From Zychaea mexicana (Eukaryota; Mucoromycota; Mucoromycetes; Mucorales; Lichtheimiaceae), in assembly GCF_025766255.1 (NCBI RefSeq), contig NW_026516731.1, positions 1 through 64,000 on the forward strand: a stretch of DNA of 64,000 bases. Reading direction: 5' to 3'. This document shows positions 1 through 64,000 of the stretch, one piece after another. A program made the position numbers and the translations under genes. The notes below the pieces were generated by a model. That model was not told where the DNA came from. It did not search any database and worked only from the letters and a program-made list of their open reading frames with translations. Within the stretch, counting starts at the first letter, position 1. Each line of letters starts with the position of its first letter.

Positions 1-110
1 TTGTGCTTCACTATATTATAATACTTATGTTGGCACAAAGTTGTTTGCTTGCCATTTGGATGCACGGTATGTTAATGTCCCAGTTACTCGGCATATATCA
101 TCATAGTTCT

Positions 111-310
111 GTCGTGCGCAGGGTCTTTTAAACTGTGCGAGAAACCGTGCGCACGACAACTGCCAAAAAATAATTGTCGTTGCGCGAGATCAGATTTTGT
201 CGTGCGCGGGTCTTTCAGGCTGTGCAAGAGACGGTGCGCACGACAACTGCGGAATACTAAACTACCAAAAAAAATGTCGTGCGCGAGGTCAATTTTTGTC
301 GTGCGCGTAG
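111..310. repeat. GTCGTGCGC minisatellite / fold-back repeat
   Basis: GTCGTGCGC-type words begin at 111, 176 (as GTCGTTGCGC), 199, 276 and 298. They form two composite units of about 88-99 bp. Each unit holds an internal inverted pair (GTCGTGCGC ... GCGCACGAC) and an A-rich spacer. The block sits where one would expect the outer half of the hAT-like MITE that follows, so it is probably the right part of another element inserted there. Its left end lies outside the window. No coding potential is seen in it or in bases 1-110. Confidence 0.6.
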
Positions 311-311
311 T

Positions 312-1893
312 AATTCCCTTCTTTTAATTGTGGGATTATACTTTATATTCAGCAGTATGGGATACTGTAAGTAAGCTATAAGCAATATATATGATAGGAG
401 TAAAGAAGTAGCAATAGTGCAATGAGAATATACAATAGAGGGTGGCAGTAGGGATCCGCATGGTTCGGTTTGGTTCGGTTCTTAAAGGGAACCGAACCGA
501 ACCGTCTAAAGCAAGAACCGAACCGACTAGAACCGACGAGAACCGTAGAACCGAAGAACCGAACCCATCATGTATATAAAAAAGGCAAGATTCGGTATCT
601 TTAAATGAAAGCTGATGTGTGTGTTCAAATGTCGCGGTATACTTGAATACTGCAGTAAAAAAGAATAGTTTATTATTGTACATTGAACAGCGATCTCAAA
701 ATGAATAAGAGAAACAGAATGTAAACATTCTCATACGATGTGGGTCATTGCATGGTTAAAAGATTGAAGCACAGTTTTTACAAAAAAAAGTGGAGCTTAT
801 AGTACTTACTTAGAGCGACTTAGTACTACTAGTACAATATGTTATCGTAACATTGGAGGAATTGAACCACAACCGGCAGTACATACAGCTGCTGTGTCTC
901 TACGTGTGTATAGTGTATAGTGTCTCATAAAAGGCAAAGGGTGAATGGGTAAGATAATTCTGTTATGAGCCCCAGAATGCGCAATCTCAAACGGAATGCA
1001 CAAACTTGATAAAACTGATCGAGAAGCCATGATAAATCTAGTAAAGTAGTACGTCATGGAGAAAAATGCATTGTGGGTAGCAAAGTAGAGGAACAAGTAA
1101 TAATGCGCGTCATGGGCAGAGAAAGCAAGCTGCCATCAGAAGAAGTGTTTTTTCTCTTCTCTTCTTTACTATTTTTCACTCCCTTCTGCTTTTGCAGGTT
1201 TTGTTAAGTTTTTCAATAAGGTATGGCTTGCAAATACACTACTTCGTGGTCTTTTCGGAATAACATTGTTCGTAACTTCCATTATAGCCTACTTTATACT
1301 AATTACCAAAATCGCTGATTGCAATCTTCTGCCTCTCGGTTCTTCGGTTCTACTTATACAGAACCGGTGCGGTTCCGGCTCGGTTCAGATACGGATCCCT
1401 AGGTGGCAGTAAGAGACGCGATTTAACAAAAGACAGAAAAGTTGAGAAAAGAAAATCGAAGGAAGAAGAAAGAAGTGAAAAGAAAAGGGAACAGGGAAAA
1501 GGATAAGAGGCATATAGGGAAGTCGATTTTCAACCACACTTTAAATATTATGCTTTCTTTAAAGCATGTGAGCCCAAGCGATTTCTTTTGTGATGGCACA
1601 GAACCCTTTACCTTTAAGAATAATCCACTCAAAACGTAGATGTTGCTAGCACTGCTAGGAATTTGCGTGCCATCATCTTAGAGAGCTATATATATATGGA
1701 GTTTTGCACTTCCAGCGCTCAAGTTCAGGCTGATCGACACTTCCTTCATCACTATATTGAAATCAGTCTTGACCCGTCAACCCGAGTTCTGACCCGTCAG
1801 GTTGAACGAGTCGGGTCGGGTCAGTGTTTTCTTGACCCGCGGGTCAACGGGTCAGACACTTGACCCGACCCGACCCGTCCAATTGCGACCCTA
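312..1893 (-). mobile_element. hAT-like MITE, copy 1 (left end lost, interrupted)
   Basis: Bases 312-448 and 1402-1893 are an inverted, near-identical copy of the element at 16674-17537. The right end reads GCGACCCTA, the complement of the TAGGG(G)TCGC terminus seen there, preceded by an array of GGGTC/GACCC words. It interrupts unit A of the tandem array; the next 8 bases (1894-1901, GCAAAAAG) are the presumed target duplication. The other terminus is missing, replaced by the GTCGTGCGC repeat. A second MITE is inserted at 449-1401. It is non-autonomous: no transposase is seen. Confidence 0.75.
449..1401. mobile_element. hAT-like MITE with GGTTCGGTTC subterminal repeats, nested
   Basis: The ends are inverted: TAGGGATCCG at 449 and CGGATCCCTA ending at 1401. 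The element is flanked by a perfect 8-bp target duplication GGTGGCAG (441-448 and 1402-1409). Both ends carry arrays of GGTTCGGTT/GAACCGAACC words. Eight-base duplications and subterminal arrays are typical of hAT elements. The uninterrupted site, with a single GGTGGCAG, is present in inverted orientation near 17160, so insertion into the older MITE is directly visible. No transposase-like frame lies inside; it is 953 bp and non-autonomous. Confidence 0.85.
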
Positions 1894-2236
1894 GCAAAAA
1901 GTAAATACTGAATATAACGAAATGGTTGACATGCAGTAGAAATTTCTACAGCTTAACATTACTCAATCAATAGATATGGCTATAGATAGTGAGGACGAAA
2001 CTGAAAATAATACATCTAAACGCAAGAGAAAAAATCAAAGAGAACAGAGAAATATAGAACATAGTAATTCATATGAAATTGAGAAGATTGTAGGACATGT
2101 GTATACTGATAATAAGTACATATTTGAGGTTAAGTGGGTTGGATATAGTGTAAAGGATAATAGTTGGTTAACAGTTGATAAGTTTAATTCCCAGGAAATG
2201 CTACATGAATATATGGCCACACATGGTATTCAATCC
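1894..2236 (+). pseudogene. DDE transposase C-terminus + chromodomain, unit A
   Basis: Only the end of the transposase-chromodomain gene is present; the DDE core was cut off by the MITE on its left. Compared with unit C a CAG codon has become TAG (1937-1939). From the ATG at 1976 there is an acidic/basic stretch with a KRKRKN nuclear-signal-like cluster, then a chromodomain: YEIEKIVGH, YIFEVKWVGY and DNSWLTV carry the expected aromatic-cage residues. The normal stop is altered (CAATCCC instead of CAGCTCTAA), so the frame runs on antisense through the converging Rep tail. Chromodomains in transposases and integrases usually target histone-marked chromatin. This copy cannot make transposase. 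Confidence 0.85.
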
Positions 2237-4481
2237 CTAATTAATTTCTTACTTATTTGCTTATTAAAAAATCTCATATTGAAACTGACCGCATCAACCT
2301 TTCGTTTACTTGCCCAATTATATTTATGTTTTATGCATTCATTAGTTATACTTGTACTTATATTAGTACCTGTTGATATATTTTTGACGTCAGTTTCTTT
2401 TGTTATATCTATATCATCTATTATAGCCTGTTTTATATCCTTATGCTTTTTAAAATATTCTTTTGGCTGTATTTCTTCTACTATTTGCTTGTTTCTCCGT
2501 TTATTTTTAATGTGTCTTTTTTTCTTTTTACGTTTTGGTATATTATTTGGTATGTTGCAGTCACTGCTTTTCTCTGATTCAGATGTACTTACATCTATGT
2601 ATTTATGTTTCTCTATATCTTCTGGTAGGTCTTCCCAATCAGTAGTATCATTTACAGCATCATCACATTTTATATCATTAAACACATCTTCCCAATGCCT
2701 ACAATCTGCTGATGGTGGTACCTTTACAGTTTACCATCCTCTATTATTTTGTTGAGGTGGTTTATGTTGTTTATTGTTCTGTGTATTATTACTATTATGT
2801 TTTTCTTCTTGTTCCTTCATATATTCTTCTGTATCAGCTACTGTAATTCTTGTAGTTCCTCTACTGTTTTATCCATTGGTGTATATTTTTTAATATTATC
2901 CTGACCACTATTATGTGCATAACGGATAAATGTATGCTGATCTTGAAATTCGTTTTCGAATTCATCTTTGTATAAGTCCTCATACATATCCATGTTTTCA
3001 TAATACATGAATTTATTTTAATAATCCTTCACCTTCATTGTGTATGGATTCCATATTATATGACCTTTATGGTTCTTATCAACATAGATAATATATAAAC
3101 GATTGAGCGTTGGCTCTAACTCATATACTGATTTATTTTTGTATAACATGTGCGGCATATAGTTACTATTCAGTATTATTGGCATATTTTTCTTTTTAGT
3201 TATTGACTTTGTGAATTTGCCATTAAGTTTTAACCGCGTTCCTTCTAACATTTGGCTTAAAAATGTTAATTTGAAATCAGAACCTGTTTCTTCATTATAC
3301 ATAAAATCATAATCATCATCCTTATAATCTGACCAATCATTTTCATTATTCATTAGATATGCTCGATGGCCACCTTGTTCTAATACATCAATGCTATATG
3401 TCTTACCTACAATCCAGTATTGTGGTATCTTATTTTTACCACCAAACATTGTTTCAATACCAAACATAGACCACATATGTAATTTATTTCCAGGGTTATT
3501 TTCCATATCTGCATCATGAAAGTAAGAATTTAAATTTGATTTTACAGTATCATATTTCCATAGCAATTCTGGATATATTTCGGTAGCCTTCCACATATTA
3601 AGCTGCTTAGTAATTAATTGATATCTAAGTAACTGTTGGTGCATTTTTCTGGTTTTAATTTCATAATTTGGATCCATATTATAACAAATATAATCTTTTC
3701 CTTTCATACAATAGCTAATAGACTTTTGTGGATTACCACCTGGTTTAATATTTGGAGTAACACCATCAATAGTAAAGAATTTACGTGCTGTTTTTGTGTC
3801 GAACCGCTCATCCATTTGTATCCATATGTGTACATGTTTCTCATTGGTTTCTGGTGCAATTTCATCACATGCAATTGCCTTTTCAATTCGATAACCAATA
3901 CGTTCATGTTTTATAAACCATTCCATGATTTGCTCTTTTGTTAAATAGAAGTCCTTACAAATATATGTGAACAGCCCTTTAGTGTTTTGGAATCGGAATT
4001 CTTTGCCGCCCTGCGAGGAATCTGTACCAGAGGTGTTACCCTCTAACATTGCATCGGAAAATTGAGGATTTGAGGATTTGAGGAATCTTACATATTCTCG
4101 AATTCTTCCAATTATTTTATTGCATGCATTATCTTTAGTTTTTTTATCTACTTTAGCCTGTGTAAGGTCTTTTTCGAGTTCTGACCTCAGTTGTGTGATA
4201 AGAGGTTCATACTCAATATGCTGATGGTTTTCAGCAAGGTGTTTTGCTCTTTCAATTAAGAGTGTCAATGTAATTCCTAAAATAGGAACAAATTCAGCCA
4301 TAATAGCTAAGAATGCGAGAAGGTTGAGTTGGTTCATGTCGATTGTTGAAGTAATAAAAATAAAAAATATAACAAATATACTTTGCTTTATATTCTGTGG
4401 TGTTATTTTTATATTAAAAAAAAATTCAATTTTTATTTTTTTCAAAAATTTAAATGTATGCATGCCAAGACATTCATGCAT
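2230..4481 (-). pseudogene. CRESS-type Rep-like protein (HUH nickase + SF3 helicase), unit A
   Basis: The main frame (3018-4481, 487 codons; a second possible start is M49) begins with a hydrophobic/helical N-terminal region. It continues with a geminivirus/genomovirus-style HUH domain: motif I GLFTY (169-173), HVH (216-218), a GRS-like segment RFDTKTARKFF, and the nicking tyrosine in YCMK (Tyr257). A superfamily 3 helicase follows, with acidic Walker B-like DDDYDFMYNEE and motif C MPIILNSN. The P-loop is destroyed: only IVGKTY remains, because 15 nt present in unit C are deleted. A stop after KDY and a 5-nt insertion cut off the tail, whose frame resumes at 2230-2685 (KRKKKKRHIKNK cluster). 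Such proteins nick DNA and start rolling-circle replication. This copy should lack helicase function. Confidence 0.85.
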
Positions 4482-4597
4482 GAATTATTTCAATAAAAAT
4501 TAATTTGGCTATCCTGGTATATCTTAACTAATAAGTCATCTAGGGTTACTAGATCGCATTAAAATCATCATAACCATAGCCGGTCCCCATCAGATCC

Positions 4598-5902
4598 TTA
4601 TTGTCTTTGTATTTTTGTTGAGGGCTGGCTGGAGGCAGATGAATTATAGCCATTTTCGTTTTGATTTTCATCTTCAATTTCGGTTGTTGTTGTAGTCACT
4701 GTAGTGGATGATGATGAGCTTTCAGGACTTGTGATACAAGGTGGAACTAAAACTCACTTTTTGTTTTTTTTGCCTAGTGACACCACTTGATTACATCCAT
4801 CAATAGCTTCCACAGTCTCCATCAAATAAAGACGTGTGCGATACACAAGTTCAATTATAGGAATAAGCTGGGTGGCGCAAACTGTTGGAGCAAGGGGGAA
4901 CGAGGCTCGTTCGGATTGAGTTATACGGCAAATGGAGCCAGCGGGACAATCCATTATAATCGGCGACATATGTAAACCTGAAACCAATTATTGTTTTTAG
5001 TTAATAATTGAAACATGAATGCCGTATACCACGTTTGGTGTATGACACATACCAGAAATGATGAAGGCTCCTGTTTTAATAGAATGGATAATGGAAGGAC
5101 GTTCATTTATGATAGAGACAAAAAAGTCTTTTAGCATCTTGGGCGCCTTGATGCCACTCTCATATAACTCTTTGGTGCCGTTTTCTCCATCATCTTTTAA
5201 ACCAACTTCAGTAAAACCAATTTCATAATTCAAATAAAGACACTTCATATCGGGCTGCATGCCAGTAATGTGTCGAGCAGTTGGTTCAATTGACGATAAA
5301 GAGCGTTTCCGGTTGTGTCGATCGGATGAAGCTTGTGACTTTCGTTTCCCCCTAATTATAAATAAAGAAAACAATAATGACATTGAATATCCATAACCAT
5401 CATAGCCATCAAACCACATATATGAAAGCTGAACAAACACGTACGAACGAGCACGGATAGGAGAGGGATCGAAGCATTTTGAAACAAACGGCCAAATTCG
5501 ATATTCCACGTCGTCCTTCACATAATCATCTTCAAAAAACCTGAAGTGGTAAAGATCAAGAGTTTCTTCAAAGCTCTTTCGAGCCCAGTATAAATCACCC
5601 TGGGTTAATGGATCAAATGATTTTGCTGTTATCGTACGGTACAAGTCAGAAAGGGATTTCTATATATTAAATACAGATAGGGCCCATTGTTAACAATCGT
5701 TCCATTAAAACACGAGTGATGACAACTGCTAAATATTTACCTTTTTGCTGAATGAATAAATGTATTGATGGAGATTTGCTGGAAGTTTTTGATTGAAATC
5801 AATACTTTTTAAATCTTGAATTTCTTGAAGCTCTTGTTCGGTGAAAACATCAACGTAAGACCGGTCGTCAGGATTTAAAATAATAGAATGGACTGGACTA
5901 AA
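4598..5902 (-). pseudogene. Spliced host-type gene carried in unit A
   Basis: Four exons can be followed: about 5743-5902, 5456-5672, 5052-5363 and 4598-4975. The introns have consensus ends (for example GTACGT...AATTAG and GTATGT...TTTCAG). Segments such as FSPVHSIILNPDDRSY, YRIWPFVSKCFD, ARHITGMQPDMKCLYL, GTKELYESGIKAPKMLKDFF and SPIIMDCPAGSICRITQSE resemble an expanded uncharacterised protein family I associate with Mucorales genomes. No ATG is seen upstream of the first exon, and an in-frame TGA (4754-4756) precedes a Ser/Thr-rich C-terminus. It is probably a captured, 5'-truncated host gene. Function unknown. Confidence 0.65.
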
Positions 5903-6188
5903 GGTCAATTAATGAAGCAATTTTGTCAGTTAAGGGAAAAAAGTAGGCAATAATCCCCCCTCCTTAGAAGACTAAACCATAGCTATAATATATTATACTA
6001 TATTACATATAATGAATTATTTGTAGTATTATTTTTAATATGTAATAATAGTTATGAAAGAATAAGTTTAGAAAGATTAATTAATCTTAAAATAATATAC
6101 ATAATGTATATAGTAAATAAATACGATCATCCTATAGGCGTCCTACTATTAGTTGTCTAACCAATTATAATCTACTAGCTGTAATATA
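5903..6188. other. Unit-A intergenic spacer with palindrome
   Basis: AT-rich spacer between the host-type gene and the next DDE gene. An imperfect inverted repeat pairs TATTACATAT (around 6001) with ATATGTAATA (around 6040). The same hairpin occurs in units B (around 14103) and C (around 20568). CTATATTACAT here loosely resembles CRESS origin nonanucleotides, but it is in the stem rather than the loop. I see no coding potential. Confidence 0.4.
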
Positions 6189-8705
6189 CAGTTGTACCCT
6201 GGTTTTTGCAACCGAGGTTTTTCCGAATTTTTTTTGCAAAAAGTGAGGATTTGCAAGTAACGGGGTACACAATTCTGCTTCAAATAAACACTGGATAAGT
6301 CATGCTATAAACACTAGCCCATTGTTTATCTGTCAGAGATGATGTACGATACGTTCTGTGGGAATATTCACACAGCTCTAAATGTTACTACTTGCATATA
6401 TAAGACCGTTCTTTCATTGAAGCTGTCTAGTGGTTTGATAATTATTCTTTTACACATGACAAAATCGTTCCACAAGTTCACATCCGAGCAAGAGGATAGA
6501 ACGTACGACGAGCACTTGAGCGGGAGAGTCAAGGGTCTGAAAGGCTTGATTAAGTTTTTCAAGGAGAACTACCAAAACGATTCTGTTCCAAACATCTCAA
6601 GTTTTTCGCGCTTAATCAAGAGACGACGTGCTGACCCTCTGGCTGGCGACAGATCCGCGTTCAGGATAGCAAAACGCCGTTCCAAAGGGCGATTTGCTGT
6701 AAGCTACAGGGTGGATTTACACTTGTTGTTGCAATGTACATTCATCATATATCTAATTCCATACCCTTCTCTTTCACAGGACGTCGAGGATGCCATTTAC
6801 TACTGGATGTTAGAGTGTGAAAAAAGCAATGTTCCACTCAACTGGTTTGCCATTGCCACCGCTGGTAAAAGGTTCGCAAAAGCACTGGGATATCCTGATG
6901 GCGCCTTTAAGGCATCGCATGGCTGGCAGGACCGCTTTAAAAAACGCTATTCTATCGGCGGCTTTAAAATCCATGGAGAATCAGGCTCTACGGATACAGC
7001 TGCTATGCAAGAACAACTTCCGTTTATAATCCGCAAAATCCAAGGCTACAATCCTCGCGATGTTTATAACATGGATGAGACTGCATTGTTGTATTGTAAC
7101 CCGCCTTTGACCACCATTGCCTCAAGACGCATTCAAGGAATCAAGCAAGACAAATCCAGAATGACCGTTGCACTTACCATAAATGCTGACGGCAGTGACT
7201 TCCGTGAGCCCGTGTATATTGGAAAAAGTTTGAATCCGACGTGCTTTGGAAAAAACAAAACAGGTATGTTCGAAAAATAGACTAATGTTCAGAATACATG
7301 TCCTTTAACCATATCTACGATTCACAATCAAACTATATAGCCGTATCTTATGGATTCAGTCAGTATTTTGCCAACAAAACAGCATGGATGACAAGCAACA
7401 TCTTTAAGAATTATCTTAGAAGATTCGATAGAGCTATGGGTCACCAAAGGCGACGTATACTTCTCCTTCTAGATAACTTCTCGGGGCATCGCTGCAGTTA
7501 CACGCCGGAAAACATCGAGCTTGTGTATCTGCCGCCAAATTCCACATCACAAGCGCAACCTTTGGATGCAGGGATTATCAGATCCTTCAAAGCTCACTTT
7601 AAGTAAGTATTTATAAGGCACTGAGCAACTGTTCGAGCGTTTAACTAGTGGTAAAAACGATATGTATTAATATATCTAAATTCTATAGCAACTACAAATA
7701 CCGACGAGTGTATGAGCAAACCATCAGTCTCGATGGTCGTGTTCTGGTGAGCGGCAACAGCCAGTTGTTCAAAGTCTCCATACTGACTGCGATGAAATGG
7801 GCGCAACTAGCCTGGACAAAACATGTCAGAGTGGATACTGTGCGCCACTGCTTTATAAAAGCACTCCCTGATGCATTTGACGTGCGAATGGAGCATCCAG
7901 TAGCCGATATCGTTAGGGAACAACAGTCGCTTGAAAGTGAGCTTATCAACCATATCCGAGGTATTTATGGCGACGACATTGAAGATACAGAACAAGTTGG
8001 CGATTTGGCTGAGCCGGATTACGAGAAACAAGCTGCCCCTGCTTCCATGACCGATGATGAAATCCTCGATCTAGTAAAAGGTGTAGAGATAGAGAAGCAG
8101 ACTGATACGGTGGACGAAAGCGACGATTCAGCTATTCCAGAGCTAACGTCGAAAGAAAAACAGGTTGCGATTGCAGGAGTTTTGAGCTTTTTGGATGACA
8201 TCGATTACTACGACTTAAAGAAGTCTTTGCGCAGGATTCAGGAGAGTCTCAGACAGTAATCATTCTCCCGACAATCATCCCTTGATGACTTCTTCAATAT
8301 GTAGTTGAAAGCTCATTTGAGCAAACATTTTGCTTTTTCTTATGTTTTCATCATTTCTTTTGTGGATTCAACCCAATAAGTGCTATATACGTGTCCCAAT
8401 TCTACTGGCCATTCAACTACCAGATAGTAATTTTTTATTTTGACAACAAATACATCTTCATATCTACATATTTATCTTGCCGCAACCGTTTCATCTTATT
8501 CCTCGATAACACGCAACGGATGCTTCCTTCAGCTGATATTGCAAAAATTGAAGCTGTTTTCACCCCGATAACGTGCAAATCGTATAAACTCATTTGCAAG
8601 TTGCAAATTTGCGAAACTACTAAGTTTTTTTTGGATTTTTCAAAAAAAGTTGCAGATATACGAGGAATTGCAAAACCAGGGGTTGCAAAAACCGGGGTAC
8701 AACTG
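6189..8705 (+). mobile_element. Complete Fot1/pogo-type (Tc1/mariner superfamily) transposon
   Basis: Terminal inverted repeats start CAGTTGTACCCTGGTTTTTG at the left; the right end finishes GGGGTACAACTG. The element is flanked by TA duplications at 6187-6188 and 8706-8707. It is inserted in the spacer between tandem units A and B. The empty site with one TA is present between B and C at 14292-14293, which fixes both ends exactly. It is 2517 bp long with one spliced transposase gene. About 440 bp of non-coding sequence follow the stop, and a GCAAAAACCGGGG-type internal terminus matches the left end. Confidence 0.95.
6456..8259 (+). CDS. Fot1/pogo-family transposase (CENP-B HTH + DDE_1)
   Basis: Exons by consensus splice sites: 6456-6698, 6780-7263, 7341-7602, 7689-8259; all joins keep frame. 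The N-terminal part is a psq/CENP-B-type helix-turn-helix region (HGWQDRFKKRYSI). The catalytic domain has MDETALLY (first Asp), LLLLDNFSGH (second Asp) and QPLDAGIIRSFK (third Asp). A DDD rather than DDE triad is typical of pogo/Fot1 elements. The C-terminus is acidic. No internal stop or frameshift is visible, so this copy may still be functional, unlike every other transposase in the array. The start at 6456 (MTKSFHK) is preferred; an in-frame ATG also lies at 6339. Confidence 0.88.
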
Positions 8706-8863
8706 TAGATAATAAAATTGCTATGATCGGTATAACCATCAGTGGCCGAATTAATTATTGATTTACAATAAAAATAATAAAAATTGAATTTTTTTATTTA
8801 TCTTGGTAACCTCCCATGAGAAAAAAAAGAGCGATTGTTTAAAGTATATAACAACAAATAAAA

Positions 8864-10343
8864 ATGAACACAACACAACACATTGAACAACTCGATATTG
8901 AAATTGAAAATTGATAATAAATGGACTTTTCTTGATAAATCTTAGCCTGAAATGCAATATAGATTTAATCATAGAACAGCTATTAAAGATATGAAGAATA
9001 ATACAATAAATGATATAAAGGATGTATTACTTAATAGATTTGGATTTATACCTGTATTTTATTTTCTTACAGCTTTATATGGAAATATTGAATATCCAGG
9101 GCCATACCGCGAGATTGAAAAAGGACTTGCATTATTATATCATATGGTATCAGGTGTATCAGGAAAGGATATGCATACTGTTATGCCATATGCAACATTT
9201 TATGATTTATATAAGCGGTTCTGGATTACTAACTATAATGAATTGAATAAAAAGGTAAAACAAGATCTAGATAGTATGTTCTCATCACCACGTATTCGCA
9301 TTCTATCAGCAATAATAAACAATCCAGATGGTTTTAAGAATGTTACACTACTTATTGATGGACATGATAGTAAAATAAAGTATTATAAACCAAATGAGTC
9401 ACATTCACAATTATATTCATATAAATTAAAAGGGCCAGCTGTACGTACACAAGTTATACAGGATATGAATGAAATAATTACACATGTTTCAGTATCTGAA
9501 AAATGTGCTATCGGAAATGATGGTACTATGTTTATTAATATGAAACTATATAAAAAAATAAGTGAGGCAGATTGTTTAGGAATGGATGGTGGATATAATT
9601 TATTTATACAAAAGTTTAAAGATAATGCGACAGATGCTGGATATAGTTTTTATGATCGTAATTTTTTACATCCCATAAGAAAAGAACCAGGACAAAAGTT
9701 AACAATCAATGAGACATACTTTAATAACAAGTTTGGATCATTTCGTTCAGCAATAGAAGCACAGTTTTCTATGTTAGGCTCTAAATTTGAATGATTTAAT
9801 AATAATCGTGCAGCATTGCAAATATCTGATATAAGATATTATAATATTCAGTTTCGTGTTGCTTGTATTCTTACTAATATATAGCGATTTGTAAATAAGT
9901 ATAATATAGAGGTACAACCACATCATAAATTATGGTATGGAAAAGACTTTGAATTCCCAAGTAAGAAAAACAAACTTGACTTAGTATTTTTAAATGAGCA
10001 AAAAGTAAATACTGAATATAACGAAATGGTTGACATGCAGCAGAAATTTCTACAGCTTAATATTAATCAATAAATAGATATGGCTATAGATAGTGAGGAC
10101 GAAAGTGAAAATAATACATCTAAACGCAAGAGAAAAAATCAAAGAGAACAGAGAAATATAGAACATAGTAATTCATATGAAATTGAGAAAATTGTAGGAC
10201 ATGTGTATACTGATAATAAGTACATATTTGAGGTTAAGTGGGTTGGATATAGTGTAAAGGATAATAGTTGGTTAACAGTTGATAAGTTTAATTCCCAGGA
10301 AATGCTACATGAATATATGGCCACACATGGTATTCAGCTCTAA
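8864..10343 (+). pseudogene. DDE transposase-chromodomain, unit B
   Basis: A DDE_Tnp_4-like nuclease fused to a chromodomain. Catalytic residues: Asp in LLIDGH (9357), Asp in GMDGGY (9585) and Glu in SAIEAQF (9756). Downstream are LGSKFE and the chromodomain YEIEKIVGH...KWVGY...NSW from the ATG at 10080. Inactivated by stops at 8943 (TAG, TGG in unit C), 9792 (TGA, CGA in C), 9892 (TAG, TGG in C) and 10071 (TAA, TCA in C). A frame break near 8905, shared with unit C, separates the only N-terminal ATG from the body. The ends of this gene and the converging Rep-tail frame lie about 10 bp apart. Confidence 0.88.
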
Positions 10344-10356
10344 ATTAATTTCTTAC

Positions 10357-12587
10357 TTATTTTTGCTTATTAAAAAATTTTATATTGAAACTGACCGCAT
10401 CAACCTTTCGTTTACTTGCCCAATTATATTTATGTTTTATGCATTCATTAGTTATACTTGTACTTATATTAGTACCTGTTGATTTATTTTTGACGTCAGT
10501 TTCTTTTGTTATATCTATATCATCTATTATAGCCTGTTTTATATCCTTATGCTTTTTAAAATATTCTTTTGGCTGTATTTCTTCTACTATTTGCTTGTTT
10601 CTCTGTTTATTTTTAATGTGTCTTTTTTTCTTTTTACGTTTTGGTATATTATTTGGTATGTTGCAGGCACTGCTTTTCTCTGATTCAGATGTACTTACAT
10701 CTATGTATTTATGTTTCTCTATATCTTCTGGTGGGTCTTCCCAATCAGTAGTATCATTTACAACATCATCACATTTTATATCATTAAACACATCTTCCCA
10801 ATGCCTACAATCTGCTGATGGTGGTACCTTTACAGTTTACCATCCTCTATTATTTTGTTGAGGTGGTTTATGTTGTTTATTGTTCTGTGTATTATTACTA
10901 TTATGTTTTTCTTCTTGTTCCTTCATATATTCTTCTGTATCAGCTACTGTAATTCTTGTAGTTCCTCTACTGTTTTATCCATTGGTGTATATTTTTTAAT
11001 ATTATCCTGACCACTATTATGTGCATAACGGATAAATGTATGCTGATCTTGAAATTCGTTTTCGAATTCATCTTTGTATAAGTCCTCATACATATCCATG
11101 TTTTCATAATACATGAATTTATTTTAATAATCCTTCACCTTCATTGTGTATGGATTCCATATTATATGACCTTTATGGTTCTTATCAACATAGATAATAT
11201 ATAAACGATTGAGCGTTGGCTCTAACTCATATACTGATTTATTTTTGTATAACATGTGCGGCATATAGTTACTATTCAGTATTATTGGCATATTTTTCTT
11301 TTTAGTTATTGACTTTGTGAATTTGCCATTAAGTTTTAACCACGTTCCTTCTAACATTTGGCTTAAAAATGTTAATTTGAAATCAGAACCTGTTTCTTCA
11401 TTATACATAAAATCATAATCATCATCCTTATAATCTGACCAATCATTTTCATTATTCATTAGATATGCTCGATGGCCACCTTGTTCTAATACATCAATGC
11501 TATATGTCTTACCTACAATCCAGTATTGTGGTATCTTATTTTTACCACCAAACATTGTTTCAATACCAAACATAGACCACATATGTAATTTATTTCCAGG
11601 GTTATTTTCCATATCTGCATCATGAAAGTAAGAATTTAAATTTGATTTTACAGTATCATATTTCCATAGTAATTCTGGATATATTTCGGTAGCCTTCCGC
11701 ATATTAAGCTGCTTAGTAATTAATTGATATCCAAGTAACTGTTGGTGCATTTTTCTGGTTTTAATTTCATAATTTGGATCCATATTATAACAAATATAAT
11801 CTTTTCCTTTCATACAATAGCTAATAGACTTTTGTGGATTACCACCTGGTTTAATATTTGGAGTAACACCATCAATAGTAAAGAATTTACGTGCTGTTTT
11901 TGTGTCGAACCGCTCATCCATTTGTATCCATATGTGTACATGTTTCTCATTGGTTTCTGGTGCAATTTCATCACATGCAATTGCCTTTTCAATTCGATAA
12001 CCAATACGTTCATGTTTTATAAACCATTCCATGATTTGCTCTTTTGTTAAATAGAAGTCCTTACAAATATATGTGAACAGCCCTTTAGTGTTTTGGAATC
12101 GGAATTCTTTGCCGCCCTGCGAGGAATCTGCACCAGAGGTGTTACCCTCTAACATTGCATCGGAAAATTGAGGATTTGAGGATTTGAGGAATCTTACATA
12201 TTCTCGAATTCTTCCAATTATTTTATTGCATGCATTATCTTTAGTTTTTTTATCTACTTTAGCCTGTGTAAGGTCTTTTTCGAGTTCTGACCTCAGTTGT
12301 GTGATAAGAGGTTCATACTCAATATGCTGATGGTTTTCAGCAAGGTGTTTTGCTCTTTCAATTAAGAGTGTCAATGTAATTCCTAAAATAGGAACAAATT
12401 CAGCCATAATAGCTAAGAATGCGAGAAGGTTGAGTTGGTTCATGTCGATTGTTGAAGTAATAAAAATAAAAAATATAACAAATATACTTTGCTTTATATT
12501 CTGTGGTGTTATTTTTATATTAAAAAAAAATTCAATTTTTATTTTTTTCAAAAATTTAAATGTATGCATGCCAAGACATTCATGCAT
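10357..12587 (-). pseudogene. CRESS-type Rep-like protein, unit B
   Basis: Nearly identical to the unit A copy. The core frame is 11124-12587 (487 codons), with HVH, YCMK and MPIILNSN intact. The same 15-nt P-loop deletion (near 11511) and the same stop after KDY are present. The tail resumes at 10357-10791 after a stop at 10837-10839 (TAA where unit C has TCA). The lysine-rich tail (KRKKKKRHIKNK) may be nuclear-targeting or DNA-binding. Shared lesions with A show that A and B descend from one already damaged unit. Confidence 0.85.
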
Positions 12588-12703
12588 GAATTATTTCAAT
12601 AAAAATTAATTTGGCTATCCTGGTATATCTTAACTAATAAGTCATCTAGGGTTACTAGATCGCATTAAAATCATCATAACCATAGCCGGTCCCCATCAGA
12701 TCC

Positions 12704-14007
12704 TTATTGTCTTTGTATTTTTGTTGAGGGCTGGCTGGAGGCAGATGAATTATAGCCATTTTCGTTTTGATTTTCATCTTCAATTTCGGTTGTTGTTGTA
12801 GTCACTGTAGTGGATGATGATGAGCTTTCAGGACTTGTGATACAAGGTGGAACTAAAACTCACTTTTTGTTTTTTTTGCCTAGTGACACCACTTGATTAC
12901 ATCCATCAATAGCTTCCACAGTCTCCATCAAATAAAGACGTGTGCGATACACAAGTTCAATTATAGGAATAAGCTGGGTGGCGCAAACTGTTGGAGCAAG
13001 GGGGAACGAGGCTCGTTCGGATTGAGTTATACGGCAAATGGAGCCAGCGGGACAATCCATTATAATCGGCGACATATGTAAACCTGAAACCAATTATTGT
13101 TTTTAGTTAATAATTGAAACATGAATGCCGTATACCACGTTTGGTGTATGACACATACCAGAAATGATGAAGGCTCCTGTTTTAATAGAATGGATAATGG
13201 AAGGACGTTCATTTATGATAGAGACAAAAAAGTCTTTTAGCATCTTGGGCGCCTTGATGCCACTCTCATATAACTCTTTGGTGCCGTTTTCTCCATCATC
13301 TTTTAAACCAACTTCAGTAAAACCAATTTCATAATTCAAATAAAGACACTTCATATCGGGCTGCATGCCAGTAATGTGTCGAGCAGTTGGTTCAATTGAC
13401 GATAAAGAGCGTTTCCGGTTGTGTCGATCGGATGAAGCTTGTGACTTTCGTTTCCCCCTAATTATAAATAAAAAAACAATAATGACATTGAATATCCATA
13501 ACCATCATAGCCATCAAACCACATATATGAAAGCTGAACAAACACGTACGAACGAGCACGGATAGGAGAGGGATCGAAGCATTTTGAAACAAATGGCCAA
13601 ATTCGATATTCCACGTCGTCCTTCACATAATCATCTTCAAAAAACCTGAAGTGGTAAAGATCAAGAGTTTCTTCAAAGCTCTTTCGAGCCCAGTATAAAT
13701 CACCCTGGGTTAATGGATCAAATGATTTTGCTATTGTCGTACGGTACAAGTCAGAAAGGGATTTCTATATATTAAATACAGATACGGCCCATTGTTAACA
13801 ATCGTTCCATTAAAACACGAGTGATGACAACTGCTAAAAATTTACCTTTTTGCTGAATAAATAAATGTATTGATGGAGATTTGCTGGAAGTTTTTGATTG
13901 AAATCAATACTTTTTAAATCTTGAATTTCTTGAAGCTCTTGTTCGGTGAAAACATCAACGTAAGACCGGTCGTCAGGATTTAAAATAATAGAATGGACTG
14001 GACTAAA
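12704..14007 (-). pseudogene. Spliced host-type gene, unit B
   Basis: Same four-exon gene fragment as in unit A, with only a few substitutions (for example MYRTTIAKSF instead of MYRTITAKSF) and a small indel in an intron A-run. The in-frame TGA before the Ser/Thr-rich end is also present, so that lesion predates the duplication. No upstream ATG exon is found. Function unknown. Confidence 0.65.
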
Positions 14008-14449
14008 GGTCAATTAATGAAGCAATTTTGTCAGTTAAGGGAAAAAAGTGGGCAATAATCCCCCCTCCTTAGAAGACTAAACCATAGCTATAATATATTA
14101 TACTATATTACATATAATGAATTATTTGTAGTATTATTTTTAATATGTAATAATAGTTATGAAAGAATAAGTTTAGAAAGATTAATTAATCTTAAAATAA
14201 TATACATAATGTATATAGTAAATAAATACGATCATCCTATAGGCGTCCTACTATTAGTTGTCTAACCAATTATAATCTACTAGCTGTAATATAGATAATA
14301 AAATTGCTATGATCGGTATAACCATCAGTGGCCGAATTAATTATTAATTTACAATAAAAATAATAAAAATTGAATTTTTTTATTTATATTGGTAACCTCC
14401 CACGAGAAAAAAAAGAGCGATTGTTTAAAGTATATAACAACAAATAAAA

Positions 14450-15928
14450 ATGAACACAACACAACACATTGAACAACTCGATATTGAAATTGAAAATTGA
14501 TAATAAATGGACTTTTCTTGATAAATCTTGGCCTGAAATGCAACATAGATTTAATCATAGAACAGCTATTAAAGATATGAAGAATAATACAATAAATGAT
14601 ATAAAGGATGTATTACTTAATAGATTTGGATTTATACCTATATTTTATTTTCTTACAGCTTTATATGGAAATATTGAATATCCAGGGCCATACCGCGAGA
14701 TTGAAAAAGGACTTGCATTATTATATCATATAGTATCAGGTGTATCAGGAAAGGATATGCATACTGTTATGCCATATGCAACATTTTATGATTTATATAA
14801 GCGGTTCTGGATTACTAACTATAATGAATTGAATAAAAAGGTAAAACAAGATCTAGATAGTATGTTCTCATCACCACGTATTCGCATTCTATCAACAATA
14901 ATAAACAATCCAGATGGTTTTAAGAATGTTACACTACTTATTGATGGACATAATAGTAAAATAAAGTATTATAAACCAAATGAGTCACATTCACAATTAT
15001 ATTCATATAAATTAAAAGGGCTAGCTGTACGTACACAAGTTATACAGGATATGAATGAAATAATTACACATGTTTCAGTATCTGAAAAATGTGCTATCGG
15101 AAATGATGGTACTATGTTTATTAATATGAAACTATATAAAAAAATAAGTGAGGCAGATTGTTTAGGAATGGATGGTGGATATAATTTATTTATACAAAAG
15201 TTTAAAGATAATGCGACAGATGCTGGATATAGTTTTATGATCGTAATTTTTTACATCCCATAAGAAAAGAACCAGGACAAAAGTTAACAATCAATGAGAC
15301 ATACTTTAATAACAAGTTTGGATCATTTCGTTCAGCAATAGAAGCACAGTTCTCTATGTTAGGCTCTAAATTTGAACGATTTAATAATAATCGTGCAGCA
15401 TTGCAAATAACTGATATAAGATATTATAATATTCAGTTTCGTGTTGCTTGTATTCTTACTAATATATGGCGATTTGTAAATAAGTATAATATAGAGGTAC
15501 AACCACATCATAAATTATGGTATGGAAAAGATTTTGAATTCCCAAGTAAGAAAAGCAAACTTGACTTGATATTTTCAAATGAGCAAAAAGTAAATACTGA
15601 ATATAACGAAATGGTTGACATGCAGCAGAAATTTCTACAGCTTAACATTACTCAATCAATAGATATGGCTATAGATAGTGAGGACGAAACTGAAAATAAT
15701 ACATCTAAACGCAAGAGAAAAAATCAAAGAGAACAGAGAAATATAGAACATAGTAATTCATATGAAATTGAGAAAATTGTAGGACATGTGTATACTGATA
15801 ATAAGTACATATTTGAGGTTAAGTGGGTTGGATATAGTGTAAAGGATAATAGTTGGTTAACAGTTGATAAGTTTAATTCCCAGGAAATGCTACATGAATA
15901 TATGGCCACACATGGTATTCAGCTCTAA
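14450..15928 (+). pseudogene. DDE transposase-chromodomain, unit C
   Basis: The best preserved transposase copy. The frame is open through the DDE region until a T5-to-T4 deletion at 15233-15236 breaks it just after AGYSF. It reopens at 15356 and runs uninterrupted through the third catalytic region, LGSKFERF, the linker with KRKRKNQREQ and the chromodomain to the stop at 15926-15928. This shows that transposase and chromodomain were once one protein of roughly 470-490 residues. The single upstream ATG (14450) is out of frame with the body, as in unit B. The gene ends within a few bases of the converging Rep tail. Confidence 0.88.
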
Positions 15929-18900
15929 ATTAATTTCTTACTTATTTGCTTATTGAAAAATCTTATATTGAAACTGACCGCATCAACCTTTCGTTTACTT
16001 GCCCAATTATATTTATGTTTTATGCATTCATTAGTTATACTTGTACTTATATTAGTACCTGTTGATTTATTTTTGACGTCAGTTTGTTTTGTTATATCTA
16101 TATCATCTATTATAGCCTGTTTAATATCCTTATGCTTTTTAAAATATACTTTTGGCTGTATCTCTTCTACTATTTGCTTGTTTCTCCGTTTATTTTTAAT
16201 GTGTTTTTTTTTCTTTTTACGTTTTGGTATATTATTTGGTATGTTGCAGTCACTGCTTTTCTCTGATTCAGATGTACTTACATCTATGTATTTATGTTTC
16301 TCTATATCTTCTGGTGGGTCTTCCCAATCAGTAGTATCATTTACAACATCATCACATTTTATATCATTAAACACATCTTCCCAATGCCTACAATCTGCTG
16401 ATAGTGGTACCTTTACAGTTGACTATCCTCTATTATTTTGTTGAGGTGGTTTATGTTGTTTATTGTTCTGTGTATTATTACTATTATGTTTTTCTTCTTG
16501 TTCCTTCATATATTCTTCTGTATCAGCTAATTCTTGTAGTTCCTCTACTGTTTTATCCATTGGTGTATATTTTTTAATATCATCCTGACCACTATTATGT
16601 GCATAACAGATAAATGTATGCTGATCTTGAAATTCGTTTCGAATTCATCTTTGTATAAGTCCTCATACATATCTAGGGGTCGCAATTGGACGGGTCGGGT
16701 CGGGTCAAGGGTCTGACCCGTTGACCCACGGGTCAAGAAAACACTGACCCGACCCGACCCGTTCAACTCGACGGGTCAAAACTCGGGTTGACGGGTCAAG
16801 ACTGATTTCAATGTAGTGATGAAGGAAGTGTCGATCAGCCTGAACTTGAGCGCTGGAAGTGCAAAACTCCATATATATATAGCTCTCTAAGATGATGGCA
16901 CGCAAATTCCTAGCAGTGCTAGCAACATCTACGTTTTGAGTAATTATTCTTAAAGGTAAAGGGTTCTGTGCCATTACAAAAGAAATCGCTTGGGCTCACA
17001 TGCTTTAAAGAAAGCATAATATTTAAAGTGTGGTTGAAAATCGACTTCCCTATATGCCCCTTATCCTTTTCCCTTTTCCCTTTTCTTTTCACTTCTTTCT
17101 TCTTCCTTCGATTTTCTTTTCTCAATTCCGTTTCTGTCTTTTGTTAAATCGCGTCTCTTACTGCCACCCTCTATTGTATATTCTTATTGCACTATTGCTA
17201 CTTCTTTACTCCTATCATATATATTGCTTATAGCTTACTTATCCCATACTGTTGAATATAAAGTATAATCCCACAATAAAAAGAATTAAGTACGTTTTAT
17301 GCTATAGTTCTATAGCAGACATATTGACAACTAATTATGTTTCCCAACAAGAAGATTGACTACTTAGATATAGGTACCTCATACATATTATATGTATACA
17401 CAGGTCACGACGGGTCAACGGGTCGGGTCAATGGTTGGACGGGTCGACCCGCGGGTCAGAAAAGCATCAACACGACCCGTTGACCCGTCCTCAACCCGTG
17501 GGTTGGTTTTGACCCGCGGGTCAGATTGCGACCCCTATACATATCCATGTTTTCATAATACATGAATTTATTTTCATAATCCTTCACCTTCATTGTGTAT
17601 GGATTCCATATTATATGACCTTTACGGTTCTTATCAACATGATTAATATATAAACGATTGAGCGTTGGCTCTAACTCATATACTGATTTGTTTTTGTATA
17701 ACATGTGCGGCATATAGTTACTATTCAGTATTATTGGCATATTTTTCTTTTTAGTTATTGACTTTGTGAATTTGCCATTAAGTTTTAACCATGTTCCTTC
17801 TAACATTTGGTTTAAAAATGTTAATTTGAAATCAGAACCTGTTTCTTCATTATACATAAAATCATAATCATCATCCTTATAATCTGATCAATCATTTTCT
17901 TTATTTATTAGATATGCTTGATGACCACCTTGTTCTAATACATCAGTGTTATATATCTTACCTACATTTGATGGACCTACAATCCCGTATTGTGGTATCT
18001 TATTTTTGCTACCAAACATTGTTTCAATACCAAACATATACCACATATGTAATTTATTTCCAGGGTTATTTTCCATATCTGCATCATGAAAGTAAGAATT
18101 TAAATTTGATTTTACAGTATCATATTTCCATAGCAATTCTGGATATATTTCGGTAGCCTTCCACATATTAAGCTGCTTAGTAATTAATTGATATCCAAGT
18201 AACTGTTGGTGTATTTTTCTGGTTTTAATTTCATAATTTAGATCCATATTATAACAAATATAATCTTTTCCTTTCATACAATAGCTAATAGACTTTTGTG
18301 GATTACCACCTGGTTTAATATTTAGAGTAACACCATCAATAGTAAAGAATTTATGTGCTGTTTTTGTGTCGAACCGCTCATCCATTTGTATCCATATGTG
18401 TACATGTTTCTCATTGGTTTCTGGTGCAATTTCATCACATGCAATTGCCTTTTCAATTCGATAACCAATACGTTCATGTTTTATAAACCATTCCATGATT
18501 TGCTCTTTTGTTAAATAGAAGTCCTTACAAATATATGTGAACAGCCCTTTAGTGTTTTGGAATCGGAATTCTTTGCCGCCCTGCGAGGAATCTGCACCAG
18601 AGGTGTTACCCTCTAACATTGCATCGGAAAATTGAGGATTTGAGGATTTGAGGAATCTTACATATTCTCGAATTCTTCCAATTATTTTATTGCATGCATT
18701 ATCTTTAGTTTTTTTATCTACTTTAGCCTGTGTAAGGTCTTTTTCGAGTTCTGACCTCAGTTGTGTGATAAGAGGTTCATACTCAATATGCTGATGGTTT
18801 TCAGCAAGGTGTTTTGCTCTTTCAATTAAGAGTGTCAATGTAATTCCTAAAATAGGAACAAATTCAGCCATAATAGCTAAGAATGCGAGAAGGTTGAGTT

Positions 18901-19051
18901 GGTTCATGTCGATTGTTGAAGTAATAAAAATAAAAAATATAACAAATATACTTTGCTTTATATTCTGTGGTGTTATTTTTATATTAAAAAAAAATTCAAT
19001 TTTTATTTTTTTCAAAAATTTAAATGTATGCATGCCAAGACATTCATGCAT
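15925..19051 (-). pseudogene. CRESS-type Rep-like protein, unit C (P-loop intact, MITE inserted)
   Basis: The most informative Rep copy. The P-loop is present as GPSNVGKI (codons around 17957-17985), and the frame does not stop after KDY but continues towards the tail. It is broken by TGA at 17888-17890 (TGG in A/B), the 864-bp MITE at 16674-17537, a 1-nt deletion just beyond it and a TAG at 16423-16425 (TGG in A/B). Allowing for these, the HUH domain, helicase and lysine-rich tail belong to one ancestral gene of roughly 700-750 codons. Some HUH-domain residues also changed (R to H, P to L). It is non-functional as it stands. Confidence 0.85.
16674..17537 (+). mobile_element. hAT-like MITE, copy 2 (complete)
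   Basis: Termini TAGGGGTCGCAAT and ATTGCGACCCCTA are perfect inverted repeats. A perfect 8-bp target duplication TACATATC flanks the element (16666-16673 and 17538-17545); the single-copy site is visible in units A and B. Both subterminal zones are dense arrays of GGGTC/GACCC. It lies inside the Rep gene of unit C. The interior matches the inverted copy at 312-1893. It is 864 bp with no transposase, so it would need a hAT enzyme from elsewhere. Confidence 0.93.
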
Positions 19052-19167
19052 GAATTATTTCAATAAAAATTAATTTGGCTATCCTGGTATATCTTAGCTA
19101 ATAAGTCATCTAGGGTTACTAGATCGCATTAAAATCATCATAACCATAGCCGGTCCCCATCAGATCC

Positions 19168-20471
19168 TTATTGTCTTTGTATTTTTGTTGAGGGCTGGCT
19201 GGAGGCAGATGAATTATAGCCATTTTCGTTTTGATTTTCATCTTCAATTTCGGTTGTTGTTGTAGTCACTGTAGTGGATGATGATGAGCTTTCAGGACTT
19301 GTGATACAAGGTGGAACTAAAACTCACTTTTTGTTTTTTTTGCCTAGTGACACCACTTGATTACATCCATCAATAGCTTCCACAGTCTCCATCAAATAAA
19401 GACGTGTGCGATACACAAGTTCAATTATAGGAATAAGCTGGGTGGCACAAACTGTTGGAGCAAGGGGGAACGAGGCTCGTTCGGATTGAGTTATACAGCA
19501 AATGGAGCCAGCGGGACAATCCATTATAATCGGCGACATATGTAAACCTGAAACCAATTATTGTTTTTAGTTAATAATTGAAACATGAATGCCGTATACC
19601 ACGTTTGGTGTATAACACATACCAGAAATGATGAAGGCTCCTGTTTTAATAGAATGGATAATGGAAGGACGTTCATTTATGATAGAGACAAAAAAGTCTT
19701 TTAGCATCTTGGGCGCCTTGATGCCACTCTCATATAACTCTTTGGTGCCGTTTTCTCCATCATCTTTTAAACCAACTTCAGTAAAACCAATTTCATAATT
19801 CAAATAAAGACACTTCATATCGGGCTGCATGCCAGTAATGTGTCGAGCAGTTGGTTCAATTGACGATAAAGAGCGTTTCCGGTTGTGTCGATCGGATGAA
19901 GCTTGTGACTTTCGTTTCCCCCTAATTATAAATAAAAAAACAATAATGACATTGAATATCCATAACCATCATAGCCATCAAACCACATATATGAAAGCTG
20001 AACAAACACGTACGAACGAGCACGGATAGGAGAGGGATCGAAGCATTTTGAAACAAATGGCCAAATTCGATATTCCACGTCGTCCTTCACATAATCATCT
20101 TCAAAAAACCTGAAGTGGTAAAGATCAAGAGTTTCTTCAAAGCTCTTTCGAGCCCAGTATAAATCACCCTGGGTTAATGGATCAAATGATTTTGCTATTG
20201 TCGTACGGTACAAGTCAGAAAGGGATTTCTATATATTAAATACAGATACGGCCCATTGTTAACAATCGTTCCATTAAAACACGAGTGATGACAACTGCTA
20301 AAAATTTACCTTTTTGCTGAATAAATAAATGTATTGATGGAGATTTGCTGGAAGTTTTTGATTGAAATCAATACTTTTTAAATCTTGAATTTCTTGAAGC
20401 TCTTGTTCGGTGAAAACATCAACGTAAGACCGGTCGTCAGGATTTAAAATAATAGAATGGACTGGACTAAA
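19168..20471 (-). pseudogene. Spliced host-type gene, unit C
   Basis: Third copy of the host-type gene fragment, almost identical to unit B although the Rep genes next to it differ clearly. Exons and introns are as in A. It shares the premature TGA before the Ser/Thr-rich end. The high identity here compared with the Rep C-terminal region suggests gene conversion or patchy exchange among the tandem units. Function unknown. Confidence 0.65.
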
Positions 20472-20843
20472 GGTCAATTAATGAAGCAATTTTGTCAGTT
20501 AAGGGAAAAAAGTGGGCAATAATCCCCCCTCCTTAGAAGACTAAACCATAACTATAATATATTATACTATATTACATATAATGAATTATTTGTAGTATTA
20601 TTTTTAATATGTAATAATAGTTATGAAAGAATAAGTTTAGAAAGATTAATTAATCTTAAAATAATATACATAATGTATATAGTAAATAAATATGATCATC
20701 CTATAGATAATTATCATTATTTTTTTTTGTTTTTTAATTTTTTTATTTTTTTTGATTTGATTACGTAAGCATGCATACTTTTCCTCCAAAAATTGAATTT
20801 TCCTATTATTAAAAAGGATGTGTTTCAAATATATTATCCCAAA

Positions 20844-22519
20844 ATGGAAATTGAAATTGAAATATTTGATGAGTATGCAAATAAAAATAATGAAGAGATA
20901 ATAAAATATAAAAAGGAATTAAAAAATGAAATTAATAAATTAATATTAGAAGAATGGAGTTTTTTAACTCAGGATTGGAAAAAAACAAAGAATTTATATA
21001 AACATCGAACAGAATTAAAAAATGTTAAAGAAATTCAAGATATTAAAAGAGAATTATTAGATAAATTAGGTTATACAAGTGTATTTTTCTTCTTAACTAT
21101 TTTAAATATAAATAAAGAATATCCTGGTCCATTTTTAGAAATAGAAAAAGGTTTACTTTTACTATATCAATTAGTTTCAGGATTTACCTCAAAAAATATA
21201 ACAAAATATGTTCCTCACACTACCTTTTACTCCTTTTATAAAGAGTTTTGGATAACAAATTATGAAAAATTAAATAAGTTTGTAGATTATTGTATGTTAA
21301 ATATGTTTAGTAATATAATAATAAGATTATTATCATTAATTAGAAATCCTAAGCATTTTAAAAATATAACCATGATGTTAGATGGTCATGACTCATCTAT
21401 TGAATATGATAAGCCAGATATAGGAAAATTAAAAAGATGGAGCTATAAATTAAAAAGTTCAGGTATTAGAACTCAAGTATTAATAGATATAAATGAAATG
21501 GTTTTAAACTTATCTGAAAGTAAATTATGTGGTATAAGTAGTGATGGTGGTATGTTTTTAAATATGAAATTATATAATAAAATAAAATTATATAATAAAA
21601 TAAAAGAAGAAGATTGTGTTGCTTTAGATGGAGGATATATACTATTTATAAAACAATTTGAAGATTTCTGTAAAAATAAAAATATAAAATTAGATGATAA
21701 AAATTTTTTCTATCCAATTAGAAAAGAAACTGGAATTGAATTAAAAGCTCAAGATGAACACTATAACAAGGTGTTTGGCAGCTTTAGAAGCATAGTAGAG
21801 AATCAATTTAAAGATCTATATAATAAATTTAAAAGATTTAGTAATAATAATTCTATTTTAAAAACAGATGATATAAAATATATTAACTTACAATTAAAAG
21901 TAGAATTTTGATTAAAAAATATACAATCATTTCAGGATAAATTTAATATAATAGTGCAAGAACACCATAAATTATGGGTAAATGAAAACTTTGACTTTCT
22001 AAATGAAAATAGATTAATTGATATTGTCTATAGTAATCAAATGGAACAAATGAAAAAAATTAAATGAATTGAATTTAATTCCAAAAAAAAATTTTAGAAA
22101 TAAATATAGAGGAAATAGAAGCTGATACTAATAATAATGATACAAATATGGCAATTGATGAAATAGAATTAGAAAATGATATAAATAACACAAATAATAT
22201 AAATGATAACAATAGTAGTGAAAATATCATTGATTTTCCTCAATATAAAAATACATCTAGAAAACGTAAGAAAAGATCTAACAATAAAAAAAATGATTTA
22301 AATATATATGAAATTAGAGATTTAAGTAAAGATGAAAATATTTATGAAGTTGAAAAAATAGAAGATCATAAAATACAAAATAAAAAATATATATTTTATG
22401 TAAGATGGAAAAACTATGAATCAAGTCAAAACTCTTGGGTTAAAGAAGAAGATTTTAATCAAAGAGATATTATATTAGAGTATTTTAATAAAAAAAATAT
22501 TATATACAATAATTCATAA
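20844..22519 (+). pseudogene. Divergent, AT-rich DDE transposase-chromodomain (unit D)
   Basis: Homologous to the A-C transposase along its whole length but strongly diverged and much richer in A+T. Catalytic regions: MMLDGHDS, VALDGGY and SIVENQF; the chromodomain at 22148-22519 has IYEVEKIEDH, YVRWKNY and NSWVKEE. It has a clean N-terminus (MEIEIEIFDEY) where B and C are frameshifted. Stops at 21909 and 22064 and a frame change at the A9 run near 22083 separate transposase from chromodomain. An in-frame 18-bp tandem duplication at 21567-21602 gives KLYNKI twice. No Rep gene follows. It begins exactly where a next tandem unit would. Confidence 0.82.
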
Positions 22520-22639
22520 ATAAATTTTAATATATAATTACTCTATAATTACTCTATCATAAAATAATGCATTATATTACATATATTATTTAATTTATAG
22601 ATAAGGATTGTTCTTCTTAGCCACCCCCTTTGCTTAATC

Positions 22640-23107
22640 ATACACGGTTAAAACACTTACTGTTCATATTTCAAAGATAATGCACAATCCATCATAACTT
22701 TTTCAACGATACATCCACTAGAAAGTTTCTACACGTTTCCAGATTTTAATATGTTACGATAATCCTTTTCAACTTCTTTTAGCGCCTTCACTGTCATAAT
22801 TTTGGCCGACTTTTTACTATTGCTGCGGTTGTTGGTGGATAAGTGTGATGACGCTGCTGCTGATGATGGTGATAATGATCCCTTGGTATTTTTATGATCA
22901 TTGATTACATTCCAATCTAAGTCCTATTGAGAACACAACCAAAAGATAATGAATATATAAGAGAGTATGAAGACAGAAGATAAACAAAATAGACTAAAAC
23001 GACCAGTACAAACCTTCTCAACTTCTCCTTCAATGTTTAATTCTTCTAATTCATCAATAAACAACCTCGTCCAGCATTCAGATGCATTTTCTGCGAAAGT
23101 CGTTTGT
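22640..23107 (-). pseudogene. Fragment of a host-type hypothetical gene
   Basis: Two exon-like pieces read on the minus strand: about 23011-23107 (FAENASECWTRLFIDELEE) and, after a short intron, about 22640-22925 (DLDWNVINDH, Ser-rich stretch, VKALKEVEKDYRNILKSGNV, then KLSSGCIVEKVMMDCALS). The frame after GNV is broken by TAG where a Trp codon would fit. It resembles an uncharacterised expanded family of Mucorales genomes. No start or end is seen, so it is a decayed fragment. Bases 23108-23394 hold nothing I recognise. Confidence 0.5.
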
Positions 23108-23616
23108 CTTGATTATCTGAGTAATATTATTATCGATGAATTGCTTTAATGATGGAATTTGGCTGCTTTCCTTGCAAGTCATAATATAATCATTCACAAC
23201 TAAAATGCACGAGTATATCATTTAGTAAAAAAATCAATAATGCACTTTATTCTTTCATTACGTTTTTTACATCCGCTCTTCTTATTATTGCGCGCATATA
23301 TGACTGACGAAATCGTTGCCATAGTGATAATTTTTGGTGACCAAGGTTTCAAATGTTGTTACCAAAAGAAAGGGGCAAATTTTATAATACCTAAGAGCAT
23401 CTCCAACGGTCGTTCTAAATTCTATTTTAGGATTCCGAAATAGAAAATTTCGAGTTCCAACGTTCGTCCTATTTCTATTCTATTTTAGAAAAGGGTCAAA
23501 TTTTTTAGAATAGGCGTCCCAAAATTAGGGCAAGTTTTCTAAAATAAAATCGCGTTGTTGTACGCAGTAAAATAAAGCTCTCTCTTCTTTAAGAATCACT
23601 TCCTTTTCCAACAACA

Positions 23617-24543
23617 ATGTCTTCCAGTTCTTCTGCCCCGATCCCCATCACTAATGTCGAATCTCGTGTCGAATCGACCATCGTTCCCGAAGTTGTTGCA
23701 GAATCGTCGACAGCAGCAGCAGTAAAAGCTGGCAATCGCGGTCCGAGCTGGAGCAATGAAGAGGATGTGTGGTTGTGTCAATCCTGGCTTGCCACCTCCA
23801 CTCGTTCGTCAAAGGGCACCGATGTTCCCCTCCAAATATTGTGGGAGACTATCTACAAAGATTTTCTTCAAAGAGGGGGAGATAAGGATGTACGAACTGG
23901 CCAGGGAGCCCTCTTGGGCCGCTGGGGTACCATCCAAAGAGAGGTGTCTAGATACTGCGGTTGTCTTGCAAAAGCTCTTGCGCGAAATAAAAGCGGAAAC
24001 AACGAAGAAAATGAGGTTAGGGGATGCTAGTTTTCATAAACGATACGATACCAGTACTGATGAATATATGGGAGTGAAGAAAGACTACGCAGTAACGCTG
24101 TATAAGAAAGCTGCGAAATCTGCTTGGAAGTTTCAACACTGTTACAATGAGCTTCATGAGCAACCAAAGTTCAGTAACAAGTATGTCAATGTGACAAATC
24201 AAAGCGCACCTGAGTATGTGAAGCGCCCAATCGGTCGCAAGAAAGCCAAGGAGCAAGAGAAGGAGGATGGAACGCGCAAGCGTAAATTGGACGATGATCG
24301 CGCTCGATTGGCGAAGGCTGAAGAGGAGCATGTCCAGAACAGCCGCAGGCGCATCGAGCTCCAGGAGAAAATGAACGACGATGAAGTGATGCGAGAACAG
24401 CTCGACAGATACTCAGGAGCTGAACTCGAGTATTGGACGCTGAGAAAGGCGAGGCTTTGGCCAATGCAAAGGCCAGAATCGCAAAAGCCATTGTCCAGGA
24501 CGTAGAAGTTCAACAGACTACCGACGACGAAGTTGACGAGTAA
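23617..24543 (+). pseudogene. Harbinger Myb/SANT-like DNA-binding protein
   Basis: The N-terminal frame has a Myb/trihelix-like domain (GPSWSNEEDVWLCQSWL ... LWETIYKDFLQRGG), as expected for the accessory protein of Harbinger elements that binds the termini with the transposase. The frame breaks near 24015-24025 and continues in another frame (SAWKFQHCYNELHEQPKF, then a charged coiled coil). It shifts again near 24440, ending in a short acidic tail at 24543. Two frameshifts and no plausible introns make it a pseudogene. Confidence 0.8.
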
Positions 24544-24580
24544 TAGAAAACAATAAATAAAAAATATCTTTTGTGTTTTA

Positions 24581-25941
24581 CTAGATCATATTGCCTTGGT
24601 GCTGCCACAAATGCTCAACGAGGTCGTTCTTCAGTTGATCGTGGACCGCAACATCCTTGATCTCATCATAGCGATTCAAGTATTCGCTCATGGTGTTTGG
24701 ATCCCTGCGAACTGTCAAAATGGGCGCCGATCCAACACTTCGCAATACTTCGGCTTCGTTGTCATCAGCAACATCCACTCCTGGATTGCAGCGCTGATCC
24801 AACAATCATGTTATGCAAGATTATGCATGCGCGCATAACCATTGAAAGATCGTCGGGTTGCCATAGTCTTGCTGGGTGTCGAATCACAGCAAATCTACTT
24901 TGCAAGATCCCAAAGGCACGCTCGACATCCTTACGGTACGCTTCTTGCATACAGGCAAATAACTATATAAGTAGTTAGAGTTGCTGCTCTCCATATGCAT
25001 TGTTAAAATTTACCTTTTTTTTCTTCTCAATCGGATGCGTGATTGAATCCATAAACGTAGCCCACGGCGGGTAAATACCATCAACTAAATAATAGCCTTT
25101 GGTGTAGTTGTGGCCATTGACAGAAAAGTTGACGGGCGACGTAACATCAGACGCCAGATCATCGAAGATGGGGGAACGCTGCAAGACATTGATGTCATTC
25201 AGCGTACCCGGGAGACCGAAGAACGCGTGCCAAATCCATGTTTCGAAGTCTACTACAGCCTCAAGGATTACTGTAGCTTTCTTCTCTTTGCCTTGATATT
25301 GGCCTTTCCATCCGGCAGGACAGTTTTTCCATTCCCAATGCATGCAGTCCAAGGAACCGAGCATGCCAGGGAACCCGCGTTTTTCCGCCATATCAAGAAG
25401 CCGCTTGATATCATCCTCGTTTGGTGAGCGCAGGTATTCGTCACCAAAGATGCGGCTGATTGCCAAGCAGAAGCGCTTTAGGCACTCAAGAGCAGTGCTT
25501 GCACCTAGGCGAACATATTCGTCGGTCGCCATATGCCAGTTGGCGAATCGCTGCCGTCGCTTTCTGCAGCGGTGTCAATCCAGGCGTATGAGCCGCGTCG
25601 TACTTCTGCGGAAAGAAGGCATCTTTCTGCTCCAATTCGCTTACGATCCGTTCGAAAAGCCGACGACTCATGCGAAGACGAGTACGGAACTTGTATTCCG
25701 GGTAAACAGGATTGTCGCCAAAATAGTCATTGTATAAACGCCAATGACCTGCAACGCGATCGCGGTTAATGACGAGGTGACCAGGAACAGAGCCTTTTCT
25801 GGGTTTTCTCACTTGATCGTCGTCTTGGTCATCAGCTGCAAAGATTCTCTGAAGATGCTCAACTCTGCGCTGACGTTGGCGTTCTTCCTCGATGTCTTCA
25901 TCGAACATTTGTTTTAGGTTGCGAATATTTTGGCTTGACAT
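24581..25941 (-). pseudogene. Harbinger DDE transposase
   Basis: Exon 1 starts at 25941 (MSSQNIRNLKQMF). A frame break near 25510-25530 separates IRQLAYG from ATDEYVRLG, segments normally continuous in the family. The nuclease part has MLGSLDCMHWEWKNCP (first Asp), GYYLVDGIYPPW (second Asp) and RKDVERAFGILQSRF (Glu). A 51-nt intron (24963-25013) lies between the last two. A further frameshift near 24810 affects the C-terminus (HNMIV). The catalytic residues remain but the reading frame is lost. Confidence 0.85.
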
Positions 25942-26051
25942 TGTGAAATGAGTGGTAGCCAGTTTTAGAATAGCGCGACCGTTGGAAAAACCATGTCAAT
26001 TCTATGGTCCTGCTAGGATAGCGGCGTTCCATTTTAGAACGACCGTTGGAG

Positions 26052-29000
26052 ATGCTCTTACTGCGCCAATTCGTATGTCTTTGTTTGGGACAAGTCTGGA
26101 TGAACAACAAAGAGGCCAAGTCCGCAGCAATTGCTGAAAACGGACATGAAAAGTTGTGTGCGCTATTGACGGATAGCGTGCCTGAAGTGCGTGCTTCGGC
26201 TATGTATGCCTTGGGCACATTCTTGGGCGATTCGAACAAGACTGAACAAATTGTCAATATTGAACACAACATTGCCATCTCAGCACTGGTAGCCATGTCG
26301 GATGCTTCACCTATTGTACGTCGTGAATTTGTTGTGGCGTTATCTCATTTGGTCCACCAAGCCGGTCCGGCCAAGTTTTTGATGGCTGCGAATCAGACAA
26401 TTGAAGAGGATCAGTCGTCACAGCGCATGGATGAGCGAGGAAAGCGGACACGATCTACAGGTGGAGGCGAGTGGCGATCGCCACCTAATACAGCAGTTAC
26501 AGCAGCAACGTCAGGATCGATGGACAACAACCATTTCGTCTCGACAAGCTACGATTCGGTTTACGCGGTTCTGTGGAAAGCATTACTGAGTTTGTCTGTC
26601 GATCCACATCCAGAAGTCGCCAAGGCTGGATCGACTGTAGTAGATCATATCAACGCAATGCTTCTCAGCACACCTTCAGTAAGCGAATATGCATCATCCA
26701 TTATCCGGGAAGTTTCAAACCAACAACTTGATCGACAAGGCAATGGTGTGGATCGATCACGGTCGTTCCAAGCCCACGACGATCGATTCACGACAACAAC
26801 ATCTACAGTAGGCAGCAGCAGCAGTGGCAGTAGTACTCCTAGTGGGATTCCGCCAGGTGTTAGTGGCAGTGCAGCTGTTGCTGCGCAACAGCTAAGACGA
26901 CCTGCGAAACTCACACGCTCTGTTCCATTTGCATCTACCTTACGCACAATATACAACTTTGGAAATGCGTCCTTGAGCTCAGGGACAGTGAATGAGCCAC
27001 ATCATCAGCAACAACAAGCATCATCTTCATCACAACAACAGCATACCCGCCCTGTTTCACACCAACCGTCTCTCAATAACCGCAACGCCATCACACAACA
27101 TAATACATCATCGGGATCTCTTCCGCGCAATTCACTATCCAAAATCAGCAGCAGTAACACTTTACCTCTTATCTCTGATTTCTATGATTGGAGCTGCGAA
27201 TACTTCACTGAACCACAGATGCGTGTACGTTACAATAGTGTTTCAAGAAGTGGATCATACAAAAGAGGAAGGGGCTAGAGAAAGAAACGGAGATGTTCCG
27301 TTCAAAAGATGTAACACATCATCACCATCTCTTTCTATTTTCTGTATAGGCTACCGAAGCTGAGAACCTGGAAGTGTAGTTTATGCACAACGCAAATGGC
27401 GAAGAGCCCGAAACGAAAGGATAGCATTAGAGTCTCACTCAACCAAAGGCTTGGCTGGTAAGAACTTATTTGAGGCTCTTACTTTCTTTGTGGATTTAAT
27501 CTTTATCACTAACTCGCAATGATACGTTTACTTTTTGATGTGGTTAGGAACCAGTCGTTGGGACGAACAGATTGTATCGATACACAATGAAACGGAAGCA
27601 ACAAGGTTACTCTTCCATCAATACGAACCTCATCTAGTAGCAGCTGATGCATACAATTACCTTGTGTAAGTACGGATTTTTCTTATTTTGTTGTCCTTGT
27701 GCCCGTCCTAATTGAGTGAAATTCTCTAAAAAATGCAAATTTGTATAAATTTGTAAAATTATGTAGGGTCTGGGATTGGAAAACATCTACGCCACTCAGC
27801 GTCATCGATAACCGTAACCCATCGCATAGTCAAATTACGGATATGAAGTTCATTAATGAAGATGATGTGGCTATCCTGCTTACTGCATCAGGTATATACA
27901 TTATCATTATCATTTCTTGCGAGGACGACAAAACAGGAGCAATAAGGGTGGGATATGCTCTCAGTGAAACATACACGTATATATTAATTTGACTTTAACC
28001 ACACAAAAAAATATTAATTTACATCATGACTATGTATATTAGATGATGGTGCCATCCGATTATGGAAAAATTATGATGGCGCTGATCAGGAGGACGCCCA
28101 GCTTGTCAGTTCATGGCGGGCACTCAAGGACATGGAAAAGAGTAATATGCGCCAAAGCGGGCTAGTATGCGACTGGCATCAGGAACGTGGTCTCCTATTT
28201 ACTGGCGGTGATGCACGCGTGATTAAAGTATGGGATGCACATCAAGAGATATCGGTCATGGTAAGTTTTCTTTTAATATCTCTTCATTGGAAAATAAGAA
28301 TGGATTCAAAAGGTTGCGAAATGGGATATTCATTAATTCACAACCCACAAAACAGGATATCGCGACACAGTCTACAGGCTGTGTGACGAGCATAACAAGC
28401 GATCAGACGCGTGGAGACATTATTGTTGCAGGATTCGGAGATGGCCTTGTTGGTGTGTACGATCGTCGCATGAGGCCCACATCTGCGTAAGTCTTGCGTT
28501 GTTGTTATCAAATACTTTCTCACGATAAGTTCTCAAACTTAATCTTTATATGTTATTTATCCATGCGATAATATAGAATGGTACAACGATGGGATGAACA
28601 CAAAGCATGGATCACTGGTGTACATCTTCAACGCGATGGTAATCGAGAATTGGTTTCGGGAGGTTTCGGTGGCGACATCAAGATTTGGGATATCCGGGAA
28701 ACATCGTCGCTTCGAACAATCGAGGCACATACGCATGCAGATATGACTGCGTTGGCTGTCCACGACCATAGCCCGGTCGTTGCGAGGTAATAAGTCTTGA
28801 CCAGGGCAGATAGATAGGGATAAAGTATCAAGTCACTTAAACTAAGACGACATTTCTAGTGCTGGAGATGACCATATCATCAAGGTATGGAACGTAAATG
28901 GCAATCGGTTATCTACGATCCGGCCCTCGTCTGGCTTTTTGGGGCAGCGAAACGCGTTCACTAGGGCACTTACTTTTCATCCTAATTTGATGGTCATGGG

Positions 29001-29168
29001 GGCAAGCGGTGACGATGGTTCAATTACAGTAAGTGGCTTTGTCCACATTAGTTCTCTTTGGGTTTGCTAATTTGTAATTGATTCTGGAAACGAACACTAA
29101 CCTATTTTGCTATGCACACATCTTAGCTCTATCGATCAAATAATATCACTGCAACGCATTTCTCTTGA
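26052..29168 (+). CDS. KOG1: Raptor/Kog1 TORC1 subunit, 5'-truncated
   Basis: Nine exons: 26052-27222, 27365-27457, 27548-27665, 27767-27891, 28043-28260, 28356-28486, 28577-28786, 28860-29028, 29127-29168. The protein starts abruptly in the HEAT-repeat region (LRQFVCLCLG, HEKLCALLTDSVPEVRASAM, IVRREFVVALSHL). A Ser/Gln-rich insert follows, then PGSVVYAQRKWRR and a C-terminal WD40 propeller (DDGAIRLW, GDARVIKVWD, GDIKIWD, GDDHIIKVW). Raptor presents substrates to TOR kinase. The N-terminal RNC/caspase-like half is missing: coding sequence begins right at the Harbinger right end, whose repeat even supplies an in-frame ATG (26052). It may be a recent pseudogene with an intact paralogue elsewhere. 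Confidence 0.85.
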
Positions 29169-30105
29169 AAAGCTATTTTTCACTTTGTATACACCAACAA
29201 GCAACCCGAAATCCCCTACTTTTATATTTCTTTTACTATTTTTTACTTTATATATATACCATATAAAGCAATCGTATATATTGTTTTTACACGCAGCACA
29301 TAACGCACACGTACACGCACACATTTATACAAGCACACCAACACAATCCATTAAATATTATTCTTATCATTCCACCAATGCCGCATCGTTCAAGTGTGTC
29401 GGTTACACAAGCCCTTCGAACTCCACTGTGCAATTGTTCTTGCTGAATTCGCCATGGTGATCAGAAGACGGTATCCGGCTTGAGTTGCCATGGTTATTCT
29501 GTATTCTAGGAAGCAGTAATGGCGGCTGTTGTCGATCCTGCAACTGCAACAGCCTGCGTGTTTATCAGATCAGGTGTGCATTCCCCCTTTCTCCTACTTT
29601 TTTTTCGGGAAAGGCTGATCAAGGGTGCATCGTGCATCTTCTCTGTGTATTCCATGTATCTTTCCATCTGTTGTTGTTCTAAACAACGCTTTAATTGACG
29701 AGCCGATCTGATTATCAATTGACTTGAAACGGAAGGATTTAAACGAGATAATCCAAAATTCTTTATAAATAGCGCAAGCATCGAACAAAAGGCAGGCCTT
29801 ATCATGTTTTCCAACTCATCCCCTGCCTACCGCCGTACCGCCGCGCCAAAACCGGTAAACCCCCCACTCTTTTTTCATGAGGTAATTAAAAAAAAAAGAT
29901 CGGTAATCGGATTATACCTTCCCGAAGGGAGAGTTTACTTGCCGATAGAGATTTTTTTTGCGTAAGACTTGCCGATAGAGATGTACCGAGTAGATAAATT
30001 TTTCCACGGCGGGTTGTATCTCTTATCTGCCACCTTCTTCTCCTCTTTCTTTTCTTCTTCTTTTTAACTTATTTCATAAAATCTGTCCATGTGACATAGG
30101 TTACC
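29169..30105. other. Intergenic region between Raptor and KpsF-like gene
   Basis: About 0.9 kb without a recognisable gene. It contains pyrimidine-rich runs (30030-30070), a repeated ACTTGCCGATAGAGAT word (29937 and 29966) and open frames too short or atypical to support. The final 100 bases are the presumed 5' leader of the isomerase gene. Confidence 0.4.
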
Positions 30106-31290
30106 ATGATCCTCACAACGCCTCACAATGTTATCCGCGATTCTGCCAATGTGCTCATGGACGAGGCACGTGTGCTGAACGATTGCGCACAACGACTCTT
30201 TTGCAACGACACGGCTCGCCAAGGCTACCAAAAAGCGATCGACTTGATGCTCGCCTGTCTCGAATGCGGCGGCAAAATTGTCGTGACAGGTGTCGGCAAA
30301 TCCGGCAAGATTAGCGAAAAGATTGTTGCGACCATGCTGTCGACCGGTACTGCAGCCACGTTTTTACACCCTGTCGAGGCCATGCACGGCGATCTCGGCG
30401 CTGTCAACGAAAAGGACGTTGTGTTAGCTCTATCGTATTCTGGCAATACCGAGGAATTGATGCGCATTGTTCCCAGTTTGAACCATCGTGGCGTGCCTAT
30501 CATTGGTCTGGGTGGTAACGCCAAGTCGCAACTCGCCAAAATCTCGGCAGCTTGGATCGATGGTTATGTTCATCGCGAAGCGTCGGAAATACCAGCGCCA
30601 ACGAGCTCGACCACCCTCGCTTTGGCTTTGGGCGATGCGATTGCGTTGACTTTGGCCAAACAACGCAAGTTTACGACACATGGGTTTGCGTTGAATCATC
30701 CCGGTGGATCGTTGGGTCGTCGATTGTTGCTCAAGGTCAAGGAATGTATGGTTCCCGCACAAAAGGTCGCGACTGTGCCAGCCAACGCATCGTTGGACGT
30801 CGTGATTATGGAAATGACCAGACATCCCAAGGGAGGAGGTGTGGTCGTGTTGCGCAATATCCCAGGCTCTTTGGCTGGTAATAACACTATTAACGAAGAT
30901 ATCGAACAAGAATTATCGCCACCGTCATCGGTTGCTTCGGATGATGCCACAACGATTGCCTCGACTAGCGAGGAAGACGAGGAAGGAAACAGTGCCATCC
31001 CGCCAACAGAGACTGGCCAAGTGATTGGTGTGATTACCCACAGCAACATCCATCGGATCCTCAAAACCGCAGCAAGAGAATCTGTGTTTGACATCCGTGC
31101 GTGCGACATCATGACGCCTGAGCCTGTTATTTGCTCGGCAGATGAGTTGGCTACGGAGGCATTACGCATCATGGTCGACAAGAAACCGCAAGGAAAGGAG
31201 TTGCCATTGCTGCCGGTCATTGATGGCAAAGATAAACGCGGTGCTTATAGAGGTGTTGTCACCCTCAAAGATTTGCAAGAATTGTTTTAA
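30106..31290 (+). CDS. KpsF/GutQ-type sugar-phosphate isomerase (SIS + CBS)
   Basis: A 394-residue intronless frame. The SIS domain (about 40-190) has GKIVVTGVGKSGKISEKI, MHGDLGAV, LSYSGNTEEL and PTSSTT. The linker LNHPGGSLGRRL leads into a pair of CBS repeats (about 215-390: MVPAQKVATVPANASLDVVI; CDIMTPEPVICSADELATEA; PVIDGKDKRGAYRGVVTLKDL). This is the layout of bacterial D-arabinose-5-phosphate isomerases (ribulose-5-phosphate to arabinose-5-phosphate). The first CBS repeat is interrupted by an acidic/Ser-rich insert of about 45 residues. Fungi make no Kdo, so the physiological substrate is uncertain; similar proteins occur in other fungi. Confidence 0.9.
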   Translation: MILTTPHNVIRDSANVLMDEARVLNDCAQRLFCNDTARQGYQKAIDLMLACLECGGKIVVTGVGKSGKISEKIVATMLSTGTAATFLHPVEAMHGDLGAVNEKDVVLALSYSGNTEELMRIVPSLNHRGVPIIGLGGNAKSQLAKISAAWIDGYVHREASEIPAPTSSTTLALALGDAIALTLAKQRKFTTHGFALNHPGGSLGRRLLLKVKECMVPAQKVATVPANASLDVVIMEMTRHPKGGGVVVLRNIPGSLAGNNTINEDIEQELSPPSSVASDDATTIASTSEEDEEGNSAIPPTETGQVIGVITHSNIHRILKTAARESVFDIRACDIMTPEPVICSADELATEALRIMVDKKPQGKELPLLPVIDGKDKRGAYRGVVTLKDLQELF

Positions 31291-32793
31291 TTTGTTTTAA
31301 TTTGTTTTCTCTCGTATACACTCCATCCCAACCCTCTTCTTCTCTCCCACATACTCAACATACACACACGATCTCCTCAACATCGCAAAGCTGCTGCCAT
31401 GAAAAGCAGCAAGTCATTATATATACATACTACACTCATCTAAACCCCCATTATCAAGCGTTATCTCTCTCCTTCAAGCCCCCCACTCCCCTGTCTTTTC
31501 TTTTCTTTCACCACCGCTGTTATCTATTTCATTCTTTCTTTTGCTTCTATACATCTGTTGATGGTATTATTCCCTTTCTAGCACACTATATATATTATAT
31601 ATTATACATATGTAACGTCTTTTTGTCTATCACTGCTTGAACTATTTATCCGTTCATCGAACTAGTAGTACATCTGTTGTTGTGTCACGTATCACATTCT
31701 TTATATAGATAAGGTATAACAGAAGTATACACAATGCTCTTTTCAAAGTTTATCTTTCTTATCGAGGCATTACATGTCGTACTACGTGCATGAAGAGAAA
31801 AGAAATTCCATCTTGTGCTTACACTGCATGTGAAGCAAAACGGGAGATCCGGTCTGGTTTTCTGCATCTTCGGCTGCTCATACTATTCATGAGGCACACA
31901 AACAATTAACTAGTAGAAATGTGCAATGAAAGAACAATTTCTATGGAGTGTATGTAGTGGCACGCGGCATTACATTGCTATTTTCTACTTTCTGCAATAT
32001 GTCTCAAATTGTGTATAGTTCTTGTAGTCGTCAACGCGACCAAAGGTGGGTAGCTACACTCAAAGTATGTATATATGTATGCATATATGTTACTGGTACA
32101 CTGCGATGATCACACATTAATTATATTTGGTATTTGTGGCGCGTTTTTTGACGATAAGAGCGAAGAAGAATAATTGATATAGCCGAGCATATCAATATAT
32201 TGAATAATCATACAATGCAGTAGATCTTCGTTGATTACAACCAGAAATGTTTTCAAACATTGCTGAAATCATTGGATATTGGTTTATCGCAATGCTTTCT
32301 ATATGGGCTCTATGTCCAACGGTAATAGTAACGGTACTGGAAATTGTTGGGTTTCAATGATCGAAGGTGCAATTGACGGGGTTTTATTATTATAGCCATG
32401 CTAAATCTCATTGTGTATCTGCTGCACATATACCAGGTGATCACTGTTCTTCTGTTCTTTGTTAAACTGTTTTAAGCTTGTATTTAGAAAAGGAAACTTA
32501 TTACAAATACGCTTTGAATTCCAATCTTGGCCTTTTGCATGGCATGTAAAACAAAGGCGCTGCGAATCCTTTGTTTACTCAACTTACTACACTGCATGAG
32601 CAAGATTCATTGTGTCACTTTTACTGCTTAGGGAGGTGATTGCATAGTAAAAAGTGGGGCCTGCGACTGCTGTTGCATAGTCACATCTACAGTATAAGCA
32701 TTCGCGTTAGAAAGAATACGCTTGAGTATTTACAAATTGCATTCTTGGTAAAAATGGACCATCTTTTCTTTCTGTCTCTTTTACGTACAGTAT
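31291..32793. other. Intergenic region downstream of the isomerase
   Basis: About 1.5 kb. The first 300 bases are pyrimidine-rich (CTC/TTC runs), consistent with 3' UTR. The rest is AT-rich with no frame I can support, no TIR pair and no RNA gene recognised. Confidence 0.4.
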
Positions 32794-34328
32794 ATGATCC
32801 AAAATATGACTGTGGAGAATTATGCCACCACTGTCACCACCTCATACATATATCCTTCCAACAAGCATCAACTGGACCCCTCTCCGTTAAAATTCCACTT
32901 TCCGCCATTGATGACTCTTATCCTCCGTATCAAATCCTCCAGTATTGGCATTTCCACTCAAGTGCTAGCTCCTCCAACACGGTTGCTGGAAAACTTAAAG
33001 ACTCCCTTGCAGAAGCACTCGAGCTGTACCTTCCAGTAGCTGGAGCCATTCATAGTTACGATGATGGAAGTACTGGCTTGTATATTGCCACAGATAGCGA
33101 AAACCGCCAGGGCACGCCTTTTCTTTTAGAAACGAAAAACATACCATATACCGAAAACGATGATGAAAAGAATATGTTTTCGCGTGGCACTTCTTTATTA
33201 CCCGCCGGATCAAGCATATCTGCTGTTAAAGTAACTCAGGTATATCTTTCAGAGAGCAAATGCGGCAGCGTATAATCGTAGTCATTTTTGAGTGACTGAT
33301 TTCATTGTAAATTTACCCAAAAACCATAGTTCTCTTGCGGAACCATAGTCATCGGCGCATCGATTAATCATCAAGTCGTGGATCTCCATGCCTACCTCGA
33401 TTTTATGAATATCTGAGCCCAAATCACTCGTGGTGAATCTGTCGATCCAGCGAGTAATCTTCCATATGATTGGCTTCGTACGCCTAGCCGATTCTTTCCT
33501 ACAATTCAAGGTGAGCCGGTAAATCCTTTCCGTGTCACTACTACAACAACATCAGTAGCAGAGCCACCACCACCTAGTAGTACGTCCTCATCCCAGCAAC
33601 AAACGAAAGTGATCGTATGGAAGCTCACCAAAAACTCCATTGATCGATTGAAAAAGAACCTGTCGTCCTCAATGTCTTTGAAGAACGACCAGTGGATCAC
33701 ATCCGGCGATGCTCTTACAGCACTTGCCTTTGGTGCTCTCACCCGTGCGCGCGAAAACGCCAAGATACCAAGAACAGCAGGAGTGCGATCCAGCATCGAG
33801 TCACAGACTGAAAGCCTCTATACAATGTGTGATTGTCGTCCAAAAGCGCTTTTTCTGCCCTAAGGGAAAAAAGACTTACGATATTTCGGAAATCTATGTA
33901 TATATTGCAAGACGACCGTTCCACGTGCCGATCTACTGTCTCCAACAATCGAGGCCACTTTGCGCGTCGCCATTCTGATTCGAAACGAAACGCGTGCCCA
34001 GCTTTCACCAGAAGCGACCGCCAATCAAATTGCCTTTCTTGAAAATCTCAAGGCTAAAAAACGATCTCCTTATGAAATGTTTCCTCCAATGGACGCATTT
34101 TGCTCCAACTGTTTCAAATTTGATATGCAACTTGATTTCGGTTGGGGTAAATCGTACAAGGCAGCTATTTCTGATGATGTTCAACCAACGTCTGGAACTG
34201 TTTATATTATGCCAGCAGTTGAGGGACCAACTGGAGATGTTGACGTAAAATTTACACTAGAAGTTGATGCTGTGAAGCACTTGGAGCTGGATCCGTTCCT
34301 GTGCAGATATTCCAGTTTCTCAATGTAG
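32794..34328 (+). pseudogene. BAHD-family acyltransferase pseudogene
   Basis: A BAHD/HXXXD acyltransferase: N-terminal MTVENYATTVTTSYIYPS, then LSAIDDSYPPYQILQYW. After an intron (33241-33329) comes the catalytic INHQVVDLHAYLDF (HXXXD, around 33379). Downstream are WITSGDALTALAFGAL, YFGN (around 33890) and the structural DFGWG motif (around 34133). Such enzymes transfer acyl groups from CoA thioesters to alcohols or amines. It is inactivated by a frameshift near 32885, TGA at 33415-33417 and TAA at 33861-33863. Both catalytic motifs are still recognisable, so decay is fairly recent. Confidence 0.85.
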
Positions 34329-35345
34329 TAGCAGAGCACAACACAACAAACATTATTTGAAAATAAATGTAGTGAGAGAAGGGATGAAAACAGCCAGAAT
34401 AGGTGCAACAGAGCTCTTTGAGGATGCATGAAAAAAGTTATAAGTACAGTTCGGGGATCATATGTAGACCTGAATTATAGCATTGCTTTAGCACAGCTAT
34501 ATATGCTCTAATAACCAATCGAAAAAAAGCAACGATCCTAGTCCTTCTTCCTAGTATGCTGTACATAAAGCCGGCGTCTTACATCGTCGCTGTTATATGC
34601 GACGGAAAGAATGGCGATGGATGACTATGAACAACTATGGCGTTGACCTTCACGAACGGCGATCACTTGAGCTGTCAGCAACTCCTCTGACGCTCTACCA
34701 ACTCTTTGCCACGTTTTTAAAGGTCATGTCGAGACAACTACCTTTTGTTTCTTCTTTTAGCACCGATACTGCAAGTTATGCACTCTTAGCACATTCCTTT
34801 GAATGAATAACCATCCAACGAGGAACACCACGTTCGTTAAAAGAGACGATGTGAATATTAAATGAAGGAAATACGTGAAGAGGGGGAGAAAGTGGTAGAT
34901 AAACGCAGCGTTCGACATATTGCTCTGTATACCTCTTTCCTCTACTAATATGATAAAACCTCTATACGCCATCACATTGAGTAGTTTGCGGCTGGGAGTA
35001 GCTACTGTATTGTCCACTGATGTCTGTACCCCAGAAAGGGGAGAACTAAAGTCCTACTCATCTTGTCTTATTTGACTTATCTGTAGAAGTAACCTAAAAC
35101 TACCCGAATATAGTGGCAAATTTAATATGCATCCTCCAGTTTCTCGCGATTGTGACAAGGTAATAATATCATTAGCAGGTGAAAAATCATCCCGATCAGC
35201 GTATCTTTCCATATGCCAATCGGTTCCATGACAGCAGTTTTGCTTGGTATATAATTAAACACGTATTTTTTTAAGCCCGCTTCGTCGTGTAAGAATATAC
35301 ATCCTCTATCCACCTCCCTCCTTCCCCACCCAACCCCAAACTTTA
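34329..35345. other. Intergenic region before the MYST gene
   Basis: About 1 kb with no recognisable gene. A 69-codon frame at 34597-34806 has no known motif and is not supported. The last 80 bases are C/T-rich (CCTCCCTCCTTCC), consistent with the promoter and leader of the next gene. Confidence 0.4.
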
Positions 35346-37477
<2,132 letters not shown>

Positions 37478-37657
37478 TAATAATAATAATAATGAAAATA
37501 AACTTGTACATATAAGAACAACCGTCCCTGATACATGAAACAGAACGGCACTTGTAGATACCATAAGAGGAAATCAGCTTTTTTTGTTCTCTGTTGAGTG
37601 CTGTCCAAGTCCTTATTTTGACAACCTAGCGTTTTAGAGAAAGTTTAGCTATCAAAG

Positions 37658-39331
<1,674 letters not shown>

Positions 39332-39589
39332 AAAATGATTACCGACCACTATTGTTCCAACATCATGTGTATAGTAGACTATTAAACGATAAGAGTGTGT
39401 TTGTTTGTTTGTTTTGAGAACTTTTTAATAATTGTGTATAAAAGGAGATGAAAATATATATACGAAAGTACAACAACGGTATCTATAATTACGTTTATAA
39501 ATATAACGCGCTTTGAACTACTGCATAATTAGAAAAGAGAAAAAAGAATGTGTAGCGCTCAACGGCTATATAAGAGGCTGTTGGGAGAA

Positions 39590-40886
39590 TCAAGCAATGA
39601 AATAGGCGCAAGCCATAGCCATCAAGATAACGATGGCAGAAGATGATTGCATATTACCGACGGCACCATTGATATCAACGTCCATGCCATCAGGGCCATG
39701 AGAAGGACCGTGGGTTGAAATAGGACTGCCGTTGGGCATAACAGTGACATGGCTGGTCATGGTTGAATACGCTAAAATACAATACTGTAAGCATTTCAAG
39801 TTTATATCGTCATATATCATACAACTTTACCAGTAACAGTAAGAAGATTAGGCTGTCCATTAGTGCCGCTTTCGGCGGGATTGCTGTCAAAGTAAGCATC
39901 AACAGGAGCAGGTGCTGCCTTTTCGCCGGAAGCGGTTTCGTCCTGTGTAACCTCCTCATGGTATTCCTCGTCGTCCTCTGTTTCCTGCTGCTCGTCATCA
40001 TGATTTTCTTTTTTGTGAGACGAAATAACGGCAAAAATGTTATTTCTGTGTTGTTGCTGATCATTCGTAGTAGCATCGTTACCACCAGCGAGTTCTTCAG
40101 TCTCATCGTCTTCTTCTTCGCGGTCGTCCTCTTCTTCGTGGTCGTCTTCCTCAGGAGCAAGCTGTTCATCACTGCTGTATCCTTCGTAAACATTTTCTTC
40201 CATCAAATCGGCGTCGTTATTATCCTCATCATCCACAAGGTTCTCCTCATCAATGCTCATCTCAGCTCCGTCCATTTCGTTCTCCTCTTGTTTTTGTTCT
40301 TCTTCTTCGGCAATGGATGGTGTCTTGATGTCATTTTGTTCCTCCTCCACGTTCACTTCTACTTGTTGGTTTAATGCGGCCTCGTCACCTTCATCAGCAA
40401 CAGCATTATCTTCTTCTTCAACAAGCTCGGGCTTTTCATCGACGTTGCTATTGAACATGGTGTCTTCTTCTTCTACGGCGTTTTGGGGGTTAACCTTGCT
40501 GTCAACGTCGATTTCAGGCCAGTATCTTTGGAGACATTGATTACGACAGCTGCCTTCGTCGCTGTTCTTGCCTAAGGCTCTGGTGTTACAGTCGGCGATA
40601 CATGAGCGGGCTTCATTGACTAATTTAATATAATGCGTAAAACAGACAGACAGAAAGAAAAATTAACACAAATATTGCTATTTTGTTATATTATGGCAGT
40701 GGTGGTACTGGTAATAATCGTCTTATTTGTTTTTCTTCTATCATCAAGGTAATTGAACGCCCACTTACTGCAACGGTCGAGACATCCGTGACTCGTGGGG
40801 TCGCAATCGCAATTAGCCAGAGTGTAGTCGACGCCAATAAAAGCCAAGGTGATGAAGACGGAGACAAAAAGAGTAATAAGATGCAT
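39590..40886 (-). CDS. Secreted Cys-rich acidic protein with GPI-type C-terminus
   Basis: Exons 40769-40886, 39831-40619 and 39590-39771. A signal peptide (MHLITLFVSVFITLAFIGVD) is followed by a compact region with eight cysteines (NCDCDP, HGCLDRC, ARSCIADC, GSCRNQC). Then comes a long, very acidic Glu/Asp/Gln-rich domain, and a short Ser-rich segment with a hydrophobic tail (AIVILMAMACAYFIA) that looks like a GPI-attachment signal. I do not recognise the family. A plausible role is a cell-wall or surface protein, possibly cation-binding because of its charge. The 40886 start was chosen because it directly begins the signal peptide; an in-frame ATG also lies at 40913. Confidence 0.75.
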
Positions 40887-41624
40887 GATGGAAAATGCGT
40901 GATATGTATACAAGTTGATGAAATATGAATTATGGAATTGAAATATATGTTGTGTTGTAGCTACCGTCGTAAGAAAGAAGACAGTCTTTATATATTGCGA
41001 ATTTACAGCAGCCCGCGACCATCACAACAAACAGCAAGTGCAATAACATTAAGACAAGAGCCCACGAATGGGTCTGTGTCGTAATTGGTTGGTAGTAGTG
41101 GTGGAAGCCAGTTTACATCAGTAAGACTCACGACAAACATAAAGATGTGATCGATCGTGATTTGTTTATGGATATGGAAGCATGTGGCAACTTTAATTGT
41201 GCATTTTTAAGTGGTATGTGCGGCAGCAGTAGTCACAAGTCGATAAGGTGGAAGTAGAATAGCGAGTTTTCAGATGACCCAGAATGCAAGATGTGCCTGG
41301 TGAATATAGGGGGCAATATTTACACGAGCTGCCTACGTACAGAATGGTGGTTCGGTTTGCCTGGCTGGCTGGCTGGCTTGCTCTATTAATTCCAACAACT
41401 GTACAGCACAACGTGTCACGACCACAAGGTTTCCAGGTATCACAAAGTTGATGAGGTGGAGAATGAAAATTTATTGCCTATGTCTTTTCACCCAAAAAAT
41501 AAATACTTTCCCTCTTTCTTTTCCCTTACTCTTTTCTCTTTCGACCTAAAACAACTCTTTAAGAGGTTTAATCCTCCCCCACCCCCTTTCCTTTCCCTTT
41601 CTAAAGAAACAAACAGAAAAAAAG
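40887..41624. other. Divergent intergenic region between two cell-surface genes
   Basis: About 740 bp separating the Cys-rich acidic surface gene (-) from the Kre9-like gene (+), so it probably contains both promoters. The last 130 bases are strongly pyrimidine-rich (CCCCCACCCCCTTTCC), a common feature of strongly expressed fungal genes. No other feature is seen. Confidence 0.4.
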
Positions 41625-42700
41625 ATGCTTAAAGCGCTCATTGTCACCTTCCTATCCTTTGCCCTGTTTCAATTGGCCCAGGCGGCCTCGGTCAACATCA
41701 GAAGTCCGCGACCCAATGCTGTGTACGAAGCTGGCGAAACGGTCGAGATCAAATGGTTTGTTTCGCGATAAATTTTGCATTGAAGCTAGACACGACGCTA
41801 TTTGTAATTAATATTAAAACAACAACAATAATAATAATAGGAAACTTGCAGATGGCGCCTCAGTTGATAAGGTCATGATTGCCCTGGCTTCTGGCCCCGC
41901 ACAGGCCTTGCTCATCGACGAAGTTATCGCCCCCAGCGTCGATGCAAAGAACGGTACCTACAAGTGGAAGATCCCCAAAAACATCAAGCCAAACTCTCAG
42001 TAGTACGTACTTGTATCAGTCAACTAACTCTACGCACATAAGAAAAGAAGAATAAAGAGAACTCATATGTTGACAAACACCAACAACAACAGTGTTCTTG
42101 AAATCGGTCCTCACTCTGCTGATATTGCATTTGCTGGTGAGTAAGAATAACTATAATAAAGGAGACTAATGAAACAAGAACATCGGCGAATTTTTAAGGA
42201 AGACATCGATCGCGACAACAGAAAATTAACTCTTATTACTATTATTATGACCATGATATCATTGTATAGGTTACTTTGCAATCACCAAGGCTAGCAACAC
42301 CAAGCCCAGTGCTAGCGTCCACAGCAGCAGCAAAGTACCCGTTCCTTCAGCTTCGGCTTCAGCTTCAGCCTCAAAATCTGCTAGCGACGACGACGACAAG
42401 AAGAAGGCCAAGCCTACCGCCACGCTTCCATCTTCCGTCATCAAAGAAACGCCCAAGCCCACACCTACTCCCTCTTCTAACTCCTCCAACAAGGGCGCCG
42501 CTGTTCGCGTCATGTGCGTCGCTTATCCCGACGAAGACAATGAAATGACAACTACTTGCCGCCCACTTCCTGTTTCCACGACCGTCAAACCCAAAGTTCA
42601 CGGCTCGCACAAACGAAAGGAAAAGGCTAGCACCACCACCACCACCGTTGCAAAAGAAACACCCAAGCCTGAAGATGATGATGAAGAAAAGAAGGATTAA
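41625..42700 (+). CDS. Kre9/Knh1-like secreted wall protein
   Basis: Exons 41625-41755, 41841-42002, 42093-42136 and 42270-42700. A signal peptide (MLKALIVTFLSFALFQLAQA) is followed by an Ig-like Kre9/KNH domain (VNIRSPRPNAVYEAGETVEI, then WKLADGASVDKVMIAL and VLEIGPHSADIAFAGYFAI). The second half is Ser/Thr/Pro/Lys-rich (SASASASAS, DDDDKKKAKP, PKPTPTPSS), probably O-glycosylated, with two cysteines around VMCVAYPDE. Members act in the secretory path or wall, in beta-1,6-glucan or related assembly. No clear GPI signal is visible; it ends EEKKD. Confidence 0.85.
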
Positions 42701-45459
42701 AAAGTTGTTGTCTGCGAGAAAATCTCTGATGGATGCACAGTCAACGACGATCCTTTCTTGATCGCCTATCATGTCGCCTCTTAAAAAAACAACAACACTT
42801 CTTTAACGTCTCTAGAACATCTTCCAACGCTTAAAACAACTTACACACAAGCTGGCCTTCTTTTTTATAACCCACTCATCATCCACCCAATTTTGCTTGG
42901 GTTGTTGTAATTTTAACTTATATAACTGGAAACCTTGTGCTGTGACATTTCTTTTACCATCCCTTTCCTTTCGTTCGCTTTTTTGTTATATTTTATATAC
43001 ACACAATTTACCAACTACCATACATCCATCTATTAACCTCGCCTACTAGCATCTTCGTCACCTTCACACCTGTTAAACTAGTTTATCCCACCCTTTCTTT
43101 TCGTTGTACTCGTAAACACTCAACCACTAAAGACGTATCATTCTTTCTTTCTTTCCCGGCTTTTGATAAGCAAATCAACTTTGTTATAGATTGGTCTTCT
43201 TTTTTACTGCTGCTGCTCTCTCACCCGGTGAAGAAGATCCCCTTTTTCCTTTTCTTGTGCGAGCCTGCATCATCGCACAAACAACTGAAATGCGGTATCA
43301 GTTCACGTGTACCATATACTGTATATTAAACTCGTCATCTTTTTGTACATCTTTCGATTCCATGATACCATTACTAACCAATATTTTTTACTCATGTAAA
43401 CAGCTATACAACACTATCTCCCCATTTTTCCCGCTCACCACACAGGTACTCACCACTAGTGGAGCAAGTTTATTCATAACTACACCATTTCTATAAGCAA
43501 TGGTGGGCCACGATGATGGTGCTTGCGTGGCTGTAATAAGTACAGATAAAACCTTGGGTTACACAAGGTTTAAAAAGACAAATTAAGCTATTTTACTTTA
43601 TGGCGAACTGCCTGCGCGACTGTACAGCGAAAATATATAAAGTTCCGGATACCTGGGTTGTCTTTGACCCGTCCATATGATATGTGTACTACAGAAAATA
43701 TTAGGCTGAGGGAGCACAGGAATAAATAACATTAAACTTATTAAATATCAAATATATAAATCGTCATGACGATCGGTGGCGAGAGCGGAGGGTATCGAAC
43801 GAGTTCAAGCATATAATGGCCAGAACACTGTTTTTTGTTTTTCTCGACCGAGGCTAACTATATTAGAAAAGAAAAGAAGCGTCGTCAAACTGCGTTCATG
43901 ATTTCGTATAAGGAGGTTAATGCACATGCGGCAAACTTTGTTAACGAACCTTGCGATGATGTAGTTTCTGCTCGGTTTGTGAGTGTACAGCAGTGTGTGT
44001 GTAAGCACTTCCCTTTGCATGAATTCTAGTAGAGCTTTCAGCATGTCACAACCCTCGTCAAAAGCAATAAGTGCGAACATCTCTTTATTTGAAGTAAGAT
44101 TTATCTATAACTCCTTGATTTTCTATATCACCCTATGCTGTTTGCCATGAGTTAAAGAAACAACGGTGTACAAGAATTATCTTTACAGTCTTGATGTAAG
44201 CTCGGAATACACAATATAAATAACCAACTGCAGATATTCGTATTTTTATATTCCTTCTGTGCACGAACCTTGGTTTCCGAGTACAAAACGAAAGAGGGTA
44301 CCTTGCAGCAACATGATGTCACTTCACAAAGTAGACAAAGTATGCAATAATATCGATACATTGAGGAGGAAAATTTCACGAAAGCTGCCGCCATCTGTAT
44401 TCTTAAACTCAAAATCTTGTTTTATGACAAGGAGAAAACCAGCAACGACTTGCAAAGCGCAAAGAAATGCAAGATTGTAAGAAATGGTTGCTGGGAACAA
44501 GACTCGAAGAGTACACAGTATAATATAAAGTCATCGTTACATTATTGCGTAGTGTGGCTAGACCATATTTGTTTTTGTTTTAAGTATTGCTGAACCGTAT
44601 ATATCATACCCGCCACAATTTTTTCCTCCTTCCTCCTCTTCTTCATCCTTTCATTTCGAATCCATACTTCTATTATTAAATAAATCTTCGCTTATAAAAA
44701 AAAAAGAAAGCCAAAGGACACAGAAAGGATTTACAAGAAAGTGCAGTGTGATGAATTTGATTTGTTTCTGGAAGAAAACCCACAGCTACATCCACCTGCC
44801 TCACTTCGCTAGCTTCCAAACTTAAATAAGTTCGTCTTCAGAGCTCAATCGAATCATGCGTGATCGCAGACGTGTCGCAAATACATCTTACCACGTTTAT
44901 GATGGTGACATGTGGCGAGAGTTTGCTGATTGCGCTGTCGTCGTTTTTGATCCACGACGTGCTTGTATAAACCACTGCGGTGGGGCATATGTTTAGGATA
45001 TTGGCATTGCAGGAATTTAGGCAGCTGGTGGGTAATACTTTCATTGTTGACAGCAACACTTTTTTTTCCCAATGCAAGAGCTGTTCGTACAGTCATAGCT
45101 CGTTGCTATAATATAAAAACAACTGCATATGCAACTAGCATCAAGCTGCACAAGACATTGGTCCGATTCACTTTGCCGTACCTACAACGCGTCGTAGCTT
45201 TATTAATAAATTCTGTAGACTTGAAGCAAGATTGACAGCTCTGACGTTTTAAAGTCACAATGCCCTTAATCAAGAGATGCGGCATCCAAAGAAATATACG
45301 AGGATAGTACAGCACCTCGGACTCGAGTTTTTCGGTATGTACTGCAACTGCCTTCTAACAAAACCGAGCTGTTGACCTTCTGCTTACTAGACAGACACTC
45401 AGCTAACAGAGACAAGTAGGCCGATCCGTCTACTACTACTAGTGGCACATAGTGCACTC

Positions 45460-45500
<41 letters not shown>

Positions 45501-46108
45501 CTTTCTCCTCGTTACAACACAATATCGTATGCTTTAAACTTAAGAAAAATGTAGCTGATATGAAATAACAGATTCTGAATACTAAGTATGTTGATCTTGC
45601 TGATTGATGTTGTATGTAAAGAAAAGAATAAAGCTAAGTACAATTTTACAGTAGTATTAGTTTTTTTTGTTTCTTTGATTGATTGATAGATTTTCTGCCG
45701 TTTCTGGATGTCTGGATGTGTGGGTGTGTGTATGTGCAGATGTGGACGTGTGGAGAACTGATTAATAAAGTTTTAAAAATATATGCAAAGAAGATGGGAT
45801 ATAACAAAGAAGAGAAGAGAAAGGGTAAGGTTTCCTATTTTAGTACTGCTATGATAGTACTACTGCGTCATGAAAAAGATGGGGATGATTGCGTGGATGC
45901 TGGTAATTGTGAGGTACACCTGGTGGTGTAGATGCTTCTGGGATGGTAACGTAAGTGCGTTTGGGTTTCGGAGGTGGCGTGAGTGCCTTTGATGTTATTA
46001 TAAAAGCAACAAAACAACACAGTTTGTGTAAGAGAGAGAGAAGACTTGCCGTTGGAAGATGTGATATATTTTGAAAAAAAAAAAAGTCAAATACATACCA
46101 AGAAGCAG
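42701..46108. other. Long region without a supported gene
   Basis: About 3.4 kb. It starts with a pyrimidine-rich 3' UTR-like stretch, then AT-rich sequence with only short unconvincing frames. It also contains a CA microsatellite (separate entry) and, near 45860-45945, a segment that might be a last exon of the minus-strand hypothetical gene ending at 46109 (consensus GTATGT donor, CCCAG acceptor). No RNA gene or TIR pair was recognised. Confidence 0.4.
45462..45500. repeat. (AC)n microsatellite
   Basis: Uninterrupted AC dinucleotide run of about 19 repeats, the longest simple repeat in the window. It lies in non-coding sequence and is likely polymorphic among isolates. Confidence 0.95.
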
Positions 46109-46764
46109 ACTTCGAGATCCTCCTTGTTCACCAGGCCCCATTTGTTATTGTCTTCTTCGAGCGCAAGTTGATAGGCTAGGGCTGCATTTACAGCCCATGC
46201 TGAGGGATCGTTTATACTGTCTCGTTGCTGTTGTTGGTTTTGCAAACAAATACCACGAATCAACCGTTCGGCCTCTTGCATTCTGTTTTCCCAAGCGGAC
46301 GATGTCTTGAAATGTGTAAAGTCAATATCCCGGCCACGGAAGAGTGAGTGACGTCGCGAATGGTGATGCTGTTGCTGTTTTTCGTTGAAACTTGTTACCG
46401 CTACCGGCGGTTGTGCTGATGTTGTGTTCCAAAAGAGCTCATAGGCCATGGTGGAGATATTGTTCACGATCAATGAGGTAAGAGACCAACATCCTTTGGT
46501 TGGTCGCTCGTCACGCGCTTCTTCTTGTTCTTGTTTTTTTTGTGCTACCTGGTCCCGCTGGTACGGATCATAGCAGGGACCGAAAATTTGTCGCTTCATG
46601 GTGCCAAAGATGCCGAGCAGCCCCATCAGACCACTAGGTTGACTAGGTCGTGTTTCGACCGCTGTCGCCATCGTTGTCGTATCACTATCACTAGTCGCTT
46701 GCTGTTGGTTCTGAGCCTTGCCGCCGGTGGTCACGAAAACCTTGCCAAGGAGATATTTCCACAT
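46109..46764 (-). CDS. Hypothetical protein, low-complexity
   Basis: An open frame of about 220 codons beginning MWKYLLGKVFVTTGG. It has a Gln/Thr-rich region, a hydrophobic stretch (GLMGLLGIFG), a charged segment, QQQHHHSRRHS and a helical end (AWAVNAALAYQLALEEDNNKWG). The frame reaches a consensus GTATGT at its end, so a small downstream exon may exist. I do not recognise the family. The organised helical C-terminus and clean 5' region (a leader-like CT-rich stretch upstream) support a real gene, but only moderately. Confidence 0.5.
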
Positions 46765-49460
46765 TTTTTGTGCTGGTATTTTTACAAGAAGTTATAGACA
46801 AAGAGATATTGGGTACAAGTGTGCGTAATGTGTTGCTCAAAGCACTGTTTGGGTATTGAGATCAAGAGGTAGTAGTAGAGTAAAACAAGGGTTGAAAGTG
46901 GAAGATGAAGGAAAGAGAGATGAGAAGATTGAGGGAAGACGCACAGCTTTGATTGATTTTTATAATGTGACAGAGGCACTGAAGTGCATGTCACAGCTTT
47001 GATTGATGAAAACGTTCCATCTCCTGTCCGCTCTCTTTTTTGGGTCTGTATTCTCTCACACATACACACAATCACCATTCTCCAAACAGCAGCAAACCCA
47101 TGCATTGCCCTTTCTCCTGCTGATTAAACGCTTTCCTTCCATAGCCTCTTCACTACTGCCTTCTTTTGTGTATGTACGCTTTCAATACGACTTCTTATTC
47201 GCTCTATGTTCTCTTGGGCTGTATCGTGTAGTAGTAGCAGTCATACCCACCTGTTTCCTTGGTTCAGACGTGTACGCAGCCCGAGTTAAAAATAATAAGC
47301 AAACATTCCGAAGCCGTAACCTGCTAAGCACAGCCTCCTCAACAGACTCGTAGGTCCGTGATTACATCATTGTTGTGTTCTTGTAGCTATTTGTCACAAT
47401 AACACTTACTCTATCACCCACCATATGACTTGAATGCTATGCCGGTAGTCGTATATCAATCATCATGAGTTTTGCCTGGTTATCGTTTTGAATGATTAAT
47501 GTCAAGACACATCGCGGAAGCTTTCAAAGCGTCATACAGATGTAATTCTTTCACTCTATCATCTACAATAGGACTTGAATGTTATGCCGGTAGTCGTATA
47601 GCACTCATCACGAGTTTTGCTTGGATATGCTTGGATATCGTTTTGGATGATTAATGTCAAAACACATCGCAGAAGCTTTCAAAGCGTCATACAGATGCAT
47701 AAATCTTTCATTGTTCTGTCGTGATTTTCATGTGTCCTTCTTTCCAGCGATGAGTTATTCGTTTCAGTTCAATAATGTATATACGCCCCGGTGATGCAAC
47801 GGAGAGACATGAGGATGTAGATTGAAACATCCTGCTGCTGCTACGACAATGGCCAATAAGGAAGGTGGACACCTTTACATGATCACCACTACTGATACAT
47901 ACGTCTACTATCGTAATCCAATTCTCTCCTTGCTTCTAGCTTATATCATCTCGCTCTCTCCCGCTCATTCTGCGATTACCTCAATCATTCCTCTGCCATT
48001 TATTTATTCATTTTCCCACTAGTTTCTTATTGTCTTGCTACCCCTCTCTGTAAAATTACCATTCAAGCATCGACAATTCCGTGCCGCAAGGAAGCGACCG
48101 TATGCCTTATGGCGCTGGTCAATCCATCCTTCCATAAATAAAACACACATTTAAACTAAACATATGATACATATCCAATATTCCTTCAGATAACTAATAT
48201 TTCCAACCGAAGATCTTGATTCAAAAGATCCATGTTAAGTATTGGCTCGGATTCGCTTTTTGAGCAACTCCTTGGCAACCGCACATAATATTTTCTTTTT
48301 CCGAAGCCGAGTAGTGGTGATTGTTCTTGTTTCTTGTTTGATGAAAACGTTTTCGATAGCCACTGTTTCCGATAATGAGTCTTGAAAATATTTTGATTCG
48401 GTGGAGTAAACAGTTTGTGCCCACTGATTTGACGATGAATTTTTCATGTAACTGGTATTGTCAGTATTATTAAGCATGCTGTAAGTTTGAGAAGGAACAA
48501 GATGGATGGTAACGTAGCAATACGTTCAACGTTTTACTTGTAGAATAAATGGCTATGATAAGAGCAAAGAACGGATCAGGCGGCAGCACCCAGAAAGTTC
48601 CCTTTTGTATTTTTCAGGGCACTTTTGAGCTACAATCCGAGCATGCAGCTGTTCGAATTATTTGTCTAGTACATCATTTCGTGACTTCTCGATATTGCTA
48701 CACTATATGCTATTAATGAAATGATGCATGTATCGAGCAAAAGCTACTTTGTTAGCATTTTTAGTCAAGTCCTGTTACCGTCCGCACAATATTATATTTG
48801 TTTCTTACCATTCTGCATACCATTTCGATCGCTATTTTTAACTTCATCTTCACTGCCTTCGCCATCACTACCGTCTTCAGACTTCCATTTCATCCACGAT
48901 TTCGTCTATATTATCAGTAGCCGCCGATGCTAAAGCCACTTCTGTCAAAGAAATTACTGGATGGATATAATCGCTCGTCATCGTACTGGTATACTCCGCT
49001 GAAGCAGCTTGAGCTTCATAGCTATCTGTATTAGACACGGCTAGCGGTAAAGAGCTTGCTGCTTTCTTGTCTGTGGCATTGAGAGATCGGCGCAGTGCTG
49101 CTAGATGAAATATCGCTATGCTGTTCTCCTTGTCTGCTGAAGAACAATAGGAACTGACGAGAATCCACGTTTTCTTTCTAGTTTTGTCTTCTCGCTTTAT
49201 GATTTTGGAGATTTTTTATGGCCTCGAGGTCGTGCCATTGAATGAGTATGCAAGTCAGCGTGAGATGATTAGAGGATTAAAGATAAAGGGAAGACTATGA
49301 CCATGTCAAAACGAACAGTAGAGAGAAATTCGCGTCATGCAGCTTTTACAGTGGACTTTCTATTTAAAGTAATTTCGGATTGGCCAACACAGCCGCACCT
49401 ATATTATCTGCTTTTTTCTTTCCCTGAAAAAATGCAACAAAATCAGTTTAAACAATTGCC
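46765..49460. other. Region without a supported gene
   Basis: About 2.7 kb with scattered short frames. An 80-codon minus frame (48235-48477, ending AVAKELLKKRIRANT) and acidic, Ser-rich coding-like stretches on the minus strand around 48830-49240 suggest a decayed or multi-exon gene. I cannot join them with consistent splice phases. A 145-bp tandem duplication lies at 47410-47700 (separate entry). Confidence 0.35.
47410..47700. repeat. 145-bp direct tandem duplication
   Basis: Two consecutive copies (47410-47554 and 47555-47700) share CTCTATCA, GACTTGAATG, ATGCCGGTAGTCGTAT, GATTAATGTCAA and GCTTTCAAAGCGTCATACAG in order, with scattered substitutions. They are non-coding and unrelated to the transposons in this window as far as I can see. 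Confidence 0.8.
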
Positions 49461-49862
49461 ATGGCAACTTCGCTTTCGGCCTCCTCGTCCCACACAGAGC
49501 CATCAAAACGGCTACTCGTTGAATTGATACACTGCTGTCATGTTTGCTCTATAAGAGTAAAAGCTGCACAAAATTTACGTCGCCATTTACTTCAAGTGCA
49601 CCAACTGCATATACCAACAATACCTCGCAGAAAAAGACGTTTAGATACAAGAAAATACATTTTCGTCAAATTCATGGGGCTTTCAACTCATAAAAACGTG
49701 AAGCAGTGCTTTGTATGTCTATCCTATCTTGACCATTTTGGTGAAGATTGTGACTATCTTCAATATATAGAGACAAATTACTTGCCTCCAGAATCATCAT
49801 CAGCACAGGCAAATGATGGATTAAATTCAGTAGCAGATTCATTAGAGATGATTTACCTTTAA
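49461..49862 (+). pseudogene. Decayed 5' copy of C2H2 zinc-finger gene
   Basis: Starts with an ATG (MATSLSASSSHTEPSKRLL) and reads through two C2H2-like fingers (CHVCSIRV...H...H and CFVCLSYL...). It then diverges after VADSLE and stops. From 49526 to about 49850 it is a diverged direct repeat of 52058-52390. Most differences are G/C in the downstream copy and A/T here, and one finger has lost a zinc ligand (QYIETNY for QHIDTNH). It keeps the start the other copy lacks. It is probably a dead duplicate. Confidence 0.7.
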
Positions 49863-50040
49863 AATGTGGTTTGAACATATATCACACAACATTTATTTAT
49901 AGAATAAAAAGCTATAATTAGCCCAACTTTTGATATATAAACAGAAAAAAACAAAAATAATATCTTTGATGAATGTTTTAGTTTTAATTATAAAAGTAAT
50001 ATATAAATTTGGATCTTTCAGAATGGTAAAACAGTAATAA

Positions 50041-50386
50041 TGTAAGATTGCCGAGCGAAGCGAAGGCTATCGTCCCACTGTCCGAGGGCGAGGAGAGTGA
50101 GTTGAGGTGTAACGGCCGCTCGAAGAGCGCTCACAAACTTTATTTTGTATATATATATAATGATGAATAAAAGAATTTGTCTCTCTTTAGCCGTTTGAAA
50201 AGTGGCAAGAGACGTGCAAAAGATAATATGGAAGGGGGGTGTACAGTTGGAAAATGTCGATGTCAAAAGGAATGAATACAAGGAAACTAACTAAAAGAAA
50301 TGAATGAAGGGGGGGGACACCTCAACTCACTCTCCTCGCCCTCGGACAGTGGGACGATAGCCTTCGCTTCGCTCGGCAATCTTACA
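50041..50386. repeat. Perfect 70-bp inverted repeat with 206-bp spacer
   Basis: The arm 50041-50110 (starting TGTAAGATTGCCGAGCG) and the arm 50317-50386 (ending CGGCAATCTTACA) are exact reverse complements over 70 bp. The GC-rich arms sit in AT-rich sequence, directly beyond the 3' end of the tyrosine-recombinase frame. DIRS-type retroelements have inverted terminal repeats and an internal complementary region near the recombinase end, so this may be that terminus. No coding sequence is seen in the spacer. Confidence 0.9.
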
Positions 50387-50444
50387 CTGTCCTTCGTGCT
50401 CGTAGAGCTCGTTTCGGTGATAGTTTGTATATGTTTGGCGGTGA

Positions 50445-52106
50445 TTATGTTCCTTGACCGGTCCGGCGCCTGGTGCGGTTGTTGAGGTGCAAGTAAGTAA
50501 ATGTCCGTGCTCGGCTGTTGGAAGTCATGGCATCGCGATGCATCAGATAATAATGGCGTTCGAAAGTCGTACGGCTGCTCCAATTACCGGCGGCAAGCAC
50601 TTCTTCGATAGAGGCGCCCGCTTCTAAAGCTGTGGTTGCTGATTCCGCTCGAATGCTGTGTGCTGTAAACTGTGGATCGATACCCGCTTCGCGCATTGTA
50701 ACCTGGAGCCAATTGCGGAGGCGATCCGGCGATAGAGCTTGATGCGGTGCTGTGGCGGCAACGAACAGACGTGTGGTGTTGTGGCGAAGCGGTTGTGTGC
50801 GTTGTAAATACTGATATGTCCACCAAACGGGGCAGATAGCTTGGTCTTCAGTGAGGCATGGAATGAAAGGTGAAATCTTGTTGCCACCCTCTTTGACGTC
50901 AACTGCTGTCAGTTGCATTTCAGCTGGCCAGGCCGGATTCGAAGAAGGTCGAATTAGGACTGAGCTGAGAATTTTTGACATGTCAGATCCTGGTCGCCAA
51001 CCGGTCACGATGCATAATAAGGCATGAACTTTGCGACCGCAATCCTTGAGTGAAAGTTGATCGAGAGGTGCCATGCTTGCTAGATGAGCCACCAGCAACG
51101 AGATATCCCATCGTGCCGTGCGATCGCGAGGAGCAGGAGGATGGAGGTTGGAAGCACCTTTCATGAATTCTCGGACCTCCCTAAGCTCACTGAATGCGGT
51201 GCCTTGAATGTCCGGTGTGCAAGCTGAAATAGCAGTACGGACGCTACGCAACGTGTTGATGCTGAGACCCTGCGTGCATAAATCCGCTAAACACGCAAGG
51301 CGTTGCTGCCATGTGCATTGTTCCGGGTTTAGGTCCTTGATGGCGCACCAGTCGAAGTAATGATTGGCTCCTTCTATCTCGTTCATGGTGACGGAAGGCT
51401 TGACCAGCAATCGACAGGCGTTTACGAAGCTCAGCCAGTGAGCGAGAAGATGGCGGGGCAGATGGTTTTGCAAGACGAAGGGCGAGTATACGATACACCA
51501 CGATTTCCAATCATCAGCGGTCATAAAAGAGAAGCCAGCTCCGATCTTCCGCTTCAAGGAAACGTAGTCAGGAGGGAGCACGATGCTGTCTGCCAAAACC
51601 TGCATTTCACAAAGGTCCTGCCTGGTAAGGTCGCCGTTTTCGATCCACATCTTGGTCATACGTTTTGCCGTGCCAAGAAACAGTTTGTGCATTGGATCGA
51701 TGATCGTGCAGCGAACGGGATCGAAGTAATCAAGGCGGTGCAATTCAGACCATCGTGTTCCGGTGTCACGTTCGATCTGTCGGCGAGCAGCAAGTGTCTC
51801 GGCTTGTCGCCATTGCTGGGCGTTCTCTCGATTGCCTTCGCGTGTCCGCAATTCCCATTCGTCCAAATTGATTCCCGAGTAGTCGATGTCTGATGTGCCA
51901 GGGAAAACGGGAAATTGGCGAGCGCACTTATGGCAAGCACAAGTACTTGCGTGCGAGGTGAATCCACTTGTTTTTCTGGCGGCAGGTATATCACAAGCAT
52001 TGAGTAGGAGTGCCAAACGTACTTGCGCTCCGTCTGGACACTCATTCGTCCCGATCGTTTGATACACTGCTGTCATGTTTGCTCTATAAGAGTAAAAGCT
52101 GCACAA
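50445..52106 (-). CDS. Chimera: KDZ/Plavaka-type transposase fragment + tyrosine recombinase
   Basis: A 553-codon uninterrupted frame. Its first ~20 residues are antisense to the zinc-finger gene. The KDZ/Transposase_21-like part follows: NACDIPAARKTSGF, CACHKCARQFP, LHRLDYFDPVRC, IIDPMHKLFLGTAKRMTKMW, to about SVTMNEIEGANHYF (near 51355). The rest is a DIRS/Crypton-like tyrosine recombinase with an Arg in VTGWRPGSDMSKIL, HSIRAESATTALEAG (H-x-x-R), GNWSSRTTFERHYYL (Trp and presumed nucleophile Tyr). The transposase part lacks its N- and C-terminal regions, so only the recombinase could be active. Fusion by insertion is likely, but the open junction is unusual. Confidence 0.8.
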   Translation of the reverse strand: MCSFYSYRANMTAVYQTIGTNECPDGAQVRLALLLNACDIPAARKTSGFTSHASTCACHKCARQFPVFPGTSDIDYSGINLDEWELRTREGNRENAQQWRQAETLAARRQIERDTGTRWSELHRLDYFDPVRCTIIDPMHKLFLGTAKRMTKMWIENGDLTRQDLCEMQVLADSIVLPPDYVSLKRKIGAGFSFMTADDWKSWCIVYSPFVLQNHLPRHLLAHWLSFVNACRLLVKPSVTMNEIEGANHYFDWCAIKDLNPEQCTWQQRLACLADLCTQGLSINTLRSVRTAISACTPDIQGTAFSELREVREFMKGASNLHPPAPRDRTARWDISLLVAHLASMAPLDQLSLKDCGRKVHALLCIVTGWRPGSDMSKILSSVLIRPSSNPAWPAEMQLTAVDVKEGGNKISPFIPCLTEDQAICPVWWTYQYLQRTQPLRHNTTRLFVAATAPHQALSPDRLRNWLQVTMREAGIDPQFTAHSIRAESATTALEAGASIEEVLAAGNWSSRTTFERHYYLMHRDAMTSNSRARTFTYLHLNNRTRRRTGQGT

Positions 52107-53396
52107 AACTTACGTCGCCATTTACTTCAAGTGCACCAACTGCATTTACCAGCAATACCTCGCGGAAAAAGACGTTTCGATACAAGAGAATACACTTTCG
52201 TCACATTCACGGGGCTTTCAACGCATGAAAACGTGAAGCAGCGCTTTGCATGTCCGTCCTGTCTCGACCATTTTGGTGAAAATGGTGACTATCTTCAACA
52301 TATAGACACAAACCACTTGCCTCCGGAATCATCGGCAGCACAGGCAAATGATGGATCAAATTCAGTAGCGGATTCATCAGCAGCAAACAACACCGACTCT
52401 TCTAGAAAACGACCGTTTTCATCGACCGTTGCACCCAACACTCCCAAGATTCCAGAACACATCGTCAACGAACTTAAACCAGTTGTAGACATTCAACGTG
52501 AAAGTTTACCGGAATCTCCATTGGAGAATCTCAAAAAGTTTCAATATGCGCATCGGTTTCTTTTGAGCGCATTGGATCAAGAGTCGCAAGCTTTACCAAA
52601 ATGGCTGTGGCAACAAACGCCCCCTGCAGAATTGAGCAATCAAGAACACAAGCTGTGGAAAATGATTTGTTTTTCGCTGACCAGCTTTGTGGACAACTGT
52701 ACCGAGACAACATTGGGAACAACTTCAGCTGCAATGACGCATATGGGAAAAGATTACGAAAGAACATGGTGGGTGCGTCGAATTGTTCCGGTATTTCAGA
52801 CATTTGCCAATCAGACCGGCTTGCTCGCGTTTGACTGGTGCGAGTGTGAAGTGAGGCACCACGCACTGGCAGACGTAGATCCGGAATATTGTCAAACAGG
52901 AACACCATGGTTTGCCGATGGTCTTGGATACGATTGGACCGGCATGGAGCGATTAGTTATGGAAGGCTCCTCGGGACAACACAAGGAAAAATTACCGAAG
53001 ACGATTGATGATAGCGTCAAGCAGGTTCATAACATGCTCAACATGCTCAAGGGGATTGCTAATACCCATTTGAACTCAAGTTTCCAAACGTTTTCACAAA
53101 CGAGGGTATACGGTATTCAAACGATCAGAGCGACAATTGCATTATCTGAGATGCAGATGAATGACCAAGGAAAATTCGTCCACAGGCAAGCTTTGACAGC
53201 AACAATCCCAACTCGTCACGAAGAACGAAACAAATGGCTTGGCGTTTTCAATATGGTTGCGTATTTGTTGATTGCTCTGGAAACACAAGTTGACAATTTG
53301 GCCATATTGGATGACGAACAGGAAGGAAAAATCAACGTGGAAACGGAAGAAACAGTTCGGGTTAAGCTCTGCCCTGTTAACCCTGTTATGCAATAA
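52008..53396 (+). CDS. C2H2 zinc-finger protein of a Mucorales-type family, start lost
   Basis: Two C2H2 fingers with identical spacing (CHVC-x12-H-x4-H and CPSC-x12-H-x4-H) are followed by a Ser-rich linker. A long C-terminal domain comes next (EHKLWKMICFSLTSFVDN, FDWCECEVRHHALADVDPEY, DDSVKQVHNMLNMLKG, VYGIQTIRATIALSEM), resembling an expanded uncharacterised Mucorales family. The frame is open for about 460 codons but opens inside transposon sequence without an in-frame ATG before the fingers. The original start is likely that kept in the copy at 49461. It overlaps the antisense chimera by about 100 bp. Function unknown; DNA or RNA binding is plausible. Confidence 0.65.
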   Translation, partial: ECQTYLRSVWTLIRPDRLIHCCHVCSIRVKAAQNLRRHLLQVHQLHLPAIPRGKRRFDTREYTFVTFTGLSTHENVKQRFACPSCLDHFGENGDYLQHIDTNHLPPESSAAQANDGSNSVADSSAANNTDSSRKRPFSSTVAPNTPKIPEHIVNELKPVVDIQRESLPESPLENLKKFQYAHRFLLSALDQESQALPKWLWQQTPPAELSNQEHKLWKMICFSLTSFVDNCTETTLGTTSAAMTHMGKDYERTWWVRRIVPVFQTFANQTGLLAFDWCECEVRHHALADVDPEYCQTGTPWFADGLGYDWTGMERLVMEGSSGQHKEKLPKTIDDSVKQVHNMLNMLKGIANTHLNSSFQTFSQTRVYGIQTIRATIALSEMQMNDQGKFVHRQALTATIPTRHEERNKWLGVFNMVAYLLIALETQVDNLAILDDEQEGKINVETEETVRVKLCPVNPVMQ

Positions 53397-53634
53397 CGAT
53401 ACTTGATAAGAGGAATAAAAAAAGATATATTGGTTTGCCTGAAGATATCATAAGAGTAATGATAATTACACTGGCTTTTATTATTGAGAATGAGAATGAG
53501 GGGAAATATATAAAATACATTGACGTGCTGTGATAGACATAAGCGCATGCAATAGTAACTCCGCACTACAGACCCGTTCCTAAGCACCGTTCCTTATCCT
53601 CCCTTTTAAAACACCCCCTCCTTCCCTTTAGCAA

Positions 53635-54424
53635 ATGATGACTGTCGATGCAGGCAAAGAAAACGCACAAATCCCTGGCGAAGTAGGTTGATACTTCCAA
53701 ACCACATTCTAAAAATTATGCTGGTTGAAAGAAGGGAGGAAATGCTTTGAAAGGCTAAATGTTTATGGTGGTTTTTTTTTTAAAAAAAAAAGGCACAACA
53801 GGAGTCAAAGTCGAACAAGTTCAATGTGGACGAAGTAACTGCAATGATTAAAGAGGTATCGATTCGTCTTCTCAGTTTGCATTGTACTGCTAAACTTTAC
53901 TGGCGGCCGACGACGACGATGACGACTTTAGCACTGACTGATTGATTCCCACTCACCCGCCCTTCACCTTCCTTTTTTTAAAAAACAATAATTAGGTAGC
54001 AGAATCTACCATTCAGGATTCAGAGTACGTACACGGCAAAGTCTCACAGTGGAACAAAACCATCATTGACACGTGCTTGAAGAGACTCAAAGAGAAACAG
54101 AAAAACTCCAAATACGTCGGTACGCTTGAGATATATACAGAAAATACAACAAAGGGGAGGCTTTCTATATTAATTTCTAATGCAAATTATTTGATAGTTA
54201 CTTGTGTTATAATGCAACGGACACGTGCCGGTTTCTATGCCGGAAGTTCAGCATATTGGGACAATGCTAATGATGGCAAGTTTACGAAAGTTTTTTTTTC
54301 CACATCTCTTTTGATAGTTTGCTATTCTAATAGGTAAATGCATATATTAACAGGGAGTGCGAGCTACCGGTACGAAACGAAATCATTATATGCAGTGATC
54401 AACGCTTTTGGATTGAGCGTATAA
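53635..54424 (+). CDS. Tctex-type dynein light chain
   Basis: Exons 53635-53682, 53793-53855, 53997-54119, 54198-54275 and 54354-54424. The translated product is about 127 residues: a short acidic N-terminus, NKFNVDEVTAMIKEV, STIQDSEYVHGKVSQWNKTI, VTCVIMQRTRAGFYAGSSAY, WDNANDG, and the end YRYETKSLYAVINAFGLSV. This is the normal length and order of the Tctex1/DYNLT family, which forms a homodimer on the dynein intermediate chain. The last intron is GC-AG (GCAAGT donor at 54276). All joins keep frame. Confidence 0.92.
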
Positions 54425-54766
54425 ACGCAATCACCAAGTATTATCCGATTATATTCGTGTGTGTCTGTTTGGTCCCTTCATCCACACCAATACGAAAATT
54501 ATATCCTGTTTTCTCATCTCATCCGTTCCTATTTTATTTATAAATACACTAATTCATCAACCACTGAAAGCTAACCATGCACACAATTGCGCGCGCATAA
54601 TGGAGTGGGACAGGGACTACAATCAGATCTCTATTTTTCTTGTATTGATGGTGGTGTTGTTGTTGTTGTAAGGGGAGAGGATTTGTTTACTTTTTATGCA
54701 GTAAATGTGTGTGATTGGAGCAAGAGAAAAAGAGGGAGGGAGAGAGGGATGGCTGTTATGTTTCTT

Positions 54767-57700
54767 TCAAATGGAAAAATCGTTTAAATTCATGCTCTCA
54801 AGCTTGAAACCAAGCAAGCCAAAACCATCTCTGATCTCCTCAGATTTGCTTGGGGAACTGACAGCCACGATATTACATTTGCCTGGCGTGAACATGTTGA
54901 CAAAATATTTCTTCAACACATGCTGCAAGTCCTCCATTGTCGTTGCCTGGAGAATAGTAACAAATTAGATGTTTTGCTGTTTGTTTTTTTTTGCTACTTA
55001 TTGAGCAGCGGTAACTTTACCTGGATAGCTGAAAGTAGGTTACGGTTATAACTAGCTGGCACTTGTTTTAATACTTGGTTCACAAAAGATTGCAATGCAG
55101 CACGATCCATGGTATTTTCTCGAGCAACTAGACTGTAAATCACAGCGCTCTTTGCGCCATCTACTGAAGATGGCTCAATCTCCATCTACGTATTACATCT
55201 AGAATTTAGCTTTTCTTGTTTGTATGTATTTTTAAATGTTTTGGTGACACATAGCAACATCAACATTACCTCATTGTTTGCCAACTGATCAATCACAAGC
55301 TTGGCCTGAGCAAAAGCCTTGGAAACATCGGGCGACTTGTAGATCGTAAAGCTGATAAGCGCAGCCTCAACATCAGTACTCAAGAAACACGAATAAGCAA
55401 GACCTTGACCACGAATAAACTTCCAGAAAATGCCTTCCATGGTATCCAGCAGTTCTGCCATCACCAACAAAGCCGGAATATCTGGATCTTCAAAGTTACT
55501 GGGTCCTTTCACTGTTTGTAAAGAGAAGGAGTTTTCAATTGATGGCAAGCTGACAACAGCGCCCTGTGAAAAAGTAAAGAGAGATGCCGAAAAGGGGAGG
55601 TTAATACTCGTAAAAAGCAGCTATATAGTTTTAACCGTTGTTTCTGGACAACTCACAATCTGACCAGGTTCTTGACCAGCAGGGCTAAGCAAATTTTGTG
55701 CCAACGTAACGGGAACCAATGCTTGCTGTGGATGTTGCTATATACAGGGATTGCTGCATCAATTTTTCGAACTATTACACACTAAAAAACCCGTGTATAA
55801 CAAACACGTATGTAGGTATATTACCATGCGTGAACAGATAGGAGCGAAGGAGGTTCGAGGAGCATTGAGCTTCAAGATATTGCCAGTAACATGGATCCGG
55901 ATATTATCTGGATGGCACACTGTATACGTAATAATGGGATGCAAGATGATAAGTAGGCCATAATACAACCAATTCATCTTGTTGAGATATCACATACATG
56001 CTTCACGATAGATGCTCAGATCGTTGATCACCGAGCTTGGATCATTATCCAACTTTTGCACGACGTCTTGCAAGAAATTGCTTTGGAACAACACGTTGCG
56101 TGCAGCGTTCGCAGACTTGCTAGCATCGAATTGAAGTGCGCGCATTGCTGCACTGGCCATCTATGAAAAATGTAGATGATTTACCTTATAGTGTCAGAAA
56201 AGCTTATTGATGGTTCAATAGTGTGGAAAGTATTGATATTCATACGCTGTGTCCATCTCGCTTGGCTTGAGGAATGTCGTTCAGAATCTGGAATGCCACA
56301 ATCTTTAAGCTGATTTATGTTTTTTTTTAATTGTGATAATAATCGTTAGAATATGTGTACGAGAAGCATTTCAAGATTCAACATTAAAAAATATACTTTA
56401 CCGTTCAGCAGTAAATTGGGTATTCCAAAGAATATCCTGCAACCATTGAATGCCCTTTTGATATTTTGTCTCCTCTGTCTTTACAGTAAACACAAGCAAT
56501 TCCCGGAACCCACTGCTAGTGCCCAAACCGGCGTCATATTCAACCGTATCTTCACTGAGTCCGGTAACGACATCTTCATAAGAGATGATTTCGCCGTCTC
56601 GTTCAACAGGGAGCGAGAAGATAGCCTTGAGCAAAAGTCGTGTATAAGGCAAAAGATGCGATGGAACTGATGCAGTGCTTATATGGGCCGACACTTTGAC
56701 GAAGCGAGATTGGACATCTATTAAATAATAAAACAACAAATGTTTTTTTAGGACAAACGACTCGTTTTCCCTGCTTCTAGTCACATATCTAATTTCACAT
56801 ACGATCAAACTGGATAAATAGTGGTATTTTGGTACTAGCATCCTTGTTGACATAATCTTGAATCTCGTTGTTTCTAGTGCGTCATAAATAATGGGTTAGG
56901 CATATCTAAATGTTAGCTTTACATACTCCCACTTTGGGTGGATAATAGCCCGTTTAAACGAGATTTATGCCCTTACATTTTAACGGTGCAGCCGTCATCA
57001 TTTCTAGCCGTCAAAACGTTGATAAAGTTGATTGACGACACTGGAGGAATGGTAAAGTTTTCGAGGATATCGTGGGGCAACTCGACATCATTTTTGGTCA
57101 TGGCTTCTTCCAACTTGTTTTGTAATTCTTCCAGCTTTGTCTCACCGAGATCCGTTCTTTGCTTTTGAATGCGTTTTTTCTCTTCTTCAGCTAGTTGATC
57201 TGCGAATTGGGCAGATGGTTTACCGAGGATAGTCACGTGAGGCGAATCAAGGTACCATCTAAACACATATCATTTGCATTTGGTTAACATTAAGGATTGA
57301 ATTGTACAAAGATACAGACTACTATTTCCTTACTTTTTCAGTACATCGAGCCAATCAGACACTTGAAAACCGGCTAATACGTTCAAGAACTCTTGATCTT
57401 TAACAGATTCCTTCAAATCACGACCGTCAGGCTCACCATAAAGGAAATCTGTAATTTTGAGCAAAAGAGCTATTCAGTATATTTTCTCAACAAACAGCAA
57501 CTAGGTGCATGCACAAGTTTGTTTTTACCCGAAATACAAATGGCAGCTGCTGTATCGTGCGCATCCCTTTCTATATCGTCTAACAACTTTATATGCATAA
57601 TAATTTTGATAAGTATCTATCCAAACTTTAATCGACAATCATGCGACGTCCAACTTACTTTGAGCATTTCTTTCTCAATAATATTCTTCATTCGACTCAT

Positions 57701-59824
57701 ATCAATTTCATTTTGTTCTACAAGACGTTGGAGCGTGGCAAACAGATGGTTCGGGAAACCTTCCATTTCTTCGATCGGTACACTGGAAACAGTCAGCATA
57801 ATAGTTGTCTTCAAATGATCGGTTGCATGGAATTCGACATCTGTTATATAAAGTTTGCACCAAAGGTTTTTTAATACAGTATTATTGCCACACCATTAAA
57901 GGCGGAATGTAGTGATCTAGTAGCGTGTGTACCTGTGCAAAGTGGATCCTCAATTTCTACAAACTCCTTTTGCAAAACTGAGACGGGTGATTCGGTCAAA
58001 TAAACATTGAGCACCTCAAGGGCTTTTTGTTGGAGATAGTCCTGCATGGCATATAGATTTTGAAATCAGTTATTATAATCATCATCGTTGTCACCCAAAC
58101 GCTAATATTCAAAACACTGAGAAACGGAACGCTCCTTACATGACACATGGGACCGTTCCATGCGACCAGAACAGTACCCATAGACTCATCCTCTTCAGGA
58201 AACAAGACCGTTTCCACGATATCCTTTTCTAAGCTGGGAAAATTGCCCGTTTCGATCCATGGCCGTTGCATTGCAGGTAAAGGACCTTTGCTGATGATAT
58301 TTGCCTCTACTGCTTCGAGTGCCTTTAAAACTTTTGCATGGTCGACCGTGCCAGTGATAATGAGGCACAAGTTGTCCGGGCGATAATAATTTCTGTGATA
58401 TTCACGAACTTTTATTTCAATTGTGTTATTAATCATAGCGTGAGTATAAATGTATTGAAACCGCTTTAATTTCTTTCTTCCTCTTACTTACTTTTTTCCA
58501 CTGAAAGTTCACGTAACCGTTCCATCAATCCACCCGTCTCTGATCTATAGCCGCAACCTTCAGGAAACATGATTCTTCGCATGCGAAGATGTATGCGATC
58601 CTCGCCCAAGTTTTGGCAGCCCTTTATTTTTTTATCATATAAACCAGATTATTATCCGGTTCGTCTATAATAACATCCTCCTAGCCAGCTATAATTACGT
58701 ACCTGCATTTCACTATATACAACCTAGGGTTGTTTCAGAAAAATCAAGATTAGCAAACCCAATATACTTCTTTTGCAAGTATTATGAGAAAATCCATTCC
58801 TTACCCCTAGTATAATAATAAGAAGAAGAAACAAGTGATTAATATCACAGACTTGCCCGCATAGCACCCGACGGATATACAGATTCAACAATTATAAATT
58901 CCTTTACCTGCGTCTTCTCCTTTGCCATTGATGTGATGAACCTCAGTATGATATCCACTATCCGTCAAAGTCGGATACAAAATGTGATCGACATAAGTAG
59001 GAAGAAGCTTCAAGAATCCTTCGCTACCGGCCGTGGTGATGGCTATTATAAATTACATAGCAATTGAACTCAAAAGGTTAGCTCCACAGCGTTCCCAATT
59101 AGTTATTTGCTCCATCTATCACAAGAACAAGACATTTACTGTAGCATGTGTGATCCACGTCCGTCCATGCATTCGTGCCCTGTGCAATTGCTCGATTTGC
59201 TAGTGTATCCAATACACCCTATGAGACACCGCTGTCAATAAGTATATCCATCTCAAATTGCACTTCGTTTAAATCATACCTTGTAGGGGAATTGCTCACT
59301 GCCCAAGAATACAAGACTGAAGATGATTTATCGTTAATGAGAGTAACTATATACGCTTTTTTCTTTGAAGATCCATCACTTCTCTCTCAGCCCAATATGA
59401 GATCTCACTTCAACTCTGCACTTACTGTTCCAGTGTATGTGGGCATCCAAAATCATCAAAGCCTATACGTATACACATGCATAATTTTTATTATTTAACC
59501 GCCATCGCTTAGCTTTCTAGTTCACTTCTTTCTCAACGCAACAGATCGTTCAATATTAGTCAGCTAAAAAGTATCACTTACTTTCCGTTGCCAAGGCAAA
59601 ATAACCATTAACAAGAGGTGCTATGTAGTTTTATCAATATTATTAACGATCCCGTATAAACGAAGCCCAGAACTAGTCGGTCGATCAGAAGGATGTATGT
59701 CCTCTTTACCTTCAATGTCCGCGAGCGCAACCGTCAGACCAGTCTTGTTGCTCTTGTACTTTGTAAACGTGATTCCATAATCGGTAGGAACCTCGCAGAT
59801 TTTTTCGTAATTGCTCTCACTCAT
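54767..59824 (-). CDS. M16C insulinase-like zinc metalloprotease
   Basis: A gene of about 15 exons. The N-terminus (MSESNYEKICEVPTDYGITF) starts at 59824. Early exons: 59710-59824, 59582-59620, 59426-59462 (CPHTLEH, the inverted zinc motif HXXEH across the join), 59280-59316 (LVFLGSEQFPYK), then GVLDTLANRAIAQGTNAWTD and REYHRNYYRPDNLCLIITG. Later exons hold the inactive half (ILENFTIPPVSSINFINVL; PYTRLLLKAIFSLPVERDGE). The end is TPGKCNIVAVSSPSKSEEIS, with the stop at 54767-54769. It resembles the M16C family of yeast YOL098C and presequence-type proteases. It probably degrades peptides in the cytosol or mitochondria; no clear transit peptide is seen. Confidence 0.88.
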
Positions 59825-60134
59825 TCCACGTTTTTTTAAAAAGCAAAAACGCGAAAGAGAACGGGTTTCTTTTTTGGTGGTGGGATTTAAACCGTCACAA
59901 AGCAGCGTGGTTCTGCTATGCTTCCGAAACGCAAAAGAAATCTGGCGGGGATGACAGCATTAGCTTACGGACCTGGTTTGATATATGCTTCTGTTTACCA
60001 TATATCATGAGAGCATCTATAGGAGAACGGATCCTGTATCCTTACTTCCACCTAAAGTTGCACGAGATGGGAAATGGTGGTGGGCGTCGTATGACTCCTA
60101 GATATTTCCGCATAAGCAGGAAGACATTGTAGTA

Positions 60135-60406
60135 CAGTAGCCGCTCGCTAAGCTGATCACTTTTAAGCCGATATTCTCGCTAAGCCGATTACTTTTCAAA
60201 ATTACCGACCCGGTAAGCAGTGAATATCGAGCTTGCTCGGTAAGCCGATCATCGATCATATCTTTGTGACATATCGGCTTATATAAACAGTATTTCATCT
60301 CCTCATATATCTGAGACATGGGCATCGAATTCGATAAGCCGATCAATCGCTAAGCCGATCACTTTTGGGTCATGACCGAGGTGATCGGCTTAGCGAGCGG
60401 CTATTG
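60135..60406. mobile_element. 272-bp TA-flanked MITE with AAGCCGAT repeats
   Basis: The left end CAGTAGCCGCTCGCTAAGC and the right end GCTTAGCGAGCGGCTATTG are inverted repeats with one mismatch. They are flanked by TA on both sides (60133-60134, 60407-60408), as in Tc1/mariner or pogo elements. The interior is packed with the word AAGCCGAT/ATCGGCTT in both orientations, giving extensive self-pairing. It is non-coding and non-autonomous. Upstream, 59825-60134 holds the presumed promoter of the metalloprotease and nothing else recognised. Confidence 0.8.
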
Positions 60407-60539
60407 TATAGAATTTCATTGAAACGTGTGTTCACCCGGAATACATGATACCTGAATTAAGTTGGGTTCCTCTTTTAGTCCTTTCGTCATTATCTGATAA
60501 TAAACAGTTACGAGTAACGTGGGACTGGTTGGACTTTTG

Positions 60540-60625
60540 ATCCAAATTATTTGGGCAACGCATTGGCGCACCGTCCTCGAGGACGAACCTTGGCACTCTC
60601 AGACCGCAAATAACCACCTAGACCA
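60540..60625 (-). other. Possible tRNA-derived (SINE-like) fragment
   Basis: On the minus strand TGGTCTAGGTGGTTA fits a tRNA A box. About 30 nt later GGTTCGTCC resembles a B box. The cloverleaf does not close (no acceptor or T-stem pairing), so this is not a functional tRNA. It may be the head of a SINE or a chance match. The rest of 60407-61013 holds nothing I recognise. Confidence 0.2.
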
Positions 60626-61013
60626 CCTACTACATAGATATCCCTTTTTACTCCCGCTACCCTCTGCTTTTTAAATAAATTTAAATTTGGGGCACAAAGC
60701 CCCAAATAAAAAAAACAGCTACGAGTACACATGGCGTAAAGCGTATATTGTGGTACCATCCATGACCCGTCTGTCGGATCAGATTTGCCCTTTCAGGGGT
60801 CCGATCCGATCCCGGGATCACAGCCTCGGCAAACTGTCGAATACAGTTTGTACTGTATCATAATACTATAGTATCATATATATATGATATTTTTCTAGGA
60901 GTTCGCTAGGTCTTATCTTCACTACCACCTAGCATTCAATGTAGATGTTGAGAAGACAACAACGTTCTTTTCGTTGTCTTTCCTCCGGTGTATTGTTAAT
61001 TAACGATGGTATA

Positions 61014-61681
61014 TGGTGCCCGCCACCTAGAAACAACAAGTGGACATTTCAAAAATTTAAAGTTCCGCCATTATAAATTTCCATTTTTAGTTAAGCGATA
61101 TTTATCCATTGAAAATTCGCTTCTCAGATGATGAAAATAAACAAACTGCTCTCATATGATGCATCTCACATGATTCTTAGAAACTGACAGTTCTCTTTGA
61201 ATGCACAAGAAAATTACTTGATTGTGTTCTTTGACTCTTGCACAATTTTAAGATGCTTCTGGTACTTGTTGAGTCTCCCCATTGTATGGAATGTTTTGGA
61301 AAAAAAAAGGAACAATCAAACTGTCATCCTACTTATAATTTACATGGCACCATTACAGTCAATGTTGATTGGAATTGGAAGGCTGAGGTATATATTGCAC
61401 CAGTGCTTACCACTAATGTTACACTACCTTCTTAATATGGAAATCGCCGATTTAATGTCATATACTAGAGTGTATAGTAGGGTTGACATTCTGACAAAAT
61501 CCTCTGCTAAATCTTCAAATCGACCCCAACTTCGACACTTTATTTCTCATTTTTTTTTGCTCGTATGTAAGTAAAAGCTTTTCATAGAATTATTCTTTGA
61601 GCCTCTCTCTATCGTTCTATGAAATCAAAAAAGTGGGTTGTATAAGTGAAAAAAGTTTACGTTTCTAGGTGGCGGGCACCA
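61014..61681. mobile_element. 668-bp TA-flanked TIR element
   Basis: The left end TGGTGCCCGCCACCTAGAAA has an exact inverted counterpart TTTCTAGGTGGCGGGCACCA at the right, with TA on both sides (61012-61013, 61682-61683). The interior is AT-rich with only short frames (for example 61197-61574) lacking transposase motifs. It is a non-autonomous element of the Tc1/mariner type or another TA-targeting family. Confidence 0.8.
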
Positions 61682-62946
61682 TAACAAATGTAGTCCAAGC
61701 TATCATCTTGTAATCCACACAGCATCACAACAGGCAGCGAATTAGACTACGGATTATAATCCAATACTTTGTTGAAGTCGACTATCACGCGATCTTCTAC
61801 CAGTGGTTGAAGAGCAGAAGGATTACATCTGGAAGGTGCTCATGAAAAAAAGGATTGCTGCATTGTAAATGATGCTATATTAGGTAAAACATGAATGACC
61901 ATTTCTTATGATACCACAGATGCAGTGCACCAGTAGAGAAGTGTAGAATAATTGTCCAAGCAGCGTAGATACCGAAAAATGCGATTAAAACAAAGCAAAC
62001 GTAAAGTATCTCCAAGTAGCCATCATCAACTAGTCACCAGAACACGTGCGTCAATGACTGCCTCATCGTCCCGGTATCGTACGATATTTACGGCCTTATA
62101 CAGTAGTTATTTCAGACAGTTATACAGTGCCAGCAGCAAACAGGTGGGAGGAAGCATACGATTACGCTGATGAATTTATATGAGATAGCGATTGTCATAT
62201 AAACATGTTTCGGCACATACTTTAATTTTTATTCTTTCAAGCGTTTCCATATCTTCTTGATTATACGCTTAGCGATAACTATTGTGAGAGTTCTGGTACT
62301 TGTAAAAGCATCACAACACATTCATTGAAGCCTGAGCATTAAAGTGGCGCCTGTCAAGACCAGTACAACACATGCAGTGAAGATCTTTTCAAATTAAGTG
62401 CTGCATACATTTGCAACTGGGAGTGGGTGCGACTGCGAGATGTTTTCAATATGATACTGCTATTCCATTGGTATATACAAGCCTACATAACATCACTTAT
62501 TTTAAGCACTCATTTTATTGCCAAATTGACTGTTACAGTGGAACCCCAACGATACTTGAAGATCGACATCAATAACGTTGGTTAAGTGTTTTACATATGC
62601 ATTGGTGAAGCTGCTTAACTCCTTGACGTTTATCGAAGAGCTGATAGGCTATAGTACACTGTCTTGCATACGTATATCTGAAAGTAAATGTGTGCATGAT
62701 GCATACAACGTCTAATCCGCTGTTTTTATTTTTCTATGGTCACTCGTTGAACCTTAAGCGCAAATACAACATCAGTTATGGTACCTGTTCCTCACTATTC
62801 ATACCATAACAGCAAACAAGAGCAGTACGCAGTAATTAATAACCCTCGATGTCGTTGCTATCATCTACAATGAAAAGTTAAAGGAGGAGGGTCCAGCCGC
62901 AATATATGAAATAAAAGAAGATGCGCTCAAAACAACAAAGCCAGTA
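61682..62946. other. Region without a supported gene
   Basis: About 1.3 kb of AT-rich sequence. A basic Arg/Ser/Lys-rich frame at 61952-62170 has no recognisable domain. No repeats or RNA genes were seen. Confidence 0.4.
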
Positions 62947-63630
62947 ATGAGTCCCTCCGATGATAATTCTAACGGTCATCAGACATCAAAGGAGTCCTTC
63001 AAAATAGCGCGGCTTTTGGTACTGCGTTATTTGCACCTATAAATGATGTGCTCTATGGATATGATCAAGGTGTCATATCGAGAGCACAAGAAGTGCGGGT
63101 ACAGAATCATCTCATACAACAAACAGCCAATAAGAGGAGATAATCATGATAACGGTTGTATAGCTGACTTCATTTTAAACTTGAAAACAGATTACAGGGA
63201 CTTTTAGCGAATGGTTTCGTACGACACCAAGTCAAAACGGAATCATGGTAGCAATTTTGGAACTCGGTGCATTAAGCACGACAGTGTGCGAGCGATTAGA
63301 AGAGCTATACAAAATTGAAAAGATTATCCCGGCATCAAATCTAAACATCATATATTGACCTGAGCATGCTTCTGCTTGAACATATTTTTGTTGATTGTTA
63401 TTTTACAAGGTATTGAATAGACCTCTCTAAAACAATGCAGAAATTGCTCACCCGTGGCTCTTTAATCGCACTGCGCCAGCAAGCGGTATGGTGAGCTCAT
63501 CGCATTGGATGTGTAACCTTGTCATTGGCTTGATGACACCGCTTATGTTGAGCACCACCCCCCCCCCGGTTATCGATCGTATATCTTCTTTGGAGCTTCG
63601 GCATTCGCTTCTTTCTTTCTTGCTTGCATA
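62947..63630 (+). pseudogene. MFS sugar-transporter pseudogene
   Basis: Scattered pieces of a major-facilitator sugar transporter in order: LYGYDQGVISRAQEV (first helix, around 63055), TGTFSEWFRTTPSQNGIMVA then ILELGAL (around 63200-63270), and from the far end SHWMCNLVIGLMTPLML (around 63500) with IFFGASAFASFFLAYAVQG (around 63585). The central helices are absent, the pieces lie in different frames, and a frameshift follows the possible start at 62947. It is clearly dead. Such proteins import hexoses by proton symport. Confidence 0.7.
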
Positions 63631-63865
63631 TGCCGTTCAAGGTATTAATATTTAGGCATAGCATAATTTAACAGACCAAGGTGCCTTTTCTTTGTTGTTA
63701 ACATCTTTGTTTTGAGCTTGTAATCTTTAAAAAGCAAATCTTTGGAAGAATTGACAAGACTTTCGGTACACTCCAAAAAATGACCACCATCTGGTATGTA
63801 ACTAGACATATACACAACTACAGTAAAAGTGGTTATAAATCCACCCATCCTATCTTTTATATGTA

Positions 63866-64000
63866 CTATTTTGGATTATCGTCTTCTTCGTCATCATCAT
63901 CAAGGCGTTCAGGTTCCTGCAAGTCTCGCGAGTAAAGCTTTTTACCAGCCATTTCCATGAATTCCATGTCCTCTGCTCGGCTCAGTACTCCTCCTCCTTC
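63866..64000 (-). CDS. C-terminal end of an unidentified gene
   Basis: The minus-strand frame enters from the window edge, reads EGGGVLSRAEDMEFMEMAGK, KLYSRDLQEPERL and an acidic tail (DDDDEEDDNPK), and stops at 63866-63868. Codon use and the charged end look like a genuine C-terminus. The family cannot be told from 44 residues. Confidence 0.5.
   Translation of the reverse strand, partial: EGGGVLSRAEDMEFMEMAGKKLYSRDLQEPERLDDDDEEDDNPK

Follow-up and report, generated by a model that had tools for sequence, protein, structure and literature searches.

Organization of the repeat array

The window, that is, the whole stretch of 64,000 nucleotides of Zychaea mexicana DNA that was analysed, contains three near-identical head-to-tail repeats at 1893-20706, made up of one left-truncated copy of a mobile element and two copies split by later insertions (Table 1). 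As a preliminary description of this DNA had reported, minus-strand Rep frames converge throughout the array with plus-strand frames for a DDE_Tnp_4/chromodomain transposase. In these copies both the DDE and the Rep frames are broken, and part of the Walker A loop is missing in two of the three Reps. The C-terminal tail of Rep, which is out of frame here, is continuous with Rep in open copies outside the window.

Table 1. Features of the array and their positions in the window
Feature	Position	Strand	Remark
Element copy 1, left part lost	1893..4588	+	right end intact (...GCCGGTCCCC)
Rep ORF, copy 1	3018..4481	-	N-domain, HUH, SF3; Walker A loop shortened
Spacer 1	4589..6136		flanking DNA outside the element, with the "host-type" ORF at 4997-5644 (-)
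Element copy 2, left end	6137..6188	+	GGCGTCCTACTATTAG...; interrupted by 2.5-kb insertion
Insertion into element copy 2	6189-8705		2.5 kb
Element copy 2, rest through right end	8706..12694	+
DDE_Tnp_4 transposase ORF, copy 2	8952..9794	+	fragment, frame broken; PF13359, E 1.8e-8
Rep C-terminal tail	10357..10791	-	out of frame in the window; equivalents at 2230-2685 and 15925-16374
Rep ORF, copy 2	11124..12587	-	Walker A loop shortened
Spacer 2	12695..14241
Element copy 3, left part	14242..16673	+
DDE transposase ORF fragment, copy 3	14469..15263	+
DDE transposase 3' part and chromodomain, copy 3	15356..15928	+	PF00385, E 1.5e-7
Insertion into element copy 3	16674-17536		863 bp
Rep ORF helicase end, copy 3	17456..17857	-
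Element copy 3, right part	17537..19158	+	beyond the 863-bp insertion
Rep ORF 5' part, copy 3	17888..19051	-
Spacer 3	19159..20706
Array right junction	20700..20712		ATA-g-ATA; possible excision footprint

Size, ends and target sites of the element

The extent of the mobile element was established from solitary copies at unrelated loci, which measure ~4.05 kb and run from a left end GGCGTCC to a right end GGTCCCC. A 5.6-kb element, as initially proposed, was rejected: the remaining 1.55 kb of each unit is spacer, and the host-type gene once counted as part of the element is an ORF located in that spacer. Similarly, the units had been thought to lack terminal inverted repeats, but short imperfect ones of ~7 bp (GGCGTCC / GGGGACC) are present. 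An AT-rich subterminal inverted repeat is found in three of the four element copies tested, and in the sister element L023 the terminal inverted repeat, judged by eye, matches at 8 of 9 bp. Between its ends the element encodes the DDE_Tnp_4 and chromodomain transposase and, convergently, a Rep of ~700 aa.

Matching 3-bp flanks (target site duplications, TSDs) occur at 8 of 14 independent insertions and are absent at the other six. Seven of them belong to the 13 Rep-bearing insertions (L006, L007, L008, L010, L011, L015 and L018), and the eighth, read by eye, to the Rep-less L022. At an expectation of 1/64 per site, the chance of at least 8 of 14 is 1e-11. The duplicated triplets are aag, gag, tag, aat, cat, tgt, atg and aaa. 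For the L018 site, two empty copies exist (one in L004, the other at 814-1397 of the window), each exactly 3 nt shorter, while L002 and L019, whose flanks are swapped with one another, jointly restore one TSD. The search for solitary units with defined ends recommended in the preliminary description was thus successful. These features fit a family of cut-and-paste DNA transposons of ~4.05 kb, mobilised by the DDE_Tnp_4 and chromodomain transposase, which may recognise short imperfect ends of the form GGNGNCC and generate 3-bp target duplications.

Pairing of Rep and transposase across the genome

Rep and DDE genes lie side by side at dozens of places in the genome. Among DDE matches of at least 71% identity, 50 of 61 have a Rep match within 6 kb; 41 of these 50 pairs are convergent, and 21 of the 41 are separated by a gap of 1,324-1,352 bp. 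No partner is present within 6 kb for 11 of the 61 DDE matches and 15 of the 68 Rep matches. The original proposal that a CRESS-type Rep shares one mobile element with a DDE transposase bearing a chromodomain is borne out, and the combination recurs at many unrelated loci. The argument first given for it, repetition in three units, carries no independent weight because the units are duplicates of one another, whereas the genome-wide pairs are independent. As to whether Rep and DDE always reside in separate elements elsewhere, DDE-only sister elements do exist, but Rep-bearing loci have both genes inside one pair of ends. Metagenomic sequences P0115 (Rep) and P0029 (DDE), with a largest contig of 4,459 for both, suggest that the pair also occurs in a metagenome.

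Origin of the array

Full copies of the 1.55-kb spacer are limited to the three in the array. Between units 2 and 3 there are 61 differences over 3,973 element positions (1.5%) and 5 over 1,547 spacer positions (0.3%; Fisher p 5e-5). Units 1 and 2 show 5 differences in 1,607 positions of Rep, 7 in 1,547 of the spacers and 15 in 1,097 of the DDE-side part. Element and spacer do not contrast in this way throughout: spacers 1 and 3 differ at 12 of 1,547 positions (0.8%), and units 1 and 2 are very similar in Rep.

The head-to-tail units had been interpreted as concatemers of a rolling-circle replicating element, a reading with which their orientation and the open HUH/SF3 frames found in some family members agree. 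It is nevertheless highly improbable: the units include a spacer known in full from this locus only, the spacers of units 2 and 3 are more alike than their elements, the ends of solitary copies are fixed and in most cases flanked by 3-bp TSDs, and no origin-like nonanucleotide recurs outside coding DNA. Simple tandem duplication of a segment holding one element and its flank, without a second original insertion, would account for the identical junctions of the units and for a Rep in units 1 and 2 that is as close as the spacers, but it appears rather unlikely given that the joint falls exactly at the first base of the element and that the element diverges more than the spacer between units 2 and 3 and, on its DDE side, also between units 1 and 2. 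The best account of the spacer in the array is recombination between element copies: unequal exchange between two copies on either side of a unique 1.55-kb segment would have produced the array, and one copy may have excised later, leaving the right junction. The swapped flanks of L002 and L019 also favour this recombination model.

The Rep protein and its relatives

Rep comprises an N-domain, a linker, an HUH domain, an SF3 domain and a basic tail. A profile of the family finds Rep endonuclease domains of known structure (9pqf, 1.1e-9; 1l2m, 1.1e-7; 7vg8, 1.6e-7), whose titles name Vientovirus, geminivirus and TYLCV Rep. The structure predicted for Rep of the window was of low quality (mean pLDDT 44); a better HUH domain came from the relative P0118. 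The predicted fold of a relative aligns with TYLCV Rep (TM-score 0.77, normalised by target length) and less closely with Vientovirus Rep, a two-domain structure (E 1.2e-9, rmsd 17.8). The early identification of Rep as an HUH endonuclease with an SF3 helicase is upheld by these profile matches and by the fold of a relative, and the protein has the HUH-SF3 architecture that characterises Rep of CRESS-DNA viruses (Cressdnaviricota).

Seven Rep relatives from metagenomes (P0114-P0120) are open, full-length, fused proteins of 626-797 aa with 50-58% identity over the core and with N-domain, linker and tail arranged as in Rep here. No virus relatives of Rep were detected in IMG/VR or GTDB contigs, nor of DDE in IMG/VR, by pattern scans that work best for close relatives, and tblastn against phages returned no virus relatives. 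No capsid-type Pfam match was obtained among the 18 proteins scanned. The sole recurrent match to a NANTATTAC-type nonanucleotide (20 of 22 sequences) falls within the Rep coding tail; the match near element position 2237 was rejected as a CRESS origin, as it sits in Asn-rich Rep coding sequence. The N-domain segment (window 12124-12361) exists as two alleles, with 72% identity between groups and 94 and 98.5% within them.

Selection on Rep and exchange of the second gene

None of the 18 copies scored has both Rep and DDE free of stops and frameshifts. The catalytic D, D and E of DDE are intact in all 17 copies covering them (18 inspected), and DDE would act in trans on many dead copies. For variants found in at least 2 of 18 copies, Rep codons 106-440 contain 54 synonymous and 37 nonsynonymous changes and 2 stops (omega ~0.23), and DDE codons 1-420 contain 19, 27 and 3, respectively (omega ~0.41). 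Singleton variants in the Rep core are also below neutral (omega 0.40), probably owing to the old age of some copies, so the contrast between shared and singleton variants is weaker than ideal. A portion of the purifying signal in Rep could also be older than its capture. In the same copies, synonymous variants number 147 in 335 Rep codons versus 62 in 494 DDE codons; the two genes therefore do not have one common history.

A viral Rep might have been inserted once into a DDE transposon and carried since as a passenger without function. Stops or frameshifts in 16 or 17 of the 18 Rep copies scored, the mobility of Rep-less sisters and the Rep-like sequences within host genes or transposons described by Liu et al. 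2011 (PMC3198968) are compatible with such a history. Yet it is improbable in view of the low omega of shared variants in the Rep core, of the complete retention, in 15 of 18 copies, of nine residues in HUH, Walker A/B and motif C, and of the open fused metagenome relatives with identical domain layout. To judge from these substitution patterns, the Rep core shows signs of purifying selection, as expected of a gene retained by selection and not of a dead passenger.

Sister elements without Rep are 2.3-2.8 kb long and likewise have 3-bp TSDs (TAT, TGA and AAA); Rep therefore occupies an exchangeable slot. In sister elements this convergent second-gene slot is filled by proteins other than Rep, and other elements of the family have a different second protein or none recognised. 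The slot has accordingly gained, lost or exchanged Rep as a module. Rep probably entered this accessory-gene slot of the transposon lineage ahead of the spread of the present copies and would since have been kept by selection.

Possible functions of Rep

The most likely function of Rep would be accessory replication, in which it nicks and unwinds element DNA and thereby raises copy number around excision. Alternatively, the recruitment of Rep may have served sequence-specific DNA binding alongside the transposase, with nicking being secondary. In PIF/Harbinger elements, the accessory protein is a DNA-binding partner of the transposase; the position of Rep in a slot occupied by other proteins in sisters and the swapping of its N-domain as a module point in this direction. 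This alternative is kept as a tentative one, as the conservation of HUH and ATPase residues exceeds the needs of DNA binding. Equally tentative is a hybrid life cycle, in which DDE excises the element, the viral-type Rep amplifies an extrachromosomal form and DDE reinserts it, making the element both replicon and transposon in a lineage extending over Mucorales and environmental fungi. As a whole, the observations are quite probably best explained by a DDE-moved transposon family that acquired and kept Rep, with the array formed by unequal recombination.

Rep genes in eukaryotic genomes are often taken for fossils of virus insertion, whereas here a viral-type replication enzyme is apparently maintained as a functional component of a cut-and-paste transposon. 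As this genome also contains sisters without Rep, natural controls are at hand for asking whether replication can be added to the cycle of a DDE transposon, and the system opens the question of module exchange between viruses and transposons in early-diverging fungi.

Comparison with known systems

PIF/Harbinger transposons have a DDE_Tnp_4 transposase, 3-bp TSDs, short ends starting with GG and two genes, and are further characterised by a TWA target preference and a Myb/SANT-like second protein. The present family shares the DDE_Tnp_4 domain (PF13359 above cut-off), the 3-bp TSD, the GG-starting short ends and the two genes. However, its TSDs are not TWA, its transposase has a chromodomain, and its second gene is Rep or another protein with no recognised Myb/SANT domain (Pfam scan of one open Rep and three non-Rep second-gene ORFs).

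With Rep of Geminiviridae, Genomoviridae and Redondoviridae, the transposon Rep shares the order of HUH and SF3 domains, HxH, YxxK, Walker A/B and motif C. It differs from Cressdnaviricota Rep in its additional N-domain, linker and basic tail, and the element is integrated with DDE-type ends, with no capsid-type Pfam match among the 18 proteins scanned and no recurrent NANTATTAC-type motif outside coding DNA. Helitrons, which combine an HUH enzyme with an SF1 helicase and produce no TSD, are likewise eukaryotic transposons coding for an HUH enzyme and a helicase; the present transposon has an SF3 helicase (by fold matches), a DDE transposase and 3-bp TSDs.

Although no described transposon family was initially thought to combine such enzymes, a literature search for Rep-plus-transposase transposons yielded one precedent, so this combination is already known from truffle. 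Liu et al. 2011 (PMC3198968) describe a transposon of Tuber melanosporum in which two transposase ORFs accompany a geminivirus-like Rep ORF, with 42 Rep copies. Both elements are dispersed fungal repeats with Rep and transposase ORFs within terminal repeats and dozens of Rep copies. According to that paper, the Tuber element has 37-bp TIRs, no obvious TSD, an interrupted Rep and two broken transposase ORFs, the transposase type being left unnamed in its section 8. By that description, the present family is distinguished by ~7-bp ends, a 3-bp TSD, a chromodomain transposase, open fused Reps, a purifying signature and Rep-less sisters. Several lineages of fungal DNA transposons carrying TET/JBP genes, as presented in PMC12730594, are likewise enzyme-carrying, but with an enzyme that differs from Rep.

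A defined transposon family

The array belongs to a real, well-defined transposon family that has retained a viral-type Rep. Searches of the genome (50.3 Mb, 305 contigs) yielded at least 94 matches to Rep and at least 139 to the DDE_Tnp_4-chromodomain transposase (DDE). For the pairing count, 68 of the 94 Rep rows were used, the 26 dropped being mostly neighbouring fragments, together with the DDE rows of at least 71% identity, 61 in number after two adjacent ones had been merged. A Rep row lay within 6 kb of 50 of the 61 DDE rows; 41 of these 50 pairs were convergent, 21 of them with a gap of 1,324-1,352 bp (both counted by eye), and 11 DDE and 15 Rep rows had no partner within 6 kb. Solitary copies with defined ends, which the preliminary description had proposed looking for, were found at other loci. 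Among 20 loci they span the equivalents of window positions 14242 to 12694 and measure 4.03-4.07 kb, except for two that carry insertions (L006, 5.77 kb; L018, 4.52 kb). The spacer therefore lies outside the element, and the mobile unit is shorter than the 5.6 kb originally proposed.

The DDE_Tnp_4 group is large in this genome, with at least 149 Pfam profile matches, including families distant from this element. Copies of DDE and of non-Rep second genes lie close together at 733-758 kb of contig C112, possibly as a further tandem set. At locus L001 (2366-3730 and 7792-9991), the ORFs flanking an insertion bear some resemblance to the reverse transcriptase/RNase H and tyrosine recombinase of DIRS elements.

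Integration

Both ends were resolved for 14 independent insertions (13 other loci and the window), after exclusion of L009 and L014 as duplicates of L008 and L015, respectively (L014 itself has no target site duplication, TSD); L003, L004, L012, L013, L017 and L020, with an end missing or unresolved, were not scored. Matching 3-bp flanks were present in 8 of the 14 (aag, gag, tag, aat, cat, tgt, atg and, at the Rep-less L022, aaa), and the probability of 8 or more at 1/64 each is about 1e-11; among the scored insertions, L001, L002, L005, L016, L019 and the window had none. In two unoccupied copies of the L018 target, exactly three bases are missing. When the left flank of L019 is joined to the right flank of L002 minus three bases, the composite aligns without gaps to L007 and L023 and restores a TSD (tat), which demonstrates flank exchange between copies.

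Structure of the array

Coordinates of the window features are collected in the table below. By Pfam, the plus strand of the array matches DDE_Tnp_4 at E 1.8e-8 and a chromodomain at E 1.5e-7, and the minus-strand Rep matches Gemini_AL1 weakly (E 0.02). The first element copy lacks its left part, and the first unit is truncated beside the other copy of the 863-bp repeat. The coordinate overlap at the 863-bp insertion suggests a MULE-like TSD of 9 bp.

Features of the window
Feature	Position	Remarks
Repeat pair	1893-6188 and 9997-14293	99.2% identity (self-comparison)
Repeat pair	8706-11096 and 14292-16673	98.1% identity (self-comparison)
Repeat pair	11088-14242 and 17537-20706	98.5% identity (self-comparison)
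Tc5/pogo-type insertion splitting one unit	6189-8705	transposase HTH_Tnp_Tc5 (Pfam); flanking alignment coordinates share 2 bp, as expected from TA duplication
863-bp insertion splitting unit 3	16674-17536	repeat, in part matching 1402-1891 in inverted orientation; flanking alignment coordinates share 9 bp
Two-allele segment	12124-12361	72% identity between groups, 94 and 98.5% within
Adjacent bin	12362-12590	groups still differ (90%)
Second DDE_Tnp_4-chromodomain gene	20793-22519	49% identical, split by stops; adjoins array
Two overlapping ORFs in different frames	23617-24505	some resemblance to a Myb/SANT-like protein
Direct repeat, 322 bp	49524-49845 and 52059-52380	91% identity

All three full copies of the spacer lie in the array; one further match (68% over 318 bp) was found, on contig C235. 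Comparison of units 2 and 3 shows 61 differences over 3,973 positions of the element and 5 over 1,547 of the spacer (p 5e-5). The other pairs give a mixed picture. For units 1 and 2 the differing positions number 15 of 1,097 (DDE side), 5 of 1,607 (Rep) and 7 of 1,547 (spacer); for units 1 and 3 they number 25 of 1,597 (Rep) and 12 of 1,547 (spacer). This pattern fits an origin in which two element copies on either side of the spacer would have recombined, with conversion, to give the array. The array terminus carries cctATAgATAatt at the point where an element would start, readable as a possible excision footprint.

Identity of the Rep and selection

A profile built from 11 family members matched solved Rep endonuclease domains (9pqf, 1.1e-9; 1l2m, 1.1e-7; 7vg8, 1.6e-7). 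Across the 11 aligned rows there is no variation at the first HUH histidine, in the YxxK pair, in the Walker A Gly-Lys-Thr or at the motif C Asn, and almost none at the second HUH histidine. The predicted structure of the relative P0118, of moderate overall confidence (mean pLDDT 61), superposed on TYLCV Rep (7vg8) with a TM-score of 0.77 by target length and also matched Rep domains of wheat dwarf virus; SF3 ATPases of parvovirus and circovirus ranked lower. The match to Vientovirus Rep covered both domains (E 1.2e-9), but superposition was poor (rmsd 17.8). Among the 50 BFVD matches listed, many of them nameless, those with a name were Reps, the majority from CRESS viruses that are uncultured or unclassified. 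The 17 places that the Gemini_AL1 profile found in the whole genome all belong to this Rep family; 14 control genomes gave no match.

Variants were counted in 18 copies against the commonest codon, with correction for the mutation spectrum. Shared variants in Rep codons 106-440 comprised 54 synonymous, 37 nonsynonymous and 2 stops (omega about 0.23); the corresponding omega was 0.27 in the N-domain (13 copies), 0.56 in the Rep tail, 0.41 in DDE codons 1-420 and 0.56 in the whole DDE, and the 74-codon chromodomain end (1 synonymous, 9 nonsynonymous) has too few to interpret. Singletons gave 0.40 for the Rep core and 0.87 for DDE codons 1-420. In scoring, only the reference copy L012 had a Rep frame without stop or frameshift; that of L020 is likewise open (710 codons), its scored indels sitting in a diverged stretch. 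The DDE frame is unbroken in L003 and L006, and both frames are open in none of the 18 copies. Most copies are dead, selection having worked on the lineages that spread. The Rep core is richer in synonymous variants (147 over 335 codons) than DDE (62 over 494 codons), so the two genes differ in depth, as recombination of modules would predict.

A modular second gene

Rep-less sister elements also occur. L024 (2.40 kb) encodes DDE and chromodomain, with TSD TAT and seven unoccupied target copies; L023 (2.30 kb) has a convergent 166-aa ORF and TSD TGA (for L022-L024 the TSDs come from inspection by eye). In L022 (2.77 kb), the DDE resembles that of Rep-type elements, as do the last ~30 residues of the second gene, the remainder being a different protein, homologous to a 288-aa protein (L020, 290-1153) that has 76 genome matches and no Pfam family above its cut-off. 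Both second-gene types, Rep and 288-aa, share the linker motif SDAML...TS..SSQG, and Rep elements carry two alleles of one segment (see table); outside this segment and the adjacent bin, between-group identity is about that within groups. It follows from these sequence comparisons that the second gene is modular. Beside the array, a Rep search of window 20701-26000 gave no match of note.

Relatives and comparison with a known transposon

A search with the Rep core returned 12 proteins, from Circinella minor, Rhizopus stolonifer, R. arrhizus and metagenomes, and the full-length search 10, of which P0114-P0120 (626-797 aa) have an identical layout. The DDE search returned 101 proteins (among the 7,992 scored candidates, those sharing most words); those with names are from Mucorales and Mortierellales, the remainder from metagenomes. 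P0115, a Rep, and P0029, a DDE_Tnp_4 protein without chromodomain, agree in the length of their longest contig (4,459 bases) and are likely co-located. Since P0029 does not group as sister to the window lineage in a 74-protein DDE tree, the association with Rep would, if the contig is common to both, be old or of multiple origin.

The literature search, whose coverage left out most subscription journals, found no description of this Mucorales element. The preliminary statement that no known family combines these enzymes is not supported, since a Rep-plus-transposase transposon, a kind of which the Mucorales family is a variant, has already been reported once. That transposon, from Tuber melanosporum, carries a Rep-like ORF with two transposase ORFs, is bounded by TIRs of 37 bp and lacks an obvious TSD (Liu et al. 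2011, PMC3198968), whereas the Mucorales element has a 3-bp TSD at 8 of 14 insertions.
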